Below, piece after piece: positions 1-64,000 of a stretch of DNA of 64,000 nt; within the stretch, counting starts at the first letter, position 1; every line of letters starts with the position of its first letter. The notes below the pieces were generated by a model. That model did not search any database, had not been told where the DNA came from, and was given only the letters and a program-made list of their open reading frames with translations. This DNA comes from a virus. The stretch is from positions 1-64,000 of the IMG/VR virus record IMGVR_UViG_3300036944_001066; one strand, given 5' to 3'. The translations under genes were made by a program, and so were the position numbers.

Positions 1-631
1 CTGTGGCTGACGCGCCATAGCCCCAACTGTCGGAAATGATGACCGACCGGAATTCCGCAGGCGGCAGTTTCGTGACCCGCTCTGTCGCACCGACATAAAC
101 ACCAACGAAAGATGAGCCCGCTTGACCCTCAAGAATTATCTCACGGCTTTTCCGGCCACCTACCGAGGCAAAATCAAGAGAAATGTATTGCGTCCCACTA
201 CTGGAGGTGGTCACTGTTCCAGTAGCGTCAACATATTGGTCATCTACGATAAATCGATAAGGCGTGGTTGCTCCATTGACGCGCCAAGTCACCTTGGCGG
301 CGTCGGCGCGAATTCCAATGCGGAACCAGTTTTGGACGCCCCCTGCGCTATCGCCAATGTTGCCGCCTGTCGTCCATTCCACGGCTGACCGAAATCCGGC
401 CTTTGTCCCGTAGAATGTACCTCCGGTCTCTCTGAATAGCCCTGCCGGGTAGGTGCTACGCAGATAAGCCGTTGATTGGCCGGACGGCAGACTGCCGCCA
501 TCCGCCGTCACGGTTGGCGGTGCAGACATAACGCCTCTGCTACGGATATTATCTCTACGCGCCCTCCGTGCGCAGTCCAGAATGCGGTTGACTTTAGCAA
601 AGCGTGTGGATCGGAGTTCAATGTCAGCCAT
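1..631 (-). CDS. SGNH/GDSL-hydrolase tail protein, copy 1 (3' part outside the window)
   Basis: N-terminal about 210 residues of a protein nearly identical to the complete 398-residue gene at 58775-59971. The visible part holds an N-terminal virion-attachment region, a beta-rich middle and the first hydrolase block (SDSWGYGAS, with the candidate nucleophile Ser). The blocks containing the Gly, Asn and Asp-His of the active site lie beyond the window edge. The ATG at 631 overlaps the stop of the upstream 65-residue gene (TGATG), indicating translational coupling. Proteins of this kind are usually tail spikes or fibres that de-esterify surface polysaccharide; that role is inferred from the family and position. 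Confidence 0.8.
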   Translation of the reverse strand, partial: MADIELRSTRFAKVNRILDCARRARRDNIRSRGVMSAPPTVTADGGSLPSGQSTAYLRSTYPAGLFRETGGTFYGTKAGFRSAVEWTTGGNIGDSAGGVQNWFRIGIRADAAKVTWRVNGATTPYRFIVDDQYVDATGTVTTSSSGTQYISLDFASVGGRKSREIILEGQAGSSFVGVYVGATERVTKLPPAEFRSVIISDSWGYGASAT

Positions 632-760
632 CAGGCGACCCTCTCAAGCTCGATAGTGCGGTTGCCATTTTCGGTGACGCGATTTCCGTCTTCGGCACCA
701 AATGCCCACCGAAATCCAGATGGAGCGGGGTATGGAGGCACAGGCCCACCCTTCACGGGG
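1..760. repeat. Long direct repeat, copy 1 (partner 59341-60100)
   Basis: Bases 1-760 align without gaps to 59341-60100. By eye I count about 38 mismatches (about 95% identity), most of them between 120 and 330. Similarity ends abruptly near 761/60101. The repeat covers the 5' part of the SGNH gene and most of the small upstream gene. The mismatches show two diverged paralogues rather than an overlap of a circular assembly. Confidence 0.9.
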
Positions 761-828
761 GCGTCACCCAGCGTCTGCGCGCCAGTGAGCCGGCGCCTGA
801 GCTTCAGTCGTGCGGCGAGCCGGCTCAT
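631..828 (-). CDS. Small tail-cassette protein, 65 aa (copy 1)
   Basis: Starts with ATG overlapping the stop of the 90-residue gene (ATGA) and ends with TGA overlapping the ATG of the SGNH gene. The C-terminal 38 residues (from GGPVPPYPAPSGFRWAF onward) are almost identical to the equivalent gene at 59971-60156. The N-terminal 27 residues are basic and unrelated to that copy. Function is unknown; its fixed place between a 90-residue protein and the spike suggests an adaptor or chaperone for the spike. Confidence 0.65.
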   Translation of the reverse strand: MSRLAARLKLRRRLTGAQTLGDAPVKGGPVPPYPAPSGFRWAFGAEDGNRVTENGNRTIELERVA

Positions 829-1097
829 TCTGCGCTCCAAACATGGGCGGCATTGCCAGCGACATTCCCGGCGACATCGACGCGCATGAGCGGCAGCGCA
901 TTGTAGGATGCGATGGGGTTGCTCATGTCGATCGTGTCGATTTTGGCCCACGGCGCATCGATGTGGAGGCGGGCGAGAACGTTGAACTGCACGTCGAGCG
1001 TTTCTGCTTTGACCTGGAACGTCACAACGCCCCCGGCCGGCGCGAATGCGCTGCCCTCTTCCGAGGCTTCGACGGTGGTGGTGCGGATAACTGCCAT
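825..1097 (-). CDS. Small beta-rich virion protein, 90 aa (copy 1 of tail cassette)
   Basis: Alternating hydrophobic/polar sequence without membrane segments or Cys, ending in AAHVWSAE. It occupies the same slot as the 87-residue protein at 60149-60412, and both end in a similar SA(E) tail, so the two look like diverged equivalents. It is the first gene after the terminator at 1283-1312 and is coupled to the 65-residue gene by ATGA. Likely a virion surface or connector protein; no named family recognised. Confidence 0.6.
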   Translation of the reverse strand: MAVIRTTTVEASEEGSAFAPAGGVVTFQVKAETLDVQFNVLARLHIDAPWAKIDTIDMSNPIASYNALPLMRVDVAGNVAGNAAHVWSAE

Positions 1098-1282
1098 GGG
1101 GAACTCTCAGCGGGAGTGGACTGGCACATCCAGCGCCTGAGATGGCTGCACTCTAACCGATGCGGCGGCCAATCTCAACGCCTTTGACCGGCATGTTTCT
1201 GCTCGCAAAACCGCGTTCGCCGCTCCATTCTCACCCTCCACATCAACCACCCACCACAACCACCTGAAATCGCACCATAAAC

Positions 1283-1312
1283 GCAACGTGGGCGGCATCG
1301 CTGCCGCCCACG
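1283..1312 (-). terminator. Strong hairpin, probable terminator after csrA-like gene
   Basis: Perfect 11-bp stem (1287-1297 with 1302-1312) and a 4-base loop. On the minus strand the loop reads GCGA, a GNRA tetraloop. The downstream bases (TTGCGTTT) are only moderately T-rich. It lies 34 bp beyond the stop of the csrA-like gene, in the 248-bp gap separating the packaging operon from the tail cassette. Confidence 0.6.
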
Positions 1313-1345
1313 CTTCCCCGCCGCTCCCCTTTTGGACTGCCAGAA

Positions 1346-1549
1346 CTACCAATCCTCGACCGGATGGGCCGGCGTGCTCGCAACCGGCTCCGCAGGCACA
1401 ACTGCGCCCGGTTTCTGAATGCGCACAACCTGCGTTTTTGGCACGTCAATTGCCAGCCGAACACGCCGGCCTGACTTCTCATGCATCGTAATTTCCCCGA
1501 TGCCTTCGAGAACCAAAATTTGTCCCATTTTCATTTCGAGGATCAGCAT
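1346..1549 (-). CDS. csrA-like: CsrA/RsmA-like RNA-binding regulator
   Basis: 67 residues; the first about 46 align one-to-one with CsrA: MLIL start, MGQ for VGE, and VRLAIDVPK for VRIGVNAPK. CsrA dimers bind GGA motifs in mRNA leaders and block or aid translation. At CsrA positions 6-7 (RR) this protein has MK, and at the key Arg44 it has Ile with Arg moved to 43, so RNA specificity may differ. A Pro/Ala-rich tail ends in VEDW. It is the last gene of the packaging operon, 6 bp after the scaffold-like gene. The late leaders of this phage carry AGGA-loop hairpins that are plausible targets (inference). Confidence 0.88.
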   Translation of the reverse strand: MLILEMKMGQILVLEGIGEITMHEKSGRRVRLAIDVPKTQVVRIQKPGAVVPAEPVASTPAHPVEDW

Positions 1550-1555
1550 CGTGCG

Positions 1556-2482
1556 TCAGCCCTGTTGCAGGTAGCGCTCGTGCGCTGCCGGGTTGGATTT
1601 TTCCAGCTTGGCAAGCTCGCGCTCGAATCCCACGCTGTCTTTCTCGGCCAGGCGATCGAGATAGGCGAATTCGCCGCCATCATCCGCCTCGCTGATATCG
1701 GACGCCGGCACGGATGCCAGTGTCGGCGGTGGCGCCGGCCGCTTCTTGAGAGCCGTTGCTGCCGCCTTCTTGTCGGTCGGCTTGGCTGCGGGTTCTGCCG
1801 GCTTAACGCCATAGGCTGCAGCGACCGTCTTCTGGATGGCCTTGTGGGCACGCTCAAGCAGCGCCGGATTGGTCGGGTTGTTGACGCTCGCCTGCAGTTT
1901 GCGCACCTCAACGTCAAGCAAACCGCGCAGCGGAGAATCCGGGCCGTATTCCGGATGAGCGGTCGTGAAAGCCTTGACCGCGCCGCCCCAGCTCTTGAGC
2001 GCATGCTTCTTCTCGATGTCGGCCGAGATCTGCTGCGTGTCGATTGCGCGCTGCTCGTCGGCAAGGGCTTCCATTTTCTGCAAAAACTCATTGCCCAACA
2101 GTTCGCCGTCATCGAACTGCTTTGCAATCTCGGCCCGCTGGGCTTTCAGCGCCGCCGCTTTTTCCGCGATGTTTTGATGCAGGATCCAGCCCGGCACCTC
2201 GTCGTCTTCAAGGGGCTCGTCTTCTTCCTCTGCCGCATCGGGTTCGAGATCGGGCACAACTGCGGCATCGGCGACCGCCGCAGCGGCATCACCTTCGGCC
2301 GCCTGATTGCCTTCGCCGTCATCGTCGCCGTCTTCATCGTCTGCGGCGGCGGCTGTGCCGTCATCCTCGGCGGCGCCTTCACCGCCGTCATCGTCGCCGC
2401 CTTCGTCGTCTTCGAGCATGCCCTCGCGCTCATCGTCGGTGAGTAGCGCCAGCTCCTCTTCGGTCCACTTCTTGGCCGCCAT
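1556..2482 (-). CDS. Acidic scaffold-like head assembly protein
   Basis: 308 residues. Residues about 20-100 are extremely acidic (long Asp/Glu/Gly/Ala runs), followed by a charged, mostly helical half and a Lys/Pro linker before a short C-terminal domain. The start is ATG 2482 (MAAKKWTEEEL), preceded by GAGGG at good spacing; an in-frame TTG further upstream overlaps the portal gene and is not needed. Its place directly after the portal, its acidity and coiled character match phage scaffolding proteins. Assignment rests on context and composition, not on a diagnostic motif. Confidence 0.6.
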   Translation of the reverse strand: MAAKKWTEEELALLTDDEREGMLEDDEGGDDDGGEGAAEDDGTAAAADDEDGDDDGEGNQAAEGDAAAAVADAAVVPDLEPDAAEEEDEPLEDDEVPGWILHQNIAEKAAALKAQRAEIAKQFDDGELLGNEFLQKMEALADEQRAIDTQQISADIEKKHALKSWGGAVKAFTTAHPEYGPDSPLRGLLDVEVRKLQASVNNPTNPALLERAHKAIQKTVAAAYGVKPAEPAAKPTDKKAAATALKKRPAPPPTLASVPASDISEADDGGEFAYLDRLAEKDSVGFERELAKLEKSNPAAHERYLQQG

Positions 2483-2492
2483 GATCAATCCC

Positions 2493-4736
2493 TCATCCAA
2501 GTCCAATTTGCTCCGGTGCCGCCTGGCCGCCCGGTGCGGGTTGCTGTTGTTGTGCCTGCTGTTCTGCCATTGCCTGCTGCTGCTGTGCCGCCTGCGCTGC
2601 GCGCTGCTCGGCTTCCGTGCGCGAGACGTAACCGGCCTCGTGCAGCATGGCGTCGGCCATATCTGCGGTATTGGGGGCTATTGCCGCCGCTGCCGCTGTC
2701 TCGACGGCGGTGCGCTGCGATTCGGTGTTGACCTTGGCCGCACGCGCATCCAGTTCACGGGCGGCGGCCTCATCTCGTGCCGCCTTCGCGGTCAACGCGC
2801 GCAGTTCGGTCATGATCTGCTGCAACTGCATCTGCTGCTGCTGGCCGGCCGCCTGCTTGCGCTCGATCTGTTCCGGATCGTTCTCATCCGCATCAGGGTC
2901 CACCATGCCAGTGACCTGCCGAATGCGCTTCACCAGTTCGTCGCGGCTGGGGATGTCCATGCTTTCGACAATGAGATCGAGGCTCACCATGACCACCTGC
3001 GGCGCAACGCCGGCAAGCTTGCCCAACAGGTCGAGCAATTCTGCCACCTGCGCCTGCCGCACGGACGCGCGCCAATCCTCCTCGGAGATCACGTAATCGG
3101 CCTTGGAGCGCACAATGTCGTTTTCGGGCATGCCGTCGTTGATGGTCGGATATTCCGCGCTGCCACGCTGGTTCGTGATGCGGAACTGCTTTTTCTCGCC
3201 CATGAACTGCTCCATGAGGGATAGCTGCTTCTCGCCGCGCACCTGCTGGGCCAGCCGCAGATTGTCAAAAAGGTGCGCGGTGGCTAGCGCGCCTTGCTCC
3301 TGCCTGGCGGTGATAGCCACGCCGGAAACTGCATTGGTGGAGCGGCCAAGGTTTTCGTCGGTGACGCCGCCGACCTGCTGCACCATCTGGATGTTTCGCG
3401 ACATCATTTCGAGGTGGTACTGGGACAGATCGCGATCGGCGTCGATCTTCAGTTCTGATCCCTTTTTCTTGACGATCACTGCATCCGGGCGGGAAACCTC
3501 CTCAATGAACTTGTCGATATCGTCGACCGCGTCATCGTCCATGATGACCTTGTTCGTGGAGAGGATATGCAGCGCTTTCGATGCGCGCTTGTTGATGTCG
3601 ATCTGGATATCGCGAATGTTGCGGATGATGCCATACGGCAAGCCGTCACGCCCACGGCGCTTGTTCCAGACCGGGGTAAACGGGAACCGGTTATGCCGAT
3701 AAGGGCTTTGGCTCAACCACAGCATGCCATTCGTGGTGAACAGCGCGACGTACATGCGCATGGCGGGCTTCTTGATCACCTCGGCTTCGCCGCGCTCCAC
3801 CTGGTCCAAGTGCCCCGGAGAATAGGGGTCATAGACCTCGCCCTGAAACATCCCGCCGCGCATGCGTTCCATCTGAACCGGAAGCTTGAACCACAGTTCG
3901 ATGATTCGTGTGCGCTGGCGCTGATAGCCGGTGATGTGGCTGGAGACCTGCCCGCTCTCTCCCTGCCCTTCATTCTCGATTTCGATCTGGTCCATCACCT
4001 CGTCGCCATAAGTGTCGAGGCTGTGATAGGAGTTTGCGTCATCAACGGAGCGGGAAAGAAGCGCCTTGCGCTTGGGGAACATGGCGCAAGCCACGTCCAG
4101 ATCCACCCATTTGCTGCGGCCGATGTAGCGACCGTCTTCAAGATCCAGCTGCGTGGCGCTGCTGTCATAGATCATGTTGCGCCAGTTCTCATAGCGCGCG
4201 TAAATGGGCTCTCCCTCGTCGTCACCCTGCCAGCCATCCTCCATCCAGCCGAGGCCGACCTTGGCTGCGTCTTCGAACGCACGGCTGACTTCAAACCCTG
4301 TCCTGTTGACGTCAGACAGGTATTTCATCAGTTCGGACTTGCGCCGTGCCGGCTCGCCATCTTCCTTGCGGCGCGGCAGCACCTTGAAATCGGTTCGGGC
4401 GCGCTTTTCGCTGCCGATCACCCAGTCCAGCGTGGTCGCGACGACGTTGAAGACGAGAGGCACCTGCCCGCGATCACGCAGCACCTGCTCCTCAATTTCG
4501 GTCCACTGAATGTTGTCGTAGAAATCTTCGTCGATCGCCATGGAACGGCGGTTGTCTGCCTGCCGATCAACTTCCCGCTGCCAGATGTCGAGTAACCGAC
4601 CGTGCAGGCTTTGCATCTGCGCGCTGTCGAGCTTGTTTCCCGCCAGAGGGCGTTCCATTGGGACGCCATCTGCGGGAATCGGGCTGTCGTATTTTTTCTT
4701 GCGGACTGATCCGTCATCGGCGCGAAGGTCGAACAT
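2493..4736 (-). CDS. Portal protein, P22-like
   Basis: 747 residues, the usual size for P22-type portals, which form the dodecameric DNA channel at the capsid vertex. The N-terminal third contains typical portal features (IAIDEDFYDN-like segment, NVVATTLDWVIGSEKRARTDF, and a WRNMIYDSSA core region). The C-terminal 130 residues are Gln/Ala-rich helices, like the barrel of long portals. It lies just downstream of terminase and a 143-residue gene, and upstream of the scaffold-like gene, the standard packaging order. Confidence 0.9.
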   Translation of the reverse strand: MFDLRADDGSVRKKKYDSPIPADGVPMERPLAGNKLDSAQMQSLHGRLLDIWQREVDRQADNRRSMAIDEDFYDNIQWTEIEEQVLRDRGQVPLVFNVVATTLDWVIGSEKRARTDFKVLPRRKEDGEPARRKSELMKYLSDVNRTGFEVSRAFEDAAKVGLGWMEDGWQGDDEGEPIYARYENWRNMIYDSSATQLDLEDGRYIGRSKWVDLDVACAMFPKRKALLSRSVDDANSYHSLDTYGDEVMDQIEIENEGQGESGQVSSHITGYQRQRTRIIELWFKLPVQMERMRGGMFQGEVYDPYSPGHLDQVERGEAEVIKKPAMRMYVALFTTNGMLWLSQSPYRHNRFPFTPVWNKRRGRDGLPYGIIRNIRDIQIDINKRASKALHILSTNKVIMDDDAVDDIDKFIEEVSRPDAVIVKKKGSELKIDADRDLSQYHLEMMSRNIQMVQQVGGVTDENLGRSTNAVSGVAITARQEQGALATAHLFDNLRLAQQVRGEKQLSLMEQFMGEKKQFRITNQRGSAEYPTINDGMPENDIVRSKADYVISEEDWRASVRQAQVAELLDLLGKLAGVAPQVVMVSLDLIVESMDIPSRDELVKRIRQVTGMVDPDADENDPEQIERKQAAGQQQQMQLQQIMTELRALTAKAARDEAAARELDARAAKVNTESQRTAVETAAAAAIAPNTADMADAMLHEAGYVSRTEAEQRAAQAAQQQQAMAEQQAQQQQPAPGGQAAPEQIGLG

Positions 4737-4760
4737 CAGGCGGTCGCCCCGCAGATATGG

Positions 4761-5192
4761 TCATCCGTCGAAAATTTCGGTCTCACGCAGCACTTCCCCT
4801 GTATCCCCGTCGAACAACGTGGCGTCGGCCACGGCATTGCGGTTGTCCGCCTGGTAGGGAGGAATTGTGAGAAGATCGCCGAGCATGTCACAGATGAACA
4901 TCGCGAGCCGAATGACGGTGCGGGGGTTTTCTGCCGAGAGGCCGAGTGTGTGCGCAAAATCCATTGCAAGCGGGGCGGATTGGTCAGGATCTCCGATCCT
5001 ATCGTCCCAAATCCAGGCGCGATCCTGCGTGATAACGCAAGGTCGCATCCTCTCGTCTTTCTCCCTGCCCGCGGGGATAAGAACCATGCACGGACGAAAA
5101 CTCTTTTCGATCCGTATCCAGGTGCCAATAGCTGTAACGCCTTCGCGCGTTTTTGTCCATTGCGCGCGTGTCAGATCTAGATCTGGTGTCAT
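4761..5192 (-). CDS. Hypothetical protein between terminase and portal, 143 aa
   Basis: Soluble alpha/beta-looking protein with several Trp (WTKTREG, WIRIEK, WIWDDR) and no recognised motif. Starts with ATG 21 bp after the terminase stop and ends 24 bp before the portal start. Position suggests a packaging or head role, but I do not recognise the family. Confidence 0.7.
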   Translation of the reverse strand: MTPDLDLTRAQWTKTREGVTAIGTWIRIEKSFRPCMVLIPAGREKDERMRPCVITQDRAWIWDDRIGDPDQSAPLAMDFAHTLGLSAENPRTVIRLAMFICDMLGDLLTIPPYQADNRNAVADATLFDGDTGEVLRETEIFDG

Positions 5193-5213
5193 GATCGCAT
5201 CCTTTTTCTGTGT

Positions 5214-6767
5214 TTAAACGACAAGGCCGCTTCTGTTGCGGCGCGTGGGGATTGTTTTCCGCCCGCCGGTGACCGCAAGGCGGCGCACCTCCTCGCGGGC
5301 CTGTGCCTTCTGGCGCAGTGCGTCGGCGGCGTGCTGGTGGCCGTTCTTCTTCGGCGTGTCGGACCACACGCCCATATTCTCGTTCCAGCTTTTGGTATAA
5401 CCTTCGAGGTGGATGAGGCCGTCCTTGCAGCCTTCCTCGTCGAACACGTAGTTGACGAAATCCTCTTTGAGCGCGGGCATGGCTGCGGCCATCAGGTCGG
5501 GAGTGCGCTCAACGATGTGAACATTGCGAAGGCCAAGGCCTTCAATCATTTGCTGGGGTGTTTCTATGACCATGGCGCCCGGGCGACGGTGCGCAGCGTC
5601 GTGCGGTAACCAGTGATGACCGTAGACGTAACCGCGCCGTTGGAACTCTGCCATGATGTACGAGTAAGGCTCGCCCGAGCACTCGAAATAGCCGATGAAA
5701 TGATCCATCAGCCCCACCGCTTGGTGGAACCATATGGCGATGTCGTCGCCGACGCCGATATCCCAAAATGTGTTGACCGGCAGTTCCGGGCGATATGGCA
5801 CGCGCGTGATGCGGTTCTGCTGGCGCGCGATGGAAATTTGCTTTCCGAGGATCAGGCCGTCCGTGCCAACCTTGAACGCTTCCTCGACCGTTGACGGGTG
5901 CTCCTGCCACATTTTCTCCTCGTCGTCAGAGAAGTCGTTGAGGCGGGTGGCGACATACCAGGCGCGCTTGCGCAGCGAGATCGGATGCCCGATCAGCGCC
6001 TCAAGCTCGTCGAAGTATTTGTGGTCCTTCGGCGTGATGATGATGCCTTCGGGCTCTGTCTCATATTCGTCTGCGTCCCACCAGCTGGCGAAGTGCAAAC
6101 GATATTCGAGCCGCCCCAGCTTTTTGCCGAGTTCGGCATTGGCCTTGGCCGTCATCACCATGTTGTAGTAGGCGCCGGCGCGGCCTTTTGCTGTGCTTTC
6201 GATAAAGACAATGCCCTGCGCGGCAGCGGGGAGCGCACCAGTGATGATTTTCTCGGCGCGGCGCGGGCTTTCAAAGCAGATAATGCCAAACTCGGAGACG
6301 TGCAGCCAGTTTAGCGTATCGCCGCGGGCCGATGTGGAGACCTGAATTGACGAACCGTTGGCGAACGCCTTTTCCGTCACGTTGTCCGTCGTAATCGGCA
6401 CCGCCTTTCGGATCACCCACGGCAAACGCTCATACGCAAACTCAATCTTGTTGCGCATAATCTTAGACGCTGTTGATGCGTCCTGGGCGATGATGGCCGC
6501 CTTCTGGTTCTCTTTGAACAGGCATGCGTCGAGGATCAGGATCTGGATCAGCGTCGAGAACCCGCGCTGGCGCGCCTTGGGCACAATGTTACGGTGCCAA
6601 AGCCGCTTGAGGAGGCGTTCCTGCGCCCGGTTGGGCTTAAACAGGACTGTCTCACCATCCTTGTCGAGGATGTAATAGAGGTTACGCAGCCGCCACCACT
6701 GGTCCTTCAGCTTTTCCATAAGCTGTTGCTCAGACATGGCTGCGAGATGCTCATACATCGTCGTCAT
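5214..6767 (-). CDS. terL: Terminase large subunit
   Basis: 517 residues. The ATPase half has a non-classical Walker A (K64-ARQRGFST), a Walker B-like strand (LHVSEFG, E159) and a coupling motif (VFIESTAKG, about 187-195). The C-terminal RNase H-like nuclease starts at FWDIGVGDD (D336). It cuts and pumps phage DNA into the prohead at the portal. The ATG overlaps the end of terS by 17 bp. No intein or frameshift is visible. Confidence 0.93.
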   Translation of the reverse strand: MTTMYEHLAAMSEQQLMEKLKDQWWRLRNLYYILDKDGETVLFKPNRAQERLLKRLWHRNIVPKARQRGFSTLIQILILDACLFKENQKAAIIAQDASTASKIMRNKIEFAYERLPWVIRKAVPITTDNVTEKAFANGSSIQVSTSARGDTLNWLHVSEFGIICFESPRRAEKIITGALPAAAQGIVFIESTAKGRAGAYYNMVMTAKANAELGKKLGRLEYRLHFASWWDADEYETEPEGIIITPKDHKYFDELEALIGHPISLRKRAWYVATRLNDFSDDEEKMWQEHPSTVEEAFKVGTDGLILGKQISIARQQNRITRVPYRPELPVNTFWDIGVGDDIAIWFHQAVGLMDHFIGYFECSGEPYSYIMAEFQRRGYVYGHHWLPHDAAHRRPGAMVIETPQQMIEGLGLRNVHIVERTPDLMAAAMPALKEDFVNYVFDEEGCKDGLIHLEGYTKSWNENMGVWSDTPKKNGHQHAADALRQKAQAREEVRRLAVTGGRKTIPTRRNRSGLVV

Positions 6768-7464
6768 CTACCGGCAAAATAGACGAATGCCCGGCGTCAT
6801 TGCGCTCCTCATGAACTGGCTCGATCGTGTTGCCGGAAATTTCCCGCAGGAACTGGGCGAGCGGGGATTCCGGCGCGACGTCATGCTTGTGGTGCTGCGT
6901 GGTGCGCCATTCTGCCGGCCGGCGGTTGTACAGCCATGCCAGCGCTGCCTTTGTGTCCGGCGGCACGTGCTCGATGGTGTCTAGCCGAACCACTTCCTTG
7001 TCGACCACGACGATCTTCTCGCTGTCGAACGAATAGCCGACGGCACGGCGGAACAGGCTTTGCTCCACCTTGGCGTCTGCGGCTTCCTTGCCCATCTCCA
7101 TCGCGGCGCGGAAATCGTCGTTCTCGATCTTCCAGCGATAGAGCGTGCGCACCGAAACCTCGAAGAACTGCGCCACTTCCAGATCGGTGGCGCCAAGCTT
7201 TGCCAGTTTCTCGGCCTGGGTGATCATCTTCACGTCGAACGACGATGGCCGCCCGCCGAGGTTCTGCACGACGACTGGCAACCTTGGCTTTTTGGGCGGC
7301 TTGCGCTTGGCCGGCGCCTTCGGCTTTGCCTTGGCAACGGGCTTTTTGGCCGCCTTTGGCTTGGCGGCTTTCGTCGTCTTCTCGTCAGCGACTGCTGGCT
7401 TCGCCTTGGCCTTTGCAGGCGCACGTTTTGGCGTCGTGGCTGGTTGTGCCTTGCGTGGCGCCAT
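6751..7464 (-). CDS. terS: Terminase small subunit with long basic tail
   Basis: 237 residues. Residues about 95-130 form a helix-turn-helix followed by a helix (TDLEVAQFFEVSVRTLYRWKIEN), as in TerS proteins that recognise pac/cos DNA. Residues 1-65 are a Lys/Ala/Pro-rich tail with AKAKPKA-type repeats, resembling histone H1 C-termini. Most TerS lack such a tail; it probably adds non-specific DNA affinity. Start ATG overlaps the upstream TAA by one base (TAATG), and the 3' end overlaps terL. Confidence 0.85.
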   Translation of the reverse strand: MAPRKAQPATTPKRAPAKAKAKPAVADEKTTKAAKPKAAKKPVAKAKPKAPAKRKPPKKPRLPVVVQNLGGRPSSFDVKMITQAEKLAKLGATDLEVAQFFEVSVRTLYRWKIENDDFRAAMEMGKEAADAKVEQSLFRRAVGYSFDSEKIVVVDKEVVRLDTIEHVPPDTKAALAWLYNRRPAEWRTTQHHKHDVAPESPLAQFLREISGNTIEPVHEERNDAGHSSILPVDDDDV

Positions 7465-7955
7465 TAGCCGGTTCCTTTCGGGTTCGTATCCGCGCTGCAG
7501 AGGGCGGAGACGTCATGCCGGCCCCTGACGCCAGCGATCAACGCGCGAACCCGGGCAATGGCTTCGGGCGATTTCTTCTCGGGCTTGGGAGGCGCGATGG
7601 ATGCGGCCTTGAGCTTTTCGCGTGCCAGATCGTTGGCCATGGTGCGGGCTTCTGCGCGGGCGAGGCTGGCAAGCTGGGCCGTCCGCGGGATGTAATCCGG
7701 GTTGACGCCCTCGTACTCACCACGGATCAGCTTTGCGACCGTGCGCTTCAGGGCGGGGGCGGGAATGCCAGCAAGCGCGAAGGCGTAGACGGCCGGGGCC
7801 TGCTGCGGGTCGATCGAGGATGGCAGGACCATTCCGGCGGCCAGCAACGATCTGATGGCGTCGGAAACGTCGGCGTTGGTTGCTGTCGGAAGGCGCTCAG
7901 TGCGCGCGGAAATCTCGGTCTGCGAGGTCGATTGTGGTGCCGGCAAATTCGTCAT
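7464..7955 (-). CDS. Hypothetical DNA-replication-region protein, 163 aa
   Basis: The start is ATG 7955 (MTNLPAPQST), chosen because AGGAGC precedes it at good spacing; the upstream in-frame ATG lies deeper in the preceding gene. The middle (residues about 40-115) looks helical (AVYAFALAGIPAPALKRTVAKLIRGEYEG), followed by a Lys/Pro linker. It follows a DUF1376 gene, a position often held by replication partner proteins, but no specific family is recognised. Confidence 0.65.
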   Translation of the reverse strand: MTNLPAPQSTSQTEISARTERLPTATNADVSDAIRSLLAAGMVLPSSIDPQQAPAVYAFALAGIPAPALKRTVAKLIRGEYEGVNPDYIPRTAQLASLARAEARTMANDLAREKLKAASIAPPKPEKKSPEAIARVRALIAGVRGRHDVSALCSADTNPKGTG

Positions 7956-8733
7956 CGGATGCTCCTGTTGGTTTGCCGTGGCGGGCGAAAGCGTCAACTG
8001 CGGCCTGGTGCCGTTGCTGGTGCGGGGTCGGCGCAGGCGGCCCGGTGTGGCGCGTCATCCCGCCCCTGTCCTGATCGCGCATCAGCCATTGCACGACGAA
8101 GGTCCGCATCCCCCTGACGGTCTTGCGTTTCTTCGGGTTGGCCAGAAGCCATTGCCGGATGCCCTGAAGCTTCAGGGGCACGTCAACGCCTGGGAAAGCC
8201 TTGGCCCATTCGGCGATGTCGGCGGCGGTGATCGCTACCTGCTGATCCTGCGTAGCCGGAAGCTCGATCACCGTCGGCGAGGCCGGGGCCGATTTCGGCT
8301 CCGGGCAAACATCCGAACGAAGTGAGGATGTATCTATGTTGTCGGTTAAAGGTGGCACGCGCGTATCACTGCATTTGCTATCCACATGCAGTGCATTTGC
8401 ATTAGGCTTGCTCTTCTCGTGCTTTGCATATCGAGCATTGCTTGCCGCGCGCCGCTTCTCGATGATGTCGTCAGCCTTTGAAAGCTCGGCATCAATGCGA
8501 CGATGCTGCCAGTTCGGGCCAAACAGCATCGCCAGCACATCGCGGCTTTCGTCCCACTGCTCGGCGTTCAGTTTGGCGATGCGGGCTATAAGCCGCTCGT
8601 TCTCGGGCAGATGGCCGTTCTGCCAATAGTGCATGATCAGCAGCAGGTATGCGCCATGCTCCGTCGCCGTCAGGTGGCCCGTGTCGGCGAGGTAATCCCC
8701 GATGTGGAGTGGCATCCAGGCACGATTGCTCAC
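7897..8733 (-). CDS. DUF1376 (YdaU-like) phage replication-associated protein
   Basis: 278 residues beginning (GTG) with MSNRAWMPLHIGDYLADTG, then HGAYLLLIMHYW, the DUF1376 signature found next to phage replication genes. The middle is a variable linker. The C-terminal part (about 165-225) is a second small helical domain (ITAADIAEWAKAFPGVDV). GTGA overlap with the preceding VRR-NUC gene. A role as a replication initiator-type protein is inferred from the family's usual context. Confidence 0.8.
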   Translation of the reverse strand: MSNRAWMPLHIGDYLADTGHLTATEHGAYLLLIMHYWQNGHLPENERLIARIAKLNAEQWDESRDVLAMLFGPNWQHRRIDAELSKADDIIEKRRAASNARYAKHEKSKPNANALHVDSKCSDTRVPPLTDNIDTSSLRSDVCPEPKSAPASPTVIELPATQDQQVAITAADIAEWAKAFPGVDVPLKLQGIRQWLLANPKKRKTVRGMRTFVVQWLMRDQDRGGMTRHTGPPAPTPHQQRHQAAVDAFARHGKPTGASDDEFAGTTIDLADRDFRAH

Positions 8734-9062
8734 GCTGCCCTCCTCACGATGCCAAGGTCCTCAATCAGCGCAATTGCCTGATCGAGACCATAGGTGACGT
8801 AGAAGGGGATTCCGCGCGCGATGCAGAGAGACTGAAACTCTCTCTGCGGCCCGGAAAGCTTGCCCGTCGTCGTCTTCAGTTCAAGGTATCCGTGCAGCCG
8901 CGGCGGTCCGATCAGGATCAGATCAGGAAGCCCCGCCGTCAGGCCTGGTTGCCCGAACGCACGCTGGTTCGGGATGGCGCCGATGAACGTGCCCGGAAGG
9001 CCTATCGTGCGCCAGCGATCCACGACAGCCTTCTGAATGTCAGCCTCGCGGACATCACTCAT
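8730..9062 (-). CDS. VRR-NUC domain nuclease
   Basis: 110 residues, one stand-alone domain. Catalytic pattern: GLPDLILIG (Asp), then YLELKTTTGKLSGPQREF (Glu-x-Lys plus the conserved S-x-x-Q), as in the VRR-NUC branch of PD-(D/E)xK nucleases. Small phage members cleave structured DNA and often sit among replication genes. Overlaps both neighbours by 4 bp. Confidence 0.88.
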   Translation of the reverse strand: MSDVREADIQKAVVDRWRTIGLPGTFIGAIPNQRAFGQPGLTAGLPDLILIGPPRLHGYLELKTTTGKLSGPQREFQSLCIARGIPFYVTYGLDQAIALIEDLGIVRRAA

Positions 9063-9565
9063 AATGTGGATGCCTTCCTGATCGTTCTGTCCACACGCGG
9101 GCTGTAGGCAAGCCGCGCATGGTACTTGCAGTAGACGTCAACAGGAGCGGTGGAGCCGGCGCAGAACAGCATGTGCTCTTTCTCCCCGCTCACGGGCCAC
9201 CTGCACTGATTGTCCTTCAGCTGGTACAGCTTCAAACGCTCGACATCGGGAGCGCCTGCATGCGGCACAGCATGAACAACGGGCGCAGGAAGAGGGGCAG
9301 CTGCAGGCTTGGGCAGGAGGCGCGGCAGGCTGTTGAACTTGTTGACCTGCCGGACGGGCGCCGGGCGCTCTACGCGCGGCACCGACGGCTTCTCGGCAGC
9401 GGGGCCACGTTCTGTGATGCCCATGCGGTGCATCTTGCCAATGATGGCATTGCGCGAGATCCCGCCCATTTCGCGGGCGATATCGCTGGCGCTCTTCCCG
9501 TCCGTCCAAAGCTTCATCGCTTTGGCGGTATTTTCTTCGTTCCAGTATCCGGTATCCATGGTCAT
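9059..9565 (-). CDS. gcrA-like: GcrA-family cell-cycle regulator
   Basis: 168 residues. The N-terminal helix-turn-helix matches GcrA (WNEENTAKAMKLWTDGKSAS, ISRNAIIGKMHRMGI). A Pro-rich linker leads to the C-terminal Cys/His segment (NQCRWPVSGEKEHMLFCAG ... YCKYHARLAY) that in host GcrA contacts the RNA polymerase sigma factor. Both parts are intact, so it could act at methylated host promoters. ATG 9565 was chosen because it overlaps the methyltransferase stop (ATGA); a second ATG follows two codons later. Located directly after a DNA methyltransferase gene. Confidence 0.9.
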   Translation of the reverse strand: MTMDTGYWNEENTAKAMKLWTDGKSASDIAREMGGISRNAIIGKMHRMGITERGPAAEKPSVPRVERPAPVRQVNKFNSLPRLLPKPAAAPLPAPVVHAVPHAGAPDVERLKLYQLKDNQCRWPVSGEKEHMLFCAGSTAPVDVYCKYHARLAYSPRVDRTIRKASTL

Positions 9566-11478
9566 GCCGCCACCTTCTGTTCCTGCACCGCCAGGTGGCC
9601 GCAATTGGCCGCCACCAGAGCTTTCGCCACCGGCGGGCACACGCTGTTGCCAACGCAGCTGACCTGCACGGATTTGGAGAACGGCACCCACAGCGGCCCG
9701 CCATTGCGTCCGGTGCGCGCCGTATCGAAATAACCATCGATCTTGTAATCGGGCGGGAAACCCTGAAGGTTGAACAGTTCGCGCGGCGTCAGCATCCGCA
9801 TGCCGATATCGACCACCACGAAGGTCACGCCATCCACCTCAAGCGTCACGAACTCGCGTTCATCCCAAACGCCATGGGCGCGCAGGAAGTCCGCCACCTG
9901 CCGCGCGCGGCCCGCCTGCGCTTCGGTGAAGGGCGGCACGCTGACGGTTGCCGCAACATGCCCGAACCGGTCCCGCGACGTCACGGTGCGGCAGGACTCG
10001 TCCTCACGCCCGCCATCGCCCTTCCCGTAATAGGATTGCAGGTAGGGCATCACCAGCTGGCTCTTGCCCTGCCCGTCCGCCATGATGGTGGCCGAAGGCT
10101 CATCCACGCCATGCCCGGTCGAGGTGCCGAACTGGCGGGCCACATAGGCGGAAACAAGCTGCTGCTGGCTGCCGGATTGCGTAATGGTCGAGGCCGCCTC
10201 GTCGAGTGGCCTGCCGGGGTTCACGCCGCCAATGCGCCTGATGTCATTGTTCGCCTGCGCCATGAAGCCGCAGAAAACCGCGTTCTGGTCCTTGTCGCTG
10301 GCCGTGATCGTCTGCGCCTGCCCATCGATAGGCCGGTTTGCGCCACCCTGCTGCGCATAGGTGAGAACCGGGGCAACAAGCACCTGATGCGCGCCACCAG
10401 CGGTCACCGTATGCGCCTGCTCGTCAACGCTGACATAGGGCTTTTGCGCGTTGCGCATCGTCATCACATGCGGCCCCACAAACGCATGCTTGACCGCACC
10501 TGCGACAATGGTGCCGATAGGCTTGTCGACACTCATGCACCGAGGCGCCTGCCCTTCCCGCTCGCCATAGCCGATCTGCACAAGAAATGGCCGGTTCGCC
10601 TTCAGCACATACCGGTCAAACCCGCGCGCAATCCGCGCATGGCTGTTATCGGCCAGCGGGCGCACAGACCGCAGCTGGTGCTTCTGCCAGATCTCGTCCG
10701 CCGTATCGAAGATCGACGGGCAGGCAATGCTCCAGTCCAGGTAATCGGCCACGATGGGCCATGCCTGCTTGCGCCCGGCAATTACATCCCTGTCATCAGG
10801 TGCGCCATGGGTTTCCTTCGGCCAGACGATCTTCTGCCCGTCGAAACGGATGATGATGAACAGCCGCTTGCGGATGGTCGGCGCGCCGAAATTCCGTCCA
10901 CGCAGTTCCCGGCTTTCCATGCGCCCGCCAAGCTTGCGAATGGTCTTGCACCATTTCCGGTAGGTTTCGCCCTTCTTGTCCGGATCCGGCATCAGGCCGC
11001 GTGGCGTCTCGATCAGCGGCCCGTAATCCTTGAACTCTTCCACGTTCTCCATGATGACGACATCCACCTTGCCGCCGCTATTCTGGATGCGCTCTATCCA
11101 GCCGGGAATGATCCAGCAGAGGTCGCGAATGTTGCGCTCCACCGGCTTGCCGCCCTTGGCCTTGGAAAAATGTTTGCAATCGGGAGAGAACCAGGCGAGC
11201 CCGATATGCTTGCCCCGGAGGTGATCAAGCGGGTCGATCCTGTAGACATTTTCCGAAAGATGGATCGTGTCCGGATGGTTCACCTCATGCAGGCGCAGCG
11301 CCCATTCATTGTGGTTGATGGCATAATCCGGCGAGCGGCCAAGCGCCTGCTCGATGCCGGTTGAAGCCCCGCCGCCGCCGGCAAAACTGTCGATGATCAG
11401 CGGGCGGCCAGCGGGTGCGGCGAGAGCAAGGCCCGCCAGAATGGTACCTGCGAAAAGCGTCGGAATATGCGCGTTCAT
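9562..11478 (-). CDS. DNA (cytosine-5) methyltransferase, phage type
   Basis: 638 residues. Motif I is SFAGGGGAST (31-40); motif IV is FSPDCKHFSKAKGG with catalytic C101; motif VI is ENVEEF (about 145); motif VIII is FGAPTIRKRLFII; motif X is CVGNSVCPP near the C-terminus. Between VIII and X lies a long repetitive target-recognition region (about 300-560) with recurring D-x-x-x-x-T(I/V)(T/V) turns. Probably protects phage DNA from restriction. No cognate restriction enzyme is nearby. Starts with ATG overlapping the stop of the 67-residue gene upstream. Confidence 0.92.
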   Translation of the reverse strand: MNAHIPTLFAGTILAGLALAAPAGRPLIIDSFAGGGGASTGIEQALGRSPDYAINHNEWALRLHEVNHPDTIHLSENVYRIDPLDHLRGKHIGLAWFSPDCKHFSKAKGGKPVERNIRDLCWIIPGWIERIQNSGGKVDVVIMENVEEFKDYGPLIETPRGLMPDPDKKGETYRKWCKTIRKLGGRMESRELRGRNFGAPTIRKRLFIIIRFDGQKIVWPKETHGAPDDRDVIAGRKQAWPIVADYLDWSIACPSIFDTADEIWQKHQLRSVRPLADNSHARIARGFDRYVLKANRPFLVQIGYGEREGQAPRCMSVDKPIGTIVAGAVKHAFVGPHVMTMRNAQKPYVSVDEQAHTVTAGGAHQVLVAPVLTYAQQGGANRPIDGQAQTITASDKDQNAVFCGFMAQANNDIRRIGGVNPGRPLDEAASTITQSGSQQQLVSAYVARQFGTSTGHGVDEPSATIMADGQGKSQLVMPYLQSYYGKGDGGREDESCRTVTSRDRFGHVAATVSVPPFTEAQAGRARQVADFLRAHGVWDEREFVTLEVDGVTFVVVDIGMRMLTPRELFNLQGFPPDYKIDGYFDTARTGRNGGPLWVPFSKSVQVSCVGNSVCPPVAKALVAANCGHLAVQEQKVAA

Positions 11479-11678
11479 GCTGCCTCTCCTACGGCGGGTT
11501 TGCTGTACCCCTTGCAATCCGGGCTGAAGGCGAAGCACTGAAAATCGCCGGGACCAAAATTGGGAAGAGGATCGGCGCGAAAGAGCCTTTCAGAAACCCG
11601 TGCCGCGTGCGGATGGTTGGCCGCGTGGAGATCGGAAGGCACCATTCCGGCGAATAGAGAAGGCAATTGCATATTCAT
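11475..11678 (-). CDS. Mini cytosine-methyltransferase-like protein (fragment), 67 aa
   Basis: Resembles only residues about 65-110 of the methyltransferase immediately downstream: NHPHAARVSERLFRADPL aligns with NHPDTIHLSENVYRIDPL, and FSPDCKGYSKPA aligns with FSPDCKHFSKAKG. It also shares the opening MN...P-LFAG. It lacks motif I (SAM binding) and everything after motif IV, so it cannot be an enzyme on its own. The frame is open and coupled by ATGA to the full gene, so it may be expressed. Confidence 0.65.
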   Translation of the reverse strand: MNMQLPSLFAGMVPSDLHAANHPHAARVSERLFRADPLPNFGPGDFQCFAFSPDCKGYSKPAVGEAA

Positions 11679-11684
11679 TGCGCA

Positions 11685-11954
11685 TCACGCCTCCGCTTCG
11701 TCGGCAACGATCATGCCGAGTGCTGCCAGATACGTGTCGAGGATCAAATCTTCCTCGGCGCGCTCCTGATCGTCCTTCTTGCGCAACGCGATGACGCGCT
11801 TCAGGATGGCCGTGTCAAAGCCCATGGATTTGGCTTCGCCATAGACGTCCTTAATGTCGTCGGCGATTGTTTTTTTTTCTTCTTCCAGACGCTCGATGCG
11901 CTCGACAAAGGCGCGGAGCTGGTCGCGGGCAACGCCATTGGCAGTATCAGTCAT
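11685..11954 (-). CDS. gapR-like: GapR/DUF2312 nucleoid-associated protein
   Basis: 89 residues, full length for the family. Signature: [32 protein letters not shown]-x-x-GFD ... [12 protein letters not shown] ... [10 protein letters not shown]. GapR is an alphaproteobacterial protein that clamps overtwisted DNA ahead of replication and transcription machinery and stimulates topoisomerases. A phage copy beside replication genes could aid phage replication. Overlaps the upstream gene by 8 bp. Confidence 0.93.
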
Positions 11955-12360
11955 CGTATGTTCCTTCGTTGGGGTGCTGCTGTTTGATCCGTCGGGCGAT
12001 CCGGCGGATTTTCTGGTGAGCTTCGTTCTCGCTCATCACGCGAAGGCGCTGGTGCGGCCGAAGGCGCGGCTCAATGACGGTGATGACGCTGAAATTGTCG
12101 GAAACACGGATCCCGAACTGCCGGGTCCATATGTTGCGAAGGCCAAGCTTGATGGCTTGGCAGACAAAGGGTGTCCAGATGACGGCGCGAACCTCTTCGA
12201 TCGACGTGCCGGCCGCCGCGCAATGTGCTGCGGCCTCTTCCTGCCTGTCCTCAAAGGTGCCTTCTGCGGCAACGAAAAGAACACGCTGCACGTAGCGTGT
12301 CACCGCGTGATAGGTGACGCGCTCCGGCGTGAAATATCCGTCACCGTGGGTGATCTGCAT
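11947..12360 (-). CDS. Hypothetical early protein, 137 aa
   Basis: The start is ATG 12360 ([20 protein letters not shown]). Residues about 10-100 look like a compact helical domain ([15 protein letters not shown] ... [22 protein letters not shown]), followed by a strand ([19 protein letters not shown]) and a basic tail. No known family recognised. Overlaps both neighbours within the leftward early run. Confidence 0.65.
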
Positions 12361-12637
12361 CGCCGGCTCCCCTGCGCCTGGGAAGCGCCATGTCATAGGC
12401 GTGGACGAGGGCCGAGAGTGCGATGCGTGTGTTCTGCACTTCGTGTGCCGGGCGGGCGCGGGGGCCTTGGCCGAACGTGTTGAGCCACCAGATCTTGCTC
12501 TGGATCTGACCACGTAGGCTGTTGCGGATTGCGTCAACGGACATTTCGCGGGTGCGCGCCTGCGCCATCGCGTCATCCAGTTGCGCCTGTTCGGCCTTGG
12601 AAATGAGCCGCTTGATGCTGTCACTCTGCTGTTTCAT
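12341..12637 (-). CDS. Hypothetical early protein, 98 aa
   Basis: Helical, charged N-terminus (IKRLISKAEQAQLDDAMAQARTREMSVDAIRNSLRGQIQSKIWWL) and an Arg-rich end. ATG overlaps the stop of the upstream gene (ATGA). Function not recognised; the position suggests an early regulator or replication accessory protein. Confidence 0.6.
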   Translation of the reverse strand: MKQQSDSIKRLISKAEQAQLDDAMAQARTREMSVDAIRNSLRGQIQSKIWWLNTFGQGPRARPAHEVQNTRIALSALVHAYDMALPRRRGAGDADHPR

Positions 12638-13287
12638 CGCGCCACCTGCCGCAGTTTGTCGCGCTCGAGGCGAAGACGCTCGATCTCCTGATCAAGCTCC
12701 AGTGCGCGTTCCGTCTGCGCAGCGCGCTCCATCCACCCGGCAGGGCGCGTCACAGACGTCTGCAACAGCGCCGGCCCGAAGACGAAGATCAGCCGCACGA
12801 AGTGATCGACGGTCGGCCGCGAACGCCCGATCAGCCAGTTCTCGACCGTGGCCGCCGGAATCCCTGTCTCTGCCTCAACGTTCTGGCAGGTTGAGCGCGG
12901 GTATTCCTGGCGCAGCCAGTCGACGAGGCCGTCTCGGGTGAACGCGGCAAATTTCCCGCAACCTTGCGGGAAGGAAGAGGCAGACCCCCGCCCGCCCTTT
13001 GCGGCATCTTGAAATCGTGGGGTTTCGATCTCGCAGAAGCCGAAAGGGCGAGCGGCGTTGGACGGCAGGGCAATCAGGGGCGTGTTGCGGACACGGGGAT
13101 ACCCGATCATGGCCTGCCGGCCAAAGCGCGGAAGAAAGCGCGTAACGCTGCGGCAGAAACGAGAGAGCGCGTCTGCTTTCGCGGGCGGGGGTGTGAAGGC
13201 GCCGGCAACGCAATACGAGGAGGCCGGCTTATCCAGCGGACGAGGACCGCTGAAACTTTGGAGAGGGAGGGAGAACTGGGCGTTCAT
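12634..13287 (-). CDS. Putative DNA-binding early protein, 217 aa
   Basis: Residues about 115-165 carry a helix-turn-helix-like segment (DGLVDWLRQEYPR-STCQNVEAETGIPAATVENWLIGRSRPT), and the last 35 residues are a coiled coil (LELDQEIERLRLERDKLRQ). The N-terminal half is of low confidence structurally. It is the second gene of the leftward early run, coupled to the Cro-like gene by ATGA. A transcriptional role is inferred. Confidence 0.65.
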   Translation of the reverse strand: MNAQFSLPLQSFSGPRPLDKPASSYCVAGAFTPPPAKADALSRFCRSVTRFLPRFGRQAMIGYPRVRNTPLIALPSNAARPFGFCEIETPRFQDAAKGGRGSASSFPQGCGKFAAFTRDGLVDWLRQEYPRSTCQNVEAETGIPAATVENWLIGRSRPTVDHFVRLIFVFGPALLQTSVTRPAGWMERAAQTERALELDQEIERLRLERDKLRQVAR

Positions 13288-13520
13288 GACGCCTCCACTG
13301 CAAACATATCGGGAGCAAGCTCTTGACGCGGAACGCCAGTAACCTTCTCAACCTCGATGACACGCTCAAGAGGTACCCCGTTGGCCTCCCAACGGGATAC
13401 GGTGCTTTTATTCACGGGCGGGTCGAACATCGCGCCAAACATGATTTGGCTCATTCCCCGCTCCCGCCTAAAGCGGATCAAGGGTGTGTCGACATCGTTG
13501 TTGCGGGGCGCTTTCGTCAT
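13284..13520 (-). CDS. Cro/XRE-type repressor heading the leftward early run
   Basis: 78 residues, a single XRE helix-turn-helix (RRERGMSQIMFGAMFD-PPVNKSTVSRWEANGVP). The start is ATG 13520, 11 bp from operator site O1. Transcribed divergently from the repressor gene at 13639. By position and size it is the Cro counterpart of the switch. Confidence 0.85.
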   Translation of the reverse strand: MTKAPRNNDVDTPLIRFRRERGMSQIMFGAMFDPPVNKSTVSRWEANGVPLERVIEVEKVTGVPRQELAPDMFAVEAS

Positions 13521-13638
13521 GACGCGGAATGTTGCATGAAACGCACCACATGGCAATATACCTTGGTGCATTTCATTCTATCGAACCGTCGTCGCCCGAA
13601 TGTTAAGTTGCGCGTATTGCAACGGCACATTTACCCCA
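13521..13638. promoter_or_regulatory. Lysogeny switch: divergent promoters and three operator-like sites
   Basis: Three 17-bp sites of the form GTTGC-N7-GCAAC occur here: O1 13531-13547 (GTTGC-N7-GCACC), O2 13565-13581 (GGTGC half-site, degenerate second half) and O3 13607-13623 (GTTGCGCGTATTGCAAC, perfect halves). O1 overlaps a possible rightward promoter, TTGCAT 13532-13537 / AATATA 13555-13560 with 17-bp spacing. O3 ends 15 bp before the repressor ATG. Two more copies lie at 14809-14859. Promoter boxes are weak and tentative; the repeats are clear. Confidence 0.75.
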
Positions 13639-13986
13639 ATGAATGAAACAACAAAAAATCACTACATTCCGGAGTGGGCGTCACATCGACACCTTACGCG
13701 AGCTGATATTTCCCGTGAGATTGGCGCAGATCGCAGCTTGGTGTCCAGGTGGTTCGCCGGCACCATTCCCTCTGAGAGATGGCTTGAGCCTCTGGCGAAC
13801 CTTTTCGGAGTGGAAGTGGCGGCGATATTCCGCCACCCTGACGATGACTGGCTTGCCAAATTTTTCCGCGACAAGACAGAAGAGCAGAAGGAAGCCGCAA
13901 TAGAGGTTTTAAAGATATTTTTCCGAGAAAACCCCAAAGAAATTGGCGCCGCTGTCAGTGAAAAGGGCAACAGGAGATTGAAGTGA
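13639..13986 (+). CDS. CI-like phage repressor
   Basis: 115 residues from ATG 13639. The N-terminal helix-turn-helix reads RADISREIGADRSLVSRWFAGTIPSERWLEPLANLFG. The short C-terminal part (residues 70-115) is helical (EEQKEAAIEVLKIFFREN) and lacks an S24/LexA autoprotease domain, so induction is probably not by RecA-mediated cleavage. No good Shine-Dalgarno precedes the ATG. Only rightward gene pair at the switch; its stop overlaps the GTG of the next gene. Confidence 0.85.
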   Translation: MNETTKNHYIPEWASHRHLTRADISREIGADRSLVSRWFAGTIPSERWLEPLANLFGVEVAAIFRHPDDDWLAKFFRDKTEEQKEAAIEVLKIFFRENPKEIGAAVSEKGNRRLK

Positions 13987-14747
13987 TTACAAAGATTGCT
14001 GCCGTCTTGATTTGTCTCATCGCGGGCACGCCAGCCATGGCGGCAGAAGTATCGCTCTCGGAGTGCCGCCCAGCGGAGTGTTTCCCGTATGACGGTTTTC
14101 TGGTGCTGCGCGGGGCTATACAGAGCGGTGACGCCGCAGCTGCCGCGCTTGAGTTTTCTGGTCGAAAGACGGAAAATGGCGCGTACCCCCTGATAATCAA
14201 CTCGCCCGGAGGCTCGGTGGTGGAGGCTATGACAATCGGGCGCTGGGCGCGCCAAGAGCGACTTTCGGTGTCCGTGACCGGGGAGTGCTTGAGTGCGTGC
14301 GTTTATGTGCTCGCGGGCGGCGTGGCTCGGTGGCCCAATGACAAAGTTGGAATTCACCGCCCATACATTGACGCTGCGTCGGATATTGAGGCTGGCGAGG
14401 AGCTGCGAAGGATTGAAATCCTCTCCGGCGAATATTTCAAAGAAATGAATATCCCCATATCGTTATCAGACGACATGTTTTCCACTCCGCCAGAAGACAT
14501 GCATTTTTTGTCGCGCAGCGATCTGCGAAAATATCGCTTAGACCAGGTTGACATGGTGGAGGCAGAAGAAAAGTCGCATCGAGACGCCTCGCGGCTCGGA
14601 ATTTCAAGAACCGAGTACAACAAGCGCCTGTCGGCACTGAAGCAGTCTGGAGCCATGGCTGATTGCGAAGAGATGGGAAACGAAAGCAAACTAACATGCG
14701 TGTTTTCTGCGCTTGCGAATTTCGGGCTCCTTTTCCCAAAAAACTGA
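13983..14747 (+). CDS. Exported ClpP-like serine protease homologue
   Basis: 254 residues with a cleavable signal peptide (MITKIAAVLICLIAGTPAMA/AE). The fold signature of ClpP-class proteins is clear: INSPGGSVVEAM (72-83), GECLSACVYVLAGG with candidate nucleophile S104, and VGIHRP with candidate His125. Cys pairs suggest periplasmic disulfides. The GTG start overlaps the repressor stop (GTGA), so the protein should be made in the lysogen. A role in superinfection exclusion or envelope modification is inferred from this coupling. Confidence 0.8.
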   Translation: MITKIAAVLICLIAGTPAMAAEVSLSECRPAECFPYDGFLVLRGAIQSGDAAAAALEFSGRKTENGAYPLIINSPGGSVVEAMTIGRWARQERLSVSVTGECLSACVYVLAGGVARWPNDKVGIHRPYIDAASDIEAGEELRRIEILSGEYFKEMNIPISLSDDMFSTPPEDMHFLSRSDLRKYRLDQVDMVEAEEKSHRDASRLGISRTEYNKRLSALKQSGAMADCEEMGNESKLTCVFSALANFGLLFPKN

Positions 14748-14772
14748 AATATTCCCATAAAAGGTGGAATGC

Positions 14773-14795
14773 AGCCCCGTAGTTGGGGCTTTTTT
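14773..14795 (+). terminator. Rho-independent terminator of the repressor operon
   Basis: AGCCCC stem (14773-14778), 6-base loop, GGGGCT (14785-14790), followed by a run of T. It lies 26 bp after the ClpP-like gene and isolates the lysogeny transcript from the rightward early operon. Confidence 0.9.
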
Positions 14796-14866
14796 ATTTG
14801 TGCAAAATGTTGCGTTTCATGCATCATTTTTTCTTTACATCTGGTGCATTTGGTGCAACTATCATT
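14796..14866 (+). promoter_or_regulatory. Rightward early control region with two operator copies
   Basis: Two further copies of the switch operator lie at 14809-14825 (GTTGC-GTTTCAT-GCATC) and 14843-14859 (GGTGC-ATTTGGT-GCAAC). They are 34 bp apart start to start, the same spacing as O1-O2 at the switch. A TTTACA box (14834-14839) and a TATCAT box (14860-14865) flank the second site, although their 20-bp spacing is long. From here to 14983 I see no other structure. Confidence 0.7.
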
Positions 14867-14983
14867 CACACAAACGGCGGCGTGAAACGCAGTCGTGTGG
14901 TAGCGCGCTGGATCACAGCGCTTGAGCCCGGTGAATTTCTTGCGTCGGCGAGACTACCCGGGAAGGTCTAAAAGGGCTGTGTT

Positions 14984-15109
14984 ATGAAAATCGCCGCATT
15001 TTGCGTAGGCGCGCTCGCGCTTGCTTGCCTGTGCCTGCCTGACAGTTCGATGGCGACGTGCCTGAAGCACGCGAGCCTCGATACCTGCCACTACACCATG
15101 ATCCGGTGA
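14984..15109 (+). CDS. Very small exported Cys-rich peptide, 41 aa
   Basis: ATG 14984 opens MKIAAFCVGALALACLCLP, a signal-peptide or lipoprotein-like stretch, then a short tail with regularly spaced Cys/His (TCLKHASLDTCHYTM). It is the first possible gene after the rightward early control region. Shine-Dalgarno is weak. The 3' part of its DNA resembles a stretch inside the next gene (15195-15255). Confidence 0.45.
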   Translation: MKIAAFCVGALALACLCLPDSSMATCLKHASLDTCHYTMIR

Positions 15110-15117
15110 GGTGCGCG

Positions 15118-15570
15118 ATGTCCATCGGAGCTTTCACCACCTGCGAATGCGGTAATTTCATGCACCATGGGCGCACATGCTCCCATTGCGGCAAGCTCGA
15201 CGGCGACCTGCCTGAAGCAGCCCAGCCATTACGCCCTGATCCCGCTGAGTGCGCTATCACCAAGGCGACATGCGCATTTTGCGGCTGGACCGATTATTCG
15301 GGAATTTTCGAAGACTGCTGCAGCCGGCCAATGTGCGTCGAGACAAGCGATGTCGCCGAGCCCGAGCCCGACTTTGAGCACGAGTTCGAAGAAGCCATTG
15401 CCAACTTCGAAGACGAGCTTGCGGCAGATGCCGGCAACGAGCCGGCGGCAATCCGCCTCTGGATGCGGGGACAACCGCTCCCGCCCGTCGGCCGGGCCAT
15501 CATTGACAATCTCTCCCATGGCAATCGCCTGGCGCTGCTCGCCACGATCTATTCCAGCGAGGCGGCATAA
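15118..15570 (+). CDS. Cys-rich zinc-ribbon-like protein, 150 aa
   Basis: ATG 15118 is preceded by GAGG at good spacing. The N-terminal third has several CxxC/CxC pairs (TCECGNF, CSHCGKL, CAFCGW, CCSRPMC), probably two zinc knuckles. The middle is very acidic (EPEPDFEHEFEEAIANFEDE) and the C-terminus helical. Family not recognised. Its stop overlaps the ATG of the methyltransferase gene. Confidence 0.7.
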   Translation: MSIGAFTTCECGNFMHHGRTCSHCGKLDGDLPEAAQPLRPDPAECAITKATCAFCGWTDYSGIFEDCCSRPMCVETSDVAEPEPDFEHEFEEAIANFEDELAADAGNEPAAIRLWMRGQPLPPVGRAIIDNLSHGNRLALLATIYSSEAA

Positions 15571-16160
15571 TGGGCATGTACTCAGATTTTCCCCGCGTTG
15601 CCGGTGACCGGTATTTTACGCCTTTCAGCGCGACACTACCTCTCGCCCCTTTTCTTGCCGGCGTGCGCACGTTTGCGGAGCCGTGCAAGGGCGATGGGGA
15701 ACTTGTTGCCCATGTCGAAAGCCACGGGCCGCTCTGCATCCACTCCGGCGACATCGCCGAGGGCGTTGATGCGCTCAACGATCCGGAACTGGAACAGCTG
15801 GTGGTCGATCGCATCATCACCAACCCGCCCTATAAGTGGAAGCTGCTCAAGCCCCTCATTCAGCGCTTTGTCACCATCGCGCCGACGTGGTTGCTGCTTG
15901 AAGATCGCTTTCTATTCGGCGAGCGCTCCGGGCCGTTCATGCGGATCTGCACCGACGTCGTGACGATCGGTCGCGTCAAATGGTTCCCCGATACTGAGCA
16001 CGCCAGCAGGATCAACTACGCCTGGTTCCTTTTCGACCAGGCGAAGTGTGAGCCGACGCGCTTTCATCGCAACCCCTACACCGGCCGGCAAATGCGTTCG
16101 ATCGCCGCTGCCCGCACCTCATCCCTGTCAGCAACCAAAGGAGATACACATGCTCGATAG
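15570..16160 (+). CDS. Class I SAM-dependent N6-adenine-type methyltransferase
   Basis: 196 residues with motif I EPCKGDGEL (37-45) and catalytic motif IV TNPPY (84-88), the N6-adenine (or N4-cytosine) pattern. No separate target-recognition domain is present, which fits a small phage DNA methylase acting on its own. Likely restriction evasion. The 3' end overlaps the next start by 11 bp. Confidence 0.82.
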   Translation: MGMYSDFPRVAGDRYFTPFSATLPLAPFLAGVRTFAEPCKGDGELVAHVESHGPLCIHSGDIAEGVDALNDPELEQLVVDRIITNPPYKWKLLKPLIQRFVTIAPTWLLLEDRFLFGERSGPFMRICTDVVTIGRVKWFPDTEHASRINYAWFLFDQAKCEPTRFHRNPYTGRQMRSIAAARTSSLSATKGDTHAR

Positions 16161-16566
16161 ACCCATGAAGAAGCGTTCGCAACCCGTTGATGTTCATGTT
16201 GGAATGCGCATTCGCCAGCGCCGCACACAGTTGGGCATGTCGCAGACGACGATTGCCGAAGGTCTCGGCATCACGTTCCAGCAGATCCAGAAATACGAGA
16301 AGGGCACCAACCGCGTCGGCGCATCACGCCTGCAGGCGATTGCCAACATCTTGAAGGTCGATGCCGCCTATTTCTTCGAAGGCAACCCGGGCGTTCCCGG
16401 TGCAGCACCGGCACCGGAGCCGGAACCCGCAATGAGCTATGCGCTGACAAGCGAAGGCATGGACCTGCTGCGCGCCGTCTCTGCCATCCCCAACGCGGTC
16501 GCGCGCCGGCAGATCATCAACATGGCCAAGACGATTGCCGGCCACACGGACGCGGCCACCGCCTGA
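16150..16566 (+). CDS. XRE-family transcriptional regulator, 138 aa
   Basis: Residues 18-80 form an XRE helix-turn-helix of a type common in Rhizobiales chromosomes (MRIRQRRTQLGMSQTTIAEGL, TFQQIQKYEKGTNRVGASRL). The C-terminal helix (NAVARRQIINMAKTIA) is also typical. ATG 16150 begins MLDRPMKKRSQ. Could tune middle or late transcription; its target is unknown. Confidence 0.85.
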   Translation: MLDRPMKKRSQPVDVHVGMRIRQRRTQLGMSQTTIAEGLGITFQQIQKYEKGTNRVGASRLQAIANILKVDAAYFFEGNPGVPGAAPAPEPEPAMSYALTSEGMDLLRAVSAIPNAVARRQIINMAKTIAGHTDAATA

Positions 16567-16645
16567 AACACCCGCTGCGCTGTCCGCCGGCCTTTGTGTC
16601 GGCGGCATGCGGAACGGATGGTTCCATCTCAACTGGAGAAACAGA

Positions 16646-17074
16646 ATGTTTGCAGCACTCAAGAGCAAGATGACCGGAAGCGTGAACAAGTTTTCCGGCC
16701 GCAAGGATTTCCTCGAGGCGGTATGCGCCTCCTGCGCGCTGATTGCCGCCGCAGACGGCGATATCTCGGATGCGGAAGTGGCACAGACGATCAAGGCGAT
16801 CTCGTCCAACGCGAGCCTGTCGGCCGCATTCAAGGCGCCGGAGATCGAGCGGGTCGCCGACACCATGCTGAAGCGCGCGCAGGGTGGCCGCGTGGGCCGT
16901 GCCGGGCTTTACAAGGAAGTCGAGGACGTCGCCAACGATTCCGAATTGGCTGAAACTGTCCTGCTGTCGGCGCTGGACGTGGCCGACCATGGCGGCATCA
17001 GCCCGCAGGAAAAGCTGGTGCTCGGCAACATCGCCCAGCGCCTCGGCCTCAACCTCGCAAGCTACGACGTCTGA
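16646..17074 (+). CDS. TerB-like (tellurite-resistance family) domain protein
   Basis: 142 residues, all-helical. The repeated metal-site pattern of TerB is present: AAADGDISDAEVAQ in the N-terminal half and ALDVADHGGISPQEKLVLGNIAQRLGL in the C-terminal half. TerB proteins are implicated in stress and phage-resistance systems. GGAGA precedes ATG 16646. A short hairpin (CCGCCG/CGGCGG) lies in the 79-bp gap upstream. Confidence 0.8.
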   Translation: MFAALKSKMTGSVNKFSGRKDFLEAVCASCALIAAADGDISDAEVAQTIKAISSNASLSAAFKAPEIERVADTMLKRAQGGRVGRAGLYKEVEDVANDSELAETVLLSALDVADHGGISPQEKLVLGNIAQRLGLNLASYDV

Positions 17075-17075
17075 C

Positions 17076-17219
17076 ATGGGCGGCAAGATCATAGCGGCAG
17101 CGTCCGCAGGCATCACCCTTCTCGCGCTTCAGTTCGTCCTCTTCGGCGCGCTGTTCGACATGGCAACAAGTCTCGCCTTGTTCGGGATTGGTTTTGCCGT
17201 CGGCCGCTTCGGCCGCTGA
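17076..17219 (+). CDS. Small membrane protein, 47 aa
   Basis: Starts right after the TerB stop. Two hydrophobic stretches (IIAAASAGITLLALQFVLFGALF and ATSLALFGIGFAVG) give one or two membrane segments. Likely co-translated with the TerB-like gene. No family recognised. Confidence 0.6.
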   Translation: MGGKIIAAASAGITLLALQFVLFGALFDMATSLALFGIGFAVGRFGR

Positions 17220-17283
17220 TCGGCTCCGATTTCCCCGGCTGGGCCAGCGGCCGGGGGTTTCCGAACCGATGGAGACAATCTTC

Positions 17284-17598
17284 ATGAACAACACCCGCAA
17301 CTACACCCTGGGGATTATCGGCATGATCCTCATCATCCTCGTGATCATCTACGCGCCAACGCAGGCCAATGCCGCCACGTTCGGCCGCGCGGCGCAGGCC
17401 TGCAGCTATGATGCCGTGCAGTTCTGGCTTGTCGGCATGTCTGGCTGGTGGGCGGCGCTGATCCTCCTCGTCGTCATCGTATTCCGGCTGACGTCCGGCA
17501 ATGGCGCTGGCACGGCGGCACGGAAGCGCATCGACAATCTGTGCCGCCAGAATGAGCGGCTGCGCAAGCGGCTGGATGCCCGGGAGAAGCGCTCGTGA
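17284..17598 (+). CDS. Membrane protein with coiled C-terminus, 104 aa
   Basis: ATG 17284 follows GGAGA at good spacing. First hydrophobic segment LGIIGMILIILVIIYA, a periplasmic loop with one Cys, second segment WWAALILLVVIVFRL, then a charged cytoplasmic coil (CRQNERLRKRLDAREKR). Function unknown. Confidence 0.7.
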   Translation: MNNTRNYTLGIIGMILIILVIIYAPTQANAATFGRAAQACSYDAVQFWLVGMSGWWAALILLVVIVFRLTSGNGAGTAARKRIDNLCRQNERLRKRLDAREKRS

Positions 17599-18608
17599 GA
17601 CAGCCCCTTTCCATTCGAATTCACGACGCAACGATTGGCATATGGCAGGATAATCCGAACGATCCGACGCTGCGCACCGACGTTTATGGCGAGCTTATCC
17701 GCCAGATGCGCGCGCGGGGCTGGTCGGTCCATCAAAATCCTGACGTGCGCCGCAGACACAGCTGCTTGAGCCCCACAAGCCGGCTTGGCGCTTGGGGTAC
17801 GCTTCGTTGCGGGATTCGCGTGAACGGCCGAGTTGTCGAAGTCGAGTTTTGGTCAACGACTGCGCCGCAAATCAATCGCCACGGTCGGAAGTACGATTTC
17901 GACAAGTTGCGCCGCATGCATCCCATGGACAAGCGCAGGCTGGAACTGGAATTCCGGCGCATCACCACCTGGCTTGAAACTATCGCACCGGTCACAGTTA
18001 CCCGCACTATCGAGCGTGACATGGCGCCAATGGCCCGGATTGAAAAGGACTACGCGGAAAGCTGGCATAAAGACAAGGCGCTGGGTCGTCCGCACTGGAG
18101 GTCTGATTACAACCGCCAAGCCAAGGATGGACTTCTGGAGCAAGGCCAAACGGTCTGGATGGTGGACCGTAAGGGCCGCATTTTCAGGGGCAAGGCCTTT
18201 TATAACCTAAACAATATGTGGTGGGTGATCGCCGGCGGCCAGCTGCATAGCGAAAGCTGCGGGAGCCTTTATCTGTCTCCTCCGCAGGATCTGCGCACCA
18301 AGCGAAATGAACGCGCGCGCCGTGGCCGGCTGGAAAGTGAACTGGCAACAGCGGTGCAGCGCATGAACTATCTGCGCGCCGAGACCCTGAAGAAGATCCT
18401 GTTTGGCAACGAACAGACATTCATGATCCTCAACCGGCCAGACGGCGCTTTCTACCGCTCGAACTATTCCGGCTACACCACATCGGAAATTCACGCTGGC
18501 AAATACACACGGGCAGAAGCCGAGGCAGAGTGCAAGCGGGCTCCCGACAAACTTGAAATGGTCTGCCCCGATGGGAGCCGTGTGCGGTTTGATCGGAGCG
18601 CAGCATGA
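17595..18608 (+). CDS. Hypothetical early protein, 337 aa
   Basis: GTG start overlapping the previous stop. Soluble, with many Arg and Trp. The N-terminal about 110 residues (IHDATIGIWQDNPNDPTL, YDFDKLRRMHPMDKRRLELEF) and the C-terminal about 90 residues look like separate domains. No motif I can name. One of the larger uncharacterised genes of the rightward early operon. Confidence 0.75.
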   Translation: MRQPLSIRIHDATIGIWQDNPNDPTLRTDVYGELIRQMRARGWSVHQNPDVRRRHSCLSPTSRLGAWGTLRCGIRVNGRVVEVEFWSTTAPQINRHGRKYDFDKLRRMHPMDKRRLELEFRRITTWLETIAPVTVTRTIERDMAPMARIEKDYAESWHKDKALGRPHWRSDYNRQAKDGLLEQGQTVWMVDRKGRIFRGKAFYNLNNMWWVIAGGQLHSESCGSLYLSPPQDLRTKRNERARRGRLESELATAVQRMNYLRAETLKKILFGNEQTFMILNRPDGAFYRSNYSGYTTSEIHAGKYTRAEAEAECKRAPDKLEMVCPDGSRVRFDRSAA

Positions 18609-19342
18609 CCGACCGCCCCATCCTATTCAGCGCCCCCATGGTCCGCGCTTTGCTCGCCGGCACCAAGACGCAGACGCGGCGAGCGGTCAAGCCGCAGCCT
18701 ATGCCGGATATGGGCCTGATTGGCCTCTATGCGCCGGGTCTCACTGCCGTGTTTGGATACGAAACACCGGATGCCGACCACAAGGTGCGGCTTCGCTTCA
18801 TGCCGGGCGACCGCCTATGGGTGCGTGAAAGCGGCCATCTGTTGCGCGAGGCATACGACCACAATCCTTCCACCCGAGAGGATATGTGGCGGGATGCAGG
18901 GTTCAAGCACGCAGCGGACGGTGCCATCGTCAGCGCTCGCGAATACGACCCGCCAATCACTGAATGGATCGATGATTGCAGCATGACTAGCCGGCCGTCG
19001 ATCCACATGCCGCGCTGGGCATCCCGCCTGACACTCACCGTCACCGACGTGCGCGTCGAGCGCCTGCAGGACATCACCGAAGCGGATGCGATTGCTGAAG
19101 GCATAGAGACGAAGACCGTAGTGGCCAAGCTTCCAGGTGGCACACTGGAATGGGAACTTTCCGCAGTACCCGGCGAGTTCGGGGTCATGGCATCCCCTAT
19201 TTCAGCCGTCGATTATTACGCCGACCTTTGGAACCACATCAACGGCGCTAGCGCATGGGACGCCAACCCCTGGGTGGCCGCCTACACCTTCACCGTCGAA
19301 AAGCGGAACATCGACCACATCGAGGTGCCGTCCAATGACTGA
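18605..19342 (+). CDS. ASCH/PUA-like phage protein
   Basis: 245 residues. The opening ILFSAPMVRALLAGTKTQTRR is the signature of a widespread phage family with an ASCH-like RNA-binding fold. Later elements fit the same family (MPGDRLWVRES, MPRWASRLTLTVTDVRVERLQDITEADAIAEGI). Sometimes labelled 'morphogenetic protein' in phages, without firm evidence. ATGA overlaps at both ends. Confidence 0.8.
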   Translation: MTDRPILFSAPMVRALLAGTKTQTRRAVKPQPMPDMGLIGLYAPGLTAVFGYETPDADHKVRLRFMPGDRLWVRESGHLLREAYDHNPSTREDMWRDAGFKHAADGAIVSAREYDPPITEWIDDCSMTSRPSIHMPRWASRLTLTVTDVRVERLQDITEADAIAEGIETKTVVAKLPGGTLEWELSAVPGEFGVMASPISAVDYYADLWNHINGASAWDANPWVAAYTFTVEKRNIDHIEVPSND

Positions 19343-19517
19343 CACCCGCGCCGTTTACGGCAAGTGCCCGAAGTGCTCGCACGTGTTCTTCGTAATCCAA
19401 CTTCCTGCGCCACTGATCTTGGCCGCAGGAGCGATGCAGAATGCTGCCTGCACGGAATGTGGAACGAAGAAGGGCATCACGATCGCGCACTCCACAGAGG
19501 TGCCATCCAATGTCTGA
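19335..19517 (+). CDS. Small zinc-ribbon protein, 60 aa
   Basis: CPKC near the start and CTEC near the end form a four-Cys zinc ribbon (KCPKCSHVFFV ... AACTECGTKKG). Overlaps both neighbours by 8 bp. Unknown role, probably protein or nucleic-acid binding. Confidence 0.7.
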   Translation: MTDTRAVYGKCPKCSHVFFVIQLPAPLILAAGAMQNAACTECGTKKGITIAHSTEVPSNV

Positions 19518-19779
19518 CCTTACCACTATTCGGCTACCTCCAATCCGCTGCGCGATTTGCGACAAACTTGTCGATAGCGCTCAGTTCTATGCCGATCCGT
19601 TCATGAGTGCAGTGCGCATTCGCGTCTGGTGCCATGGAGAGACCGACACAATGGCTCTGACACAGAAGTTCATGGTTGAGATTGGGCCTGAAGCTTATGA
19701 AAACCTCGTTCGCGAAGGTGGGACAGCATTCTTGGCACAGGGTATTGCCTCGCCGCTGCAGGAGATCGCCAATGGCTGA
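19510..19779 (+). CDS. Hypothetical protein, 89 aa
   Basis: Begins MSDLTTIRLPPIRCAICDKLVDS. One CxxC plus a later Cys-His (VWCHGETD) suggests a small metal-binding fold. Nested 8-bp overlap with the previous gene and ATGA-type overlap with the next. Confidence 0.65.
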   Translation: MSDLTTIRLPPIRCAICDKLVDSAQFYADPFMSAVRIRVWCHGETDTMALTQKFMVEIGPEAYENLVREGGTAFLAQGIASPLQEIANG

Positions 19780-20674
19780 AACCTCCGCAATCGAGTGGAC
19801 CGACGCCACGGTGAACTTCTGGTGGGGCTGCACAAAGGTCTCCCCCGGCTGCGACAATTGCTATGCCGAGACGTGGAATGCGTTTCGCGGCAACGGCCTT
19901 TGGGGACCAGGTGCGCCGCGCCGGCCGATCAAAGGGGCCGCCGCCCTGCTGCGCCGGTTGAACAACACGGCCGACACTTTCGAATCGCAGCACGGGCGCC
20001 CGCGCCGCGTGTTCATGCAGTCCATGTCCGACGTCTTTGACAACGAGGTGGATGATAGCTGGACGTTGGCGCTTTGCCGCGGCGCTGAAGATGCGCCTCG
20101 CCTTCGCATCCAGATGCTCACCAAGCGCATCGGCAACGTGGAGAAGCGCGTGCCGGATGGCTGGCGGATCGGCGGCTGGCCGCCCCACATCGGCCTGATG
20201 ATCTCGATCTGCACCAATGCCGAGGCGCGCCGCGACGTCAAGAAACTGCGCGACCTGAAGAAGCGCCTGGGCATCCCGTGGGTCGGCATCAGCGCCGAGC
20301 CGATGCTTGAGCCCCTACCCGATCTGGATCTGACTGACATCGACTGGTGCATCGTCGGCGGCGAAAGCGGCAAGCATGCACGGCCTACGCATCCACGCTG
20401 GGTGCAGCAGATCCGCGACCGGGCGGCGAGATCCGGCACCGCCTTCTTTTTCAAGCAGTGGGGCGAGTGGTTGCCGGATCTGGAAGCCCCGGCTGATCTC
20501 CTCGACGAGTTGCGGCGCACGCGGGTCGAGCGGCAGGAACTGCACTCCGATCCGAACCCATTCGCCACGATGCGCTTCGACACGCGCACGTTCTATCGCG
20601 CCGGCAAGAAGCGGTCTGGATCGCTCCTGGACGGCAACACCTATCACGCATTCCCCAAGGAGATTTTGAGATGA
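19772..20674 (+). CDS. DUF5131 (phage Gp37/Gp68 family) radical-SAM-like protein
   Basis: 300 residues. Opens SAIEWTDATVNFWWGCTKVSPGCDNCYAE, the hallmark of DUF5131, with Cys20, Cys27 and Cys30 placed like a radical-SAM iron-sulfur site. Further family blocks are FMQSMSDVFD, IQMLTKR, IVGGESG and FFFKQWGEW. Very common in temperate phages; substrate unknown. Confidence 0.9.
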   Translation: MAETSAIEWTDATVNFWWGCTKVSPGCDNCYAETWNAFRGNGLWGPGAPRRPIKGAAALLRRLNNTADTFESQHGRPRRVFMQSMSDVFDNEVDDSWTLALCRGAEDAPRLRIQMLTKRIGNVEKRVPDGWRIGGWPPHIGLMISICTNAEARRDVKKLRDLKKRLGIPWVGISAEPMLEPLPDLDLTDIDWCIVGGESGKHARPTHPRWVQQIRDRAARSGTAFFFKQWGEWLPDLEAPADLLDELRRTRVERQELHSDPNPFATMRFDTRTFYRAGKKRSGSLLDGNTYHAFPKEILR

Positions 20675-21096
20675 GCGCGCTCAGTTCACAACAGCTGCAA
20701 GTCCTTCGCACGATGGACAAATGCGACAAAATTGGCGTCGACGGAGTGGTCGATCTGCTGCAGAAACCGCCAGAAGAATTTGGCGCAGGCCTCAATGCCA
20801 TTCAAGCCGGCCTTGTTGGGCTCTTCCTTGGCTGCAAAGCTGATAATTCACAGGACGCTATCTCCAATATGGAGAGTTTTTTTTCCCGAGCAAAAAAAGT
20901 CACCGCGCGCATTGAACTGATGGTTCACCTCGACAGCTTGCCTGTCGATGGTGGCACGAAAACGGCATGGGATGCTTTGATCGTCATGCCTGTTAACGCT
21001 GACGAAACGTGGAGCAATGGCCGGCGCCCTGCCAACCTGGCGTGGGCTCTGGACGATATTATTTCTGTGCTCTCAACGGCAGGAATGGCGGCATGA
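20671..21096 (+). CDS. Hypothetical protein, 141 aa
   Basis: ATG overlaps the DUF5131 stop. The N-terminal half is helical (MDKCDKIGVDGVVDLLQ) and the C-terminal half mixed (MVHLDSLPVDGGTKTAWDALIVM). No motif recognised. A run of T at 20878-20883 and A-rich DNA inside it are unusual for this GC-rich operon. Confidence 0.65.
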   Translation: MSALSSQQLQVLRTMDKCDKIGVDGVVDLLQKPPEEFGAGLNAIQAGLVGLFLGCKADNSQDAISNMESFFSRAKKVTARIELMVHLDSLPVDGGTKTAWDALIVMPVNADETWSNGRRPANLAWALDDIISVLSTAGMAA

Positions 21097-21575
21097 CCGG
21101 CAAGTACAAAACCCACTACCTGCCTGGCATCTGGATAGACGAGATTATCCCCTGCCCGCTGGCCAACGTGAATGACTTCGTTCACCGCATGCCGGATGGC
21201 ACCTTCATGATGATGCCGGTGGACCCTGATGAGCAGGATGAAAGCTGGCGCACGCCGCTTGAAGACGGCCAGATCATGCTTTTTGGCGTCAATGAGCATT
21301 ACGGGTGGTTCAACGTCACCATTGGTGATGACGGCACCGTCTCTGCGCCTGAATGGCCGGAGAAGGCAAACTGCTTTTGCCTGCATGGCGACATCAATTT
21401 GCTCGTCGATACCCTCGATGAGGCGATTGCCAATGGCGACGAGAATATGGCGCCGCTCGGGCCGGGCACGCACGACTTCCACGTCTACTGGTGGGCAGAC
21501 GACGAGGCGTCGTTCCGCTTCGTCGTCGCCGATGACGGCACCGGGCGTTTCGAGCCCTGCGCCGGCCTGCACTGA
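21093..21575 (+). CDS. Hypothetical protein, 160 aa
   Basis: ATGA overlap with the upstream gene. Acidic, with many Trp/His (WIDEIIPCP, HYGWFNVTIGDDG, FHVYWWADDE). Looks like a beta-rich single domain. Family not recognised. Confidence 0.65.
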   Translation: MTGKYKTHYLPGIWIDEIIPCPLANVNDFVHRMPDGTFMMMPVDPDEQDESWRTPLEDGQIMLFGVNEHYGWFNVTIGDDGTVSAPEWPEKANCFCLHGDINLLVDTLDEAIANGDENMAPLGPGTHDFHVYWWADDEASFRFVVADDGTGRFEPCAGLH

Positions 21576-21601
21576 ACCCTAACACTCATCGGAGAATACC
21601 C

Positions 21602-22135
21602 ATGGAAGTCATCATTAACGGGGCAGTCCCCAACGATCCTCGCGCCCGTGTCATGGCAATTGAATCCTGCACGCGCGCCATCTGCAAGGCGTCCGGCGAA
21701 GATCCGGCCGACGGCATCATGATGCTGCTGACGGCAGCGGCGCACCTGCACTCGCAATATTCCGGCAAGCCCATTTCGGAAAGCGTTATGGGCCTCGCGT
21801 CCGCGCTTGGGCATGCGACCGTTGCGGCCGAAGGGTTCTTCACCCTGCGTCAAGCAACGCCCACGGTGGCGAACACCTCTGCGCCGGGACAGAAGGTGCC
21901 CAAAGATCCGCGCGCAATGTTTACCCTCACCATCAAGTCCGCCGAGACACAGGAGATCGGCCGCAAGGCGATTGCTTCTTACGCGGGCAGTGCCAGCATC
22001 GTGATCTTTAGAGCATTGCAGTGGATGAAGCAGGAGGTGCCAAACGCGGAGTTTGTTTCCTTGATTGAGGAGGTAGATCACTCCGAAGCTTTTCGCGCCG
22101 CAGCTATCCAAACCGCAGCGGAGGGCCGCAAGTGA
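21602..22135 (+). CDS. Hypothetical protein, 177 aa
   Basis: ATG 21602 preceded by GGAG. Residues about 15-80 look like one helical module (ICKASGEDPADGIMMLLTAAAHLHSQYSG), then a linker and a second helical part. Unknown function; the only member of this stretch with a small (26 bp) upstream gap. Confidence 0.65.
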   Translation: MEVIINGAVPNDPRARVMAIESCTRAICKASGEDPADGIMMLLTAAAHLHSQYSGKPISESVMGLASALGHATVAAEGFFTLRQATPTVANTSAPGQKVPKDPRAMFTLTIKSAETQEIGRKAIASYAGSASIVIFRALQWMKQEVPNAEFVSLIEEVDHSEAFRAAAIQTAAEGRK

Positions 22136-23052
22136 TGCCTATCATCCCTGAATATCGTCCCGAGATCTGCATCTATCACGGCGATTGCCTTGACGGCTTT
22201 GGTGCCGCGTGGGCCATCAGCCTGAAGTGGGCATGCGACTTCCGCCCCGGCTGGTACGGCAAGCCGCTCCCGCTTGATGGCGTTGAGGGCAAGCATGTGC
22301 TCTTCGTTGATTTCTCGGCGCCGGCCGCCGACCTGGTCGCGTTGGCGCAGCGCGCGGCAAGCGTCGTGGTGCTGGATCACCACAAAACTGCGGAGGCCGA
22401 ACTGGCGCCGTTCCTGCGCAATAAGCACGATATCGATTCTTGCTATCAGCATCTTGCGGATTGCATCAGCGACGACAAGCCGCCGATTGTTGCCTATTTC
22501 GACATGGAGCGCTCGGGCGCATCCATGGCGTGGGAATTGGCCTCTCAGGGCGGGCCATATCGCATGCCGGACCTGTTGGCCTTCATCGAGGACCGCGACC
22601 TCTGGCGGTTCCGCATGGGCGACACCACGCGGGCGGTTTGCGCGGCGCTGCAGAGCTACCCCATGGATTTCGAGACGTGGGGCCGCTGGCGTCATTCCGC
22701 GTCCGATCTTATCAACGAGGGGCATGCCATTCTGCGTGCCAACCGGATGACGGTGGAGAAGCTTCTGCGCTCCACCAGGTGGGAGGAGATCGCCGGGCAC
22801 AACGTCCCGGTGGTCAACGCTCCCTACCAGTTCGCCAGCGACGTCGGGAACGAGTTGCTGATCGCGCATCCTGACGCGCCTTTTGCTGCGACCTTCCACA
22901 TCGGCGCCGACGGAAGCCGTCACTGGTCCCTGCGATCCACCGATGAGCGCCGCGACGTTTCCGCGATTGCAACCATGTTTGGCGGCGGCGGCCATCGCAA
23001 CGCCGCCGGCTTCAAGCAGACGGTCTACCGGCCGGAGGAGGTTTCGCCATGA
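22135..23052 (+). CDS. DHH/DHHA1 phosphoesterase
   Basis: About 305 residues. Motifs: YHGDCLDGFGAAW (metal-binding Asp), VDFS, DHHKT (the DHH triad) and the C-terminal DHHA1 block GGGGHRNAAGF. Related host enzymes (NrnB, cyclic-nucleotide or oligoribonucleotide phosphodiesterases) degrade short RNAs or signal nucleotides such as pApA or cyclic oligonucleotides, so an anti-signalling role is conceivable. Start either ATG 22135 (TGATG coupling) or GTG one codon earlier. Confidence 0.9.
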   Translation: MPIIPEYRPEICIYHGDCLDGFGAAWAISLKWACDFRPGWYGKPLPLDGVEGKHVLFVDFSAPAADLVALAQRAASVVVLDHHKTAEAELAPFLRNKHDIDSCYQHLADCISDDKPPIVAYFDMERSGASMAWELASQGGPYRMPDLLAFIEDRDLWRFRMGDTTRAVCAALQSYPMDFETWGRWRHSASDLINEGHAILRANRMTVEKLLRSTRWEEIAGHNVPVVNAPYQFASDVGNELLIAHPDAPFAATFHIGADGSRHWSLRSTDERRDVSAIATMFGGGGHRNAAGFKQTVYRPEEVSP

Positions 23053-23402
23053 AACCCAAGGAATTCCGCACAGAACTGGTGAAGATCATGCCGTTCTACG
23101 ACTGGACCGTTTCCAAGACGTCCACCGAAGAGCGCATGGTTGGCACGGGCACGCAAAGCAGCGGCTTCAACCGGCTTTCCACCTTGCAGGTGATCCGCAC
23201 AGACAAGGGCGCTGACGTCTTCTACGAGGCGCGCTCGGCAGGCCACGGAACGCGCTCCCCGTGGCTTGCCGCGCACACAGACACGACGCTCGCCCGCGCG
23301 CTTCGCGGCCTGCAGGGTCACTACGAGCACATGGCCGGGCAGTACCGCGCGCACGCCGCCGCGATGCAAGCTGGGCGGAAAGGCAGAGGGGCCAAGCCAT
23401 GA
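23049..23402 (+). CDS. Hypothetical protein, 117 aa
   Basis: Coupled by ATGA. Small alpha/beta protein (KIMPFYDWTVSKTSTEERM ... RLSTLQVIRTDKGADVFYEA) with a basic helical tail. Not recognised. Confidence 0.65.
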   Translation: MKPKEFRTELVKIMPFYDWTVSKTSTEERMVGTGTQSSGFNRLSTLQVIRTDKGADVFYEARSAGHGTRSPWLAAHTDTTLARALRGLQGHYEHMAGQYRAHAAAMQAGRKGRGAKP

Positions 23403-23845
23403 CCACGCTCACACCTCAAGACGTTCTTCGCCGCGCTTGCGACCTGCTGCAGGAGGAACGCGACGAAATTTTCAACTCGCACCAGGTCAATGGAAAGCTC
23501 GAAGTCACCGACGTCTTCACAGCCAGCGCCAACGATCGTGTCCTGCACTTCGACGCCATCATTCAGGCGGCGCAAACCGCAATCGCTCAAATTGATGCGG
23601 CGATGAAGGATAGGGCTCGCCTAGATTTTCTCGATCGGTGCAATGCCAGCCTCAATGCGCACTACGGCACAAAATACGGCTGGAAGATGGTCATGAACCA
23701 CAATGTCAATCGCCTCATGGTCGGGCACCTTGCTGTTGATCTTAGCGATGAACACGCAGGGGGGGCGAGATCCTGCCGCAATGCGATTGACGGAGAAATG
23801 GTTCGTATCGGTTCCATCGCGCGCCAGCCTCCTGTTGCCACATGA
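23399..23845 (+). CDS. Hypothetical protein, 148 aa
   Basis: Helical N-terminus (DVLRRACDLLQEERDEIFN) and a C-terminal half resembling the RLDFLD-type short domain of phage early proteins (RARLDFLDRCNASLNAHYGTKYGWKM). ATGA overlaps on both sides. Function unknown. Confidence 0.65.
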   Translation: MTTLTPQDVLRRACDLLQEERDEIFNSHQVNGKLEVTDVFTASANDRVLHFDAIIQAAQTAIAQIDAAMKDRARLDFLDRCNASLNAHYGTKYGWKMVMNHNVNRLMVGHLAVDLSDEHAGGARSCRNAIDGEMVRIGSIARQPPVAT

Positions 23846-24078
23846 CCACGCGCTGCCGCTGGCACAAAGATCAGGACGTCCCCGGCGGGAGGTTCCTTGT
23901 TCCAGGATGCTGGAACCGGGTGATCAACGGCGATGCCGCCGAATGCCATTGCCGCGGCGGCCCGATCAAAAGCCCAACGCCGGAAGAGATGATGGAAAAA
24001 ATCTTGGACCGGCTCGAAAAACTCGAAACCACCATTGCAGCTATGCAGAAACCCAACAGGAGCACGAATAAGTTATGA
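23842..24078 (+). CDS. Small Cys-containing protein with coiled tail, 78 aa
   Basis: A Cys/His N-terminus (RCRWHKDQ, VPGCWNRV, ECHCRGG) that may bind a metal is followed by a coiled coil (EEMMEKILDRLEKLETTIAAM). Overlaps both neighbours by 4 bp. Unknown role. Confidence 0.65.
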   Translation: MTTRCRWHKDQDVPGGRFLVPGCWNRVINGDAAECHCRGGPIKSPTPEEMMEKILDRLEKLETTIAAMQKPNRSTNKL

Positions 24079-24686
24079 GCATTGATGTGATACTTGACCA
24101 GTCTTGGGAGACCCTTCTCAACCAGGATGACCGCACCAGCCCGCCGGAATATCCGGATATGTGCCTGATCACGCGCGACGAACTGCAGCAGTTTCTCAAC
24201 TCGGCCCAGTTCACCTGGCACGAACAGAAGCGGCACGGCATTTCGATTGAGGAATTGCGCGAGTTGGATTCGGGCAGCGCCATGGGCTATTTTGCGCGCG
24301 GCCATTTCGAGCGCTACCAATTTGCAGCGGCCTGTAACGACTATACCGGCGCGGATGAACGTTACGATCGGCGCCACGTCCGGCCAGATGATTGCCGCCA
24401 CGAGTGGTGGCGCACTGTCCCGGTCAGCGGCGAGCCGGGCGTCACCTCCTACCACGGTGCTGAGCCGCGCTCACGGGGCGCCTTTGCCGTGACAGTCACC
24501 ACAGTAATTGAGGACCGCGAGCGCAAGAACACTCAGCGTTGGATCGACGAGCACAATAAGGGCATCACGCGGGGATTCTCTGACGGCCTGAATTGGGCGC
24601 TGCGCCAGCTGGACCGCATCAATCCCGACACAGGCGGCGAGCTTCTTCGTCTGTACCGCGAAACCAACAAGGCGACAAAGCCATGA
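24075..24686 (+). CDS. Hypothetical protein with DDRTSP-YPD-LIT module, 203 aa
   Basis: Residues about 17-45 (DDRTSPPEYPDMCLITRDELQQFL) are closely similar to the C-terminal module of the next gene's product. The rest contains helical and Arg-rich stretches (HEWWRTVPVSGEPG, NTQRWIDEHNKGITRGFSDGLNW). Family not recognised. Confidence 0.65.
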   Translation: MSIDVILDQSWETLLNQDDRTSPPEYPDMCLITRDELQQFLNSAQFTWHEQKRHGISIEELRELDSGSAMGYFARGHFERYQFAAACNDYTGADERYDRRHVRPDDCRHEWWRTVPVSGEPGVTSYHGAEPRSRGAFAVTVTTVIEDRERKNTQRWIDEHNKGITRGFSDGLNWALRQLDRINPDTGGELLRLYRETNKATKP

Positions 24687-26008
24687 CCGACACCACACCC
24701 ATGCCAGAAGACATCACGATGGCAGCGCACGATGCAGCATTGGCGTTCGTAATGCTGACAGATCGGGAAGAGAGCTTAAGCACTCTGCACGTGGCAGAGC
24801 AGGAGAAGCTTTTCCACATCATCGCCAGTGCGCTTAAGGCGGAGAGGGAGAAATCCTCGACCATAGCGGCGAATGAAGCCGAACGCCGGATCGACAATGA
24901 AGAAGGCTATGACGGCGTCAGGGCTTTCGATGCCGCGGTTACCGCTCGCCGGATACAGGCGGCCATTTCAGGCACACCAAACGCGCACTTAAGCGATGCT
25001 GTGCGCGAACGGATAACCGACGACAAGACCCATCCCCGCTTCATCGCGGGTTACGATGCCGGCCTCGCCGACGGCAAGCGCGAGCGCCATGGTACCGATG
25101 CCCGCCTGCCGCAGGACGTCATCAACCTCGTCATCGCCGCCCGCGAGGCATTCGACACCGGTGACCTTCCAATGATCGAGGAACGCGCACTCGACGAGGC
25201 GCTGGAAGCTTTCTCCGAGCGCGTGCCTTACGAGAACCAGCCCGACGACGAGGAACCAGCCGTCGCCCTCACCGGCCTCCGGTACCGCCCCAACGAGTTC
25301 GACGACTGGGGCCAGATCCGCAACGCCGACGGCAGCATGTTCGCCAGCGTGCGGCGGCCGGCGTCGGAGGAAGAGCTCGCCGAGCATCGCCGCGCCGGCA
25401 CCGATCCTTATGAGGATCTGGCCCGGCGGCTGATGTCCACCTTCGACGCGCCCGCGCCACCGGCATCGCCTGACCCAATCTCTGTGGCAAAGGCCGCGCT
25501 GCAGGCCTGCATAGGCTCGATGGAGGGCGAGTGCGCTGGCAGTCATAAGATCGCGCTGCACCAGGCGGACAAGGCATGCCAGATGATCGCGGGCCTTGCC
25601 CGGCCTGCATCCCCTGACCCCATCGGCTGGTGGTACGAGGACAAGCACGGCTGCATCCTCATGTCGCTCGACATGGCGCTCGGCCGCCGGCACGAAGCCG
25701 AAAACGGCGCCCAACTCAACCTGCTTTACGGCAAGCCGCTCCCGGGCACCGCCCCCACACCCTCAACACATGTGGTGGTGTCAACCACGGCTGTTGACCA
25801 CAACGGCGAGCACATCGAAGCACTCGTTCCAGCCAGAGAAATCCTGATCGCTGACGAGATCGAACGCGTCGTGCAATCCGTCAACGAATGGGACGATCGC
25901 ACATCGCCCGACGACTATCCCGACCATCTGCTGATCACGTCGGAGGAACTGACCGACATCTTGTGCAACTTCGCCGAAACCCTCGCTACCTCGGAGGCAT
26001 CACGATGA
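24683..26008 (+). CDS. Mosaic hypothetical early protein, 441 aa
   Basis: Patchwork of short modules. A helical N-terminus; a segment ending PRFIAGYDAGLADGK; two ASPDPI units (one before VAKAALQACIGSMEGECAG, one before GWWYEDKHG); the linker APTPSTHV, also present in the gene at 30236-30955; and a C-terminal DDRTSPDDYPDHLLITSEEL module shared with the gene just upstream. Such Lego-like composition is typical of rapidly shuffled phage early proteins. No enzymatic motif. Confidence 0.65.
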   Translation: MTDTTPMPEDITMAAHDAALAFVMLTDREESLSTLHVAEQEKLFHIIASALKAEREKSSTIAANEAERRIDNEEGYDGVRAFDAAVTARRIQAAISGTPNAHLSDAVRERITDDKTHPRFIAGYDAGLADGKRERHGTDARLPQDVINLVIAAREAFDTGDLPMIEERALDEALEAFSERVPYENQPDDEEPAVALTGLRYRPNEFDDWGQIRNADGSMFASVRRPASEEELAEHRRAGTDPYEDLARRLMSTFDAPAPPASPDPISVAKAALQACIGSMEGECAGSHKIALHQADKACQMIAGLARPASPDPIGWWYEDKHGCILMSLDMALGRRHEAENGAQLNLLYGKPLPGTAPTPSTHVVVSTTAVDHNGEHIEALVPAREILIADEIERVVQSVNEWDDRTSPDDYPDHLLITSEELTDILCNFAETLATSEASR

Positions 26009-26736
26009 GCCTGCCTATTCTCACGATGACCGGAATTGACGCGAAGACCGACCCGAAGTGGATCAGGTCGATGCTCGGGAATTATGTCTTGAAGAACGGA
26101 TACAGCGGCCTTGAGTTTGCGATCCTCCGGTCTCCAAAGGTCGACCAGTCCCCGCGATACCCCACTCGGGACGTCATCAAGCGGCTGGTCAGCGAAGCAC
26201 ATCCCGGCGATTTCGCCTTTCACCTTTGCGGCAGGTATGCCCGCATGGTTCATAGCCTCGAATGGGCAGAGCTCTGCGACATCATAGATTTCAGCATGGT
26301 TGGTCGCGTTCAGGTCAACTCGACGGAGGCGGACGAGAAGGCCATTCTGACGCTTTGGCGGTTCAGCCAGCACATCAACAAGCCCGTAATCATGCAGTGG
26401 CGAGCCGATGAATTTCCGTCGGTTCCTCACACGGTCCACCTGCTGCAGGACCGTAGTGGCGGGACCGGCCTTGCTGAAACAAGATGGGCCGTCCCTGACC
26501 AGTCAACGCAGCGGGGCCGAAACTATGCACCCATCGGTTACGCCGGTGGCCTTAGCCCTATCAACGTGGCCGACGCCCTTGCCAAGATCAAACCGCTCTC
26601 GCGAGGCCGGCGCTTTTGGGTTGACTGCGAAAGCAGCCTCCGAACTGACGACTGGTTCGATCAAGCGAAAGCTGAGGCTATGGCGGACGCTGTTCACGCC
26701 GCGCTACCGGATACGTTTCAGGAGGTTCGGCCATGA
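26005..26736 (+). CDS. TIM-barrel protein resembling phosphoribosylanthranilate isomerase
   Basis: 243 residues with the rhythm of a beta/alpha barrel: LTMTGIDAKTD, GLEFAILRSPK, DFAFHLCGRYARMV, IDFSMVGRVQVN, KPVIMQWRA, IGYAGGLSPINVADAL and FWVDCESSLRTDD. The GYAGGLSP block resembles the phosphate-binding loop of PRA isomerases. A metabolic role in a phage is doubtful; a repurposed sugar-phosphate-binding protein is possible. Confidence 0.6.
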   Translation: MSLPILTMTGIDAKTDPKWIRSMLGNYVLKNGYSGLEFAILRSPKVDQSPRYPTRDVIKRLVSEAHPGDFAFHLCGRYARMVHSLEWAELCDIIDFSMVGRVQVNSTEADEKAILTLWRFSQHINKPVIMQWRADEFPSVPHTVHLLQDRSGGTGLAETRWAVPDQSTQRGRNYAPIGYAGGLSPINVADALAKIKPLSRGRRFWVDCESSLRTDDWFDQAKAEAMADAVHAALPDTFQEVRP

Positions 26737-26774
26737 CCCCATCGCCCCAACCGAGGGAGGGGGTGCCGGAATGA
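26733..26774 (+). CDS. 13-codon coupling ORF
   Basis: AGGAGG stands 7 bp before ATG 26733. The reading frame MTPSPQPREGVPE ends at 26774. Both ends overlap neighbours as ATGA (with the stop at 26736 and the ATG at 26771). A second strong purine run (GGGAGGGGG) precedes the next start. The layout fits a tiny ORF keeping ribosomes on the message between two genes. Confidence 0.4.
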   Translation: MTPSPQPREGVPE

Positions 26775-27061
26775 CCACCCGGATTACCTGCTGCGTGCCT
26801 TTCTGCAAACGCAGCTATCACAACCGAGAGGAATATACGGCTTGGATCTGCGCGCCTCATTGGCGCGCAGTTTCTGTTTTGAAGCGCCGTCGCTGTAGCA
26901 AGATGCGGCGGCAGTATCTTCGGAGATTTGGCGCCAACCCGCCGTGGGCCTACAAGGGCGGTTCGCCCGATCGCCTGGCGGCTGCGAAGCTCTACCGTCT
27001 TCGCAACAAGGCATGGGATTCGTGCATGCGGCAGGCTATCGAACGGGCAATGGGCATCTGA
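26771..27061 (+). CDS. Small Cys-rich basic protein, 96 aa
   Basis: Starts TTRITCCVPFCKRSYHN; Cys and His spacing (CC...C...H...C-x-x-H) suggests a zinc-binding site, followed by an Arg/Lys-rich helical tail (LKRRRCSKMRRQYLRRFG). Last gene of the rightward early operon. Probably nucleic-acid binding. Confidence 0.65.
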   Translation: MTTRITCCVPFCKRSYHNREEYTAWICAPHWRAVSVLKRRRCSKMRRQYLRRFGANPPWAYKGGSPDRLAAAKLYRLRNKAWDSCMRQAIERAMGI

Positions 27062-27363
27062 TTTCGGGAATAAATGTGGAAATCCTAGCCCCGTCAAAAG
27101 CGGGTATAGAGGCGGGTATTATTCGAATTTGCCCTTTTTATTTTCCAGCAAAATCAACACCCTGCGGACCTTAAGTCGAAAGACACCTCTTCCGCCATTC
27201 TTATATCCGAGATTGTCCATATACGTCCTTAACCCCCTTGAAAACCTAGCTTTTTTGCTGCACTTTAGTCCGTATGTGTCCGGGATAAACCGGATTAATC
27301 CGAAGCAAAAGCGGGTATAATGGCGGGTATAGAAATCAAAAAAGGCGGGTATAGGAGAAATGC
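27062..27363. other. Candidate attP region with GCGGGTATA repeats
   Basis: A 302-bp AT-rich gap without a gene. It holds five copies of GCGGGTAT(A/T), at 27100, 27112, 27311, 27323 and 27345. Two of the pairs share the same 12-bp spacing and sit in near-identical AAAAGCGGGTATA blocks about 210 bp apart. A perfect palindrome CGGATTAATCCG lies at 27292-27303. Because it directly precedes a P4-type integrase whose N-terminal domain binds arm sites, I read the repeats as integrase arm sites around the phage attachment core. The core itself cannot be fixed without the host junctions. Confidence 0.6.
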
Positions 27364-28638
27364 GTGGCGGCGCTGACGGATACCCAATGCCGCAAGGCGA
27401 AAGCGGCCAAAAAGAACTACAAACTACCCGACGGTCGCGGGCTTCAGCTATTCATAAGTCCGACCGGACTTAAGTCGTGGCAATATCGCTATAAGCTGAA
27501 AGGCGGTTCCGAAAAGGTATTGACGATCGGCAACTATCCAGAGGTGTCGCTGGCTGACGCACGAACCCATCGAGACAAAGCGCGCGCCGAACTGAACGCC
27601 GGGAAAGATCCAGCCATCGTCAAACGGCTCAGCAAGCTGACTGCGCAGCGCAACGGCGAACACACATTCGAGGTTGTGGCGCGTGAGTGGTGGGAGTTCC
27701 AGAAACCGAACTGGGTCGCGCAGCATGCGAAGGACGTTCTCGACAGCCTTGTCGAAGAGGTGTTCCCTCATATCGGATCGGCACCGATAAAGGATCTGTC
27801 CCCGGTTGAGGTGCTGGCCGTCCTGCGCATGATCGAACAGCGAGGCGCGATCGAGACAGCACGTCGAGTGCGGCAGCGCATGTCGGCCGTGTTCGTCTAT
27901 GCCATCGCTTCAGGTCGCGGCGATACTGATCCAGCCGCCGTCGTGCAGAAAGCAATGTCCCCTCTCATGAAGGGACGTCAGCCGGCGATCACCAACCTGT
28001 TGCAGGCACGCACCATGCTGCGGCGGGTAGAGACGAACCCCAGTCACCCGGTAACGCAGCTGGCAATGCGCATCCTCGCGCTCACGGCAGTTCGCCCAGG
28101 CTCGCTGCTCACCACGCCTTGGAGCGAATGGACGGATGAGGTGCTGGAAGAGGGCCTGTGGCTCATTCCGGCCGAGCGCATGAAACTGAAGATGGCGCAG
28201 AAGGTGAACGACGAGAAATCGCACATCGTGCCATTGTCGAGCCAATGCGTCGAGGCGATCCGGGCGGTGCGCCGCATCACCGGGCGCGGTCCCTATGCGT
28301 TCCCGAATGGCCGCAGCGCGCACAAAACGATGTCAGGCAACGCCTTGGGGTATCTCCTCAACCGATCCGGATATCATCACAAGCACGTGCCGCACGGATG
28401 GCGCGCGACGTTCTCATCAGTGATGAATGAGAATTTCCCGGGAGACAAGCACATCATCGACCTGATGCTGGCACACGTGCCGAAGGACAAGGTGGAAGGC
28501 GCCTATAACCGCGCGCTGCACTTGAAGCGCCGCATCCAACTGGCGCAGGAATGGGCAGACCTCATAATGAAAGACGCCCCCGCAGCGGATAGTTTGCTGC
28601 CGAGGGCGCGTAAAATTCTAAAAGACGCCGAGAACTAG
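27364..28638 (+). CDS. int: Tyrosine integrase, P4 type with arm-binding (DUF4102) domain
   Basis: 424 residues, GTG start after GGAG. Residues 1-85 are the arm-binding domain (LPDGRGLQLFISPTGLKSWQYRY, LTIGNYPEVSLADAR). The catalytic domain shows R244 (TAVRPGSLL), H344-GWR347 and nucleophile Y381 (GAYNRAL), so it looks active. It catalyses integration and, with an excisionase, excision. It ends in a CTAG shared with the convergent gene. Confidence 0.95.
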   Translation: MAALTDTQCRKAKAAKKNYKLPDGRGLQLFISPTGLKSWQYRYKLKGGSEKVLTIGNYPEVSLADARTHRDKARAELNAGKDPAIVKRLSKLTAQRNGEHTFEVVAREWWEFQKPNWVAQHAKDVLDSLVEEVFPHIGSAPIKDLSPVEVLAVLRMIEQRGAIETARRVRQRMSAVFVYAIASGRGDTDPAAVVQKAMSPLMKGRQPAITNLLQARTMLRRVETNPSHPVTQLAMRILALTAVRPGSLLTTPWSEWTDEVLEEGLWLIPAERMKLKMAQKVNDEKSHIVPLSSQCVEAIRAVRRITGRGPYAFPNGRSAHKTMSGNALGYLLNRSGYHHKHVPHGWRATFSSVMNENFPGDKHIIDLMLAHVPKDKVEGAYNRALHLKRRIQLAQEWADLIMKDAPAADSLLPRARKILKDAEN

Positions 28639-28829
28639 GACCGCTTTTCGGTTTTCGTATCGCTACCTGTCTGAGCCCAAAAATCACTTGGATTAAGTAC
28701 AGCGGCGTGATCGCCCGTCATAAGCATTATTGCAGTGCCGTGCTGGCAAACAGACCGATAAATCTGATCAAGAAGCCGTTCCCGGCTTGGACGCAGCACA
28801 TCTTCCAGCGCCTGTTCTATCTTATTCAT
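28635..28829 (-). CDS. Small hypothetical protein convergent with integrase, 64 aa
   Basis: ATG 28829 (MNKIEQALEDVLRPSRERLL) overlaps the last base of the upstream gene's stop region. The helical N-terminus is followed by TAIMLMTGDHAAVLNPSDFW. Its stop shares the palindrome CTAG with the integrase stop, so the two genes overlap tail to tail by 4 bp. Confidence 0.55.
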   Translation of the reverse strand: MNKIEQALEDVLRPSRERLLDQIYRSVCQHGTAIMLMTGDHAAVLNPSDFWAQTGSDTKTEKRS

Positions 28830-29263
28830 CACTTCACCTCCCGCTCCACATCGAGCGCGCGGAAAAGTGCCAGCAAAATAGCGATCGGTGCGGTTCCGAC
28901 ACGCTGCTCTTCGCCATCGACGATCTTGGTACAGAATAGCTGACATCTCGGCCCTTTAAGCCGCGCCATCCATCCGCCCTTTGATTGGCGCTTGAACAGT
29001 TGCAGATCCCAATCGGGCAGCATCCGTTCTACAAGGGCAATGGCGGCATCGATGGAGGCGGTGCATTCGTCAGGTATGAGAAATGTATAGCCTCCAAACC
29101 CGCCCAAATACCATGTATCAGATCGCTCACCCCATGCGTCCGTTTCCATAAACATCGCTTCCATTGGCATGCTACCAACGGCCATAGCGATTAGGCCATT
29201 TAGTCTCGGGTCCGGCTCCGTCGCCTTCTCCAGGCGCTCAATAATATCCTGAAACTTGCTCAT
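28829..29263 (-). CDS. Phage early hypothetical protein, 144 aa
   Basis: FQDIIERLEKATEPDPRLNGLIAMAVG begins a domain common in Rhizobiales phages next to short modular early proteins. Later blocks are YLGGFGGYTFLIPDECTASIDAAIALVERMLPDWDLQLF and TAPIAILLALFRALD. Function unknown. ATG overlaps the upstream stop. Confidence 0.7.
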   Translation of the reverse strand: MSKFQDIIERLEKATEPDPRLNGLIAMAVGSMPMEAMFMETDAWGERSDTWYLGGFGGYTFLIPDECTASIDAAIALVERMLPDWDLQLFKRQSKGGWMARLKGPRCQLFCTKIVDGEEQRVGTAPIAILLALFRALDVEREVK

Positions 29264-29520
29264 ATCGGTCTCTCCGGTCTCCGGCTCCAGCCTTTTTCAT
29301 TGTCGCTTTTCGCGCCGCGGTAAATGGCCCATTTATCTACCGTCGGCGAGGATTCTATGCCGTCGCGCCGCAGCCAGTAAAAGAACGTCTCGTCTCGATC
29401 GAGCATCAACGCATAGCCGTCTGGCATCTGCACGATGCCGAGGCTCTTACTCACATCAGTGCAGCCCATCGACACGTGATCGGCAACGACGGCGGCCATG
29501 ACCTCGGCGCGGTCATCCAT
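29260..29520 (-). CDS. Hypothetical early protein, 86 aa
   Basis: Compact alpha/beta protein (VSKSLGIVQMPDGYALMLDRDETFFYWLRRDG) ending in a basic tail. ATG 29520 gives TGATG coupling; a GTG one codon earlier is an alternative. Not recognised. Confidence 0.6.
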   Translation of the reverse strand: MDDRAEVMAAVVADHVSMGCTDVSKSLGIVQMPDGYALMLDRDETFFYWLRRDGIESSPTVDKWAIYRGAKSDNEKGWSRRPERPI

Positions 29521-30239
29521 CACTTCCCCTTCCTCTGTTCGTTCAACCGATGGAGCCGCAGCGCTGCGGCACTGCCGGCGTGATGCTTCGCGGCTTCTGC
29601 CGCCTTCAACTGCCCCAGCGTCCCAACTCTGACGTCGTGGCGCATTTCGTTGAAGGTGCGAGCCTGCTTGTCGTGCCAGTCTGCGACAACATCGAACGGA
29701 TCTCTTCCTACGTCAGCCGCTTCGCCGGCGCCCATAATGGCTGAGACTACGTCCATGATGCGACCTGGCCCGCATCCATACTCGCCGCAGCCTTCGCCAG
29801 TTTTCTCCAACCCTTCCTTCAATCTGCGGATGGCGGCACCGACGATGTGAGCGTGGCTAGGAAGCTCGTAGACATTTGCGGCCTCTGCCACCGCCGCTGC
29901 GCTCTCAAGCGCCGCCGCAAGCCTCGCCTCCAACTCCCTCACCTGCCGCCGTAACCGGCAGACTTCCGGCAGGTGCGAGTGCGTATCGTCAATCGCGATG
30001 CCCTTGGCGGCCGATGCCTTAACGGCGCATGGCCCGCATCGAACGCGGTCGCCAAACTCGAAGCAGGAATCAGGGTCAGGGCATACCCCGATAACATCGC
30101 CTCTCTTGTCGACATCGCAAAGTGCCTGGCGCCCGATGTGCGGGCAGTGCCCGACGTGCATGCCGCCTTGCTCGGCCGACCATAACGCAGCGAACGGCAC
30201 CGGCATCGCGCCATAACGGAGAATGTTCGCCTGCATCAT
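29520..30239 (-). CDS. Hypothetical protein with Cys-rich N-terminus, 239 aa
   Basis: Cys/His pattern in the first 75 residues (HCPHIG, ALCDVD, GVCPDPDSC, RCGPC) suggests a metal-binding domain. A coiled coil (LRRQVRELEARLAAALESAAAVAEA) and a modular C-terminus (GEGCGEYGCGPGRIMDVVSAIMGAGEAAD) follow. Part of the small leftward operon. Confidence 0.65.
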   Translation of the reverse strand: MMQANILRYGAMPVPFAALWSAEQGGMHVGHCPHIGRQALCDVDKRGDVIGVCPDPDSCFEFGDRVRCGPCAVKASAAKGIAIDDTHSHLPEVCRLRRQVRELEARLAAALESAAAVAEAANVYELPSHAHIVGAAIRRLKEGLEKTGEGCGEYGCGPGRIMDVVSAIMGAGEAADVGRDPFDVVADWHDKQARTFNEMRHDVRVGTLGQLKAAEAAKHHAGSAAALRLHRLNEQRKGK

Positions 30240-30955
30240 TCCGACACCCCCTCCCTCGTTGCGGGTGGTGGGGTGCGCAGTACCAGTACCGGCACTTCGC
30301 GATTTGGGCCGCGTGACGCGATCCTGGCAGCGATCACCATGGCCTCCTCAAGAGTTTTGGCGCGCTCAATGGTCACGCCCTCAGCCATGAGCCGGCCATT
30401 GATGTATCGGTCAAATTCGTAGGTAAGGGCGCGGATCGCGACGGCCAATTTCTCGATAGCCACGGTCTCTGCGCCGACCTGTTTCGCTCGGGCATAGTCG
30501 CGGACTTCGCGCAAGCCCTGGACTACGTGCTTGGCCTCGGCGGCGTGCTTGTCAGCCAGCGCGGCCGCAAGCTCGATACCGTAGGCTACGGCCTTGGCCT
30601 TCTCGTCACGCATCCGCTTCATGCTGTAGCGGGGGCCGTCGTCACCGATCACATGTGTTGAGGGTGTGGGGGCGCCAGCCTTCAGACGCTCCACCTCGGC
30701 CTTCAGCCTCGCAACTTCCTTCTCGGCCGCCAGCGCCCGCCTGAGCTGACTTGGCTCCATCGTGGAGTTTTCGATGACGTTGGCCTTCCAGGAAGAGAAC
30801 GTCGCCCAACCTTCGTAAGTAGGGGATTTTCCGGCGGCCTCGGCTCTCGCTCGCTCAAAGTCCTGCAAGATCCGCGCAAGCGGGATAATCGGCTGTCCTG
30901 CGGCCATGCCTTCAAGCATCACCATCTCTTCATACGTGAGATCTGAGAGTTTCAT
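30236..30955 (-). CDS. Modular coiled-coil early protein, 239 aa
   Basis: ATG 30955. Residues about 1-40 (LSDLTYEEMVMLEGMAAGQPI); a helical coiled coil (ALAAEKEVARLKAEVERLKAG); then the linker APTPSTHV, shared with the 441-residue protein at 24683-26008 and with a 24-bp DNA identity; then a helical domain and a C-terminal strand (NREVPVLVLRTPPP). Family not recognised. Confidence 0.65.
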   Translation of the reverse strand: MKLSDLTYEEMVMLEGMAAGQPIIPLARILQDFERARAEAAGKSPTYEGWATFSSWKANVIENSTMEPSQLRRALAAEKEVARLKAEVERLKAGAPTPSTHVIGDDGPRYSMKRMRDEKAKAVAYGIELAAALADKHAAEAKHVVQGLREVRDYARAKQVGAETVAIEKLAVAIRALTYEFDRYINGRLMAEGVTIERAKTLEEAMVIAARIASRGPNREVPVLVLRTPPPATREGVSE

Positions 30956-31170
30956 GACGGCACCCGCTGGCCGTCCTGAATCCACGCCTCGATGTCGGAG
31001 GAAAGCCAGCGCGTGCATTTCTCGCCGCGGCGGTGCGCCTGCGGGAATTTGCCGTCGCTCATCCACTTATAGATCGTGCTTCGGCCGATTTTCGTTCGGT
31101 CGCTCACTTCGTTGATGTTGAGATATTCCGCCACGATGGGCGATCCGCGTGTTGCGGCTGCGTCGTTCAT
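30952..31170 (-). CDS. AlpA-like regulator / excisionase
   Basis: 72 residues with a MerR-like winged helix-turn-helix: EYLNINEVSDRTKIGRSTIYKWMSDGKFPQ, then SSDIEAWIQ. AlpA-type proteins act as excisionases or activators of integrase. It heads a leftward operon that runs towards the integrase from the opposite side. ATG 31170. Confidence 0.85.
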   Translation of the reverse strand: MNDAAATRGSPIVAEYLNINEVSDRTKIGRSTIYKWMSDGKFPQAHRRGEKCTRWLSSDIEAWIQDGQRVPS

Positions 31171-31196
31171 ATCCGGGCTCCTGAAATAGAGGAAAG

Positions 31197-31261
31197 GAGC
31201 GCTAAAAAGCGCTCGCCCGTGTCCGCATGGACAAACTCGGCCAAATACGGCCAAATGTCAA
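31197..31261 (-). promoter_or_regulatory. Promoter/operator region of the AlpA operon
   Basis: On the minus strand a perfect TTGACA (31256-31261) is followed by a spacer containing a tandem 10-bp repeat, CGGCCAAAT(A/G) (31238-31247 and 31248-31257). The expected -10 position is poorly conserved. In the leader, GAGCGCT (31197-31203) and AGCGCTC (31208-31214) form a perfect 7-bp hairpin. Repeats overlapping the promoter suggest repressor or AlpA autoregulation. Confidence 0.55.
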
Positions 31262-31269
31262 TGCTCGTT

Positions 31270-31380
31270 TTAGGTGGAGCCGATTGCGATCCAAATCACG
31301 AATATGACCAGCGCAACCGCCAAGTATCTGCCTTGGGGTTTTGCTGCCTGTGTCACGTGTCTGGCCTTAAACCGGCTCAT
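31270..31380 (-). CDS. Single-span membrane peptide of lysis cassette 1, 36 aa
   Basis: ATG 31380 lies inside the 3' end of the holin-like gene. The product begins MSRFKARHVTQ, then a membrane span (YLAVALVIFVIWIAIG), ending at TAA 31270-31272. Its overlap with a holin-like gene and its single span suggest a pinholin, antiholin or holin accessory peptide. Confidence 0.5.
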   Translation of the reverse strand: MSRFKARHVTQAAKPQGRYLAVALVIFVIWIAIGST

Positions 31381-31708
31381 CAACCTTCTCCGCCTTCAGT
31401 TCGTTGCGACGAATCTTCCAGGACGCGAGAATGATTTCGGCGATGACCACTCCGCCGACGCCCATGAGGAAACCTCCTGCGCTGGCGGAATGTTCCACGC
31501 TGATCGTCAGAACATGCCCCAGCGACCATTGCACAAGGGGCACGCCAATGGGCGCTGTGAAGTATGCCGTCGTGAACCCGACGAACAATTTTCGTGCGCC
31601 AGATCCCCAGCCGCGCCACTCCATTGCGACCGATACCGCGGCACCGGCAAAGCCTGCCAGCGCAATTTCGCCCCGCCCCGAGGCAAGCCAGTCCCACGGA
31701 TTGCTCAT
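31367..31708 (-). CDS. Holin-like membrane protein, 113 aa
   Basis: Three hydrophobic stretches (IALAGFAGAAVSVAMEW, LFVGFTTAYFTAPIGVPLVQW, GGFLMGVGGVVIAEIILASW) and a charged C-terminus give the topology of class I holins. Located between a second holin-like gene and the 36-residue peptide. Confidence 0.75.
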   Translation of the reverse strand: MSNPWDWLASGRGEIALAGFAGAAVSVAMEWRGWGSGARKLFVGFTTAYFTAPIGVPLVQWSLGHVLTISVEHSASAGGFLMGVGGVVIAEIILASWKIRRNELKAEKVDEPV

Positions 31709-31718
31709 TCGCCTGCCC

Positions 31719-32237
31719 TTAGCGCTTCACACTGCGCAGCAACGTATTGCCGCCCATGTAAAGCCCTGTGTAAACCGTAAAGATCGTGATGAAGGTCGCG
31801 ACATCAAGCCCGATTTCGATCTGAACGCCCGTGCCCATTGCCCACAGAGCGGCATTGATCATCGGCCGCACCATGACATACCAGGCGATGCAGCCGAGCA
31901 TCAGCCACATGCCGGCAGGCCGCCACAGCCAGCCGAACCCGCTGTCCTTTTGCATTTCTGCCAGCTGCAGCTTATTGCCTTCGCGCTGCGCCTCAAGCGC
32001 GGCCATCATGATCTGCGGCAGATCACACTCCGCCTGCTGCACTGCGGCTTCCAGCTGCGGCGCCGGCAACGAGGGAAGTTCTTCCGGCTTTACGCCTGCC
32101 TTCTCGGCAATGACGTCAATGACGGTCCCGCCGATCTCGCCGGCAGTGCCACCGACCTGCTTGGTCAGGATTTCCTTGAGGAGCGGCGCACCGATGCGCA
32201 CCGCAGTATCGAGGAGAATTGCTGCGATGGCGCTCAT
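31719..32237 (-). CDS. 3TM holin (gene-transfer-release type), 172 aa
   Basis: The N-terminal amphipathic half (APLLKEILTKQVGGTAGEIGG), a coil (ALEAQREGNKLQLAEMQKDS) and a hydrophobic C-terminal half (GWLWRPAGMWLMLGCIAWYVMV, FITIFTVYTGLYMGG) match the 3TM holin family found in alphaproteobacterial phages and gene transfer agents. Forms the membrane holes that release or activate endolysin. Confidence 0.82.
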   Translation of the reverse strand: MSAIAAILLDTAVRIGAPLLKEILTKQVGGTAGEIGGTVIDVIAEKAGVKPEELPSLPAPQLEAAVQQAECDLPQIMMAALEAQREGNKLQLAEMQKDSGFGWLWRPAGMWLMLGCIAWYVMVRPMINAALWAMGTGVQIEIGLDVATFITIFTVYTGLYMGGNTLLRSVKR

Positions 32238-32578
32238 GGTGCCGGCTCCGGTTCGAGATCAGGAATTTCGACAGTCTGCCCGGCGAGCGCATGCGTGGTG
32301 TCGCCGAGGAACTGGATGCGCCCGTCGGTGACATAGGAATGGCACCGGTGGTGAATGTCTTTTGCTGGGTCGTCGAACTCTTCGGCTTTGTCGCTCGGTT
32401 CGTTCCATGTCACCAGAATGGAGGGCGTGAAGGTCGGCGCTTCCGGATTGCCGTTGTATTCCCAACGGGGGCCGAGCCCGACACCGGTTCGCACCTGGTG
32501 GCGCTCGTTGCAGCCGGGACACCGGAAGAACAGCCGGCCGTCTTCGCCTTGTCGAAGTATGCGGCTTAACGCGCTCAC
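32234..32578 (-). CDS. DUF6527 family protein
   Basis: 114 residues, GTG start overlapping the endolysin stop. Zinc-like Cys pair (FRCPGCNERH) and family blocks YNGNPEAPTFTPSILVTW and HRCHSYVTDGRIQFLGDTTHALAGQTVEIP. Common beside phage lysis genes; role unknown. Confidence 0.85.
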   Translation of the reverse strand: MSALSRILRQGEDGRLFFRCPGCNERHQVRTGVGLGPRWEYNGNPEAPTFTPSILVTWNEPSDKAEEFDDPAKDIHHRCHSYVTDGRIQFLGDTTHALAGQTVEIPDLEPEPAP

Positions 32579-33381
32579 TCCTCCGCCCCTTTTTGGACGA
32601 CAAGCTGAGGGCCGCTGCTGGCAAGCGCGTCATATGCCAAGGCGCGCTCGGCGGCTGCGCGTTTGCGCACGTTGATGACGATCAGCACCAGGACGAGGAT
32701 TGCCGCAACACCGCCCATCACCGCGATGGCCGTGTAATAGTCAAAGTCGCTCACAGTCGTCGGCGACGAGGCGGCGACCGCAGAACCGGAGCCGCTACCA
32801 GCAGCGCCGGCGGCAGTAATCTTTTCGGTTCCTGCGGCATTGTTCTTCGCATGGGTCGCGTCAACGGCATGCGCCGCGGCTTCCGTGCGGATCACGGTCG
32901 GCGTGGCGCCCATGGCGGCCATAGCCATTGCCACGCCGCGCACCTCGATGTCAGCAACGCGACGGCCCCAGCCTTTACCGAACGTTTTCCAGATCTTCAG
33001 GGATTGCATGAAGGACAGGCGGGCGCGGCAGATCTTGCGCACCGTCTCGGAATGATCGTTGGAGCCCATAGCGGCCCAAAGCCATTTCTTGCCGCGGGAA
33101 ACGCCCGAATTGACCGACGCATCATAAACGGCAAGATCGACGCCCGGGAACAGGTTCGGCGCACCGCATGCTTCCCAAAATTCGCTGCGATAAAAGGTGA
33201 GCGCTTGCGCTTTGGTAACATTGCGCACCGGGGAAAGCTTCATCCCCATTTTGCGCTGATACTCGTGCCAGCGCACTTCGGTAATGCCGTACATCGTCTT
33301 GCCACCGGGGTCGGCGGGATGGTCGCTCCATCCGCCCTCCCATTTGGAGGTGATCGGGTGGCACACTGGAAAACGGTCCAT
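32575..33381 (-). CDS. Endolysin, GH108 type, with C-terminal membrane anchor
   Basis: 268 residues from ATG 33381. The GH108 (ZliS/secretion-activating) muramidase signature has catalytic E15 in SKWEGGWSDHPADPGG, then TMYGIT and FWEACGAPNLFPGVDLAVYDASVNSG. An Ala/Gly/Ser linker leads to a membrane span at about 213-234 (AVMGGVAAILVLVLIVINV) and a cytoplasmic-looking Arg-rich tail. Transcribed from the late leader at 33407-33436. Confidence 0.9.
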   Translation of the reverse strand: MDRFPVCHPITSKWEGGWSDHPADPGGKTMYGITEVRWHEYQRKMGMKLSPVRNVTKAQALTFYRSEFWEACGAPNLFPGVDLAVYDASVNSGVSRGKKWLWAAMGSNDHSETVRKICRARLSFMQSLKIWKTFGKGWGRRVADIEVRGVAMAMAAMGATPTVIRTEAAAHAVDATHAKNNAAGTEKITAAGAAGSGSGSAVAASSPTTVSDFDYYTAIAVMGGVAAILVLVLIVINVRKRAAAERALAYDALASSGPQLVVQKGAEE

Positions 33382-33436
33382 GACGGCGGGGCTCCTTGGT
33401 GAACCCGCACGTCCTGCGCAGCAATGTTTTTCATTA
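33382..33436 (-). promoter_or_regulatory. Late promoter and switch-like leader, copy 1 (endolysin)
   Basis: Minus strand: -35-like TTGTTG, 17-bp spacer, -10-like TAATGA (33431-33436). Then hairpin 1, GCGC-AGGAC-GTGC (33407-33419), starts about 11 nt further on. Alternative hairpin 2 pairs GCGGG with CCCGC across the Shine-Dalgarno AAGGAG and re-uses the last two bases of hairpin 1. Start codon at 33381. Confidence 0.75.
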
Positions 33437-33450
33437 CCACGCACCGTGTA

Positions 33451-33528
33451 TTGCAACAATCCCGCAAGAAAGGTAATAAGGAAAGAGTAGGCGCAGGACG
33501 TGCTAATTTTCCATCAGGAGTTAGCACC
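33451..33528 (+). promoter_or_regulatory. Late promoter and switch-like leader, copy 2 (major capsid)
   Basis: TTGCAA (33451-33456), 17 bp, TAATAA (33474-33479). Hairpin 1, GCGC-AGGAC-GTGC, is at 33491-33503. Hairpin 2 pairs GTGCTAA (33500-33506) with TTAGCAC (33521-33527), a perfect 7-bp stem holding the Shine-Dalgarno AGGAG (33516-33520) in its loop and abutting ATG 33529. GTGC 33500-33503 is shared by both hairpins, so only one can form. Back to back with copy 1. Confidence 0.8.
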
Positions 33529-34626
33529 ATGCCCACAATTGTACCTTTCGGCGATCCGAAGGCACAGAAGAAGTGGTCCGGCCAGTTGATGGTCGCCACC
33601 ATCCAGCAGTCCTACTGGGATCGCCGCTTCATCGGCGAATCCGATGAGAACTGCATCCAGAAGCTCACCGACCTCGAAAGCGCCGCCGGCGACAAGATCA
33701 CTTACGATCTGTCCGTCCAGTTGCGCAACAAGCCGACCTACGGCGACAACCGCATGGACGGTTCGGAAGAGGCGCTGAAGTTTTTCACCGACGAAGTGAA
33801 CATCGACCAGATGCGTAAGCCGGTTTCGGCTGGCGGCAAGATGTCGCAGAAGCGCACCGCGCACAATCTGCGCATGATCGGCAAGAAGCGCCTCGCCGAT
33901 TACTGGTCTGCCTTCATGGACCAGATGCTGTTCATCTACCTGTCGGGTGCGCGCGGCATCAACCAGAACTTCATCGAAGACACGGCATGGACCGGCCACG
34001 CGGCCAACCCCATCCAGGCGCCGTCGAGCGACCACATCCTTTACGGTGGCGATGCCACCAGCAAGGCGACGATCGACAGCTCGGACAAGATGTCCCGCAA
34101 CCTGGTTGAACGTGCCGCCGTCGCCGCGACCATGATGGCCGCCACCGACCCCCGCAACGCTCGCCTCCTGCCGCTGAACATCAACGGCGAGAAGCATTAC
34201 GTCTGCATTATGTCGACCTTCCAGGAACATGACCTGCGCACGTCCGATACCGCCGGCTGGCTGGAAATCCAGAAAGCGGCGGCGGCGGCCGAAGGCAAGT
34301 CCAATCCGATCTTCAAGGGCGGGCTGGGCATGATCAACAACGTAGTGCTCCACAGCCATGAAGACGCGATCCGCTTCAGCGACTACGGCGCAAGCTCCAA
34401 CGCTCCGGCGGCCCGCGCGCTGTTCCTCGGCCGTCAGGCTGGCGTCATCGCATTCGGCGCCGTTGGCGGTTTCCGCTTCCAGTGGACCGAAGAAACCAAG
34501 GACCATGGCAACGAGCACGTCATTGCCGGCGGTCTGATGGTCGGCGCCAAGAAGGCCCGGTTCAACAACCGTGACTTCGGCGTCATGGCCCTCGACACCT
34601 ACGCCAAGGATCCGAACGCGGCTTAA
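33529..34626 (+). CDS. Major capsid protein, N4 gp56-like
   Basis: 365 residues from ATG 33529. Family blocks: GDPKAQKKWSGQLMVATIQQSYWDRRF, GDKITYDLSVQLRNKPTYGDNRMDGSEE, QMRKPVSAGGKMSQKRTAHNLR and the C-terminal GRQAGVIAFGA. It forms the HK97-fold capsid shell. Highly expressed late gene with the strongest leader of the set. It lies 29 kb from portal and terminase and on the other strand. Confidence 0.92.
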   Translation: MPTIVPFGDPKAQKKWSGQLMVATIQQSYWDRRFIGESDENCIQKLTDLESAAGDKITYDLSVQLRNKPTYGDNRMDGSEEALKFFTDEVNIDQMRKPVSAGGKMSQKRTAHNLRMIGKKRLADYWSAFMDQMLFIYLSGARGINQNFIEDTAWTGHAANPIQAPSSDHILYGGDATSKATIDSSDKMSRNLVERAAVAATMMAATDPRNARLLPLNINGEKHYVCIMSTFQEHDLRTSDTAGWLEIQKAAAAAEGKSNPIFKGGLGMINNVVLHSHEDAIRFSDYGASSNAPAARALFLGRQAGVIAFGAVGGFRFQWTEETKDHGNEHVIAGGLMVGAKKARFNNRDFGVMALDTYAKDPNAA

Positions 34627-34665
34627 TCGCCGCGCTCGCCCTCGATCCAATCGGAGAACCTGGCA

Positions 34666-35127
34666 ATGACCATCTTTCAGAGCAAATACGCAATCGGGCA
34701 GCTGGCCACGCCCTATCCTTCGTCGGCTGGCGCCGTCACCGGCAAGCGCTACACCTATGCTGTCGCGGCCGCTCCCGGCGTCGGCGACATCATCGAGCTT
34801 GCCCCCATCCCGCCCGAATGCCGCATCCTCGACCTGATCCTGACGGCGACGGACATGGATACCAACGACTCCCCCGCCATCGTCTTCGATGTCGGCGTCA
34901 TGAGCGGCGAATGGCAGGATGAATCCCAGTCCCGCACCTGCGGCGCTGAATTCTACTCGGCTTCCACGCTCGCCCAGGCTGGCGGCATGGCCCGCCCTAC
35001 TCTGCGCGGTGCGTTCGAAGTGGCGCCCTCCGGCGTCTATCGTTCGATCGGCATCAAGATCACCACCGCCGCGGCAACGTTCGCGGCCGGCACGTTCGGT
35101 CTGACGGTTCTCTTCGCCACCGACTGA
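34666..35127 (+). CDS. Head protein after capsid (decoration/stabilisation type), 153 aa
   Basis: Beta-rich protein without Lys-rich segments (KRYTYAVAAAPGVGDIIELAPIPPECRILDLIL, PAIVFDVGVMSGEWQDE, SGVYRSIGIKITTAAATF). It directly follows the capsid gene and precedes a terminator, a position often held by decoration proteins. Assignment by context. Confidence 0.65.
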   Translation: MTIFQSKYAIGQLATPYPSSAGAVTGKRYTYAVAAAPGVGDIIELAPIPPECRILDLILTATDMDTNDSPAIVFDVGVMSGEWQDESQSRTCGAEFYSASTLAQAGGMARPTLRGAFEVAPSGVYRSIGIKITTAAATFAAGTFGLTVLFATD

Positions 35128-35159
35128 CGCGCCCCCGCAAGCAGTGATGTTTCAACAAG

Positions 35160-35184
35160 GGGGCGTTTTCATGCGCCCCTTTTT
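35160..35184 (+). terminator. Rho-independent terminator inside the structural operon
   Basis: GGGGCG (35160-35165) and CGCCCC (35174-35179) with a T run after. It would set a high capsid-to-tail transcript ratio by partial termination. An overlapping alternative stem uses CGCCCCC at 35140 with the same G run. Confidence 0.85.
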
Positions 35185-35201
35185 CCTATGAGAGGTTCAA
35201 C

Positions 35202-35588
35202 ATGCCGCTGATCGAATGCAAGCTCGGCCCCACGACGCAGCACGTCGCAGGCACACCCTACACCTTCGAATATGACGAGCACCGCCGGGCCGTGGCAGAG
35301 GTTCACAACCTCGTGCATGTCCAGTGCTTCCTCTCGGTGGAGCACTATCAGGAAGCCCCCGCAACGCCGGCACCGGCGCCCGTGTCTCCCGACGACATCA
35401 CCGAACTGCCGTGGTTGCCACGCGCCGGCCTGATCCTTGGCCTTGGCGAAGATGCGGCAGCGTCTGAAGAAGATGGCGAAGGCGCTGGCTCACAGGACGA
35501 TTCCGCGCCGGACGATGAAGCCGCCCCCGCAACGCCGGCACCGGCCGCCAAGCCTGCGCGCAAGCCGCGGAGCAAAAAGGCCTCCTGA
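35202..35588 (+). CDS. Structural hypothetical protein with low-complexity tail, 128 aa
   Basis: The first 55 residues are a small folded domain (LIECKLGPTTQHVAGTPYTFEYDEHRRAVAEV). The rest is Ala/Pro/Glu linker and a Lys/Ala tail (KPARKPRSKKAS). Its stop overlaps the start of the adaptor gene. Probably a minor head protein. Confidence 0.6.
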   Translation: MPLIECKLGPTTQHVAGTPYTFEYDEHRRAVAEVHNLVHVQCFLSVEHYQEAPATPAPAPVSPDDITELPWLPRAGLILGLGEDAAASEEDGEGAGSQDDSAPDDEAAPATPAPAAKPARKPRSKKAS

Positions 35589-36289
35589 TGCTTTCCGCAA
35601 AGACCATCATCGATCGCGCCGGCACGTTGCTCCTCGACGAAGACTACGTTCGATGGACCGTGCCGGAACTGGCCGGATGGATTGAGGAAGGCATTTCTAC
35701 CATTGTCCTCGTCAAGCCGTCGGCGTCGAGCGGCGCGTTGCAGCTGGATCTCGTATCCGGCACGCGCCAATCCCTGCCCGATGACGAGCATGTCCTTCTG
35801 ATTCTTGACATCCCCCGCAACGTGAATCGTGTCAGTCACGCACCAGGTCGCGCGGTCAAACCTGTGTCGCGCGATAGCCTCGACGCCACGCAACCGGATT
35901 GGCACGATGGAACGAAGGTGCCGTTCAAGTCTGCGGTTCGCCACTTCGTCTATGACGAAGCAATCCCCCGTCTCTTTTACGTCTATCCGGGCAATGACGG
36001 AACAGGATCTGTTGAGGCGCACGTTTCCATCCTGCCGCCTGCCATTTCGACGCTGATAGCTGGTGGCGCTGACGTCGGGCTGCCTGCCACGTGGGATGTG
36101 GACGTTGGAATTGGCGAGGAATACCAGTCTGCCCTGCTCGACTACGTCATGTACCGCGCCTTCAGTAAAGAAGAGCCGGCCGCAGCGCCGGGCCGCTCGA
36201 ATGCATTCTATCAGTCGTTTGCGACAGCACTCGGCATCAAGACGCAGGTCGAAGCCGCGCAGGCGCCCCGCGCCAACAGGAGCAAGTAA
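35588..36289 (+). CDS. DUF6682 head-to-tail adaptor protein
   Basis: 233 residues. Family blocks: IIDRAGTLLLDEDYVRWTVPELAGWIEEGISTIVLVKP, GTRQSLPDDEH, DATQPDWH and HFVYDEAIPRLFYVYP. In podophages this family occupies the adaptor (gp4/gp6-like) slot under the portal. Order capsid-adaptor-connector supports it. Confidence 0.82.
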   Translation: MLSAKTIIDRAGTLLLDEDYVRWTVPELAGWIEEGISTIVLVKPSASSGALQLDLVSGTRQSLPDDEHVLLILDIPRNVNRVSHAPGRAVKPVSRDSLDATQPDWHDGTKVPFKSAVRHFVYDEAIPRLFYVYPGNDGTGSVEAHVSILPPAISTLIAGGADVGLPATWDVDVGIGEEYQSALLDYVMYRAFSKEEPAAAPGRSNAFYQSFATALGIKTQVEAAQAPRANRSK

Positions 36290-36292
36290 CCA

Positions 36293-36919
36293 ATGGTGGA
36301 CATGGTCGACATCGACGACTTTCTTCCAGAGGTGCTGCAGTACGCGCCCGGCGTCTCCGATCCGGTCGCCTTTCGCCATATCATCGCGGTGGCGCGCGAA
36401 CTGTGCGAGCGCTGCAAGATCTGGCGCGAGACGGTGACGATCACCATCACCGCGCCAAGCGGACAGGGCCTATCTGTCATCGACAATGCCGAAATTGACA
36501 CGATCGAGCATGCGACCATCGACGGGAACCCGCTTGAACCTGTCACAGTGCCTTGGCTTGATGCGAAATACCCCACATGGCAGACATCGACCGATGAGGG
36601 CGTGGCCAAGTACATCACGCAGACGGAAGAAGACACCATGGCGGTCTATCCCCGTCAGTTTGCTGACGTGTCCGTCCGCCTGATCTTAAAACCTGCCCGG
36701 AACGTCACCGAACTGCCTGCCCTGCTGCTGCGGTCCTATGCCGAAGAAATCGGTCGCGGCGCGGCTGCACGCCTTCTTGCGCTCCCCACGGATGCTGCAA
36801 ACCCGCAACTGGCGCTCGACCACCGCGCATGGTTCCAAGCCCGGCTCGGCGAGCTTTCCGTCAAAGTCACACGCGGACAGCAAAACGCGCCGCTGCGCAC
36901 AAAAATGAGGGACTTCTGA
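36293..36919 (+). CDS. Head-tail connector protein, 208 aa
   Basis: MVDIDDFLPEVLQYAPGVSDPVAFRHIIAVARELCERCKIWRE is typical of phage connector proteins following DUF6682. The C-terminal half is helical (LRSYAEEIGRGAAARLLALP). Its stop overlaps the next ATG. Confidence 0.72.
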   Translation: MVDMVDIDDFLPEVLQYAPGVSDPVAFRHIIAVARELCERCKIWRETVTITITAPSGQGLSVIDNAEIDTIEHATIDGNPLEPVTVPWLDAKYPTWQTSTDEGVAKYITQTEEDTMAVYPRQFADVSVRLILKPARNVTELPALLLRSYAEEIGRGAAARLLALPTDAANPQLALDHRAWFQARLGELSVKVTRGQQNAPLRTKMRDF

Positions 36920-37656
36920 TGGCCGTCAAGCTCGCGAACAACGCCACCAGCACACTGGCCGCACCGATAACCGACACGGGTACCGTTGTTACCGTCCAGA
37001 TCGGCGATGCCGCCAAGTTCCCGGCATTGGGCGCTGGCGAGTGGTTCCCGCTTTCTGTGGTGGATAGCTCGCTCAATCGCGAAATCATGATGGTCACGGC
37101 AATCAGTGGCGCGAGCCTCACTGTTACCCGCGCGCAAGAGGGCACGATTGCTCTCAGTTTCGCGGCCGGTTCCAAATGCGAATTGCGGGCGACGGCGGTG
37201 GTCTTTACGTCGCTGACAACGATGATCTCCGACCTTCTCACGGACCTGCAAGCGCTCGAAACATCAACGACCGAAGCCCTTGCCGGCAAAGCCGCCAGTT
37301 CGCACACGCATCCGACCTCGCAAGTCACTGGATTGGATGCAGCCCTTGCCGGCAAAGCCGCCAGTTCGCACACGCATCCGACCTCGCAAGTCACTGGATT
37401 GGATGCAGCCCTAGCAAGTAAGCAGGACGCTGCGGCTTTGCCTTGGGCAATCGGTTCCATTGGAACTGGCGGCCCCGGGACATATGCGTTTGCAGCCTAT
37501 ACCGGCAGCGATGCGCCTCCTGGCTTGTATGTCGGCGGTGGTAGCCTTCACTGGGGCGACCGTAACGGCTACGGAGGAGCGATTGGATACGGGACGTGGG
37601 CTTGCGCCGGGCAAGCCGCGATCGGGCAAACTACGCTATGGAAAAGGGTTTCGTGA
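36919..37656 (+). CDS. Tail fibre-like protein with tandem repeats, 245 aa
   Basis: The N-terminal beta domain (TGTVVTVQIGDAAKFPALGAGEWFPL), a helix, then two identical 22-residue repeats of the ALAGKAASSHTHPTSQVTGL type common in phage fibres, then a Gly-rich C-terminal knob. Start ATG overlaps the connector stop. Trimeric fibre or appendage is likely. Confidence 0.75.
   Translation: MAVKLANNATSTLAAPITDTGTVVTVQIGDAAKFPALGAGEWFPLSVVDSSLNREIMMVTAISGASLTVTRAQEGTIALSFAAGSKCELRATAVVFTSLTTMISDLLTDLQALETSTTEALAGKAASSHTHPTSQVTGLDAALAGKAASSHTHPTSQVTGLDAALASKQDAAALPWAIGSIGTGGPGTYAFAAYTGSDAPPGLYVGGGSLHWGDRNGYGGAIGYGTWACAGQAAIGQTTLWKRVS
37275..37406 (+). repeat. 66-bp exact tandem repeat (two copies)
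   Basis: Two identical 66-bp units plus the first bases of a third. They encode the 22-residue fibre repeat. Exact DNA identity means the duplication is recent or maintained, and copy number could change by slippage. Confidence 0.9.
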
Positions 37657-37907
37657 TGGCGATTAATGATGCGCTTATCAAATATCGCAATGCTCGCTGG
37701 GCGACCGCTGATCACGCCACGATTTATGCGGAGATATTCTTGGATAAGGCAGTAAATCCTGCATGGGAAGCCTTGCACGGGCAGTGGGTTCCTTTCGGCG
37801 CATCGCCGCTCGACCCCGAGGGGTATGGCCGCGCTCTTTTCGCCCGCATTGTCGCCGAAGGCGATATCGCCCCTTATGTTCCTCCTGTGACAGGATCAGA
37901 GGGCTGA
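37656..37907 (+). CDS. Small fibre-associated protein, 83 aa
   Basis: ATG 37656 overlaps the fibre stop (TGATG). Sequence: AINDALIKYRNARWATADHATIYAEIFLDKA, Pro-rich end. Possibly a fibre chaperone or minor tail protein; no family recognised. Confidence 0.6.
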   Translation: MAINDALIKYRNARWATADHATIYAEIFLDKAVNPAWEALHGQWVPFGASPLDPEGYGRALFARIVAEGDIAPYVPPVTGSEG

Positions 37908-37908
37908 T

Positions 37909-39651
37909 ATGGCGGTCATCAAGGTTGCCGCATTTGCCGGTGAAAAGCCGCAGATCACATCTCGGCTTCTGCCCGAGACTGCGGCCAAGACTGCATCGAA
38001 CGTACGCTTGAATGACGGCGCGTTGACGCCGACGCACCAAGCGCTCGACGTCGGTGGAGATGCGGCAAGCCTTGCGACCAAAACAATCTACCTGCACGCA
38101 GACACATGGCTTTCATGGGACACAGAGGTTTGGGCGTCACCTGGTCCGGTGGCGCAAGACCGACTTTACTACACCGGCGACGGCGCACCAAAGATGCGGG
38201 CTTCCGGCACGGTCTACCCGCTCGCCCTCCCCCGCCCTTCCGTCGCTTTGACCGCTACCCCGTCAGGATCTGGCACCGGCGACGTCCAAAGCCGCACCTA
38301 TGCCTATACCTATGTCACCAGCTTTGGCGAGGAATCCGCGCCTTCGCCGGTTTCCGCAATTATCAACTGGCAACCGGGCCAGACCGTCAGCCTTTCCGGA
38401 TTCGTGTTACCTGCTTCTGGCCGTGGGGTCACGCTGCAGCGCATTTACCGCTCGCAGACCGGTTCCGGCGGCACTTACCTCTACCTGATCGCTGAGCGGG
38501 CTGTGGCCAACACCGACTATGTCGACAGTGTCGCCGTCGATGGTTTCCAGGAGGCGTTGCCAAGCGCAGACTGGAACGAACCACCGGACGATCTGCAAGG
38601 GCTCATCTCGATGCCGAATGGCATGATGGCGGCCTTCAGCGGACGCCGCGTGTATTTCTGTGAGCCCTATCGTCCGCACGCATGGCCCGAGAAATACGCC
38701 ATGACGGTCGCGAGCGACATTGTCGGCCTTGGCGCTATTGGGTCCAGCCTCGTTGTAATGACGAAGGGCAACCCTCATCTGATGAGCGGGTCAAGTCCGG
38801 ACACGATGCAGGCCGTGAAGCTCGAGGCGACATATCCGTGCATCAATTCGCGCGGCATCGTCGATCTCGGGTTCGCGATCGTCTACCCCTCCGAACTTGG
38901 CTTGGTTGCCGTGCGCGGCGATGGCTCGATCGGCATTGCGTCGGAAGAGCTGTTCGGTCGCGATGAGTGGCTGGCGCTGTCCCCACAGACCGCGATCGCC
39001 GGCCGGCACATGGATCGCTATGTGCTTTTCTACGACACCGTTCTTGAAGATGATTCCCGGGGTTCCGGCGCGCTGCTGATCAACATCAACGCTGCGCAGT
39101 TTCTTGTCAGATCTGCCGAGACGGCAAGTGCCGTGCATATCCCGGCGGATGGCTCGGCGCTGTATTTCACCCGGCCGGATGATGTCAATATTCGCCGCTT
39201 CGATGCACCCGACGGCTCGCCTGAAACCTATTACTGGCGGTCAAAAGAGTTCTGGTTCACCGTGCCGCAGAATTTTGGCGCTGTGCTTGTCGATCTTGGC
39301 AATGGCATAAGCCTACAATCGGGGGCCGCGATCGAGACCGAACGGGATGCGATCATCGCCGCGAATGAGGCGATAATCCTGGGCGACACGGGGGGAGACC
39401 TCGGCGGCGCTGCGCTGAATGTGTATCCCGTGAATGGCGACGCCCTGCTGGGCTTCCCGATCTATGACGAGGTGACCGTCAACATCTATGCCGACAAGGT
39501 GCTGTTCCACACGCTCACCAACATCAACCAGGTGCGCCGTCTGCCGGCAGGCAAAAAGGCGCGCGTGTGGGAATTTGACGTCAGCGCCAACATCCAAGTG
39601 ACGCAGGTGATCATGGCAGGCACGGTGGACGAGTTGAGGAGCACGCAATGA
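37909..39651 (+). CDS. Large tail hub / tail tube-like protein, 580 aa
   Basis: Beta-propeller-like composition. Residues 110-190 resemble a fibronectin-like insert (SRTYAYTYVTSFGEESAPSPVS). Other blocks: DLQGLISMPNGMMAAFSGRRVYFCEPYRPHAWPEKYA and FAIVYPSELGLVAVRGDGSIG. These are common in podophage tail hub or stabilisation proteins. Sits where a tail-needle or nozzle gene is expected. Confidence 0.72.
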   Translation: MAVIKVAAFAGEKPQITSRLLPETAAKTASNVRLNDGALTPTHQALDVGGDAASLATKTIYLHADTWLSWDTEVWASPGPVAQDRLYYTGDGAPKMRASGTVYPLALPRPSVALTATPSGSGTGDVQSRTYAYTYVTSFGEESAPSPVSAIINWQPGQTVSLSGFVLPASGRGVTLQRIYRSQTGSGGTYLYLIAERAVANTDYVDSVAVDGFQEALPSADWNEPPDDLQGLISMPNGMMAAFSGRRVYFCEPYRPHAWPEKYAMTVASDIVGLGAIGSSLVVMTKGNPHLMSGSSPDTMQAVKLEATYPCINSRGIVDLGFAIVYPSELGLVAVRGDGSIGIASEELFGRDEWLALSPQTAIAGRHMDRYVLFYDTVLEDDSRGSGALLININAAQFLVRSAETASAVHIPADGSALYFTRPDDVNIRRFDAPDGSPETYYWRSKEFWFTVPQNFGAVLVDLGNGISLQSGAAIETERDAIIAANEAIILGDTGGDLGGAALNVYPVNGDALLGFPIYDEVTVNIYADKVLFHTLTNINQVRRLPAGKKARVWEFDVSANIQVTQVIMAGTVDELRSTQ

Positions 39652-39905
39652 CCACGACACGGTATGAAGAACAGTCGCTGAAGGAGAAGATTGAAACGCT
39701 GGACGGATCTCGCTCCAAAGACAGACAGCGCGCAGCGGTGCGCATCACGGATCTGTCCGAGCTTATGCGCCTCTCAACGGTCCGCTCCTCTGATGTCACA
39801 TCGGCACCGACGGCAGCGGAATACAATAAGCTGCGCGCTGACGTGCTTGAACTGAACAACCGGCTGCAAGCGGTCATCCTTGACCTGCAGGAGCGCCTGC
39901 GTTGA
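39648..39905 (+). CDS. Coiled-coil tail-region protein, 85 aa
   Basis: Charged helical protein (EEQSLKEKIETLDGSRSKDRQRAAVRITDLSELMRL) with a C-terminal coil (LRADVLELNNRLQAVILDLQERL). ATGA overlap with the hub gene. Role unknown. Confidence 0.7.
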   Translation: MTTTRYEEQSLKEKIETLDGSRSKDRQRAAVRITDLSELMRLSTVRSSDVTSAPTAAEYNKLRADVLELNNRLQAVILDLQERLR

Positions 39906-40354
39906 AGTCCGTCATTTACCAGCCGGTAGACACTATGATCGAATGGGCAGTGAAGCGATGCGGCGGCTTCCCTTTCCGGGATGATGCAACCGCGATCGGA
40001 ACAACGGACGCCGGCCAGTTGGCCGGCGTTGTCGTGTTTGACAATTTCTCACCCGGTGGGTGTTACATCAGCGTGGCGTCCGATGGGTCGCGGCGCTGGC
40101 TGAATCGTGAATTTTTGATCCGTGCAAGCGCCTACCCATTCATCCAGTTGAACCAACGCCGCATCACTGGCCTGATTTCCGCGCATAACAGCGACAGCAT
40201 CGCGTTCTGCAAATCCTGCGGGTTCCAATTTGAAGGCACGATGCGGCAGGGCGGCGTCTTTGGCGAAGATCTCCTGCTTTTCGGCTTGCTCAAAGAGGAA
40301 TGCCGATGGCTTCCGAATAGGATGGCTGGAAAGCATAACCCGGCTGGGCTATAG
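39902..40354 (+). CDS. GNAT-like N-acetyltransferase
   Basis: 150 residues, TTG start overlapping the previous stop (TTGA). The GNAT fold is suggested by GQLAGVVVFDNF (strand 4), ASAYPFIQLNQRRITGLISAHNSDSIAFCKSCGFQFEGTMR (acetyl-CoA region and the typical 'GFxxEG' block). Phage structural operons often carry such genes; they may modify a virion or host protein. Confidence 0.72.
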   Translation: MKSVIYQPVDTMIEWAVKRCGGFPFRDDATAIGTTDAGQLAGVVVFDNFSPGGCYISVASDGSRRWLNREFLIRASAYPFIQLNQRRITGLISAHNSDSIAFCKSCGFQFEGTMRQGGVFGEDLLLFGLLKEECRWLPNRMAGKHNPAGL

Positions 40355-40404
40355 TGCCATCGTCGCGCAGGACGTGCGGCCTCTCCTTTTCATGAGGCCA
40401 CACA
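40350..40404 (+). promoter_or_regulatory. Late promoter and switch-like leader, copy 3
   Basis: -10-like TATAGT (40350-40355). Hairpin 1, GCGC-AGGAC-GTGC, is at 40365-40377 and extends to 5 bp with flanking C and G. Hairpin 2 pairs GGCCTC (40378-40383) with GAGGCC (40394-40399), burying the Shine-Dalgarno GAGG. GTG (40374-40376) can pair further with CAC (40401-40403) across one C-A mismatch, competing with hairpin 1. ATG 40405 follows. Confidence 0.75.
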
Positions 40405-41661
40405 ATGGGCAAATTCAGTTCCTCTGCACCCGCAGCAGATCCCGCGATCGGCGAAGCCGCTCTTAAAGAGGCGCAGACTGGCGAGGCGTGGCTTGCCTTT
40501 GCGAAAGATTCCTTTGCTGTTTCGCAGGAGCGTCAGAAAGAACTAGACGCCCTCACGACAAAAGTGACGGAGCAACAGCTTGGCCTCGCGACCGATCAGG
40601 CAACATGGTCAAAAGAGGATCGCGCGCGCTACAACAGCGTCTATAAGCCGATTGAGGATCAATACATCGCCGAGGCAACCAATTATGCTTCGGACGAAAA
40701 GCAGGCAGAGGCGGCGGCTGGCGCCCGCGCAGACGTGCAAACTGCCGCGGCCAATGCACGATCAGCCACCGAACGCCAGGCGGCATCGATGGGCATTGAT
40801 CCCACGTCCGGCCGGTTTGCCGGCGTGCAGGCCACCACCGACATGAACGCCACACTGGCCGAGGCTGGCGCGGCGAATGGCGCGCGTGAGGCAGTGCGTG
40901 ACAAAGGGTTGGCGCTGAAGGCCGACGTGGCGAACATGGGCCGTGGTTATGCGTCCAGCGCGGGCACAGCTGCCGGAGGCAGCGTCGGCGCCAGCGCAAC
41001 AGCACTTTCTGGCGCCCAGTCCACCAATAGTCAGTCGATGGCGGCAAACAACATCATGGGTGCCGGCTTCCAAGGGGCAATGCAAGGCTATTCCGGGCAG
41101 GCGGCGACCTTGAACCAGCAGTTCGGCATCCAGTCCAACAACTGGCAGGCACAGCAGAGCGCGAACGCCCAGGGCGCCGCCGGCATCGGAACTTTTTTGG
41201 GTGGCCTGTTTGCCAGCCCGATCTTCAAGTCCGACGAAAACCTGAAAGAGGACATTCAGGATATCCCCGAAGGCGAGGGCATCAACGCCATGCGCAAGAT
41301 GCCCGTGAGCGAGTGGAGCTACAAAGAGGGCGTCGAGGATGGCGGCCGGCATGTCGGCACAATGGCGCAGGATTTCCAGCGCGCCACCGGCAAGGGCGAT
41401 GGCCAGTCGATCCCTGTCGTCGATGCCATCGGCATCACCATGAAGGCGGTGCAGGATCTCGACCAGAAGGTGGAAAAGCTGGCCGGCATGATCGGCCTTG
41501 GTGACCACGAGAAGGCGGAAACCGCCGAGGAAGAGGCGGTTGAGGACGATGAAATGTCCGAAGAGGAGGATGCCGCCGCACCGCCGCCCATGCCAGCCAA
41601 GCGCCGCGCCAAGCGCAACACGCCGATGATCGGCATCAACTTCGAAAAGGAAGCCGCGTAA
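40405..41661 (+). CDS. Internal virion protein with S74-like chaperone domain, 418 aa
   Basis: Residues 1-270 are Ala/Gly/Gln-rich helical sequence of the sort seen in ejected internal proteins. From about 276, SDENLKEDIQDIP ... NAMRKMPVSEWSYKEG ... HVGTMAQDFQ ... VVDAIGITMKAVQDLDQKVEKL matches the intramolecular chaperone (peptidase S74) domain normally ending tail spikes. An acidic run and a Lys/Arg tail follow. It is unusual for that domain not to be preceded by a fibre. Under late leader copy 3. Confidence 0.72.
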   Translation: MGKFSSSAPAADPAIGEAALKEAQTGEAWLAFAKDSFAVSQERQKELDALTTKVTEQQLGLATDQATWSKEDRARYNSVYKPIEDQYIAEATNYASDEKQAEAAAGARADVQTAAANARSATERQAASMGIDPTSGRFAGVQATTDMNATLAEAGAANGAREAVRDKGLALKADVANMGRGYASSAGTAAGGSVGASATALSGAQSTNSQSMAANNIMGAGFQGAMQGYSGQAATLNQQFGIQSNNWQAQQSANAQGAAGIGTFLGGLFASPIFKSDENLKEDIQDIPEGEGINAMRKMPVSEWSYKEGVEDGGRHVGTMAQDFQRATGKGDGQSIPVVDAIGITMKAVQDLDQKVEKLAGMIGLGDHEKAETAEEEAVEDDEMSEEEDAAAPPPMPAKRRAKRNTPMIGINFEKEAA

Positions 41662-42902
41662 TGTTGTTGGGTATTGGCCTTGGCGCTGCGATGGAAGGCT
41701 ACCAGCGCACGAAAAAGATGCAGCAGGATAAGGCCATTCAAGATCAGCAGTTGGCGCGGCAGAAGGCGGCCGACGAGCGTGCCAAGGTCGTGCAGGGGCG
41801 CGAAGATACCGAATACAATCGCGAGATCGGCCAGCGCAATGAGATTGACCAGATCAATGCCGACGCGAAGAAAACGTTCGATCAACGTGTCGCCGCCGGG
41901 CAGGAGAAGCCGGATAACTTTGATGGCTTCTGGAGCGGCTATGCACTGCCCAAGCTCAAGAACACCTATCTGACGCAAGGCAACCCCGAAATGGCTGAAA
42001 AGGTCCAAAAGTGGGGCGACAGTCAAGACGCGCGCGCCGGCGCCAAATTGTTCATGAGCGCAGTCAGCAAGGCGCAGACCGGCGATGCGGCAGGCGCACT
42101 TTCGGATGCCATGGCCGCTGGCAAGCTCAAGGGCTATCTCAGCCACAACATGGAAATTCTTGGGCAGGACACCATCCTTGATCCCGATGGCAAGCTGCAG
42201 GGCTATCGCCTGAAAATCAAAGGGCAGGACGGCAAGGAGGTCAATGAGGATGTGCCCCTTGCCCAGGTGCCTAAGCTCATCGCCACATATCTCAATCCGG
42301 AAGCAGCTTGGCAGAGCCAGATCGACGCGCAGAACAATGCCGCAAAGACCGGCAATGAACTGAAAACTTACGAGGCAAAGAAGGTTATCGATAAGCGCTA
42401 CGACAATTCAAGCGACAAGGATCGCGGATCCGCAATCACGTCGCTGCGCAAGCGCATGGATGGCGGCATTACCGGCCGCGACCAGAAGTTCGACGATTTG
42501 CCGCGTGAAGAACAGGAAAAGATGATCGCCGACGAGGTCGCGCTGCAGAAAGGCTCGATCGGGCTTGGCGATGCGGCGCCGGCACCAAGTGCAGCTGGCG
42601 CACCGGCTGGGGCCGGTCGCAAGGTCGTTGTTGACAAGGCAACCGGCAAGCCGGTGCAGGCCAGCCCACCGGCCGCCACGCCCGCACCGCAGCGGCCAGC
42701 GCCGCAGGATCAGTCAGGAAGCCGCGAATCCGCCATCACGCTTGCGGTTCAAGATGCTGAAGCGGCGATGCAGGACGGCGTGCCGGTCTCACGCATCGTC
42801 GAGCGGCTTCGCATGGATGGCATTCCGGAAGAAGTCTGGCCGCAATCCGTCCGCCGCGGTTATGCAGCGGCTCAAGAACGCGCAATCGGTCTGGCTCAGT
42901 AG
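41661..42902 (+). CDS. Internal/ejection virion protein, 413 aa
   Basis: Long charged helices (YQRTKKMQQDKAIQDQQLARQKAADERAKVVQGRED), a central folded part, then Ala/Pro linker and a C-terminal helical domain (AITLAVQDAEAAMQDGVPVSRIVERLRMDGIPEEVW). The stop of the previous gene overlaps the ATG. By position between the S74 protein and the giant polyvalent gene it is probably co-ejected with DNA. Confidence 0.65.
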   Translation: MLLGIGLGAAMEGYQRTKKMQQDKAIQDQQLARQKAADERAKVVQGREDTEYNREIGQRNEIDQINADAKKTFDQRVAAGQEKPDNFDGFWSGYALPKLKNTYLTQGNPEMAEKVQKWGDSQDARAGAKLFMSAVSKAQTGDAAGALSDAMAAGKLKGYLSHNMEILGQDTILDPDGKLQGYRLKIKGQDGKEVNEDVPLAQVPKLIATYLNPEAAWQSQIDAQNNAAKTGNELKTYEAKKVIDKRYDNSSDKDRGSAITSLRKRMDGGITGRDQKFDDLPREEQEKMIADEVALQKGSIGLGDAAPAPSAAGAPAGAGRKVVVDKATGKPVQASPPAATPAPQRPAPQDQSGSRESAITLAVQDAEAAMQDGVPVSRIVERLRMDGIPEEVWPQSVRRGYAAAQERAIGLAQ

Positions 42903-42905
42903 CGA

Positions 42906-43196
42906 TCAGTAGCAGATATTGCCGGTGCAGGTGCGGCTGAATGGCCGCCCTTCCTTATCCGTGCCCGTCGTCATCGTCGTACTCCCGAACTGGTGCGTCT
43001 GCATCGACCAGTTACTCCCGGTGCGCGCGTTCATGCCCTGCGTATAGCTGCTCGTGCCCAGGCGCTGGGTGTTGTAGCTATTGCCGCTTTGCAGGTCATA
43101 GCAGGTCTGGAACGTGTCGGTTCCAACGCAATTGGCAAACGCGGGTAGTGCGCTCGCGGCCAGCATGGCAGCAGCCATTCTCATAATCTTTGGCAT
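42906..43196 (-). CDS. Small secreted protein, 96 aa
   Basis: Signal peptide (MPKIMRMAAAMLAASALPAFA/N), then a Ser/Thr/Asn/Gly-rich repeat-like body with Cys at both ends (NCVGTDTFQTCYD ... SRTCTGNICY). Small secreted proteins of this style occur in many proteobacteria and their phages; function unknown. Follows the giant gene in the same direction, and GGGGA precedes ATG. Confidence 0.75.
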   Translation of the reverse strand: MPKIMRMAAAMLAASALPAFANCVGTDTFQTCYDLQSGNSYNTQRLGTSSYTQGMNARTGSNWSMQTHQFGSTTMTTGTDKEGRPFSRTCTGNICY

Positions 43197-43208
43197 TTTG
43201 TCCCCACA

Positions 43209-43237
43209 GACACGCCCGTCGTCATGTCGGGCGTGTC
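43209..43237 (-). other. Perfect 10-bp hairpin between giant gene and secreted protein
   Basis: GACACGCCCG (43209-43218) pairs with CGGGCGTGTC (43228-43237), loop 9. On the minus strand it is 10 bp after the giant gene's stop but has no T run, so it may be an mRNA-stability or processing hairpin rather than a terminator. Confidence 0.6.
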
Positions 43238-43246
43238 GTGAGCCTA

Positions 43247-46200
43247 TCAGTCGTAGATCCGTTCTGACAAGGCGCCGCGCAAGCGCTCGCCCAGCAGTTC
43301 GTTGCGAATGAGCGTTCCCTGCTCATCGCGGTTCGCCGAGTTCTTCATGCGCGTCTTGACCGAGCGCTTCAGCGTGTCCGGCTTGATCGGCACCGCCTGG
43401 TGCAGCGGAACGTCATTCCACTTGTCGATTGCCTTCGTTGCCTTGTCGATCTCCGCGTCTTCGCCCTCGATGACGGACATTGCCCACTTCGTGACCAGGC
43501 GCTGGCGCTCGCGCATGATGCGGGTTTCCGCGTTCTTCAGCGCCGTGTTGCGGTCCCACGTCTCGGCCACAGACGCCGGCGTAAACCCGAGCGCCTGCGC
43601 GACGATGCCATGAACCCCGATCTGATCGGCCGTCATGACGGTGGTGCCGTCAAACGACGTCAGCCCCTCGCTTGCGTAGCGGTAGGACTTCATCAGATCG
43701 CGAACAACTTTCGGAGCCGCCGTCTCGATACCGCGCGCTACCTCACCATCCATTACAAGGTTGAAGCCGTTATAGAGGTTTTCACCAAGGCCAACGGTGG
43801 CGCCGAGCGACTGCGAAAGCCAATACTGATACTCATCCTTGCCCTGCAGTTCGCGGTTCGGCGAGCGGAACCACAGATCCGGCATGCCGATGCGCGTCGT
43901 GAGGTCGATCCCGAGATAATGGCCGGGCACGCCATTGAGCACCACCCCGCCAAGTTCCGGGCCGAGGATGTTGACCATGTCCGTGCGAAACGCCTGCTCA
44001 AAGCCCAGCGGGTCATCATCCTCGTCGCCGAAGATCAGGCCAGCAACCATCATCGCGAGATTGAAGCCGGCAACACCCGACACGCCGGCAAACAGCGCCT
44101 GCATCCCGACGACGCCGGCCAGCTGGTACCGGGCTTCCTTGCGGGCCGCCGGGGTCTCGCCTTTCAACGACTGATGAATGTCGCGGAACATGCGGTAGAG
44201 CATGTTGACGTTGTAGTTTCGGAACACCAGCGCGACCTTGGCAATATCGTTCTGCATGATCGCCGGCCGCGACGAGTTCGAATAATCGAAATGTGTTTTC
44301 CACGTCAGGTCATGGGCCGTATCGATGGCGGCCAGATGGTCCTGTCCGGATCCGCGCGCCATGCGATAGGCGGCGAGCGCCGTGACTTCGCGGTTCCATA
44401 CCTCGGCACGATGGAACGCCCAGGAGATGACGCCCATGACGCGGGCGCGCAGCGGGCTGTAATTGACGCCAGTGTCACCGACGCCGGCCAACTCATGGCT
44501 TTGCGTGCGGTCGATCAGGCCACTGTCATAGAATGCCTGGATTGCGTCCTTCTCCTCGCGGGAGAGGTTGGCATTCGTGATGCTGCCCCTGCCCTTGACG
44601 CTGTCCATCGACGCCTTCATCAGCGCTTGCCCTGCCATCTTCATCCCGCCGAACCGGCCGGCGAGGATCGGCATACCCATCATGACTGTCTGCGTCATAT
44701 TGAGCGCGGCCGAGGCAGGGGATGCGGCGAGGAACCACACGAAGGCGGCGCTTGTGAGCACCTGCGCGGCTTTGCCGCCCGTTGGGTTCATCACCCAGTC
44801 GTGACGCTTGGCAAGCTCATTCGACAACGTCATGCCGCGCGTCGGGTCATCCGCTTCACGTGCCTGATCGCGGGCTTGTTGCACCAGTTCCTGCAATTCG
44901 AGGCCATACTTGACCTTCGCCATCTGGTGGGCGGCATGGAACATGTGCGACGAGAACACGCGCAGCGCATCCCGGTTGAAGCCGGCCGTTCCCTTGCGGT
45001 GGATGAAACGCTTGCGGGTCGAAAGATCCGGCATGGTTTCGAGATACCGCTGCCAGATCATGTCCATGACTTCGCTATCGACGCCGGCACCGCCAAGAAT
45101 CGTCTCGATCTCGGCCACCATGCGTGGGTCCATGGAGTTGCGAAGGTCTGCCCCCTCCTCCATCACACCCTTTTCGACCGTGCCGCCCGGATACTCGCGG
45201 CCGACTTCAGACGCGAAGCGGTCACGATCAGCAGCCTTCTCAAACTTCGAGAACGTCAGCACCGAACCATCGACGTCACGCACGGTGACGAAATACCGAC
45301 CAAACCGGCCGAGCGGGAAGTATGGCGCCGGCACGCGGCTGCTTTCGAATGCGATCCGCAGCTTCGTCATCCGGGCCTTGGCCGCCCATGAAGATTTGGT
45401 GGTCTCTGCCTGGTATGCGCTTTTGGCGTCTTCTTCTGCCTTGCGGCGCAGATCCATGGCAAGGCCGGCATCGCGGATCTGCTCGAGCGATTTCTTATAC
45501 CGGCGCTCCGCCTGCTCACGTGCGATCTCCTGCGCCTTGCGCACGTTGTCCAGCAGGATCTCATCCAGTTCGGCCGCCTGCGCGCTATAGGCATTACGGA
45601 CCTTATTATAAAGCTCGCGTCCGGCCGGCGGCAGGGCGAGGTAGCGCTGGCGAAGGGCGGCATAATGGCCCTTGGCCTTCTCCTCATCTTCCGTGCTCGA
45701 CGGATCAACACCAAAGATGGTGCTGTCGTGCATCAGATCCGAGAGGGCCTGCGCCTTCGCCTTGTCGCGCGAGGCAAATCCCAGGCGGGTGAACTTGAGC
45801 CACTGTCCGGCGATCTCGTCGGCATCGGCGTGCTTCTGACCACGGAAGGCGTCCATGAGCCGCTTCACGCGCAGATATTCGCCGACGGCCACCATGTTTG
45901 GCCGCGCCAATTCGGTGAAATAGTTGAGGGGGATCGTTTTCAGGACTGCCGGCGTGAGGTCCGTCAGCCGGCCGCTCAGTTCACGGGTAATCCGTTCCCG
46001 ATTGACCGTTCGGCGCTTTTCAGGCGAATAGTCTCGCGCGCCTGCTTCAGCAAGTCCGCCCGATTTGGGATTCGCGCCGACATCGCCTCGACCTGCGACA
46101 GCCATTCCTTCCATTTCTGCAATGTGTCGAACGGGCTTGGCGGATCGATAAATCCCGGCATCAGCAGTTTTTGCTGTTGTGTCATTGAAAACTGCCCCTT

Positions 46201-49200
46201 CAAGGCGTTTTGCAGCCTCATTGATCTTCGCGTCCATGCCGGGCACGCTGGCGAAATCATATGACTGGTTGGTGAAATAAGCAATGATGCCTGCTCGCTG
46301 TGCGACTTCTTGGATAGCGTAGCCGTGCGCCTCATCTGCCACGGACGCCACAGTGTTGCCGTTGTTGACCTGGCGCTGCAGAAATTCGGTCATAAACTGG
46401 CTGATTTTCGCCAAAGCACTTGTCATGTCTGCAAGTCTGTAGATCTGCGTGCCGGTATCATCCGAGAACTTGGCTCGCCATGCCTTCATCCTGTCGGTTG
46501 GCTCGTAACGGGTGTTGCGGCCACCTGCTCCAATAGCCCACGTGGCATGGAGACCTGGCATCACAGAGAATGCAATGTCGGCGCCACTCAGCGGGCTATT
46601 CCGCGGATGGTTGTGGAATATCACGATCTGCCGATCCGGGTTACTCATGGCCGAGGCGAGCTTGTTGCTCATCCCTGTCATGCTTGGCCTTCCGGCGGTG
46701 CCATACTCGACCACGGCGCCATCATCATCGATCGCCACCAGATGCTCATTCCCGGATTTAAGGCCCGGCTCCGAGACGACACGGAACGCCCACTGCATCA
46801 GGCTTTCTTCGGCATTTCGCGGCGGTACCGGCAATGAGCGCAAATCCTGCGTGGACTTCACCACCGGATCCGGGCGCTTATCGGCCTTGGCTGGCAGAAC
46901 GTCGGCATCCGCCGGCGCAGCGACTGGCGCGGTGCCGGGCTTCTTTGGCTTCAGGGCATCGAGCAACGCGCGGTGCTTGGTCGCCGTCTCTTCCAGTTCG
47001 GCTGCGTTCGGCCACGGGCCGATCTGCTTTGCGATCAACGGGATCTGCTCTTGCACATCCGCTGCCCGCGCCTCGTCGCTGGCCGGCAACTTTGTCAGCC
47101 TGCGCACCTGATTGGTGATCGACATGGCAAGGCCGGTCGGGTCTTGCTGGCCGACGTCCTCGATCGTCAGATGGTAGGAGCGCGCGCCTTTGATTTCGAC
47201 GTCGAACTTTGCCTCGTACATGTGATCCATGCGGATCGTGAAATCGCCGTACTTGCCGACGGTTTCCGCGCCGCCCATGCCATCGACAATGCCCTTGCGC
47301 ATCCGGGCCAGCAGTGCGGCACCGAACTCTTTCGGTTTCTCAAAGGTCTCGCCATCGACGATGGCTTTGAACGGCTGGTCGGCCAGCTTTTCGGCGTTGG
47401 CCGCATCGGTGCGCTCACCCGGCAGGCGGGCGTTGATGGCCTCGATCTCCTCACGTGCCTGGCGGATCTTGTCGCGGATCCGGTGCTGGTTGCGGTTATG
47501 CTCAGAGGCTTGGCCTTCCAGCGTCCGCAGCTTGCGCCGTGTTTCCATCTCTTCCAGGATCAGCGGGTTACCGGATGCCGCGGCCTTCATTTCGGCAGCA
47601 TTGGCCGCTTCGCCGGCAATGTCCTCGATCTGGCGCGTTTTTACGTCGCCCTTGCGCACCTGCCCGATGAAACGGGCTTTTGCCTCGATGCCCTGCCACT
47701 GACGCGCATCGAGCGTGTTCTTCGTGGCATAGCGAAGGATTTCGACCTCGAAGCCGTTTGGATCTTCGTCGTAAAGCTCATTGCCCTGCCGGATGATGCG
47801 CCCGTCGCGCTGCTCAAGGTCAGATGGCCGCCACGGCGCATCGAGATGGTGCAGCGCCACAAGGCGGTTCTGCACGTTGGTGCCAGCGCCCATCTTGGCG
47901 GTGCTGCCGAACAGGAAGCGGGTCCGGCCCGAGCGAACCTTGCCGAAAAGTTCTTCCTTCTGGATCTCCGTGTTGGCGTCGTGGATAAACGCGATCTCAT
48001 CGGCCGGCACGCCGCGGTCAATCAGCTTTTGCCGCAGATCGTCATAGACCGAGAATTTCGACGTAAGAGCAAGGAACTCGTCGGGGCTCATGGCGTCGAG
48101 CTTTTCCTGCGCCGCCTCGTCGCCCTCCTCCGCCTTGCGCATCAGGTCACGCAGTTCGCTTTCCTGCTTCGCCTTGGCTTTCTTGGGCGTGGACAGGTCG
48201 ATGAACACCAGCTGCGCGCCGCGCTTGTCGCTCCACTTGTCGTAGATGCGCTTCATCTCGTCGGCCGCACGGCTGACTTTGCTATCCGGATTGTCGGCAT
48301 AGGCGGGATCGATCAGGCGCATGTCGAGCGCCGCCTTGCGGGCGTCCGACATCACTTTCAGCATGTTGTCGGCGCCCTTCTCTGCCTTCTTCGGCAGATG
48401 CTCAGCGCGATAGACCAACGATCCTTCCGGGAACTGCATCTCGCCGTTGGCATCCATTCGGCCCTCGCCGATGAATGCCGCCTGGTCCTGCGAACGCTCG
48501 ACGGTGATGTTGTTGGGCTTGCCGCCCATGACCTTCGGCAATGGCAACGTCTTGCCCTGCGCGGCAAGCTGCGCCTTGATGTCGTCGTTCGAAATGACGT
48601 CGGCAAAGCCGAGATACATCTTCATCAGTTCGGGGATGTTCACGAACTTGGCGAAGCGCGTGTTGAGCTTGTACTGGCCGCTCGGGCTCAGTTCCCAGTC
48701 GGTGACAGCCTCACCGAACACACGTGCCCATGCGTCGAAGTGCGACAGGCCAAGGTTCCCGAGGCGCTTTTTGTCGAGATAGCGCTGCACTGTGTACATT
48801 TCTGCCATCGTGTTCGACAGCGGAGTGCCGGTGGCCACGACGATGTTGCCGCCGGTTCGATCGAGAACGTTCTGGATCTTGATGAACATGTCGGTGGCTT
48901 TTTTGCTGCCAGTTGGGTTCCCGAGGCCGGCGACACGCTGCATGCCGGTGACAAACGGCAGGTTCTTGAACTCGTGGAACTCGTCGACATAGAGCGCATC
49001 GACGCCGAGATCATCGAAATACAGCCCGTCATCCTTGCGGCCGGCGTCGAGGAGCCCCTTGATCTTGCTTTCAAGGTTCTGCCGCTGCTTCGCCAGCTGC
49101 GCCACGTTGCGCGACTTCTCGCCCGTTTCCCTGCGCATGTCTGTAATGGACTGCTCAAGGTCGCCGATCTGCTGCTGGATGAACGCGGCTTCGGTCTCAG

Positions 49201-52200
49201 GCGTGACGCCAATCAGGCCGAATTGCGAGTGAGCGACGATCACAACATCCCAGTCACCGGTCGCCACGCGGGCGAACAGGCGCTTGCGGTTCTGCTTCTC
49301 GAAGTCGCGTTTGGTCGGGGCCAGAACCTTTGCGCCCGGGTAGAGCTTCTGGAAGTCGGCGGCCCACTGTCCGACAAGATGGTTCGGCACAGTGAGGACA
49401 GGCTTCTTTGCCTGCCCGGTACGGCGCTTCTCCATGATGGACGCGATCAGGGCGAATGTCTTGCCTGCACCGACGGTATGGTCCGCCAGCGCGACAGATG
49501 ACTGAAGCGTGCGCCAGACAAACGATTTCTGGTGCGGGCGCAGCGTTACGATGTCGTCGCCGACCTTGCCCGGCAACGACAGGTGCGCGCCGTCATAGAC
49601 GCGGATGACGTCGGTGTTGAAAGTATCGTTATAGAGCCGAGCCAGTTCGACGCGGCGTGCATCGTCCTGCCAAAGCCAGCGGTTCCACTCTTCCTTGACG
49701 CGCGAGACCTTCTCGTTGGCGGCCTCCGTTGCCGCCTGGTCGATCACGTCTTTGCCTTCGGCATCCTTCGTGTAGACCTGCGCCGACTTGCCGTTGATCG
49801 CAGCGTTGACGATCTGGCTCACCGATGCCCGTCCGGTAGCCCACATGGCATCAGATGCCGGCGTCGAGCGGGGCACGTCCAGCACCCAGATGCCGTTGCC
49901 CCTGGAGTAAACCGCGCGTGCGCCTTTGCTCCCGGTGATGTGCTCGATGAAGTCGCCGACGTGCTTCGGCGGCACCCAGGGCGAACCCGCCTTCACATCG
50001 ATGTCGATTGCCTCGATATCTTCCGGCTGCACATCCCGCAGGGCAGCAACGTTGCGACGGAATGTCGGGTCAGAGACGGCGGCACGCTCGGCCTCGGCCA
50101 GCTTTTGCTTAACGTTTCCGGACAGGTAGGCGTCGGCCGTTTCATAAGTGCCGGCCGGCGTCTGATAGAGAAGCGAACCCAGCTCATCGACGATGGCGTC
50201 GGCAGGCTTGCCGTACAGCCGCGACATTTCATCAAGGTCAACACGGCCACGGTCATTTAGCACCTGCGCCAGCGCATCTTTCGCCGATGCGGCCGAGGTC
50301 GGGCGCTGATACGGTTGCTGGGTGCGCTTGGTGAAGATTGGAGCCTTGTCGGCCTTCGGCGGGCGGGCCTTCTCGCCCGTCTTCTTGGCGACTTCGGCGG
50401 AAATGCCCTTGTCGTAATTGTTTTCCAGCGCCGAAATCTGCGGCCACGTCGGATCGTCGCGGAACAGGCGCTTGTTGGCGTCGTGGTTGATCGGCCCGTT
50501 CTTGCCAACGAAGGCGTCATATGCCTTGTTCAGCCGCTCGCGCAGGTTCTCGATCTGCTTATCGGTCGCTGTGTCGCTGATCTGCGCACGACGGAGGCGC
50601 GCGAACCCATCACGGACGCGCACCATTCCCTCGACACGTTCTTTGGCCTTGTCGCTGGCGAACGCCACCGGCTTTGACTGGGGCGTGCCCAGGCTATCGG
50701 CGATGCGCTCATGGACCGTGCCATCCGACGACAGGAACATCGAGCCAACGGATGCAGCCTCGACGCCATCGACGACGGTTTCGGTCGGGCGCATTTCCAC
50801 GCCCGGCTCCGGCATCAAATCCTTGGGCAACGTCGCGATTGCAGCGCGCAGTTCCGCTGGCAGATCCTGCCCCTCGCGCGCGACAAGCGCGGGCTCATCC
50901 GGGCCGTACATCGTGCCATAGGCGCCGAAATCGCCCAGCATCATGCCGGGGTTGGCAATGAAGTAGCGGTTGAGCGGAACCGTCTTGCCGTCTTTGCCGC
51001 GGTAGTCGGCCACATCCACCCACGCGCGATCGCCCGGGCCGTCTTCTGCCGTGCGCTTGCGCAGGATGACGATATCCGTGGTCACTTCGGTGCCGGCGTT
51101 CTTCAGAAACGCATTGTTAGGCAACCGGATTGCGCCGACGAGGTCCGCCTGATTGGCAATCATCGTGCGCGCAGCGGCATTGTTGCCGTCGAGGAAGCGG
51201 TTTGTCACCACCATTGCCAGCACGCCGCCGGGGCGCAGCGCCTCAACAGCCTTGGCAAAGAAGAAATTGTGGATCGAAAGCTTGTTGAGGTGGCGACGGT
51301 TCTTGTCGTACAGCCGCTCGGAGCCGAAAGGCGGGTTGCCAATGACCAGGTCGAAATAGTCGTTCGGCACCACAAGCGTCTCGAATCCCATCGGCGCCTG
51401 AATATTGGTCGCGGGGTAAAGGTTCTTGGCGATGCCGCCCGTGATGTGGTCAAGCTCGACGCCGGTCACATGCGATCCGGATTTCGCGCCAGCCGGCATC
51501 ATGCCGATGAAGTTGCCGGCGCCGACCGACGGTTCAAGCACCTGCCCGCCCTTGAAACCAAGCTGCTGCGCGACGTTCCAGACGGCATCGACGATTTCGG
51601 GCGAGGTGTAATGCGCGTTGCGTGTCGAGGATTCGGCCGCACGGTATTCTTCCGGCGTCAGCAATGCCTTCAACTCGGCGGCCTGCTTCTCCCAGCCCTT
51701 GTTCGCTGATCCGTCATCACGGAAGAACGCGGCACGGAGGCCGCCCCAGCCTACCCACTTCGCAAGCACCGCCTGCTCTTCGCGGGTGGCCGGCCGGTTC
51801 TCATCGGCAAGCGTGCGCAAAACCTTGATGGCCGCGACGTTGCCAGCGAACTTGGCCTTCGATCCGCCTTGGCCGATCTGGTCGCCATCCGTGATGGCAT
51901 AGTCGGCCGGCAGGTTCTGCGCCGGCGTGGCTGCGCTCTCGACGCCCTTGAGGGCATCAAGCGACGACTGAGGGGCTACTCGGCGTCCATCGACCGTTGG
52001 CCGGCCCGCATTGCGTCCATCATCGCCGCGCTGATCGACGTCGGGCTCTGCGGCTGCGTTCCTTCCGGTGGCGGGAACAGATACTCCTCCCGCGTCATCT
52101 GCCACGCCTCGTCCGGACTGAACCCGCTCTGCTCCAGCGCGTCCGTCTCCCGAAACGTCATCTCGGCCGCCTGCTGCAGGGCGCTCTCCAACTGCCCGGC

Positions 52201-55200
52201 GTCCTTCAGCGCCTGGTACCGCGTCGGCTGGAATTCCTTCCAGTGCTGGCGCGCCTGGCTGATCCAGTTCTGCAGGTTCATCTGCGGTCTCCTTACCAAT
52301 CGCGTTGACATCGGCGCTATCCACCTCGGCCGCGCTCGACATGCCGTCAAAGCCAGTAGCGCGAGGATCATATTTCACACCCATATACCATGATTTCAGG
52401 TATGGGCGCGCTACCTCGCCGAGGTCACCGATCATCGCGGAGGCGTAGGCGGCAAACGTGCGTGCGCCCTTCTCGATGTGGTAGCCGGCAAGCGTGATAC
52501 CAGCCTGCATGATCTCTGGATCGATACCGCTATTAAGCTGATTGAGTTTGGAGCGCAGCAACGCACGGGCCTTATCGGCCGCGCTTTCCGTAAAGATCTT
52601 GTTCTCGCTGACGGCCGGCGCGGCCTTCACCGCCGCCTGCTTCTCCGGGACCAGGTTTGTCTTTTCCCATGCGGACAGTTCGCGGTCCGTGGGGATGGAC
52701 GAATGGGTGCGCTCGCGATCAAGCGAACCGTCCTTCTTGACCTCGGCAACTGTCACGGTCCATTCGGTCCCGTTGCGGTTGAAGCTGATCACGCGATCTT
52801 TGCCGCCGCCATAAGCATCGACGTCTCGGCCCGGCTGAAAATAATTCTCGTAGCGGTCCACGCGCTGCGCTTGCGTCAACGGTTTGGGACGTGGTGCGGC
52901 TGACGGCTTCGCAACAGATGCCGGTGCCGGGGCAGTTTTCTCCACCGACGGCTTCGCTGCGGCAACCGGCCGAGCCGTCTCCGCCTCGTAGATCTGCATC
53001 GCCGATTGATAAACATCATCCGCCTGCGAAGCACGGACCTTGAGACCGGCGCCATCGCGCGCACCGATGTAACCCATCAGGTACGGCTCGATCGGGTCCG
53101 TCGTGCCACCGTGCGGTGCGGGCTTCGTTGGCGGCTTGCCTTCCTTCTGATCGAGCCAGCCGGCAATCATCTGGTATGCGACCGAGCTTTCGCGGTGCGG
53201 ATCCATCGGCTTGATTTCGGCGCGGAACTTGCGGAATGCCGGCGTGGCCCAAACGGCTTTCACCTCATCGTCCGTCACCTGACGCATGCGCGCCTTGTCC
53301 TGATCCGGCACGCCGGCGCTGCGCTCGCTGAATCGCTTTGCCGTGTTGCCGGTCTCAAGCCACTGCTTGAATTCGCCCAGCGTCGTTTCCGTCACCGGAC
53401 CCAGCTTCCAGCCGTCGCTGTAGTTGTCGAGATAGCCCTGTTCTGCCTCGGCCTGTGCGTTGAAGCCGAGCATCACCTTGTGCTCATCCCACTTGCCATC
53501 GGGGCCGACTTGGTCGACCACGAAAACCGGCGCGGCATCAGTCAGCGTCTCTGTGCCTGGCTTCACGAACACGTCGATGTGGTCTTTGTCGCGGCCCACG
53601 GTGCCCTTGATGTAGCCATAATGGCTTTGCATCCGCACCGACCACTGCTTGCCGCCCTTGTCCACGCCCTTGCGATCGGAGCCGGCCGGGTTCTCGATCG
53701 AGATGTCGAGCCCGCCAATGCGCGCATGGCCGAGCTTGTAGTTGCCGGCTTCCTTCTGCGCCTGCGTCGGCTCCGGCCGCTCGTTCTCCGGCGACGTTGC
53801 GGCTTCTTTGGCTGCTTGGTCGACGGTAAGTGCAACGTCGCCAGCCTCGCGCAGGTAGTTGATCCCTTCCCGAACCGCAGCATTGCGGACAGCCTGCAAG
53901 GTTGCTTGCGCAGCGGGTGAAATTGGCCCGCCAGCGTCTGCGCCAATCTGGTCCCCGTAGCTGGAAAGCTTGACGTAACCGTGATTTTCAACTGGAATAA
54001 GGTCCGCCTCAAATAGGCGGCCAAGGAATTCAGCGTGATCACCGGACGGATTGCTGGTGGGCTTCAAGACGTAAAGCTTTCCATCTGGCTCGATGATTGC
54101 GGCTTCTTCGCGCCGAGGGTGCTCAACAATCCTGCGAACATATTCGATAGGCGACATGCGTTCGCCCATTTCTTTGTAGATGGCCGTCAATTTTTGTTTG
54201 GTATTCTGCGCCGGCTTTGCAGCTTCCGCTGTCTGAATGTCCGTGATGGAGTTGCCGGCATGCATCCGCGCAAACGCGGTATAGCCGGGGATGTCGTTGA
54301 CCTCATTCCAAAGTTCAAGCGGATAGCTGCCGATCTTGGCAACATCGGTAAACGGGATATCCCGCGAGCCGGGAGCGATGCCCCAGCGGTTTTCCTTTGC
54401 GTTCCATGTGACCAACGATGCGGTGTTGCCGCGAATGACGACGCGCGAGCCCTTCTCGCCAACGCCGCTCAGACCGGCAGAACTCAGAACGCTGGCGTTT
54501 GTGTCGAGGAAGATTGTGCGCGCGCTGCGAGGCTTTAGCCCCTTGTCGCCTTCATGGCCCGGATCGGCACGTTCGGCCTTTACGCGCGTCGTGGTGCCGT
54601 CCGCATGCAAGGTGTAGCGGCTACCTTTCGCAGTCGTGAAAGTCTGCTCGCCGCCGCTCGCCGAATCCTCCTGCACCGCGCCGCCATTACGTACCGCGTC
54701 GATCTTGGCGCGGATAGCGGGCGTGAACGTGCCCCACATCGCGTTTTCGCTGCGCTTGACGCCTGCCTCGTCGAGGATGCGCTTGCGCTCCGGTGCCGTC
54801 AGTTCGGCATCCCACCACATTTCGTTGCCGACCGTGTTCGTCGTATCTGCGTCGGCCTTGGACCGCTCAAGCTGCCACTGCTTCAGCCGGCGCTCGTTGA
54901 CCGGTGCAATGCGCTGCGGCAGATCAGATCCAGCCGTCTTTGCCGCACGCTGCGCGCGGTACCGATAATCATCGGCCATGCTGCCGAGCGCCTGCGGCGT
55001 CACCTTGAAGGCATCGGCCAGCGCTTTGTGTTCCGGCACGTCAACCGAGCCAAGATCCAACTGCGACGAACCGCTTGCCTTGGAGATCGCCCGATTAAGG
55101 CCGAGATCGAAAAGCCTTGCGTGGTTTTCGTCCGGCATGACAAGCGTCTTGCCCATGACTTTGCGCATGGTCGGCCCGGCAACAGCGGCCTTCTCTTCGG

Positions 55201-57904
55201 TGCGGTCCACCGGCGGCACGCGCCGCGCATCTTCTGCCGCCACCTGCTTTGGCGTCTGCTTGTTGACCTTCAGGCTTTCGAGCGGAACCTGGTACGACTT
55301 GCCGTCATCGGCGCGCACGACGGCGTCCGTGCCGTCCCACGTTTCAACGGTACCGGCAAACCGGCCGGCCTTCTCGTCGTTGACGATGATGCGCTGGCCC
55401 GGCGGTGGTGCGCTGGGGAAGCGCATGTTGGCTTCCATGTCCTGCGATGCGGGCGCCAGTCCCTCATTGGTCACCGTTGCAGAAACCGGTGCTGCCGGCT
55501 CCAACGCCGGATCGGTCGAAAACTCGGGCAGGCTATCGCCAATCGGGATTGGCCCGGTTTCGGGCGGGTTATCGGCCGCGATCTTCTCCGGCGAATCCGC
55601 AATCTTCGACAGGTTGGCGAGCGGGATCTGGTAGACCTCGCCAGTGCCGCTATCGACGATGACAGCTTCATCGCCTTCGTAACTGTCCACGCGACCCATG
55701 AAAGGCTCAATGCCATCCGCATCGACGCGCACCGTGGCGCCGACTTCCGGTGCGCCATCTGGCATCGCTGCGGCGGCCGGCATTGCCACCGGCACCGCTG
55801 CTGCGGCGCGTGCCGCCTGCTGCTCTGCCGCATGCTGGGTGGCTCTGCCAATCGGCCCGCTTGCCGTTGTCTGCACCGTGGGTGCGGCTGGTGCGCCTGC
55901 ATCTGCCGGCATCGCCTCGCCTTCGGCTCTCGGCCTGGCTGCACCACCGACGCCGCCGAGCGTGCCGCCCATGGCTCCACCACCGGCAAGGCCAGACGCA
56001 ACCGCCTCGCCGACGCCTTCCGTAATCTGCTGATCCGGGTTCACCCGCTGCACGCCGGCATTCTCGGCCATCGTCTGCAGCGCGCTCTGCGGCGCCTCTT
56101 CAAGCACGCCCTCGCCGATCATGCCGCGCACCGTACCTGCCAGCACACGCTTTGCCACGTTGCCGCCGACACCCTCGGCGAGGATCTTTGCCAGCGCACG
56201 ATCGCCCATGCCGCCGAACATGCCGGTGGCAACGCCTGCCATGAGGAACGACTGCGTTGCTGCGTCCTCGGTCACTGCCTTGATTGCCTCTTCCTGGCTC
56301 ATGCCGCCATCGACGAGTGCCTTGACGGCATCGCTTTCGGCCAGTTGGTCCGGCGCAATCTGCCCGATCCGGTCGCGCACGTTCTTCGCAGCGTCCGCAC
56401 CGCCCAGGATGCCTTCCGAGATCGCGCCGGCAACCGTGGCCGTGCGTGCGGCGACTGCTGCGGCCTGCACCTGCGATCCGGTTGCCGCCATGGTGCGCAG
56501 ATACGCGCCACGCGCCAGAATGCCGCCGGGGAGCATCGTCACCAGTGTGCTTGGCGCACTTTCGCCCACCACGCGCAGATAGCTGCGAGGATCGCGCCAC
56601 GCCGGGCCAAACCGCTTGTTGTCGGCGTCCCACCAGTTTTTGGCGTCCGCATCCTGCTGTGCCTGCGTCACCGACGCATTGGCCTGCGTCTGGCTCTGCG
56701 ACAGGCGCTGATCCAGCGTCTTGCCCATCGCCCAACGGTCAATATCGTCGGATGCCTGCAGGAACGCCTCCCCGCCTGGCAGTTTGCGGAACACGGTGTC
56801 AGCGAGCGAAGACAGGGACTGCCCAAGGCCGATGGTGCCGGACTTGAGGATGCGTCCGGTATCGCCGAACACGCCACCGGAACGGTTCTCCTCTTCCCAC
56901 TTCTGCTGCCAGTCGCCCAACTGCGATTCCGCGATGGTCTCGTAACGGCCCGGATCTTTCGCCTCGAGCGCTTCGACGCGCTGCGCGGCCTCCGCATTGT
57001 GCTGCTCATTGAGCGCGTTGATGCGATTGGTTTCCGACTGCGTTGCCGCTGCCTCTGCGGCGGCCTCGATCTGCGCGCGCCGCTGCTTGGCCATGTCGTC
57101 GAACGGATTTCCGCCGGCCATCAGCCCCATGGGGTCCGAAGCCTTGAAATTCTCGTCGACCACGATCGAGTTACCAGACGCGCTGGCCGAGACCGGGCCA
57201 AGTGGCGCACGTTCAACGCGGCCCAAGGCGCGATTGAACTTTTCGCCATAGGCGCCAATGCTGGTTCCCAAAGAATCCTTGCGCTCTGTCTTGCCAACGC
57301 CCCCAGCTCCGCCAAACCATGCCTGCGCAGCGCCCTCCGGTCCAAAGCGTGCCACGTATTTTCCGAACTGATGGTCGAAAACGGCATCTTGAATATCGGG
57401 ATTTGCAAGAAACTCTTCTGCGGTTACCTCTCGCCCAATTGCCGCCTTGGACCACGGGCCAACATTGGCTTCCATGACCTGGTACCGGCCGAGAGCATAC
57501 CCCATAGAACGATGTTTCGGCCCGATTGCAGAGTAGTCTCCGCTCCCTTTGCTTTCGATCGATGCGATAGCCTCACGATAGGCTGGCATTTCAGGGAACT
57601 GCGGCGTGAACACCTCTTTGCGCGCTGGCTTGGGCGCATATGTGCCATCGCGCAGCACGGCTGCGAACGGATCAGCGCCCTCATCGCCGAGACCGGGCAT
57701 TTCTGCAATCCGGCTGGTTTTTTCCGCGCGCGGTGCCTTGGTCACATACGGGTCGCGATAGCTGCTTTCGGACTTGGCTGCAGGTGCATCCGCCTTCTCC
57801 GCCGGCGTTGCCTCAACCGGCTTCTCGGCCGCTGCGCTCGGCTTCCCGCCATAGATGTTGAGCGGGTCATTCCAGTCGCCGTCGAGGCCGAGGATAACAG
57901 GCAT
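43247..57904 (-). CDS. Giant polyvalent PLxRFG protein, 4,885 aa
   Basis: Start ATG 57904 (MPVILGLDGDWN) after late leader copy 4. Domains by approximate residue: lytic transglycosylase 105-230 (catalytic E117 in IESKGSGDYSAIG); hydrophobic Ala/Gly stretch 440-660; two SH3-like repeats 712-767 and 827-884; InPase-like 1385-1525 (HYGYIKGTVGRDKDHIDVFV); N6-adenine methyltransferase 2018-2285 (EPSVGAGNF, NPPF); SNF2 helicase 2782-3422 (TVGAGKT, VDEFHEF, ATGTPLSN, QRDGRIIRQG); JAMM-like 3685-3808 (HNHP...SGAD); coiled coil 4000-4180; PLGRFG at 4193; hydrophobic helices 4375-4412 and 4592-4625. Such proteins are packaged and injected, opening the wall and defending incoming DNA. No frameshift seen. 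Confidence 0.93.
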   Translation of the reverse strand: MPVILGLDGDWNDPLNIYGGKPSAAAEKPVEATPAEKADAPAAKSESSYRDPYVTKAPRAEKTSRIAEMPGLGDEGADPFAAVLRDGTYAPKPARKEVFTPQFPEMPAYREAIASIESKGSGDYSAIGPKHRSMGYALGRYQVMEANVGPWSKAAIGREVTAEEFLANPDIQDAVFDHQFGKYVARFGPEGAAQAWFGGAGGVGKTERKDSLGTSIGAYGEKFNRALGRVERAPLGPVSASASGNSIVVDENFKASDPMGLMAGGNPFDDMAKQRRAQIEAAAEAAATQSETNRINALNEQHNAEAAQRVEALEAKDPGRYETIAESQLGDWQQKWEEENRSGGVFGDTGRILKSGTIGLGQSLSSLADTVFRKLPGGEAFLQASDDIDRWAMGKTLDQRLSQSQTQANASVTQAQQDADAKNWWDADNKRFGPAWRDPRSYLRVVGESAPSTLVTMLPGGILARGAYLRTMAATGSQVQAAAVAARTATVAGAISEGILGGADAAKNVRDRIGQIAPDQLAESDAVKALVDGGMSQEEAIKAVTEDAATQSFLMAGVATGMFGGMGDRALAKILAEGVGGNVAKRVLAGTVRGMIGEGVLEEAPQSALQTMAENAGVQRVNPDQQITEGVGEAVASGLAGGGAMGGTLGGVGGAARPRAEGEAMPADAGAPAAPTVQTTASGPIGRATQHAAEQQAARAAAAVPVAMPAAAAMPDGAPEVGATVRVDADGIEPFMGRVDSYEGDEAVIVDSGTGEVYQIPLANLSKIADSPEKIAADNPPETGPIPIGDSLPEFSTDPALEPAAPVSATVTNEGLAPASQDMEANMRFPSAPPPGQRIIVNDEKAGRFAGTVETWDGTDAVVRADDGKSYQVPLESLKVNKQTPKQVAAEDARRVPPVDRTEEKAAVAGPTMRKVMGKTLVMPDENHARLFDLGLNRAISKASGSSQLDLGSVDVPEHKALADAFKVTPQALGSMADDYRYRAQRAAKTAGSDLPQRIAPVNERRLKQWQLERSKADADTTNTVGNEMWWDAELTAPERKRILDEAGVKRSENAMWGTFTPAIRAKIDAVRNGGAVQEDSASGGEQTFTTAKGSRYTLHADGTTTRVKAERADPGHEGDKGLKPRSARTIFLDTNASVLSSAGLSGVGEKGSRVVIRGNTASLVTWNAKENRWGIAPGSRDIPFTDVAKIGSYPLELWNEVNDIPGYTAFARMHAGNSITDIQTAEAAKPAQNTKQKLTAIYKEMGERMSPIEYVRRIVEHPRREEAAIIEPDGKLYVLKPTSNPSGDHAEFLGRLFEADLIPVENHGYVKLSSYGDQIGADAGGPISPAAQATLQAVRNAAVREGINYLREAGDVALTVDQAAKEAATSPENERPEPTQAQKEAGNYKLGHARIGGLDISIENPAGSDRKGVDKGGKQWSVRMQSHYGYIKGTVGRDKDHIDVFVKPGTETLTDAAPVFVVDQVGPDGKWDEHKVMLGFNAQAEAEQGYLDNYSDGWKLGPVTETTLGEFKQWLETGNTAKRFSERSAGVPDQDKARMRQVTDDEVKAVWATPAFRKFRAEIKPMDPHRESSVAYQMIAGWLDQKEGKPPTKPAPHGGTTDPIEPYLMGYIGARDGAGLKVRASQADDVYQSAMQIYEAETARPVAAAKPSVEKTAPAPASVAKPSAAPRPKPLTQAQRVDRYENYFQPGRDVDAYGGGKDRVISFNRNGTEWTVTVAEVKKDGSLDRERTHSSIPTDRELSAWEKTNLVPEKQAAVKAAPAVSENKIFTESAADKARALLRSKLNQLNSGIDPEIMQAGITLAGYHIEKGARTFAAYASAMIGDLGEVARPYLKSWYMGVKYDPRATGFDGMSSAAEVDSADVNAIGKETADEPAELDQPGAPALEGIPADAVPGAEGRRAVGERPAAGGRDDVSGDGRAGAERVQSGRGVADDAGGVSVPATGRNAAAEPDVDQRGDDGRNAGRPTVDGRRVAPQSSLDALKGVESAATPAQNLPADYAITDGDQIGQGGSKAKFAGNVAAIKVLRTLADENRPATREEQAVLAKWVGWGGLRAAFFRDDGSANKGWEKQAAELKALLTPEEYRAAESSTRNAHYTSPEIVDAVWNVAQQLGFKGGQVLEPSVGAGNFIGMMPAGAKSGSHVTGVELDHITGGIAKNLYPATNIQAPMGFETLVVPNDYFDLVIGNPPFGSERLYDKNRRHLNKLSIHNFFFAKAVEALRPGGVLAMVVTNRFLDGNNAAARTMIANQADLVGAIRLPNNAFLKNAGTEVTTDIVILRKRTAEDGPGDRAWVDVADYRGKDGKTVPLNRYFIANPGMMLGDFGAYGTMYGPDEPALVAREGQDLPAELRAAIATLPKDLMPEPGVEMRPTETVVDGVEAASVGSMFLSSDGTVHERIADSLGTPQSKPVAFASDKAKERVEGMVRVRDGFARLRRAQISDTATDKQIENLRERLNKAYDAFVGKNGPINHDANKRLFRDDPTWPQISALENNYDKGISAEVAKKTGEKARPPKADKAPIFTKRTQQPYQRPTSAASAKDALAQVLNDRGRVDLDEMSRLYGKPADAIVDELGSLLYQTPAGTYETADAYLSGNVKQKLAEAERAAVSDPTFRRNVAALRDVQPEDIEAIDIDVKAGSPWVPPKHVGDFIEHITGSKGARAVYSRGNGIWVLDVPRSTPASDAMWATGRASVSQIVNAAINGKSAQVYTKDAEGKDVIDQAATEAANEKVSRVKEEWNRWLWQDDARRVELARLYNDTFNTDVIRVYDGAHLSLPGKVGDDIVTLRPHQKSFVWRTLQSSVALADHTVGAGKTFALIASIMEKRRTGQAKKPVLTVPNHLVGQWAADFQKLYPGAKVLAPTKRDFEKQNRKRLFARVATGDWDVVIVAHSQFGLIGVTPETEAAFIQQQIGDLEQSITDMRRETGEKSRNVAQLAKQRQNLESKIKGLLDAGRKDDGLYFDDLGVDALYVDEFHEFKNLPFVTGMQRVAGLGNPTGSKKATDMFIKIQNVLDRTGGNIVVATGTPLSNTMAEMYTVQRYLDKKRLGNLGLSHFDAWARVFGEAVTDWELSPSGQYKLNTRFAKFVNIPELMKMYLGFADVISNDDIKAQLAAQGKTLPLPKVMGGKPNNITVERSQDQAAFIGEGRMDANGEMQFPEGSLVYRAEHLPKKAEKGADNMLKVMSDARKAALDMRLIDPAYADNPDSKVSRAADEMKRIYDKWSDKRGAQLVFIDLSTPKKAKAKQESELRDLMRKAEEGDEAAQEKLDAMSPDEFLALTSKFSVYDDLRQKLIDRGVPADEIAFIHDANTEIQKEELFGKVRSGRTRFLFGSTAKMGAGTNVQNRLVALHHLDAPWRPSDLEQRDGRIIRQGNELYDEDPNGFEVEILRYATKNTLDARQWQGIEAKARFIGQVRKGDVKTRQIEDIAGEAANAAEMKAAASGNPLILEEMETRRKLRTLEGQASEHNRNQHRIRDKIRQAREEIEAINARLPGERTDAANAEKLADQPFKAIVDGETFEKPKEFGAALLARMRKGIVDGMGGAETVGKYGDFTIRMDHMYEAKFDVEIKGARSYHLTIEDVGQQDPTGLAMSITNQVRRLTKLPASDEARAADVQEQIPLIAKQIGPWPNAAELEETATKHRALLDALKPKKPGTAPVAAPADADVLPAKADKRPDPVVKSTQDLRSLPVPPRNAEESLMQWAFRVVSEPGLKSGNEHLVAIDDDGAVVEYGTAGRPSMTGMSNKLASAMSNPDRQIVIFHNHPRNSPLSGADIAFSVMPGLHATWAIGAGGRNTRYEPTDRMKAWRAKFSDDTGTQIYRLADMTSALAKISQFMTEFLQRQVNNGNTVASVADEAHGYAIQEVAQRAGIIAYFTNQSYDFASVPGMDAKINEAAKRLEGAVFNDTTAKTADAGIYRSAKPVRHIAEMEGMAVAGRGDVGANPKSGGLAEAGARDYSPEKRRTVNRERITRELSGRLTDLTPAVLKTIPLNYFTELARPNMVAVGEYLRVKRLMDAFRGQKHADADEIAGQWLKFTRLGFASRDKAKAQALSDLMHDSTIFGVDPSSTEDEEKAKGHYAALRQRYLALPPAGRELYNKVRNAYSAQAAELDEILLDNVRKAQEIAREQAERRYKKSLEQIRDAGLAMDLRRKAEEDAKSAYQAETTKSSWAAKARMTKLRIAFESSRVPAPYFPLGRFGRYFVTVRDVDGSVLTFSKFEKAADRDRFASEVGREYPGGTVEKGVMEEGADLRNSMDPRMVAEIETILGGAGVDSEVMDMIWQRYLETMPDLSTRKRFIHRKGTAGFNRDALRVFSSHMFHAAHQMAKVKYGLELQELVQQARDQAREADDPTRGMTLSNELAKRHDWVMNPTGGKAAQVLTSAAFVWFLAASPASAALNMTQTVMMGMPILAGRFGGMKMAGQALMKASMDSVKGRGSITNANLSREEKDAIQAFYDSGLIDRTQSHELAGVGDTGVNYSPLRARVMGVISWAFHRAEVWNREVTALAAYRMARGSGQDHLAAIDTAHDLTWKTHFDYSNSSRPAIMQNDIAKVALVFRNYNVNMLYRMFRDIHQSLKGETPAARKEARYQLAGVVGMQALFAGVSGVAGFNLAMMVAGLIFGDEDDDPLGFEQAFRTDMVNILGPELGGVVLNGVPGHYLGIDLTTRIGMPDLWFRSPNRELQGKDEYQYWLSQSLGATVGLGENLYNGFNLVMDGEVARGIETAAPKVVRDLMKSYRYASEGLTSFDGTTVMTADQIGVHGIVAQALGFTPASVAETWDRNTALKNAETRIMRERQRLVTKWAMSVIEGEDAEIDKATKAIDKWNDVPLHQAVPIKPDTLKRSVKTRMKNSANRDEQGTLIRNELLGERLRGALSERIYD
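45976..46185 (-). CDS. Nested small gene inside the giant gene, 69 aa (second frame)
   Basis: ATG 46185 (MTQQQKLLMPGFIDPPSPF), preceded by AAGGGG nine bases upstream. The product is protein-like: FIDPPSPFDTLQKWKEWLSQVEAMSARI, then a helical basic tail. The giant protein's own frame here is a low-complexity linker (VAGRGDVGANPKSGGLAEAGA) between the JAMM-like domain and the coiled-coil region. Start may instead be the ATG at 46161. Function unknown. Confidence 0.6.
   Translation of the reverse strand: MTQQQKLLMPGFIDPPSPFDTLQKWKEWLSQVEAMSARIPNRADLLKQARETIRLKSAERSIGNGLPVN
51976..52281 (-). CDS. Nested gene inside the giant gene, 101 aa (second frame)
   Basis: ATG 52281 is preceded by a textbook AAGGAG at 7-bp spacing, inside the giant gene. 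The product MNLQNWISQARQHWKEFQPT ... LESALQQAAEMTFRETDALEQSGFSPDEAWQMTREEYLF is a well-formed helical protein with a Pro-rich linker and short C-terminal helix. In the giant frame the same DNA encodes an Arg/Gly/Asp-rich linker just before the methyltransferase domain, which fits overprinting. I believe similar small proteins accompany polyvalent genes elsewhere but cannot check. Confidence 0.75.
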   Translation of the reverse strand: MNLQNWISQARQHWKEFQPTRYQALKDAGQLESALQQAAEMTFRETDALEQSGFSPDEAWQMTREEYLFPPPEGTQPQSPTSISAAMMDAMRAGQRSMDAE

Positions 57905-57963
57905 GGGTGTGGCTCCGGTTGAATTGGAGCCGCACGTCCTGCGCGACAAGTGCATGATTTATA
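57905..57963 (-). promoter_or_regulatory. Late promoter and switch-like leader, copy 4 (giant gene)
   Basis: Minus strand: -10-like TATAAA (57958-57963). Hairpin 1, GCGC-AGGAC-GTGC (57932-57944), is flanked by C and G for a fifth pair. Hairpin 2 pairs GGCTCC with GGAGCC (57911-57931 span), hiding the Shine-Dalgarno GGAG, and can extend through GTG/CAC past one C-A mismatch into hairpin 1. Start ATG 57904. Confidence 0.75.
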
Positions 57964-57982
57964 GATGGCGGCGGGGCATAAG

Positions 57983-58010
57983 AAAAGCCCGCCGGGGCTA
58001 TCCGACGGGC
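57983..58010 (-). terminator. Rho-independent terminator after the 104-aa gene
   Basis: Minus strand: GCCCGTCGG, 6-base loop, CCGGCGGGC (57987-58010), then TTTT (57983-57986) and CTT. Nine base pairs with one G-U. It separates the 104-residue gene from the promoter of the giant gene. Confidence 0.85.
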
Positions 58011-58031
58011 TTCTGCGCGATCTTATCTCGA

Positions 58032-58346
58032 TTAAGCCGCGGCGCGAACGCGGGCTTTGTCCCCGGGCTTGACGTAGACGTCGTGGCTGTGGCTGTCATT
58101 GACCATCAGCAGCAGAGACGGAGCCGCATCCAAGTCGCCGCTGCCAACGTCGAGGTACGCATCTGCCTGGATGGTAACGCGGAAAACGGGCCGCAATCCA
58201 TCCTTGTCGGTTGCAGCCTTTGTGGTGCTGGTCCCAAGCGCCGGGGTCTCGGACCACTGCACCAGGCCGAACAACGGCTGCTTGGCGCCGAACGGTGCAT
58301 CTGCCGGCGCGAAGCCGCATGCGATATGAACATCAGGTAGAGCCAT
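58032..58346 (-). CDS. Small virion-type protein, 104 aa
   Basis: ATG 58346 (MALPDVHIACGFAPADAPFG). Beta-rich, acidic C-terminal half (QADAYLDVGSGDLDAAPSLLLMVNDSHSHDVYVKPGDK). It has its own late promoter/leader and terminator, so it is probably produced in large amounts, for example a decoration or tail appendage protein. Family not recognised. Confidence 0.7.
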   Translation of the reverse strand: MALPDVHIACGFAPADAPFGAKQPLFGLVQWSETPALGTSTTKAATDKDGLRPVFRVTIQADAYLDVGSGDLDAAPSLLLMVNDSHSHDVYVKPGDKARVRAAA

Positions 58347-58420
58347 GGGCGTGCCTTTCGGTTGATTGAGCACGTCCTGTGCAGTTGGAGCATATTATCA
58401 CGCTTGGATGTCATTTGCAC
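58347..58420 (-). promoter_or_regulatory. Late promoter and switch-like leader, copy 5
   Basis: Minus strand: GTGCAA (58415-58420), 17 bp, TAATAT (58392-58397). Hairpin 1 is GCAC-AGGAC-GTGC (58370-58382). Here the third stem base is A instead of G, turning a G-U into an A-U pair, so pairing is kept. Hairpin 2 pairs CGTGC with GCACG around GAAAGG and re-uses the hairpin 1 arm. Start ATG 58346. Confidence 0.8.
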
Positions 58421-58451
58421 GCGGCCCCACAGTCGATGATGGGGTGGTGGT

Positions 58452-58676
58452 TTAAACCGCCGAGCTTGCTATAGCCTCCAATGCGGCACGCGCCAGCAGT
58501 TTCCAGCTTTCGAGCGCAAGGTCTTCCGCGCTATCCCAAGGCTCAAAGTCAGGATCTTTCTGTAGCAGAAGGTGAGCGGCTTCCGACTCTACGTAGAGCG
58601 ACACAGGCATGTTGAAATTACTGGCACGTGCTTGCATGGCCTTTGCCGCTGCCGTTATCTGCTCTTCCGTAAACAT
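58452..58676 (-). CDS. Small helical protein, 74 aa
   Basis: ATG 58676 (MFTEEQITAAAKAMQARASNF). Predicted all-helical (ESEAAHLLLQKDPDFEPWDSAEDLALESWKLLARAALEAIA). Isolated between the leader of the 104-residue gene and the SGNH gene. The 98-bp gap upstream shows nothing further. Unknown role. Confidence 0.6.
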   Translation of the reverse strand: MFTEEQITAAAKAMQARASNFNMPVSLYVESEAAHLLLQKDPDFEPWDSAEDLALESWKLLARAALEAIASSAV

Positions 58677-58774
58677 TATTAACCTTTCGTTGCCGACAAA
58701 CGCGGCCATTGCAACTGCCGATAGGGGCAGTACACTTGATGTGAGTGTGGTAGGTTAAGCCGAGCTTGCAATAT

Positions 58775-59971
58775 TCAGGCAGCCATGGCTTCCAGGACCT
58801 CCAGCGTCCGATCTGCGTACCATTGGCCACCAGCAAGGCACCCTGCCGTGTTGAGATGTGCATCATCGGCCATTAAAGGATGGCCTGTCGCCGCGCCAAT
58901 AGGAATATAAACACCGCCAACGGCCTCGATAACCGGCACAAAAGCAATAAGGCGATCTGAGGTAAACTGGTCGACTGCGGCCTTAACGGCGGCTTCGTTG
59001 GCCGCGAGACTGAGCGTCCCGGTTTGCCCCGCTTGCGCCGGCTGCGTGCCAAAGACGATAATCGGGATGTCGGAATATCGGCTACGCAACAGGTTGATTG
59101 TCGCGGCGCATCTCGACGTGATGTTGCTGGCGCTGCCAAACTTGTCGTTGATAGACCCTGACAGGAATATGGGTCCTGTAGGAGCACCATTCAACGCCTC
59201 GTCACCGTTGGCAACGCGCTGGTCAAAACGGTAAAGCGTAGTCGTAGTTTGATCCCAGCCGGTGCCACCAACGCCGGAGTTCATATGAGCTTTAAACCCA
59301 AGAATGTCTGCCATGACGGCAAACACGCTGTCTCCAAGCGCTGTGGCTGACGCGCCATAGCCCCAACTGTCGGAAATGATGACCGACCGGAATTCCGCAG
59401 GCGGCAGTTTCGTGACCCGCTCTGTCGCACCGACATAAACACCAACGAAAGATGAGCCCGCTTGACCTTCGAGAATGATCTCACGGCTTTTCCGGCCACC
59501 TACAGAGGCAAAATCAAGAGAGATATATTGCGTCCCGCTACTGGCGGTGGTCACTGTTCCAGTAGCGTCAACATACTGACCGTCAACGATGAAGCGGTAA
59601 GGGGTGGTTGTTCCATTGACACGCCACGTTACCTTGGCCGCGTCTGCGCGAATTCCAATCCGGAACCAATTCTGAACGCCCCCTGCGCTATCGCCAATGT
59701 TGCCGCCTGTCGTCCATTCCACGGCCGACCGAAATCCGGCCTTTGTCCCGTAGAATGTACCTCCGGTCTCTCTGAATAGCCCTGCCGGGTAGGTGCTACG
59801 CAGATAAGCCGTCGATTGGCCGGACGGCAGACTGCCGCCATCCGCCGTCACGGTTGGCGGTGCAGACATAACGCCTCTGCTGCGGATATTATCTCTACGC
59901 GCCCTCCGTGCGCAGTCCAGAATGCGGTTGACTTTAGCAAAGCGTGTGGATCGAAGTTCAATGTCAGCCAT
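58775..59971 (-). CDS. SGNH/GDSL-hydrolase tail protein, copy 2 (complete)
   Basis: 398 residues. The N-terminal about 195 residues are an attachment/beta region, followed by an SGNH hydrolase. Block I SDSWGYGAS (nucleophile Ser), block II NSGVGGTGW, block III SGSINDKF (Asn) and block V DDAHLN (Asp-His) are all present. A depolymerase or esterase acting on exopolysaccharide or O-antigen acyl groups is likely. ATG coupled to the upstream small gene (TGATG). Its 5' half is about 95% identical to 1-631. Confidence 0.88.
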   Translation of the reverse strand: MADIELRSTRFAKVNRILDCARRARRDNIRSRGVMSAPPTVTADGGSLPSGQSTAYLRSTYPAGLFRETGGTFYGTKAGFRSAVEWTTGGNIGDSAGGVQNWFRIGIRADAAKVTWRVNGTTTPYRFIVDGQYVDATGTVTTASSGTQYISLDFASVGGRKSREIILEGQAGSSFVGVYVGATERVTKLPPAEFRSVIISDSWGYGASATALGDSVFAVMADILGFKAHMNSGVGGTGWDQTTTTLYRFDQRVANGDEALNGAPTGPIFLSGSINDKFGSASNITSRCAATINLLRSRYSDIPIIVFGTQPAQAGQTGTLSLAANEAAVKAAVDQFTSDRLIAFVPVIEAVGGVYIPIGAATGHPLMADDAHLNTAGCLAGGQWYADRTLEVLEAMAA

Positions 59972-60100
59972 CAGGCGACCCTCTCAAGCTCGATAGTGCG
60001 GTTGCCATTTTCGGTGACGCGATTTCCGTCTTCGGTGACAAATGCCCACCGAAATCCAGATGGAGCAGGGTACGGAGGCACAGGCCCACCCTTTCCGGGG
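59341..60100. repeat. Long direct repeat, copy 2 (partner 1-760)
   Basis: Same orientation as copy 1, so recombination between the two would excise or duplicate a 59.3-kb block. Divergence is concentrated in the SGNH beta region (59461-59670) and falls to a handful of mismatches elsewhere. Confidence 0.9.
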
Positions 60101-60156
60101 GTGGTGGGCGTCGCCAGCAGATCGCGGAACAGCGGTCTAAACAGCGGCCTAAGCAC
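59971..60156 (-). CDS. Small tail-cassette protein, 61 aa (copy 2)
   Basis: GTG 60156 overlaps the end of the 87-residue gene by 8 bp. The C-terminal 38 residues match the 65-residue protein at 631-828 almost exactly, whereas the N-terminus (LRPLFRPLFRDLLATPTTPGK) is different. This is the same mosaic border seen in the DNA repeat. Confidence 0.6.
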   Translation of the reverse strand: MLRPLFRPLFRDLLATPTTPGKGGPVPPYPAPSGFRWAFVTEDGNRVTENGNRTIELERVA

Positions 60157-60412
60157 TGAACACCCCGCACGTTGCGCCAGCGCGCCGCGTAAAACGATAT
60201 GTGCCGGGCGCCGCGATCGCGATGGCGCGACGATACGGCGAAAGCTCGCCGACATCTGCATACCCGCCCGCGTCATCCTTTAGAAGGATGCGCACAAATG
60301 CCGCGCCGTCCGTGTCGCCTTTTAATGCGACCGTGACCGTTGACCCGTCAGAGACAACAAGGTCAGACGAGTCGGCTGCCGTGCTGCCGGTAGCAAGTAG
60401 TTCTGTTGCCAT
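60149..60412 (-). CDS. Small beta-rich virion protein, 87 aa (copy 2 of tail cassette)
   Basis: ATELLATGSTAADSSDLVVSDGSTVTVALKGD then AGGYADVGELSPYRRAIAIAAPGTYRFTRRAG. Positional equivalent of the 90-residue protein at 825-1097, with little residue identity. Probably a virion-surface protein linked to the spike. Confidence 0.65.
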   Translation of the reverse strand: MATELLATGSTAADSSDLVVSDGSTVTVALKGDTDGAAFVRILLKDDAGGYADVGELSPYRRAIAIAAPGTYRFTRRAGATCGVFSA

Positions 60413-60430
60413 ATTGGTCTCCTGTTGCCG

Positions 60431-60745
60431 TTACTCGCCAGCTGCCCGACGAGGGCGCGGCTTTGTTTGGGATTCGTGCATGGCGTCGATGCGCGTGCCG
60501 AGGTGGCGCACGTCATCGCGGATGCCTGATACGGCACCCAAGATCTCGTCCTTGATTTCTTTCATGCCGGACTTGGTGACGTAAGTTTCTGCCGTGTGCA
60601 GGCGGTGCGACGCAAGATCGCGCGCGACTTCATCTGCCTTGTCTCGGGCAGACGCAACGCGGCCCTCAAAATAGCGCCAGTAGCCGAAGGCTGCACCGAC
60701 AAGGCCGGATATACCAACGAGTGCGGCAAGCAATTCGGCGCTCAT
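60431..60745 (-). CDS. Membrane-anchored coiled-coil lysis-cassette protein, 104 aa
   Basis: ATG 60745. One N-terminal membrane span (LLAALVGISGLVGAAFGYW), then a long coil (ARDKADEVARDLASHRLHTAETYVTKSGMKEIKDEI). Topology resembles XhlA-like or inner-membrane spanin-like proteins. Overlaps the holin-like gene by 4 bp. Confidence 0.65.
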   Translation of the reverse strand: MSAELLAALVGISGLVGAAFGYWRYFEGRVASARDKADEVARDLASHRLHTAETYVTKSGMKEIKDEILGAVSGIRDDVRHLGTRIDAMHESQTKPRPRRAAGE

Positions 60746-61152
60746 TTGCGCGACCTGATGGCAGATGCCACCGCCTGCACGCCCATGCCCGCAGCCCCCG
60801 TGTAAAAAATATTGCCGAACACGACGTCTGCGTATTCTTTCAGCTGCGGCGGCAATGCGGCCACATCGGGTAGCGCGCCGTTGCACAGACTGTCCAGCAT
60901 GCCCCAACCAAACCAACCGGCAGTCGGGACTGCGGCCACAAGCCACGGCACCCAAAACGCCTTGTGCTGCATGCCCTCGCGAACGACGCCAGCGCTTGCC
61001 GAGGATGCCGCCATTTGCGCTTCGATTGCCTTGATAGAGACGTCGGCAGCAATGCGGTCGGCGTCATTGGCGGCCTTAAGCTTTAGCTCGTAGGCCTTAG
61101 TGAGGGATCCGGCCAACCCGCCGGACACCCAATTCAGTAGCCATTTGATCAC
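60742..61152 (-). CDS. 3TM holin-like protein of lysis cassette 2, 136 aa
   Basis: GTG start overlapping the endolysin stop (GTGA). Amphipathic N-terminus (WLLNWVSGGLAGSLTKAYELKLKA), charged helix, then hydrophobic segments (FWVPWLVAAVPTAGWFGWGML; NIFYTGAAGMGVQAVA). Same general plan as the holin at 31719-32237. Confidence 0.72.
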   Translation of the reverse strand: MIKWLLNWVSGGLAGSLTKAYELKLKAANDADRIAADVSIKAIEAQMAASSASAGVVREGMQHKAFWVPWLVAAVPTAGWFGWGMLDSLCNGALPDVAALPPQLKEYADVVFGNIFYTGAAGMGVQAVASAIRSRK

Positions 61153-62090
61153 ACCGCGACCTCCTTGCCGCGCCACGTATTCCAGCGGCGGATAAGCACA
61201 TCGCGGTTGCGATAGGCGACATAGGCCAGCACGATGACGACAGCACCGCTGGCAATCCAAGCCCACGGAAGGCCGGCGGTCCACGCGGTTGCGGCAACAC
61301 CGACGCCACTTCCTGCGCCCTTGGTGATGGCTTCGCGGGCCGCCGTAGCGTCGCGCCGCAGTTGTGCCAGCGTGGCCGGGCCGATGACGCCGTCCGCCAC
61401 AAGGTGTGGGTGCGCCTTCTGGTAGGCGATGACAGCTGCCTTGGTCTGTTCGCCCATCCAACCGTCAATGGCGCCGGGATTCAGGCCCGCCGTGGTCAGA
61501 AGTTCTTGCGCCTCACGGACGACCGGATCCTGCAGCGCTGGCTTCTTGTCGCGCGCAACGCGCGGCTCGCCTTCGGCAGCAGCCACGGCAATGCCGCCGT
61601 AATTCCCGTTAAGGAACAGTTCCGCCTCTTCCTTGCGCCGTCGTACCAGGCCGGCCAGCTTCTTGCCGCCAGCCGTGTTGTAATGGCTGGAGAGATAGGC
61701 TGCGGCCTCCTTCAGCGAACCAGCGCGCCAAAGCTTTGCCCACTGCCATCCCATCGCGCCGGCCCCAAGATTATAGGCGACGCTGGTGGCGGCATCCATC
61801 TGATGTTGCGTGCGATCGGCGGGCGACTGTGCGACAACGGCGGGCTCGAATTCGGCGGCAAGCACTTCCGACAGGACGGCATCAATCTGCGCATCTGTCA
61901 GCTTTGTCTTGCCGGGCACAAGTTCCGTGATGCCGAGCCGTGCCAAGGCTTCGCGTACGGCCTTGCTGCGCATCGTGAAGCCAACGCCTATGGTTCGTAT
62001 CTTGACGGGGTCGAGATAACAGGTGCGCACCGTGCCCTCATGGGAACGCAAAAACGCGCGCCCACGCGGTGACGTGGTCGTGATTGGCAT
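61149..62090 (-). CDS. Endolysin, GH24 lysozyme with PG-binding domain and C-terminal anchor
   Basis: 313 residues. Residues 8-165 are a T4-type lysozyme (E18 in RSHEGT, D27 in CYLDPVK, then IGVGFT; NLGAGAMGWQW). Residues about 186-250 are a peptidoglycan-binding domain (AQELLTTAGLNPGAIDGWMGEQTKAAVIAYQ). A membrane span lies at about 273-292 (WAWIASGAVVIVLAYVAY) with a basic tail. This is a second, unrelated endolysin in the same phage. Confidence 0.9.
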   Translation of the reverse strand: MPITTTSPRGRAFLRSHEGTVRTCYLDPVKIRTIGVGFTMRSKAVREALARLGITELVPGKTKLTDAQIDAVLSEVLAAEFEPAVVAQSPADRTQHQMDAATSVAYNLGAGAMGWQWAKLWRAGSLKEAAAYLSSHYNTAGGKKLAGLVRRRKEEAELFLNGNYGGIAVAAAEGEPRVARDKKPALQDPVVREAQELLTTAGLNPGAIDGWMGEQTKAAVIAYQKAHPHLVADGVIGPATLAQLRRDATAAREAITKGAGSGVGVAATAWTAGLPWAWIASGAVVIVLAYVAYRNRDVLIRRWNTWRGKEVAV

Positions 62091-62171
62091 GGTGGTCTCC
62101 TTTTGGTGGTGGTGGTGGGCTTGCGCCGTGTTCTTCGCTGTTGTATGAAGAAATAAATAGGGGGCAAACTA

Positions 62172-62270
62172 ATGGCCGATAGCATTCAATTACTAGCAGT
62201 ATGGGCGCTTGTATTCTTGGCGTGCTCAGGCTGCTTCATCGCGACTCGAAAATACGAGCCGGAAGAATAA
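62172..62270 (+). CDS. Possible single-span membrane peptide, 32 aa
   Basis: Plus-strand ORF in the otherwise empty 62091-62304 gap: ADSIQLLAVWALVFLACSGCFIATRKYEPEE. AGGGG stands about 8 bases before ATG. Opposite to all neighbours. Could be a host-expressed membrane peptide; short length keeps confidence low. The rest of the gap (a GGT-rich stretch at 62104-62118) shows nothing else. Confidence 0.35.
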   Translation: MADSIQLLAVWALVFLACSGCFIATRKYEPEE

Positions 62271-62304
62271 GTGCAAATTCATTGGTTGATATATACTTAC
62301 GCGC

Positions 62305-63597
62305 CTAGCGCCTGCCGAGTAGTTGCGCGTACCCGGTGACGAATGTCCCGGACGCCAAGAACAGCATAAAGTTCGTTGCTCTTGCCGTTGCGGTTACGCA
62401 ACGGCAATCAAACAGCCACGTTTCCCAAACTCCGCTAGGCGATACGCTGTTGGCCCTACCCCAAAAATGGACAAACTCGGATGCTGACCCGGGCTGGATA
62501 TTGACATGCGACACCATAAGCCCGCCAGGTGGAGTGAGCGGCATGCTCGCCGCACTGACAGAGGCAAAATTTACTGTTGCCGGTGCCAAGCCCTGGAGGC
62601 GGGTAAATTGGTAACTGTCGGCAACTGATTGGTATGTCGCGCCATCATCAAACGACACCCTTGTGTATACCGCCGAGTTATCTGTCGAGTTTACGTCACG
62701 CAGCCGAAGCTCAAACTCCTTGAATTCTGCCGGAAGTGCAAATGAAGCCGAAGACAACCCTGCCAAGTCCACCTCTGCAACGATAGGCTCCCAAACGGTC
62801 CCGATATTTGCGCGTACTTGAGCCGGGGTCAGGAATTTGATTGACTTGCCCGTCGTGCCGTCAGCGGCGGCGACCGTCCCATCCACAGCACCAGTTGGGC
62901 CGACAACGTCCCCCGTACCCATACCATCTGTCCCTTTGATTGCCAGAAGCGACCAATAGGCGGTTTCGGTCGTGGGTAGTGTCGGCGGCGCGTTGCCGGT
63001 GGTCGCCTGAAGCGCCACAAACGATGATCCATTGTAGAGGACGTTGTCGTTCGCCGCGTAGGTCGTTCCGGCGCTGTAGGTGCCCATGGGGTTAAGTGTG
63101 CCAATCGGCCCTTGAATACCCTGCGGGCCTGTCCCGTAAGCGAACGGCCCAGCCCAATCACCACTTGTCGCGGACAGTTTTACATAAAGCTCCGGGTTGT
63201 CACTATCGATGACCAGATAAGAAAACCCTTTCGACTGAGTGTCAAACACATCACGGCCAGCCAGAGTGCCCGCCTGATCGTACTTAAAAAGCGTTCCCTG
63301 ACGCATTTCCGAAAGCAGATAGGCCAGGTTCTGACTATTGGTGTCGAGTGTCTTCAGATAAGCCGTATCACGCTGGATACGATAATTATATGTTCCGGTT
63401 GCCCCGGCCCATTGCAGTTCAGACGTAATTTGCGTGTTGCTGTCAACCGTCGCAATCGGCATCGGATTACCTATTGCTTGCACGAAAACATTTCCTCCCG
63501 TAATTAGAGCGGTTTCCCATGCCGTGCCCGTGCCGGAAATCGTCGTGCTGCCGTTGGTCACAGTCACCGTTCCGGTTGAATAAGAGGATGTGGTCAT
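62305..63597 (-). CDS. Tail fibre protein with short collagen-like segment, 430 aa
   Basis: The N-terminal beta domain (STGTVTVTNGSTTISGTGTAW), a helical stretch, then GTGPQGIQGPIGT (Gly-X-Y), a carbohydrate-binding-like module (GTYSAGTTYAANDNVLYNG), and a C-terminal beta knob. Layout typical of phage tail fibres. Faces the next gene at 63613. Confidence 0.82.
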   Translation of the reverse strand: MTTSSYSTGTVTVTNGSTTISGTGTAWETALITGGNVFVQAIGNPMPIATVDSNTQITSELQWAGATGTYNYRIQRDTAYLKTLDTNSQNLAYLLSEMRQGTLFKYDQAGTLAGRDVFDTQSKGFSYLVIDSDNPELYVKLSATSGDWAGPFAYGTGPQGIQGPIGTLNPMGTYSAGTTYAANDNVLYNGSSFVALQATTGNAPPTLPTTETAYWSLLAIKGTDGMGTGDVVGPTGAVDGTVAAADGTTGKSIKFLTPAQVRANIGTVWEPIVAEVDLAGLSSASFALPAEFKEFELRLRDVNSTDNSAVYTRVSFDDGATYQSVADSYQFTRLQGLAPATVNFASVSAASMPLTPPGGLMVSHVNIQPGSASEFVHFWGRANSVSPSGVWETWLFDCRCVTATARATNFMLFLASGTFVTGYAQLLGRR

Positions 63598-63612
63598 TTG
63601 CGCGCCTTTGTG

Positions 63613-63996
63613 CTATAATTGTTCATAAATATGATAATCGACAATGATGGCGGTTCCAACATACCAATTATACACCGTTAAAATCCCTGTTGTTGTTTCT
63701 AATCTGCACCAGTAGCTAAACCTACTCGGAAGGGTATTAGTATTTGATTTTAATACAATCATTGGTGTTTGAGAATATGTCTTGCCAACATTGACGGAAG
63801 TTTCACCCGGAACGCCGGAACTTGTGCTTGCACGCGGCGAAATGGTTAAAGAACCTTTCACAAAGGGAACCATTGCGGTCATGCCTTCGTAAATTAAACA
63901 ATCCTTTTCGTCTGCTGTCGATGCGTCAAACCCAACTTTAGACAAACGAAATCTAAAGACACCAGCCGTCAAACCTGTAAAAAATCTTAAAGCCAT
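63613..63996 (-). CDS. Small beta-rich virion protein, 127 aa
   Basis: Opens MALRFFTGLTAGVFRFRLSKVGFDASTADE. The middle reads like a surface protein (TSSGVPGETSVNVGKTYSQTPMIVLKSN). Codon use and base composition are more AT-rich than most of the window. ATG lies at the extreme end of the window. Likely a tail accessory. Confidence 0.65.
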   Translation of the reverse strand: MALRFFTGLTAGVFRFRLSKVGFDASTADEKDCLIYEGMTAMVPFVKGSLTISPRASTSSGVPGETSVNVGKTYSQTPMIVLKSNTNTLPSRFSYWCRLETTTGILTVYNWYVGTAIIVDYHIYEQL

Positions 63997-64000
63997 TTAT

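Follow-up and report, generated by a model that had tools for sequence, protein, structure and literature searches.

The DNA analysed here (the window) is a stretch of 64,000 nucleotides covering nearly the whole of a 64,390-bp viral record. The phage is Bcep22-like, with Agrobacterium phage Atu_ph08 and Sinorhizobium phage PBC5 as relatives and Burkholderia phage BcepMigl and other Bcep22-like podoviruses as more distant kin. A 13-base element, GCGCAGGACGTGC, occurs exactly four times, at 33407-33419 (-), 33491-33503 (+), 40365-40377 (+) and 57932-57944 (-), and a fifth copy differing by one base (GCACAGGACGTGC) was found at 58370-58382 (-); the reversed pattern gave no match in the whole record. 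A gene starts 20-30 nt 3' of each copy on the same strand. Based on Pfam and PHROGs, the first three genes encode a GH108 endolysin of 268 aa (PF05838; 32575-33381, minus strand), the major capsid protein of 365 aa (PF13252; 33529-34626, plus strand) and a virion structural protein of 418 aa with a Peptidase_S74 chaperone domain (40405-41661, plus strand). The fourth encodes a giant protein of 4885 aa (43247-57904, minus strand), whose Atu_ph08 homologue is annotated as DarB-like antirestriction, and the fifth a small protein of 104 aa (58032-58346, minus strand), for which Pfam and PHROGs searches returned no family. Elsewhere in the window, a 761-bp direct repeat (95% identical; 1-761 and 59341-60101) takes in a gene start (MSAPPTVTADGGSLPSGQST...) and might be a duplicated virion gene or an artefact of the record ends, and an exact 72-bp tandem duplication with an offset of 66 lies in the structural gene region (37275-37412).

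As RNA, the element is predicted to fold into a short stem-loop, GCGC-AGGAC-GUGC (hairpin 1), and in the 58370 leader (GCAC-AGGAC-GUGC) an A-U replaces the G-U as the third stem pair. The AGGAC loop on a C-G closed stem belongs to the GGA-containing A(N)GGAX type in all five leaders. The 3' arm of hairpin 1 recurs in a second predicted stem-loop (hairpin 2). Specifically, hairpin 2 of the endolysin leader (33386-33408, minus strand; -16.6 kcal/mol) pairs GCGGG with CCCGC around the Shine-Dalgarno sequence (SD) AAGGAG (33392-33397), and that of the capsid leader (33500-33527, plus strand) pairs GUGCUAA (33500-33506) with UUAGCAC (33521-33527) around the SD AGGAG (33516-33520), with a predicted energy of -12.3 kcal/mol compared with -3.1 for hairpin 1. 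In the leader of the virion-protein gene, a GGCCUC/GAGGCC core (40378-40399, plus strand) holds the SD within its 3' arm, and outer GUG/CAC pairs overlap hairpin 1; in the giant-gene leader, a GGCUCC/GGAGCC core (57911-57931, minus strand) lies over the SD; and in the small-protein leader, GUGC/GCAC spans the SD AAAGG. A preliminary description of the sequence had claimed two divergent leaders with three more in the window, and the GCGC-AGGAC-GUGC, capsid GTGCTAA/TTAGCAC and endolysin GCGGG/CCCGC hairpins; all of these held as described. Its further claim that the two hairpins cannot coexist held only in part, being strictly true of the capsid leader alone. The hairpins of the endolysin leader have two bases in common, and in the 40365 and 57932 leaders just the three outermost pairs of hairpin 2 are in competition, the GC-rich core being compatible with hairpin 1.

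A -10-like box is located 11 nt upstream of hairpin 1 in both divergent leaders (TAATGA, 33431-33436, minus strand, for endolysin; TAATAA, 33474-33479, plus strand, for capsid). In a profile of 89 leaders, A and T were enriched in a block about 14-18 nt ahead of hairpin 1, suggesting that transcripts start a few bases before the hairpin. A simple sigma-70 scan detected no promoter with the full consensus, and the -10 boxes of the preliminary description are visible as -10-like boxes. A TTGCAA palindrome (33451-33456, plus strand) sits between the divergent promoters, 17 bp before the capsid -10 box; many relatives keep it as TTGCAACAAT, and it is possibly a -35 box or an activator site. The sigma-70 scan flagged capsid hairpin 1 as terminator-like because of a downstream T-rich stretch, but attenuation was rejected since the other leaders of the window have no such stretch.

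To assess conservation, 80 capsid relatives, a set without Stx-converting phages that have related capsids, were taken from IMG/VR and their capsid upstream regions were compared. The pattern GCGCA(n)GA(n)GTGC was found at the same place in nearly all 80, with different flanking sequence. A strict-motif scan was run on 31 essentially complete related genomes (1.89 Mb), a copy being scored as positive when it lay 8-60 nt before an ATG with an SD. It returned 111 copies, 89 of them directly before a start codon with an SD, compared with 5 of 27 copies for the reversed motif used as control. The genes behind the element in relatives encode capsid, endolysins of unrelated types, virion protein, giant protein and a few small proteins. 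Two hits within the giant genes of BcepMigl (47777) and JC1 (45978) lie in coding sequence and were regarded as false positives of the scan.

Covariation was analysed in 179 distinct leaders, including more divergent capsid leaders, and hairpin 1 could be located in 177 of them. All four pairs were intact in 167 of the 177 through compensatory changes, with stem types including GCGC/GUGC, GGGC/GUCC, GGCU/GGCC, CCGC/GUGG, GUGC/GCGC, GAGC/GUUC and ACGC/GUGU. Among distinct forms of hairpin 1, 29 of 34 were fully paired, compared with 17.5 expected by shuffling (0/5000 shuffles). This figure is biased because divergent forms were picked with a three-pair threshold; in a check independent of pairing, the three outer pairs were present in 103 of 128 cores. 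Meanwhile, hairpin 2 re-paired at least three of the four bases of the hairpin 1 3' arm in 160 of 177 leaders. The arm and its partner co-varied (GUGC with GCAC and GUCC with GGAC, and also GGCC and GCGC), and in 24 of 32 cases a variant arm fitted its partner better than the consensus arm would. Two alternative structures are thereby supported directly by comparison, as one strand is kept by two different partners. The comparison thus shows that the 13-base element is a conserved RNA element, and covariation in related phages, set beforehand as a test, was positive for both hairpins. Most of these genomes share ancestry, and neither the leaders nor the csrA genes described below are independent samples.

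The stability of hairpin 2 was evaluated in 101 distinct leaders by folding the half without the 5' arm, with dinucleotide-shuffled downstream sequence as control. Its mean predicted energy was -14.0 kcal/mol, compared with about -3 for hairpin 1; the mean z score against shuffled sequence was -2.9, and 80% of the leaders were individually significant (p<=0.05). When the SD half was exchanged among leaders, the mean weakened to -9.4 kcal/mol. Over the region from -40 to +3, leaders folded to -14.9 kcal/mol and 1021 control genes of the same genomes to -9.1, with predicted probabilities of an unpaired SD of 0.31 and 0.50, respectively, and hairpin 2 enclosed the SD in 149 of 159 leaders. Forcing hairpin 1 to form raised predicted SD accessibility from 0.31 to 0.49 on average, which is the level of ordinary genes, at a mean cost of 5.5 kcal/mol. 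In the window, predicted accessibility rose for capsid (0.22 to 0.52) and endolysin (0.20 to 0.40), rose slightly for the giant gene (57932 leader; 0.32 to 0.40) and did not change for the 40365 leader (0.40 to 0.40). The reading of the competing hairpins as a switch is therefore supported by comparison, without strict exclusivity in every leader and without in vitro or cell data.

The loops across leaders were AGGAC, AGGA, AUGA(N), AAGA(N) and AUGGAN, and most leaders had a C-G closing pair. RsmE recognises an A(N)GGAX loop closed by C-G, and the N is missing from the 5-nt loops at two natural RsmE sites (PMC4005645); the AGGAC loop of the window has this 5-nt form. The most divergent leaders carry C-AUGGAN-G, a complete CsrA/RsmE site. 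Many relatives have AUGA(X) or AAGA(X) loops, whose single G falls short of the GGA bound by known CsrA proteins, and we infer from the sequences only that such loops would require an altered CsrA specificity. Within a genome, leaders of unrelated genes tended to share the second loop base (0.82 compared with 0.52 after permutation within gene classes; 0/2000 permutations). Such uniformity points to one trans-acting reader.

A candidate reader is encoded in the window by a gene for a CsrA-like protein of 67 aa (1346-1549, minus strand), downstream of the portal gene and the gene at 1556-2506. The protein scored 22.3 bits against PF02599, under the curated cut-off of 27, and matched PHROG 8397, a CsrA-like regulator, with an E value of 8.6e-6. 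The profile of the phage family matched RsmE/CsrA structures with E values from 1e-12 to 1e-7, RsmE being the best (1e-12). We name the protein CsrA-like because it is below the Pfam cut-off and yet its family profile matches these structures; the cut-off was exceeded by the proteins of 9 of 34 relatives. As for RNA-binding residues, Leu4 is present, whereas the position of the key Arg44 of E. coli CsrA is occupied by Ile, with an Arg at 43; Arg44 is present in several relatives. The predicted structure has five strands but low confidence (pLDDT 67), and a Foldseek search with this model was uninformative, returning no CsrA match. A hairpin, GCGC-ACGA-GCGC, was observed 24 nt before the csrA start (1574-1585), but autoregulation through it was set aside: none of 29 other csrA genes has a comparable GC-rich hairpin there, so it is probably there by chance.

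A CsrA-like gene was found in all 35 genomes with the leader, including five that seemed to lack one by PF02599 and have one by the family profile; given the shared ancestry, these are not 35 independent events. In relatives, csrA is often directly upstream of the capsid leader. Two CsrA-like genes are annotated just as hypothetical protein (NC_070876.1, 12356-12550, Atu_ph08 gp17; and PP438417.1, 31208-31447). Ten prophage-bearing host genomes, from Rhizobium, Agrobacterium, Shinella, Mesorhizobium, Rhodoblastus, Caballeronia, Brucella and Paracoccus, were also searched, and the prophage contig held the only CsrA match above the Pfam cut-off. With the phage-family profile, five of the ten hosts gave exactly one match each, and for at least four of these the spacing to the capsid gene is consistent with a position in the prophage. 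A chromosomal csrA is reported to be absent from S. meliloti, B. cepacia and B. cenocepacia (PMC7366521).

Two CsrA-positive and two CsrA-negative phages served as a contrast outside the main group. The CsrA-positive phages F116 and 8P have a capsid that is only about 24% identical and has no leader. Each carries three copies of the element at gene starts, between genes of the late operon and without a promoter, and one copy overlaps the end of csrA. In one copy, the loop of hairpin 1 contains an AGGAG that is positioned as the SD of the next start codon (F116 record, 33966-33977; 8P record, 10531-10542). Because loop and SD coincide there, bound CsrA would repress, suggesting that the sign of control can differ by site. 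In the relatives Vibrio phage D79 and Rhizobium phage RHph_Y1_10, which have no CsrA match, the element was absent from leader context; the one strict match in RHph_Y1_10 lies inside the portal gene. A different element, a GCGGA-GURA-UCCGC hairpin, is conserved upstream of F116p42 and 8P_005, the gene preceding the capsid gene.

The preliminary description had left open a riboswitch or a protein-responsive switch. A metabolite riboswitch is disfavoured: it would need a structured aptamer with a ligand pocket, hairpin 1 is merely 12-14 nt long, and no Rfam covariance model scored above its gathering score in the window. The CsrA-type loop and the accompanying CsrA-like gene favour the protein-responsive alternative. 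Comparison shows the two hairpins and their covariation, the set of genes behind them, the companion gene and the uniformity of loops within genomes. With binding, activation and timing inferred, we lean slightly (probability about 0.55) towards a translational regulon in which the CsrA-like protein of the phage itself reads the leaders and activates late genes. In this model, each regulated mRNA would carry two hairpins. Hairpin 1, weak and of CsrA type, would usually lie close behind a promoter, whereas hairpin 2, the stronger one, would engage the 3' arm of hairpin 1 in pairing with bases surrounding the SD or start codon. Without CsrA, hairpin 2 would form and translation would be low. As CsrA from the late portal operon accumulates, it would capture hairpin 1 and thereby open either all of hairpin 2 or just its lower part, giving ribosomes access, so that capsid, lysis and other late proteins would be turned on together, after terminase and portal. 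Nanomolar binding could by our estimate cover the cost of 5.5 kcal/mol; the best RsmZ loop is bound at 16 nM (PMC4005645). Activation is preferred because hairpin 2 is a stable, SD-hiding default and hairpin 1 is weak and needs help, an arrangement resembling ymdA. No leader was found at the terminase and portal genes, and csrA, lying behind these genes, would have a product that gates the next stage. A bolder reading, for and against which we find the balance level, is that phage-encoded CsrA serves as a stage-specific translational activator of late genes throughout this phage group and, independently, in the F116 group: once CsrA from the first late operon passes a threshold, the self-sequestered mRNAs for capsid, lysis and other late proteins would be freed jointly.

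The main rival, which remains possible, is that phage CsrA represses: a dimer would bridge the hairpin 1 loop and a GGA at the SD about 18-20 nt downstream, and the mRNAs would stay silent until CsrA is titrated or diluted. This follows classical CsrA logic (PMC4005645), the capsid and endolysin leaders of the window have both GGA motifs at that spacing, and F116 and 8P each have a copy overlapping the SD. However, GGA near the SD was no more common in leaders than in control genes (0.71 compared with 0.75) and some leaders have none, so a dedicated second CsrA site at the SD was rejected. Moreover, a repressor would have no use for a strong hairpin that masks the SD and takes one arm from the repressor's own binding site, and hairpin 2 by itself would already hold capsid translation low. 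A trans-acting reader of hairpin 1 other than CsrA, be it a small RNA, another phage protein or an RNA-binding protein of the host, is unlikely; CsrA would then be a mere linked neighbour. Such a factor would suit the loops with a single G, which depart from classical CsrA sites, the lack of Arg44 at the aligned position in the CsrA-like protein of the window, and the shared ancestry of most genomes. Against it, the loop and closing pair fit CsrA/RsmE sites, up to the full site of the most divergent leaders; F116 and 8P have both element and CsrA despite a very distant capsid; and no CsrA of host origin was found above the cut-off in the ten host genomes.

Explanations without a protein reader fare worse. 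The position of hairpin 1 near the likely 5' end and the stability of hairpin 2 would be compatible with a cis-only device, such as a 5' stability hairpin, an RNA thermometer or a co-transcriptional folding delay, but we consider this very unlikely: a stability hairpin or thermometer needs no conserved loop that is uniform within genomes and variable between them, and the F116 and 8P copies lie between genes, away from any 5' end. A promoter or operator element that acts as DNA shortly after the start site would account for the roughly constant distance to the -10 box. It is all but excluded, because hairpin 2 covaries with the element, loop length varies from 4 to 6 nt, orientation follows the gene, and F116 and 8P have intercistronic copies, one of them inside the end of csrA.

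Among the closest known systems is E. coli ymdA, in which a leader hairpin hides the SD and CsrA binding destabilises it so that the 30S subunit binds (PMC7492729), as is proposed here. There, a host gene is controlled by host CsrA through two sites, the first within the hairpin and the second just 5' of it, whereas here a set of phage genes and a phage CsrA-like protein are concerned, and the CsrA-type hairpin competes through shared, covarying pairing. Binding is likewise proposed to prevent an SD-sequestering structure in P. aeruginosa phz2 (RsmA) and in moaA (CsrA) (PMC7652899), but these are single host genes without a multi-gene element and are not of phage origin. The RsmE-bound SL3 and SL4 of RsmZ and the RBS hairpin of hcnA have the same C-G closed A(N)GGAX loops of 5-6 nt (PMC4005645); they act as decoys or repression sites, whereas the phage leaders reuse the arm in hairpin 2 and many have single-G loops. 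The same proteins have been described as CsrA/RsmA homologues in phages (Bcep22, DC1, BcepMigl, F116, PEp14 and others) and interpreted as moron genes or as manipulators of host or CRISPR functions (PMC7366521, PMC8450108, PMC9144972), namely as a moron possibly present in the virion, on the basis of one peptide from JC1 (PMC9144972), or as suppressing CRISPR or other functions of the host (PMC8450108). The literature searched describes neither a leader nor a phage target for phage CsrA, although an earlier mention in Gill 2011 (Bcep22/BcepIL02) is not excluded.

The culturable phages Atu_ph08, PBC5, JC1 and F116 make the role of csrA directly testable, and the 179 natural leaders with their matching CsrA variants offer a ready means to study how RNA and protein co-evolve, including how GGA loops and loops with a single G give way to one another. 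Phage late-gene timing has mostly been described as transcriptional. If the proposed model is true, a post-transcriptional layer would be added to this timing, and the presence of csrA in many podoviruses of rhizobia, Burkholderia, Erwinia, Klebsiella and Pseudomonas would be explained, even where no host CsrA is found. The gene would then no longer be cargo or a host manipulator and may instead run the phage's own late-gene programme.

Follow-up and report, generated by a model that had tools for sequence, protein, structure and literature searches.

A predicted two-state RNA leader at late genes of DarB/DUF4043-capsid podoviruses, possibly opened by a divergent phage CsrA-like protein

A short RNA leader was found at five genes of the window analysed here, the 64,000 nucleotides that make up positions 1 to 64,000 of the IMG/VR record IMGVR_UViG_3300036944_001066 (a 64.4-kb virus contig), and it is read, with somewhat more belief than doubt, as a cis-acting translational switch of late genes that would be opened by the phage's own CsrA-like protein. 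The leader motif, its two helices (P1 and P2), their mutual exclusivity and the association with a csrA-like gene are strongly supported by sequence statistics, and the ligand, the direction (activation) and the timing of the switch are what we infer. The leader of the S74 gene (40362-40407), its promoter and its gene have the following parts:

40327..40355, plus strand: sigma70-like promoter TGGAAA-17-TATAGT inside the structural operon, with a predicted transcription start at about 40362
40350-40355, plus strand: -10-like TATAGT of the S74 leader
40365..40377, plus strand: P1 hairpin, GCGC (40365-68), loop AGGAC and GTGC (40374-77), plus the flanking pair C40364-G40378
40378-83 and 40394-99, plus strand: P2 core, GGCCTC/GAGGCC
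40374..40403, plus strand: full P2, GTG and GGCCTC (40374-76, 40378-83) with GAGGCC and CAC (40394-99, 40401-03)
40405..41661, plus strand: S74-chaperone-type virion structural protein (phrog_8003), the regulated gene, ATG at 40405

The initial annotation had described, within 40350-40405, a Shine-Dalgarno sequence (SD) buried in a GGCCTC/GAGGCC stem, and this was confirmed with the sequence as it had been given: in the computed pairing P2 sequesters the SD GAGG (40394-97), with a z value of -5.7 against shuffled spacers. The stem is not independent of the 13-nt motif upstream; the core stands as described, but P2 was found to extend through the 3' arm of P1, GTG (40374-76) pairing with CAC (40401-03) while C40377 and A40400 are mismatched, and P1 and P2 are mutually exclusive at this GTG. 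The internal promoter also claimed for the structural operon was supported. TGGAAA-17-TATAGT at 40327-40355 is expected 0.0 times per shuffle, its -10 shares bases with the stop codon that ends the preceding gene, and 35 of 81 leaders have a -10 resembling TATAAT (5/6 match or better) 8-18 nt upstream of the motif, compared with 5.5 in shuffles. An attenuator, formed by P1 followed by CTCTCCTTTT, was considered and rejected, since the relatives have no T-tract after P1.

The core GCAGGACGTGC is present in the 64 kb as four exact copies and one copy with a single mismatch, each ending 23-27 nt 5' of a start codon, and the S74 leader, formerly counted as the third of three copies, is one of five:

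33491..33531, plus strand: leader of the major capsid protein, motif at 33491, ATG at 33529, P2 GTGCTAA/TTAGCAC
33379..33419, minus strand: leader of the endolysin, motif at 33419, ATG at 33381
Motif at 40365, ATG at 40405, plus strand: leader of the S74 protein
57902..57944, minus strand: leader of the DarB-like 4885-aa protein, motif at 57944, ATG at 57904, P2 GTG.GGCTCC/GGAGCC.CAC
58344..58382, minus strand: leader of a 104-aa ORF, motif at 58382, ATG at 58346, P1 GCAC/GTGC (G-U changed to A-U)

P2 differs from copy to copy, which bears out the earlier remark that the second stems are unrelated in sequence. The capsid and endolysin leaders are divergent (33407-33503), with motifs only about 70 nt apart and a gap common to two opposing late promoters.

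The structural genes match those of Sinorhizobium phage PBC5, Agrobacterium phage Atu_ph08 and Ochrobactrum phage POI1126, which carry the same genes with the same leader arrangement and the motif GCGCATGAGTGC or GCGCATGACGTGC. Relatives of the capsid gene were also found in Rhizobium, Agrobacterium, Sinorhizobium and Shinella genomes, and a host among the Rhizobiaceae is therefore likely. In IMG/VR the S74 protein identified 48 loci and the capsid protein 80, and among these the leader is present at nearly all capsid genes and at the S74 genes of the closer relatives; in relatives it also precedes the gene of an internal virion protein, tail-fibre genes and a gene of portal size. A degenerate pattern had 197 matches in 38 near-complete contigs, compared with 60 for the reversed control pattern. 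On these sequence comparisons the leader family is widespread in podoviruses with DarB/DUF4043-type capsids, the 13-mer of the window being one version of a variable hairpin with an ANGA loop. The regular expression by which leaders were collected leaves little of the motif free to vary, and conservation inside it was not counted as evidence. The idea of a general phage element was discarded, as two pattern scans of IMG/VR gave, among the matches listed, credible leaders only in this phage group. A search of Rfam gave no match within the window and only chance-level matches at the leader.

Since the regular expression fixes GCGC and GTGC, P1 was evaluated only on bases outside the motif. The bases flanking the motif pair in 58 of 81 leaders (34.2 in permutations, 0/20000 as good), and the next outer pair is formed in 50 (39.9 permuted, 90/20000). 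RNAalifold gave the same five-pair P1 for 26 S74 leaders, the outer pair being changed on both sides in eight sequences, and departures inside the motif keep the pairing as well (GCAC/GTGC, GCGT/GCGC, ACGC/GTGT and GCGC/GCGC).

P2 was examined in 75 non-redundant leaders (less than 85% similar to each other) by folding the 3' arm of P1 (P1b) with the spacer and the ATG. The mean z value of the folding energy was -2.66, with 84% of leaders below -1, and only -1.08 when P1b was left out, which places the 3' arm of the motif in the P2 helix. In the usual extension of P2, the GTGC of this arm pairs with GCAC just 5' of the ATG. An exact Watson-Crick complement of P1b was found within 12 nt of the ATG in 37 of the 75 leaders (3.5 in shuffled sequences, maximum 11) and in 7 of 14 held-out prophage leaders (0.8 expected). 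Exchanging motifs or P2 arms between leaders weakened the pairing (0/5000 permutations as good), and the mean outward extension of P2 was 1.41, compared with 0.60 permuted (0/5000). Kinship among leaders somewhat inflates the permutation tests. These results support the earlier view that different bases build the same SD-burying structure. Changes in P1b are matched by the partner arm, as GTGT/ACAC (S74 leader of locus L003, capsid leader of L127) or GCGC/GCGC (S74 leaders of L031 and L032), and P2 often runs on through the P1 loop (ATGAC-GTGC/GCAC-GTCAT, ATGA-GTGC/GCAC-TCAT, AGGA-GTGC/GCAC-TCCT, AGGAC-GTGC/GCAC-GTCC), with the start codon itself paired in many such leaders. Leaders that keep the motif and lose the second stem, named at the outset as evidence against selection for structure, were looked for; few lack a good stem, e.g., L115, the S74 leader of L030 and the DarB leaders of L022 and L025, and selection for structure is not refuted by them. 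The consensus fold of a plain MAFFT alignment of S74 leaders contained P1 only and no P2 because MAFFT misaligns the variable P2 arms, and the swap and shuffle comparisons were therefore used for P2. As P1 and the full P2 both need GTGC, they cannot coexist; the motif, judged by its pairing potential, is the 5' arm of an extended P2, a relation that the initial annotation had missed, as it had the variability of the P1 hairpin and the csrA-like gene that accompanies the leader. Two mutually exclusive helices, one burying the SD as in SD-sequestering switches, are strongly supported by these statistics and by modelled folding.

In the proposed mechanism, each late operon of the phage group would be headed by a leader with its own promoter, so that the 5' end of the RNA would lie a few bases before the motif. 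The default state would be OFF: GCGCANGA(N)GTGC would form the 5' side of a long hairpin, and the SD would lie in its 3' side together with the nucleotides immediately ahead of the AUG and often the AUG itself. GTGC would pair with GCAC or, over the longer stretch found in many leaders, CATGA(C)GTGC with GCAC(G)TCATG. In the ON state, GCGC and GTGC would form the short P1 and display the ANGA(N) loop, removing the base of P2 and letting the ribosome site open more easily. Binding of the divergent CsrA-like protein to the loop would hold P1, and the capsid, lysis, S74 and DarB-type genes would be activated together. The proposed ligand is encoded in the window:

1346..1549, minus strand: gene of a divergent CsrA-like protein (67 aa), the last one following TerS-TerL-portal-phrog_8246; candidate ligand of P1

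Against PF02599 this protein scored E = 1.3e-4 and 22.3 bits, below the 27-bit cut-off, which was passed by the CsrA-like proteins of six relatives, and a profile of the phage CsrA-like proteins (A4) matched CsrA/RsmE structures, best RsmE 2jpp (E = 1.4e-8). The AlphaFold monomer model has five strands (2-6, 11-14, 18-21, 30-34 and 42-45) at low confidence (pLDDT 65), and a Foldseek search of this low-confidence model against the PDB gave no CsrA match. Of L4 and R44, the residues critical for RNA binding in CsrA, L4 is kept; read by position, Arg is found at 43 and Ile, not Arg, at 44. An R44-like Arg is present in some relatives, such as PEp14 and JC1. Part of the canonical RNA-binding signature is missing from the phage CsrA-like proteins. 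In a canonical CsrA site (RUACARGGAUGU; PMC7652899), GGA is required and sits in an ANGGAN loop. P1 resembles the canonical CsrA/RsmA hairpin in its approximately four pairs and its purine-rich loop between C and GU, and the five AGGAC loops of the window contain GGA, but in a loop of 5 nt rather than 6 nt. Most loops of the relatives, in contrast, are AUGA or AAGA, of 4-5 nt and without GGA; GGA is present in 22 of 81 non-redundant P1 loops, and the general loop is ANGA and not the ANGGAN of a CsrA site. It may be conjectured that the loss of the GGA rule and the changed RNA-binding residues would fit a co-evolved change of specificity.

A csrA-like gene was detected, with PF02599 or the phage profile, in 37 of the 38 near-complete contigs. 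The remaining one, L044, has the leader and no detected csrA-like gene; an ORF just upstream of its capsid gene (503-793) might encode an extremely divergent CsrA-like protein. Among 15 isolates, the leader was found in 9/9 with the divergent gene and in 0/6 without it; four capsid relatives without the gene had no match to the leader pattern, and PTXU04, whose CsrA is of canonical type, has no leader motif in its genome. The lone match of Rhizobium phage RHph_Y1_10 lies inside a long ORF and was not counted as a leader, and even when it is counted the Fisher p value of the association is 0.002. Shared descent explains part of this association. Phage F116 has both gene and leader and its nearest capsid relatives here, Vibrio and Aeromonas phages, have neither, although the F116 branch is long and its exact placement unsure. 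Pseudomonas phage F116 (L420) has two CsrA genes, one canonical (p24) and one divergent (p47), and three exact copies of GCGCAGGAGTGC, two of them leader-like, before p48 and p53. In seven beta- and gammaproteobacterial isolates, csrA-like is the gene immediately before the capsid gene, and the leader lies in the gap that separates the two. An apparent motif just before the csrA-like gene of the window belongs to the end of the preceding gene's coding sequence and has no conserved equivalent in L004; it was dismissed as chance.

The association, together with a P1 that resembles a CsrA hairpin minus one G, makes the CsrA-like protein, as we infer, the leading candidate ligand. Alternatively, the switch could be real but P1 recognised by a different RNA-binding protein, of phage or host, by an sRNA or by a ribosomal factor. 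This is unlikely, if the strongest of the alternatives: the ANGA loop departs from the canonical site and one contig has the leader and no detected csrA-like gene, yet the leader tracks that gene, the only one compared, across isolates, including the F116 contrast, and the missing G leaves P1 close to a CsrA site.

The direction of the switch was evaluated from opening costs, which are values of a thermodynamic folding model and not observations. In free folding the OFF structure lies on average 8 kcal/mol below P1. Opening the ribosome site costs 12.8 kcal/mol in the free leader and 5.2 kcal/mol with P1 held, the cost being lower in 72 of 75 leaders, compared with 6.4 and 5.5, respectively, for shuffled spacers. 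In the five leaders of the window the cost is 9.8-13.1 before and 4.3-7.6 after P1 is held. Among them the S74 leader responds least (10.8 to 7.1 only; modelled SD exposure barely altered, from 0.00 to 0.02) because the 6-bp GGCCTC/GAGGCC core survives P1. These values run opposite to what would be needed by a CsrA-like protein that held P1, bound GGA in some SDs as well, and repressed late translation in lysogeny or early infection. Such a repressor is improbable, even though CsrA proteins most often act by repression and one dimer can span two sites (PMC7652899, PMC7492729), and GGA is present in the SDs ahead of the capsid, endolysin and DarB genes; the SDs of the S74 and 104-aa ORF leaders lack it, and knockdown of the csrA homologue of the E. 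coli phage PTXU04, itself without the leader, reduces plaque size (PMC11879866).

A 5'-terminal hairpin can stabilise mRNA, and the -10 sits 8-18 nt upstream of a motif whose sequence is conserved beyond the needs of its pairing, as would be expected if the motif were mainly a promoter element acting as DNA or nascent RNA (operator, antitermination or 5'-end stabiliser) while P2 slowed translation constitutively. This reading is given an equally low probability, since a DNA site does not predict that the pairing of motif and start region beats swaps, with matched changes in P1b and P2, and the combination of terminator-like P1 and T-tract seen in the window was absent from the leaders of relatives. 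SD-burying RNA thermometers are known in rhizobia and P2 alone sequesters the SD, but a protein-free thermometer or passive hairpin that only sets a low translation rate is very improbable, as it leaves the conserved motif, the P1 covariation and the csrA-like association unexplained.

The closest known counterpart of the proposed CsrA-opened switch is the ymdA leader of E. coli, in which CsrA activates by destabilising an SD-sequestering 5' hairpin (PMC7492729), an opening by a CsrA-family protein that was demonstrated there and is proposed here. While ymdA, one gene of the host, has two CsrA sites, the phage leaders form a repeated family in which the alternative hairpin P1 shares an arm with the sequestering helix and has an ANGA loop. 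The csrA genes of Lessievirus/Bcep22-like phages and F116 (PMC7366521, PMC9144972) belong to the same gene family; csrA is termed a moron gene in the JC1 paper, some hosts are reported to have no chromosomal csrA (PMC7366521), and the passages covered mention csrA without a phage RNA target, whereas the present proposal makes the late-gene leaders of these phages its targets. PTXU04 likewise has a phage csrA and encodes a polyvalent protein (PMC11879866), but its CsrA is of canonical type (TRR, HR) and its genome lacks the leader. The motif sequences were not found in the literature covered, the 2011 Bcep22/BcepIL02 paper, where an earlier description is possible, lying outside it. The chances seem evenly balanced that this is an undescribed RNA family, namely a two-state leader at late operons across a large group of podoviruses, which a dedicated, divergent CsrA of the phage, specific for ANGA rather than ANGGAN, would open and which would serve as a late-gene master switch independent of host Csr. 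The family offers a concrete, multi-site and testable set of targets inside the phage's own genome, the switch would do at the level of translation what late-gene transcription switches do in other phages, and the leader variants are a natural set for studying a change of RNA specificity in a CsrA-type protein.

Other features of the window were also recorded. Two copies of a 761-bp repeat, 95% identical, open the record (1-761) and lie close to its end (59341-60101); a chimeric assembly, or a circular genome that has a variant end, could account for them. The second copy is followed by another endolysin-like gene (61149-62090) and by a tail-fibre-like gene (62305-63597). A perfect 66-nt tandem duplication is present in the tail-fibre gene region (37275-37406), and a perfect 25-nt inverted repeat has its arms, 4.9 kb apart, at 25750-25774 and 30650-30674.
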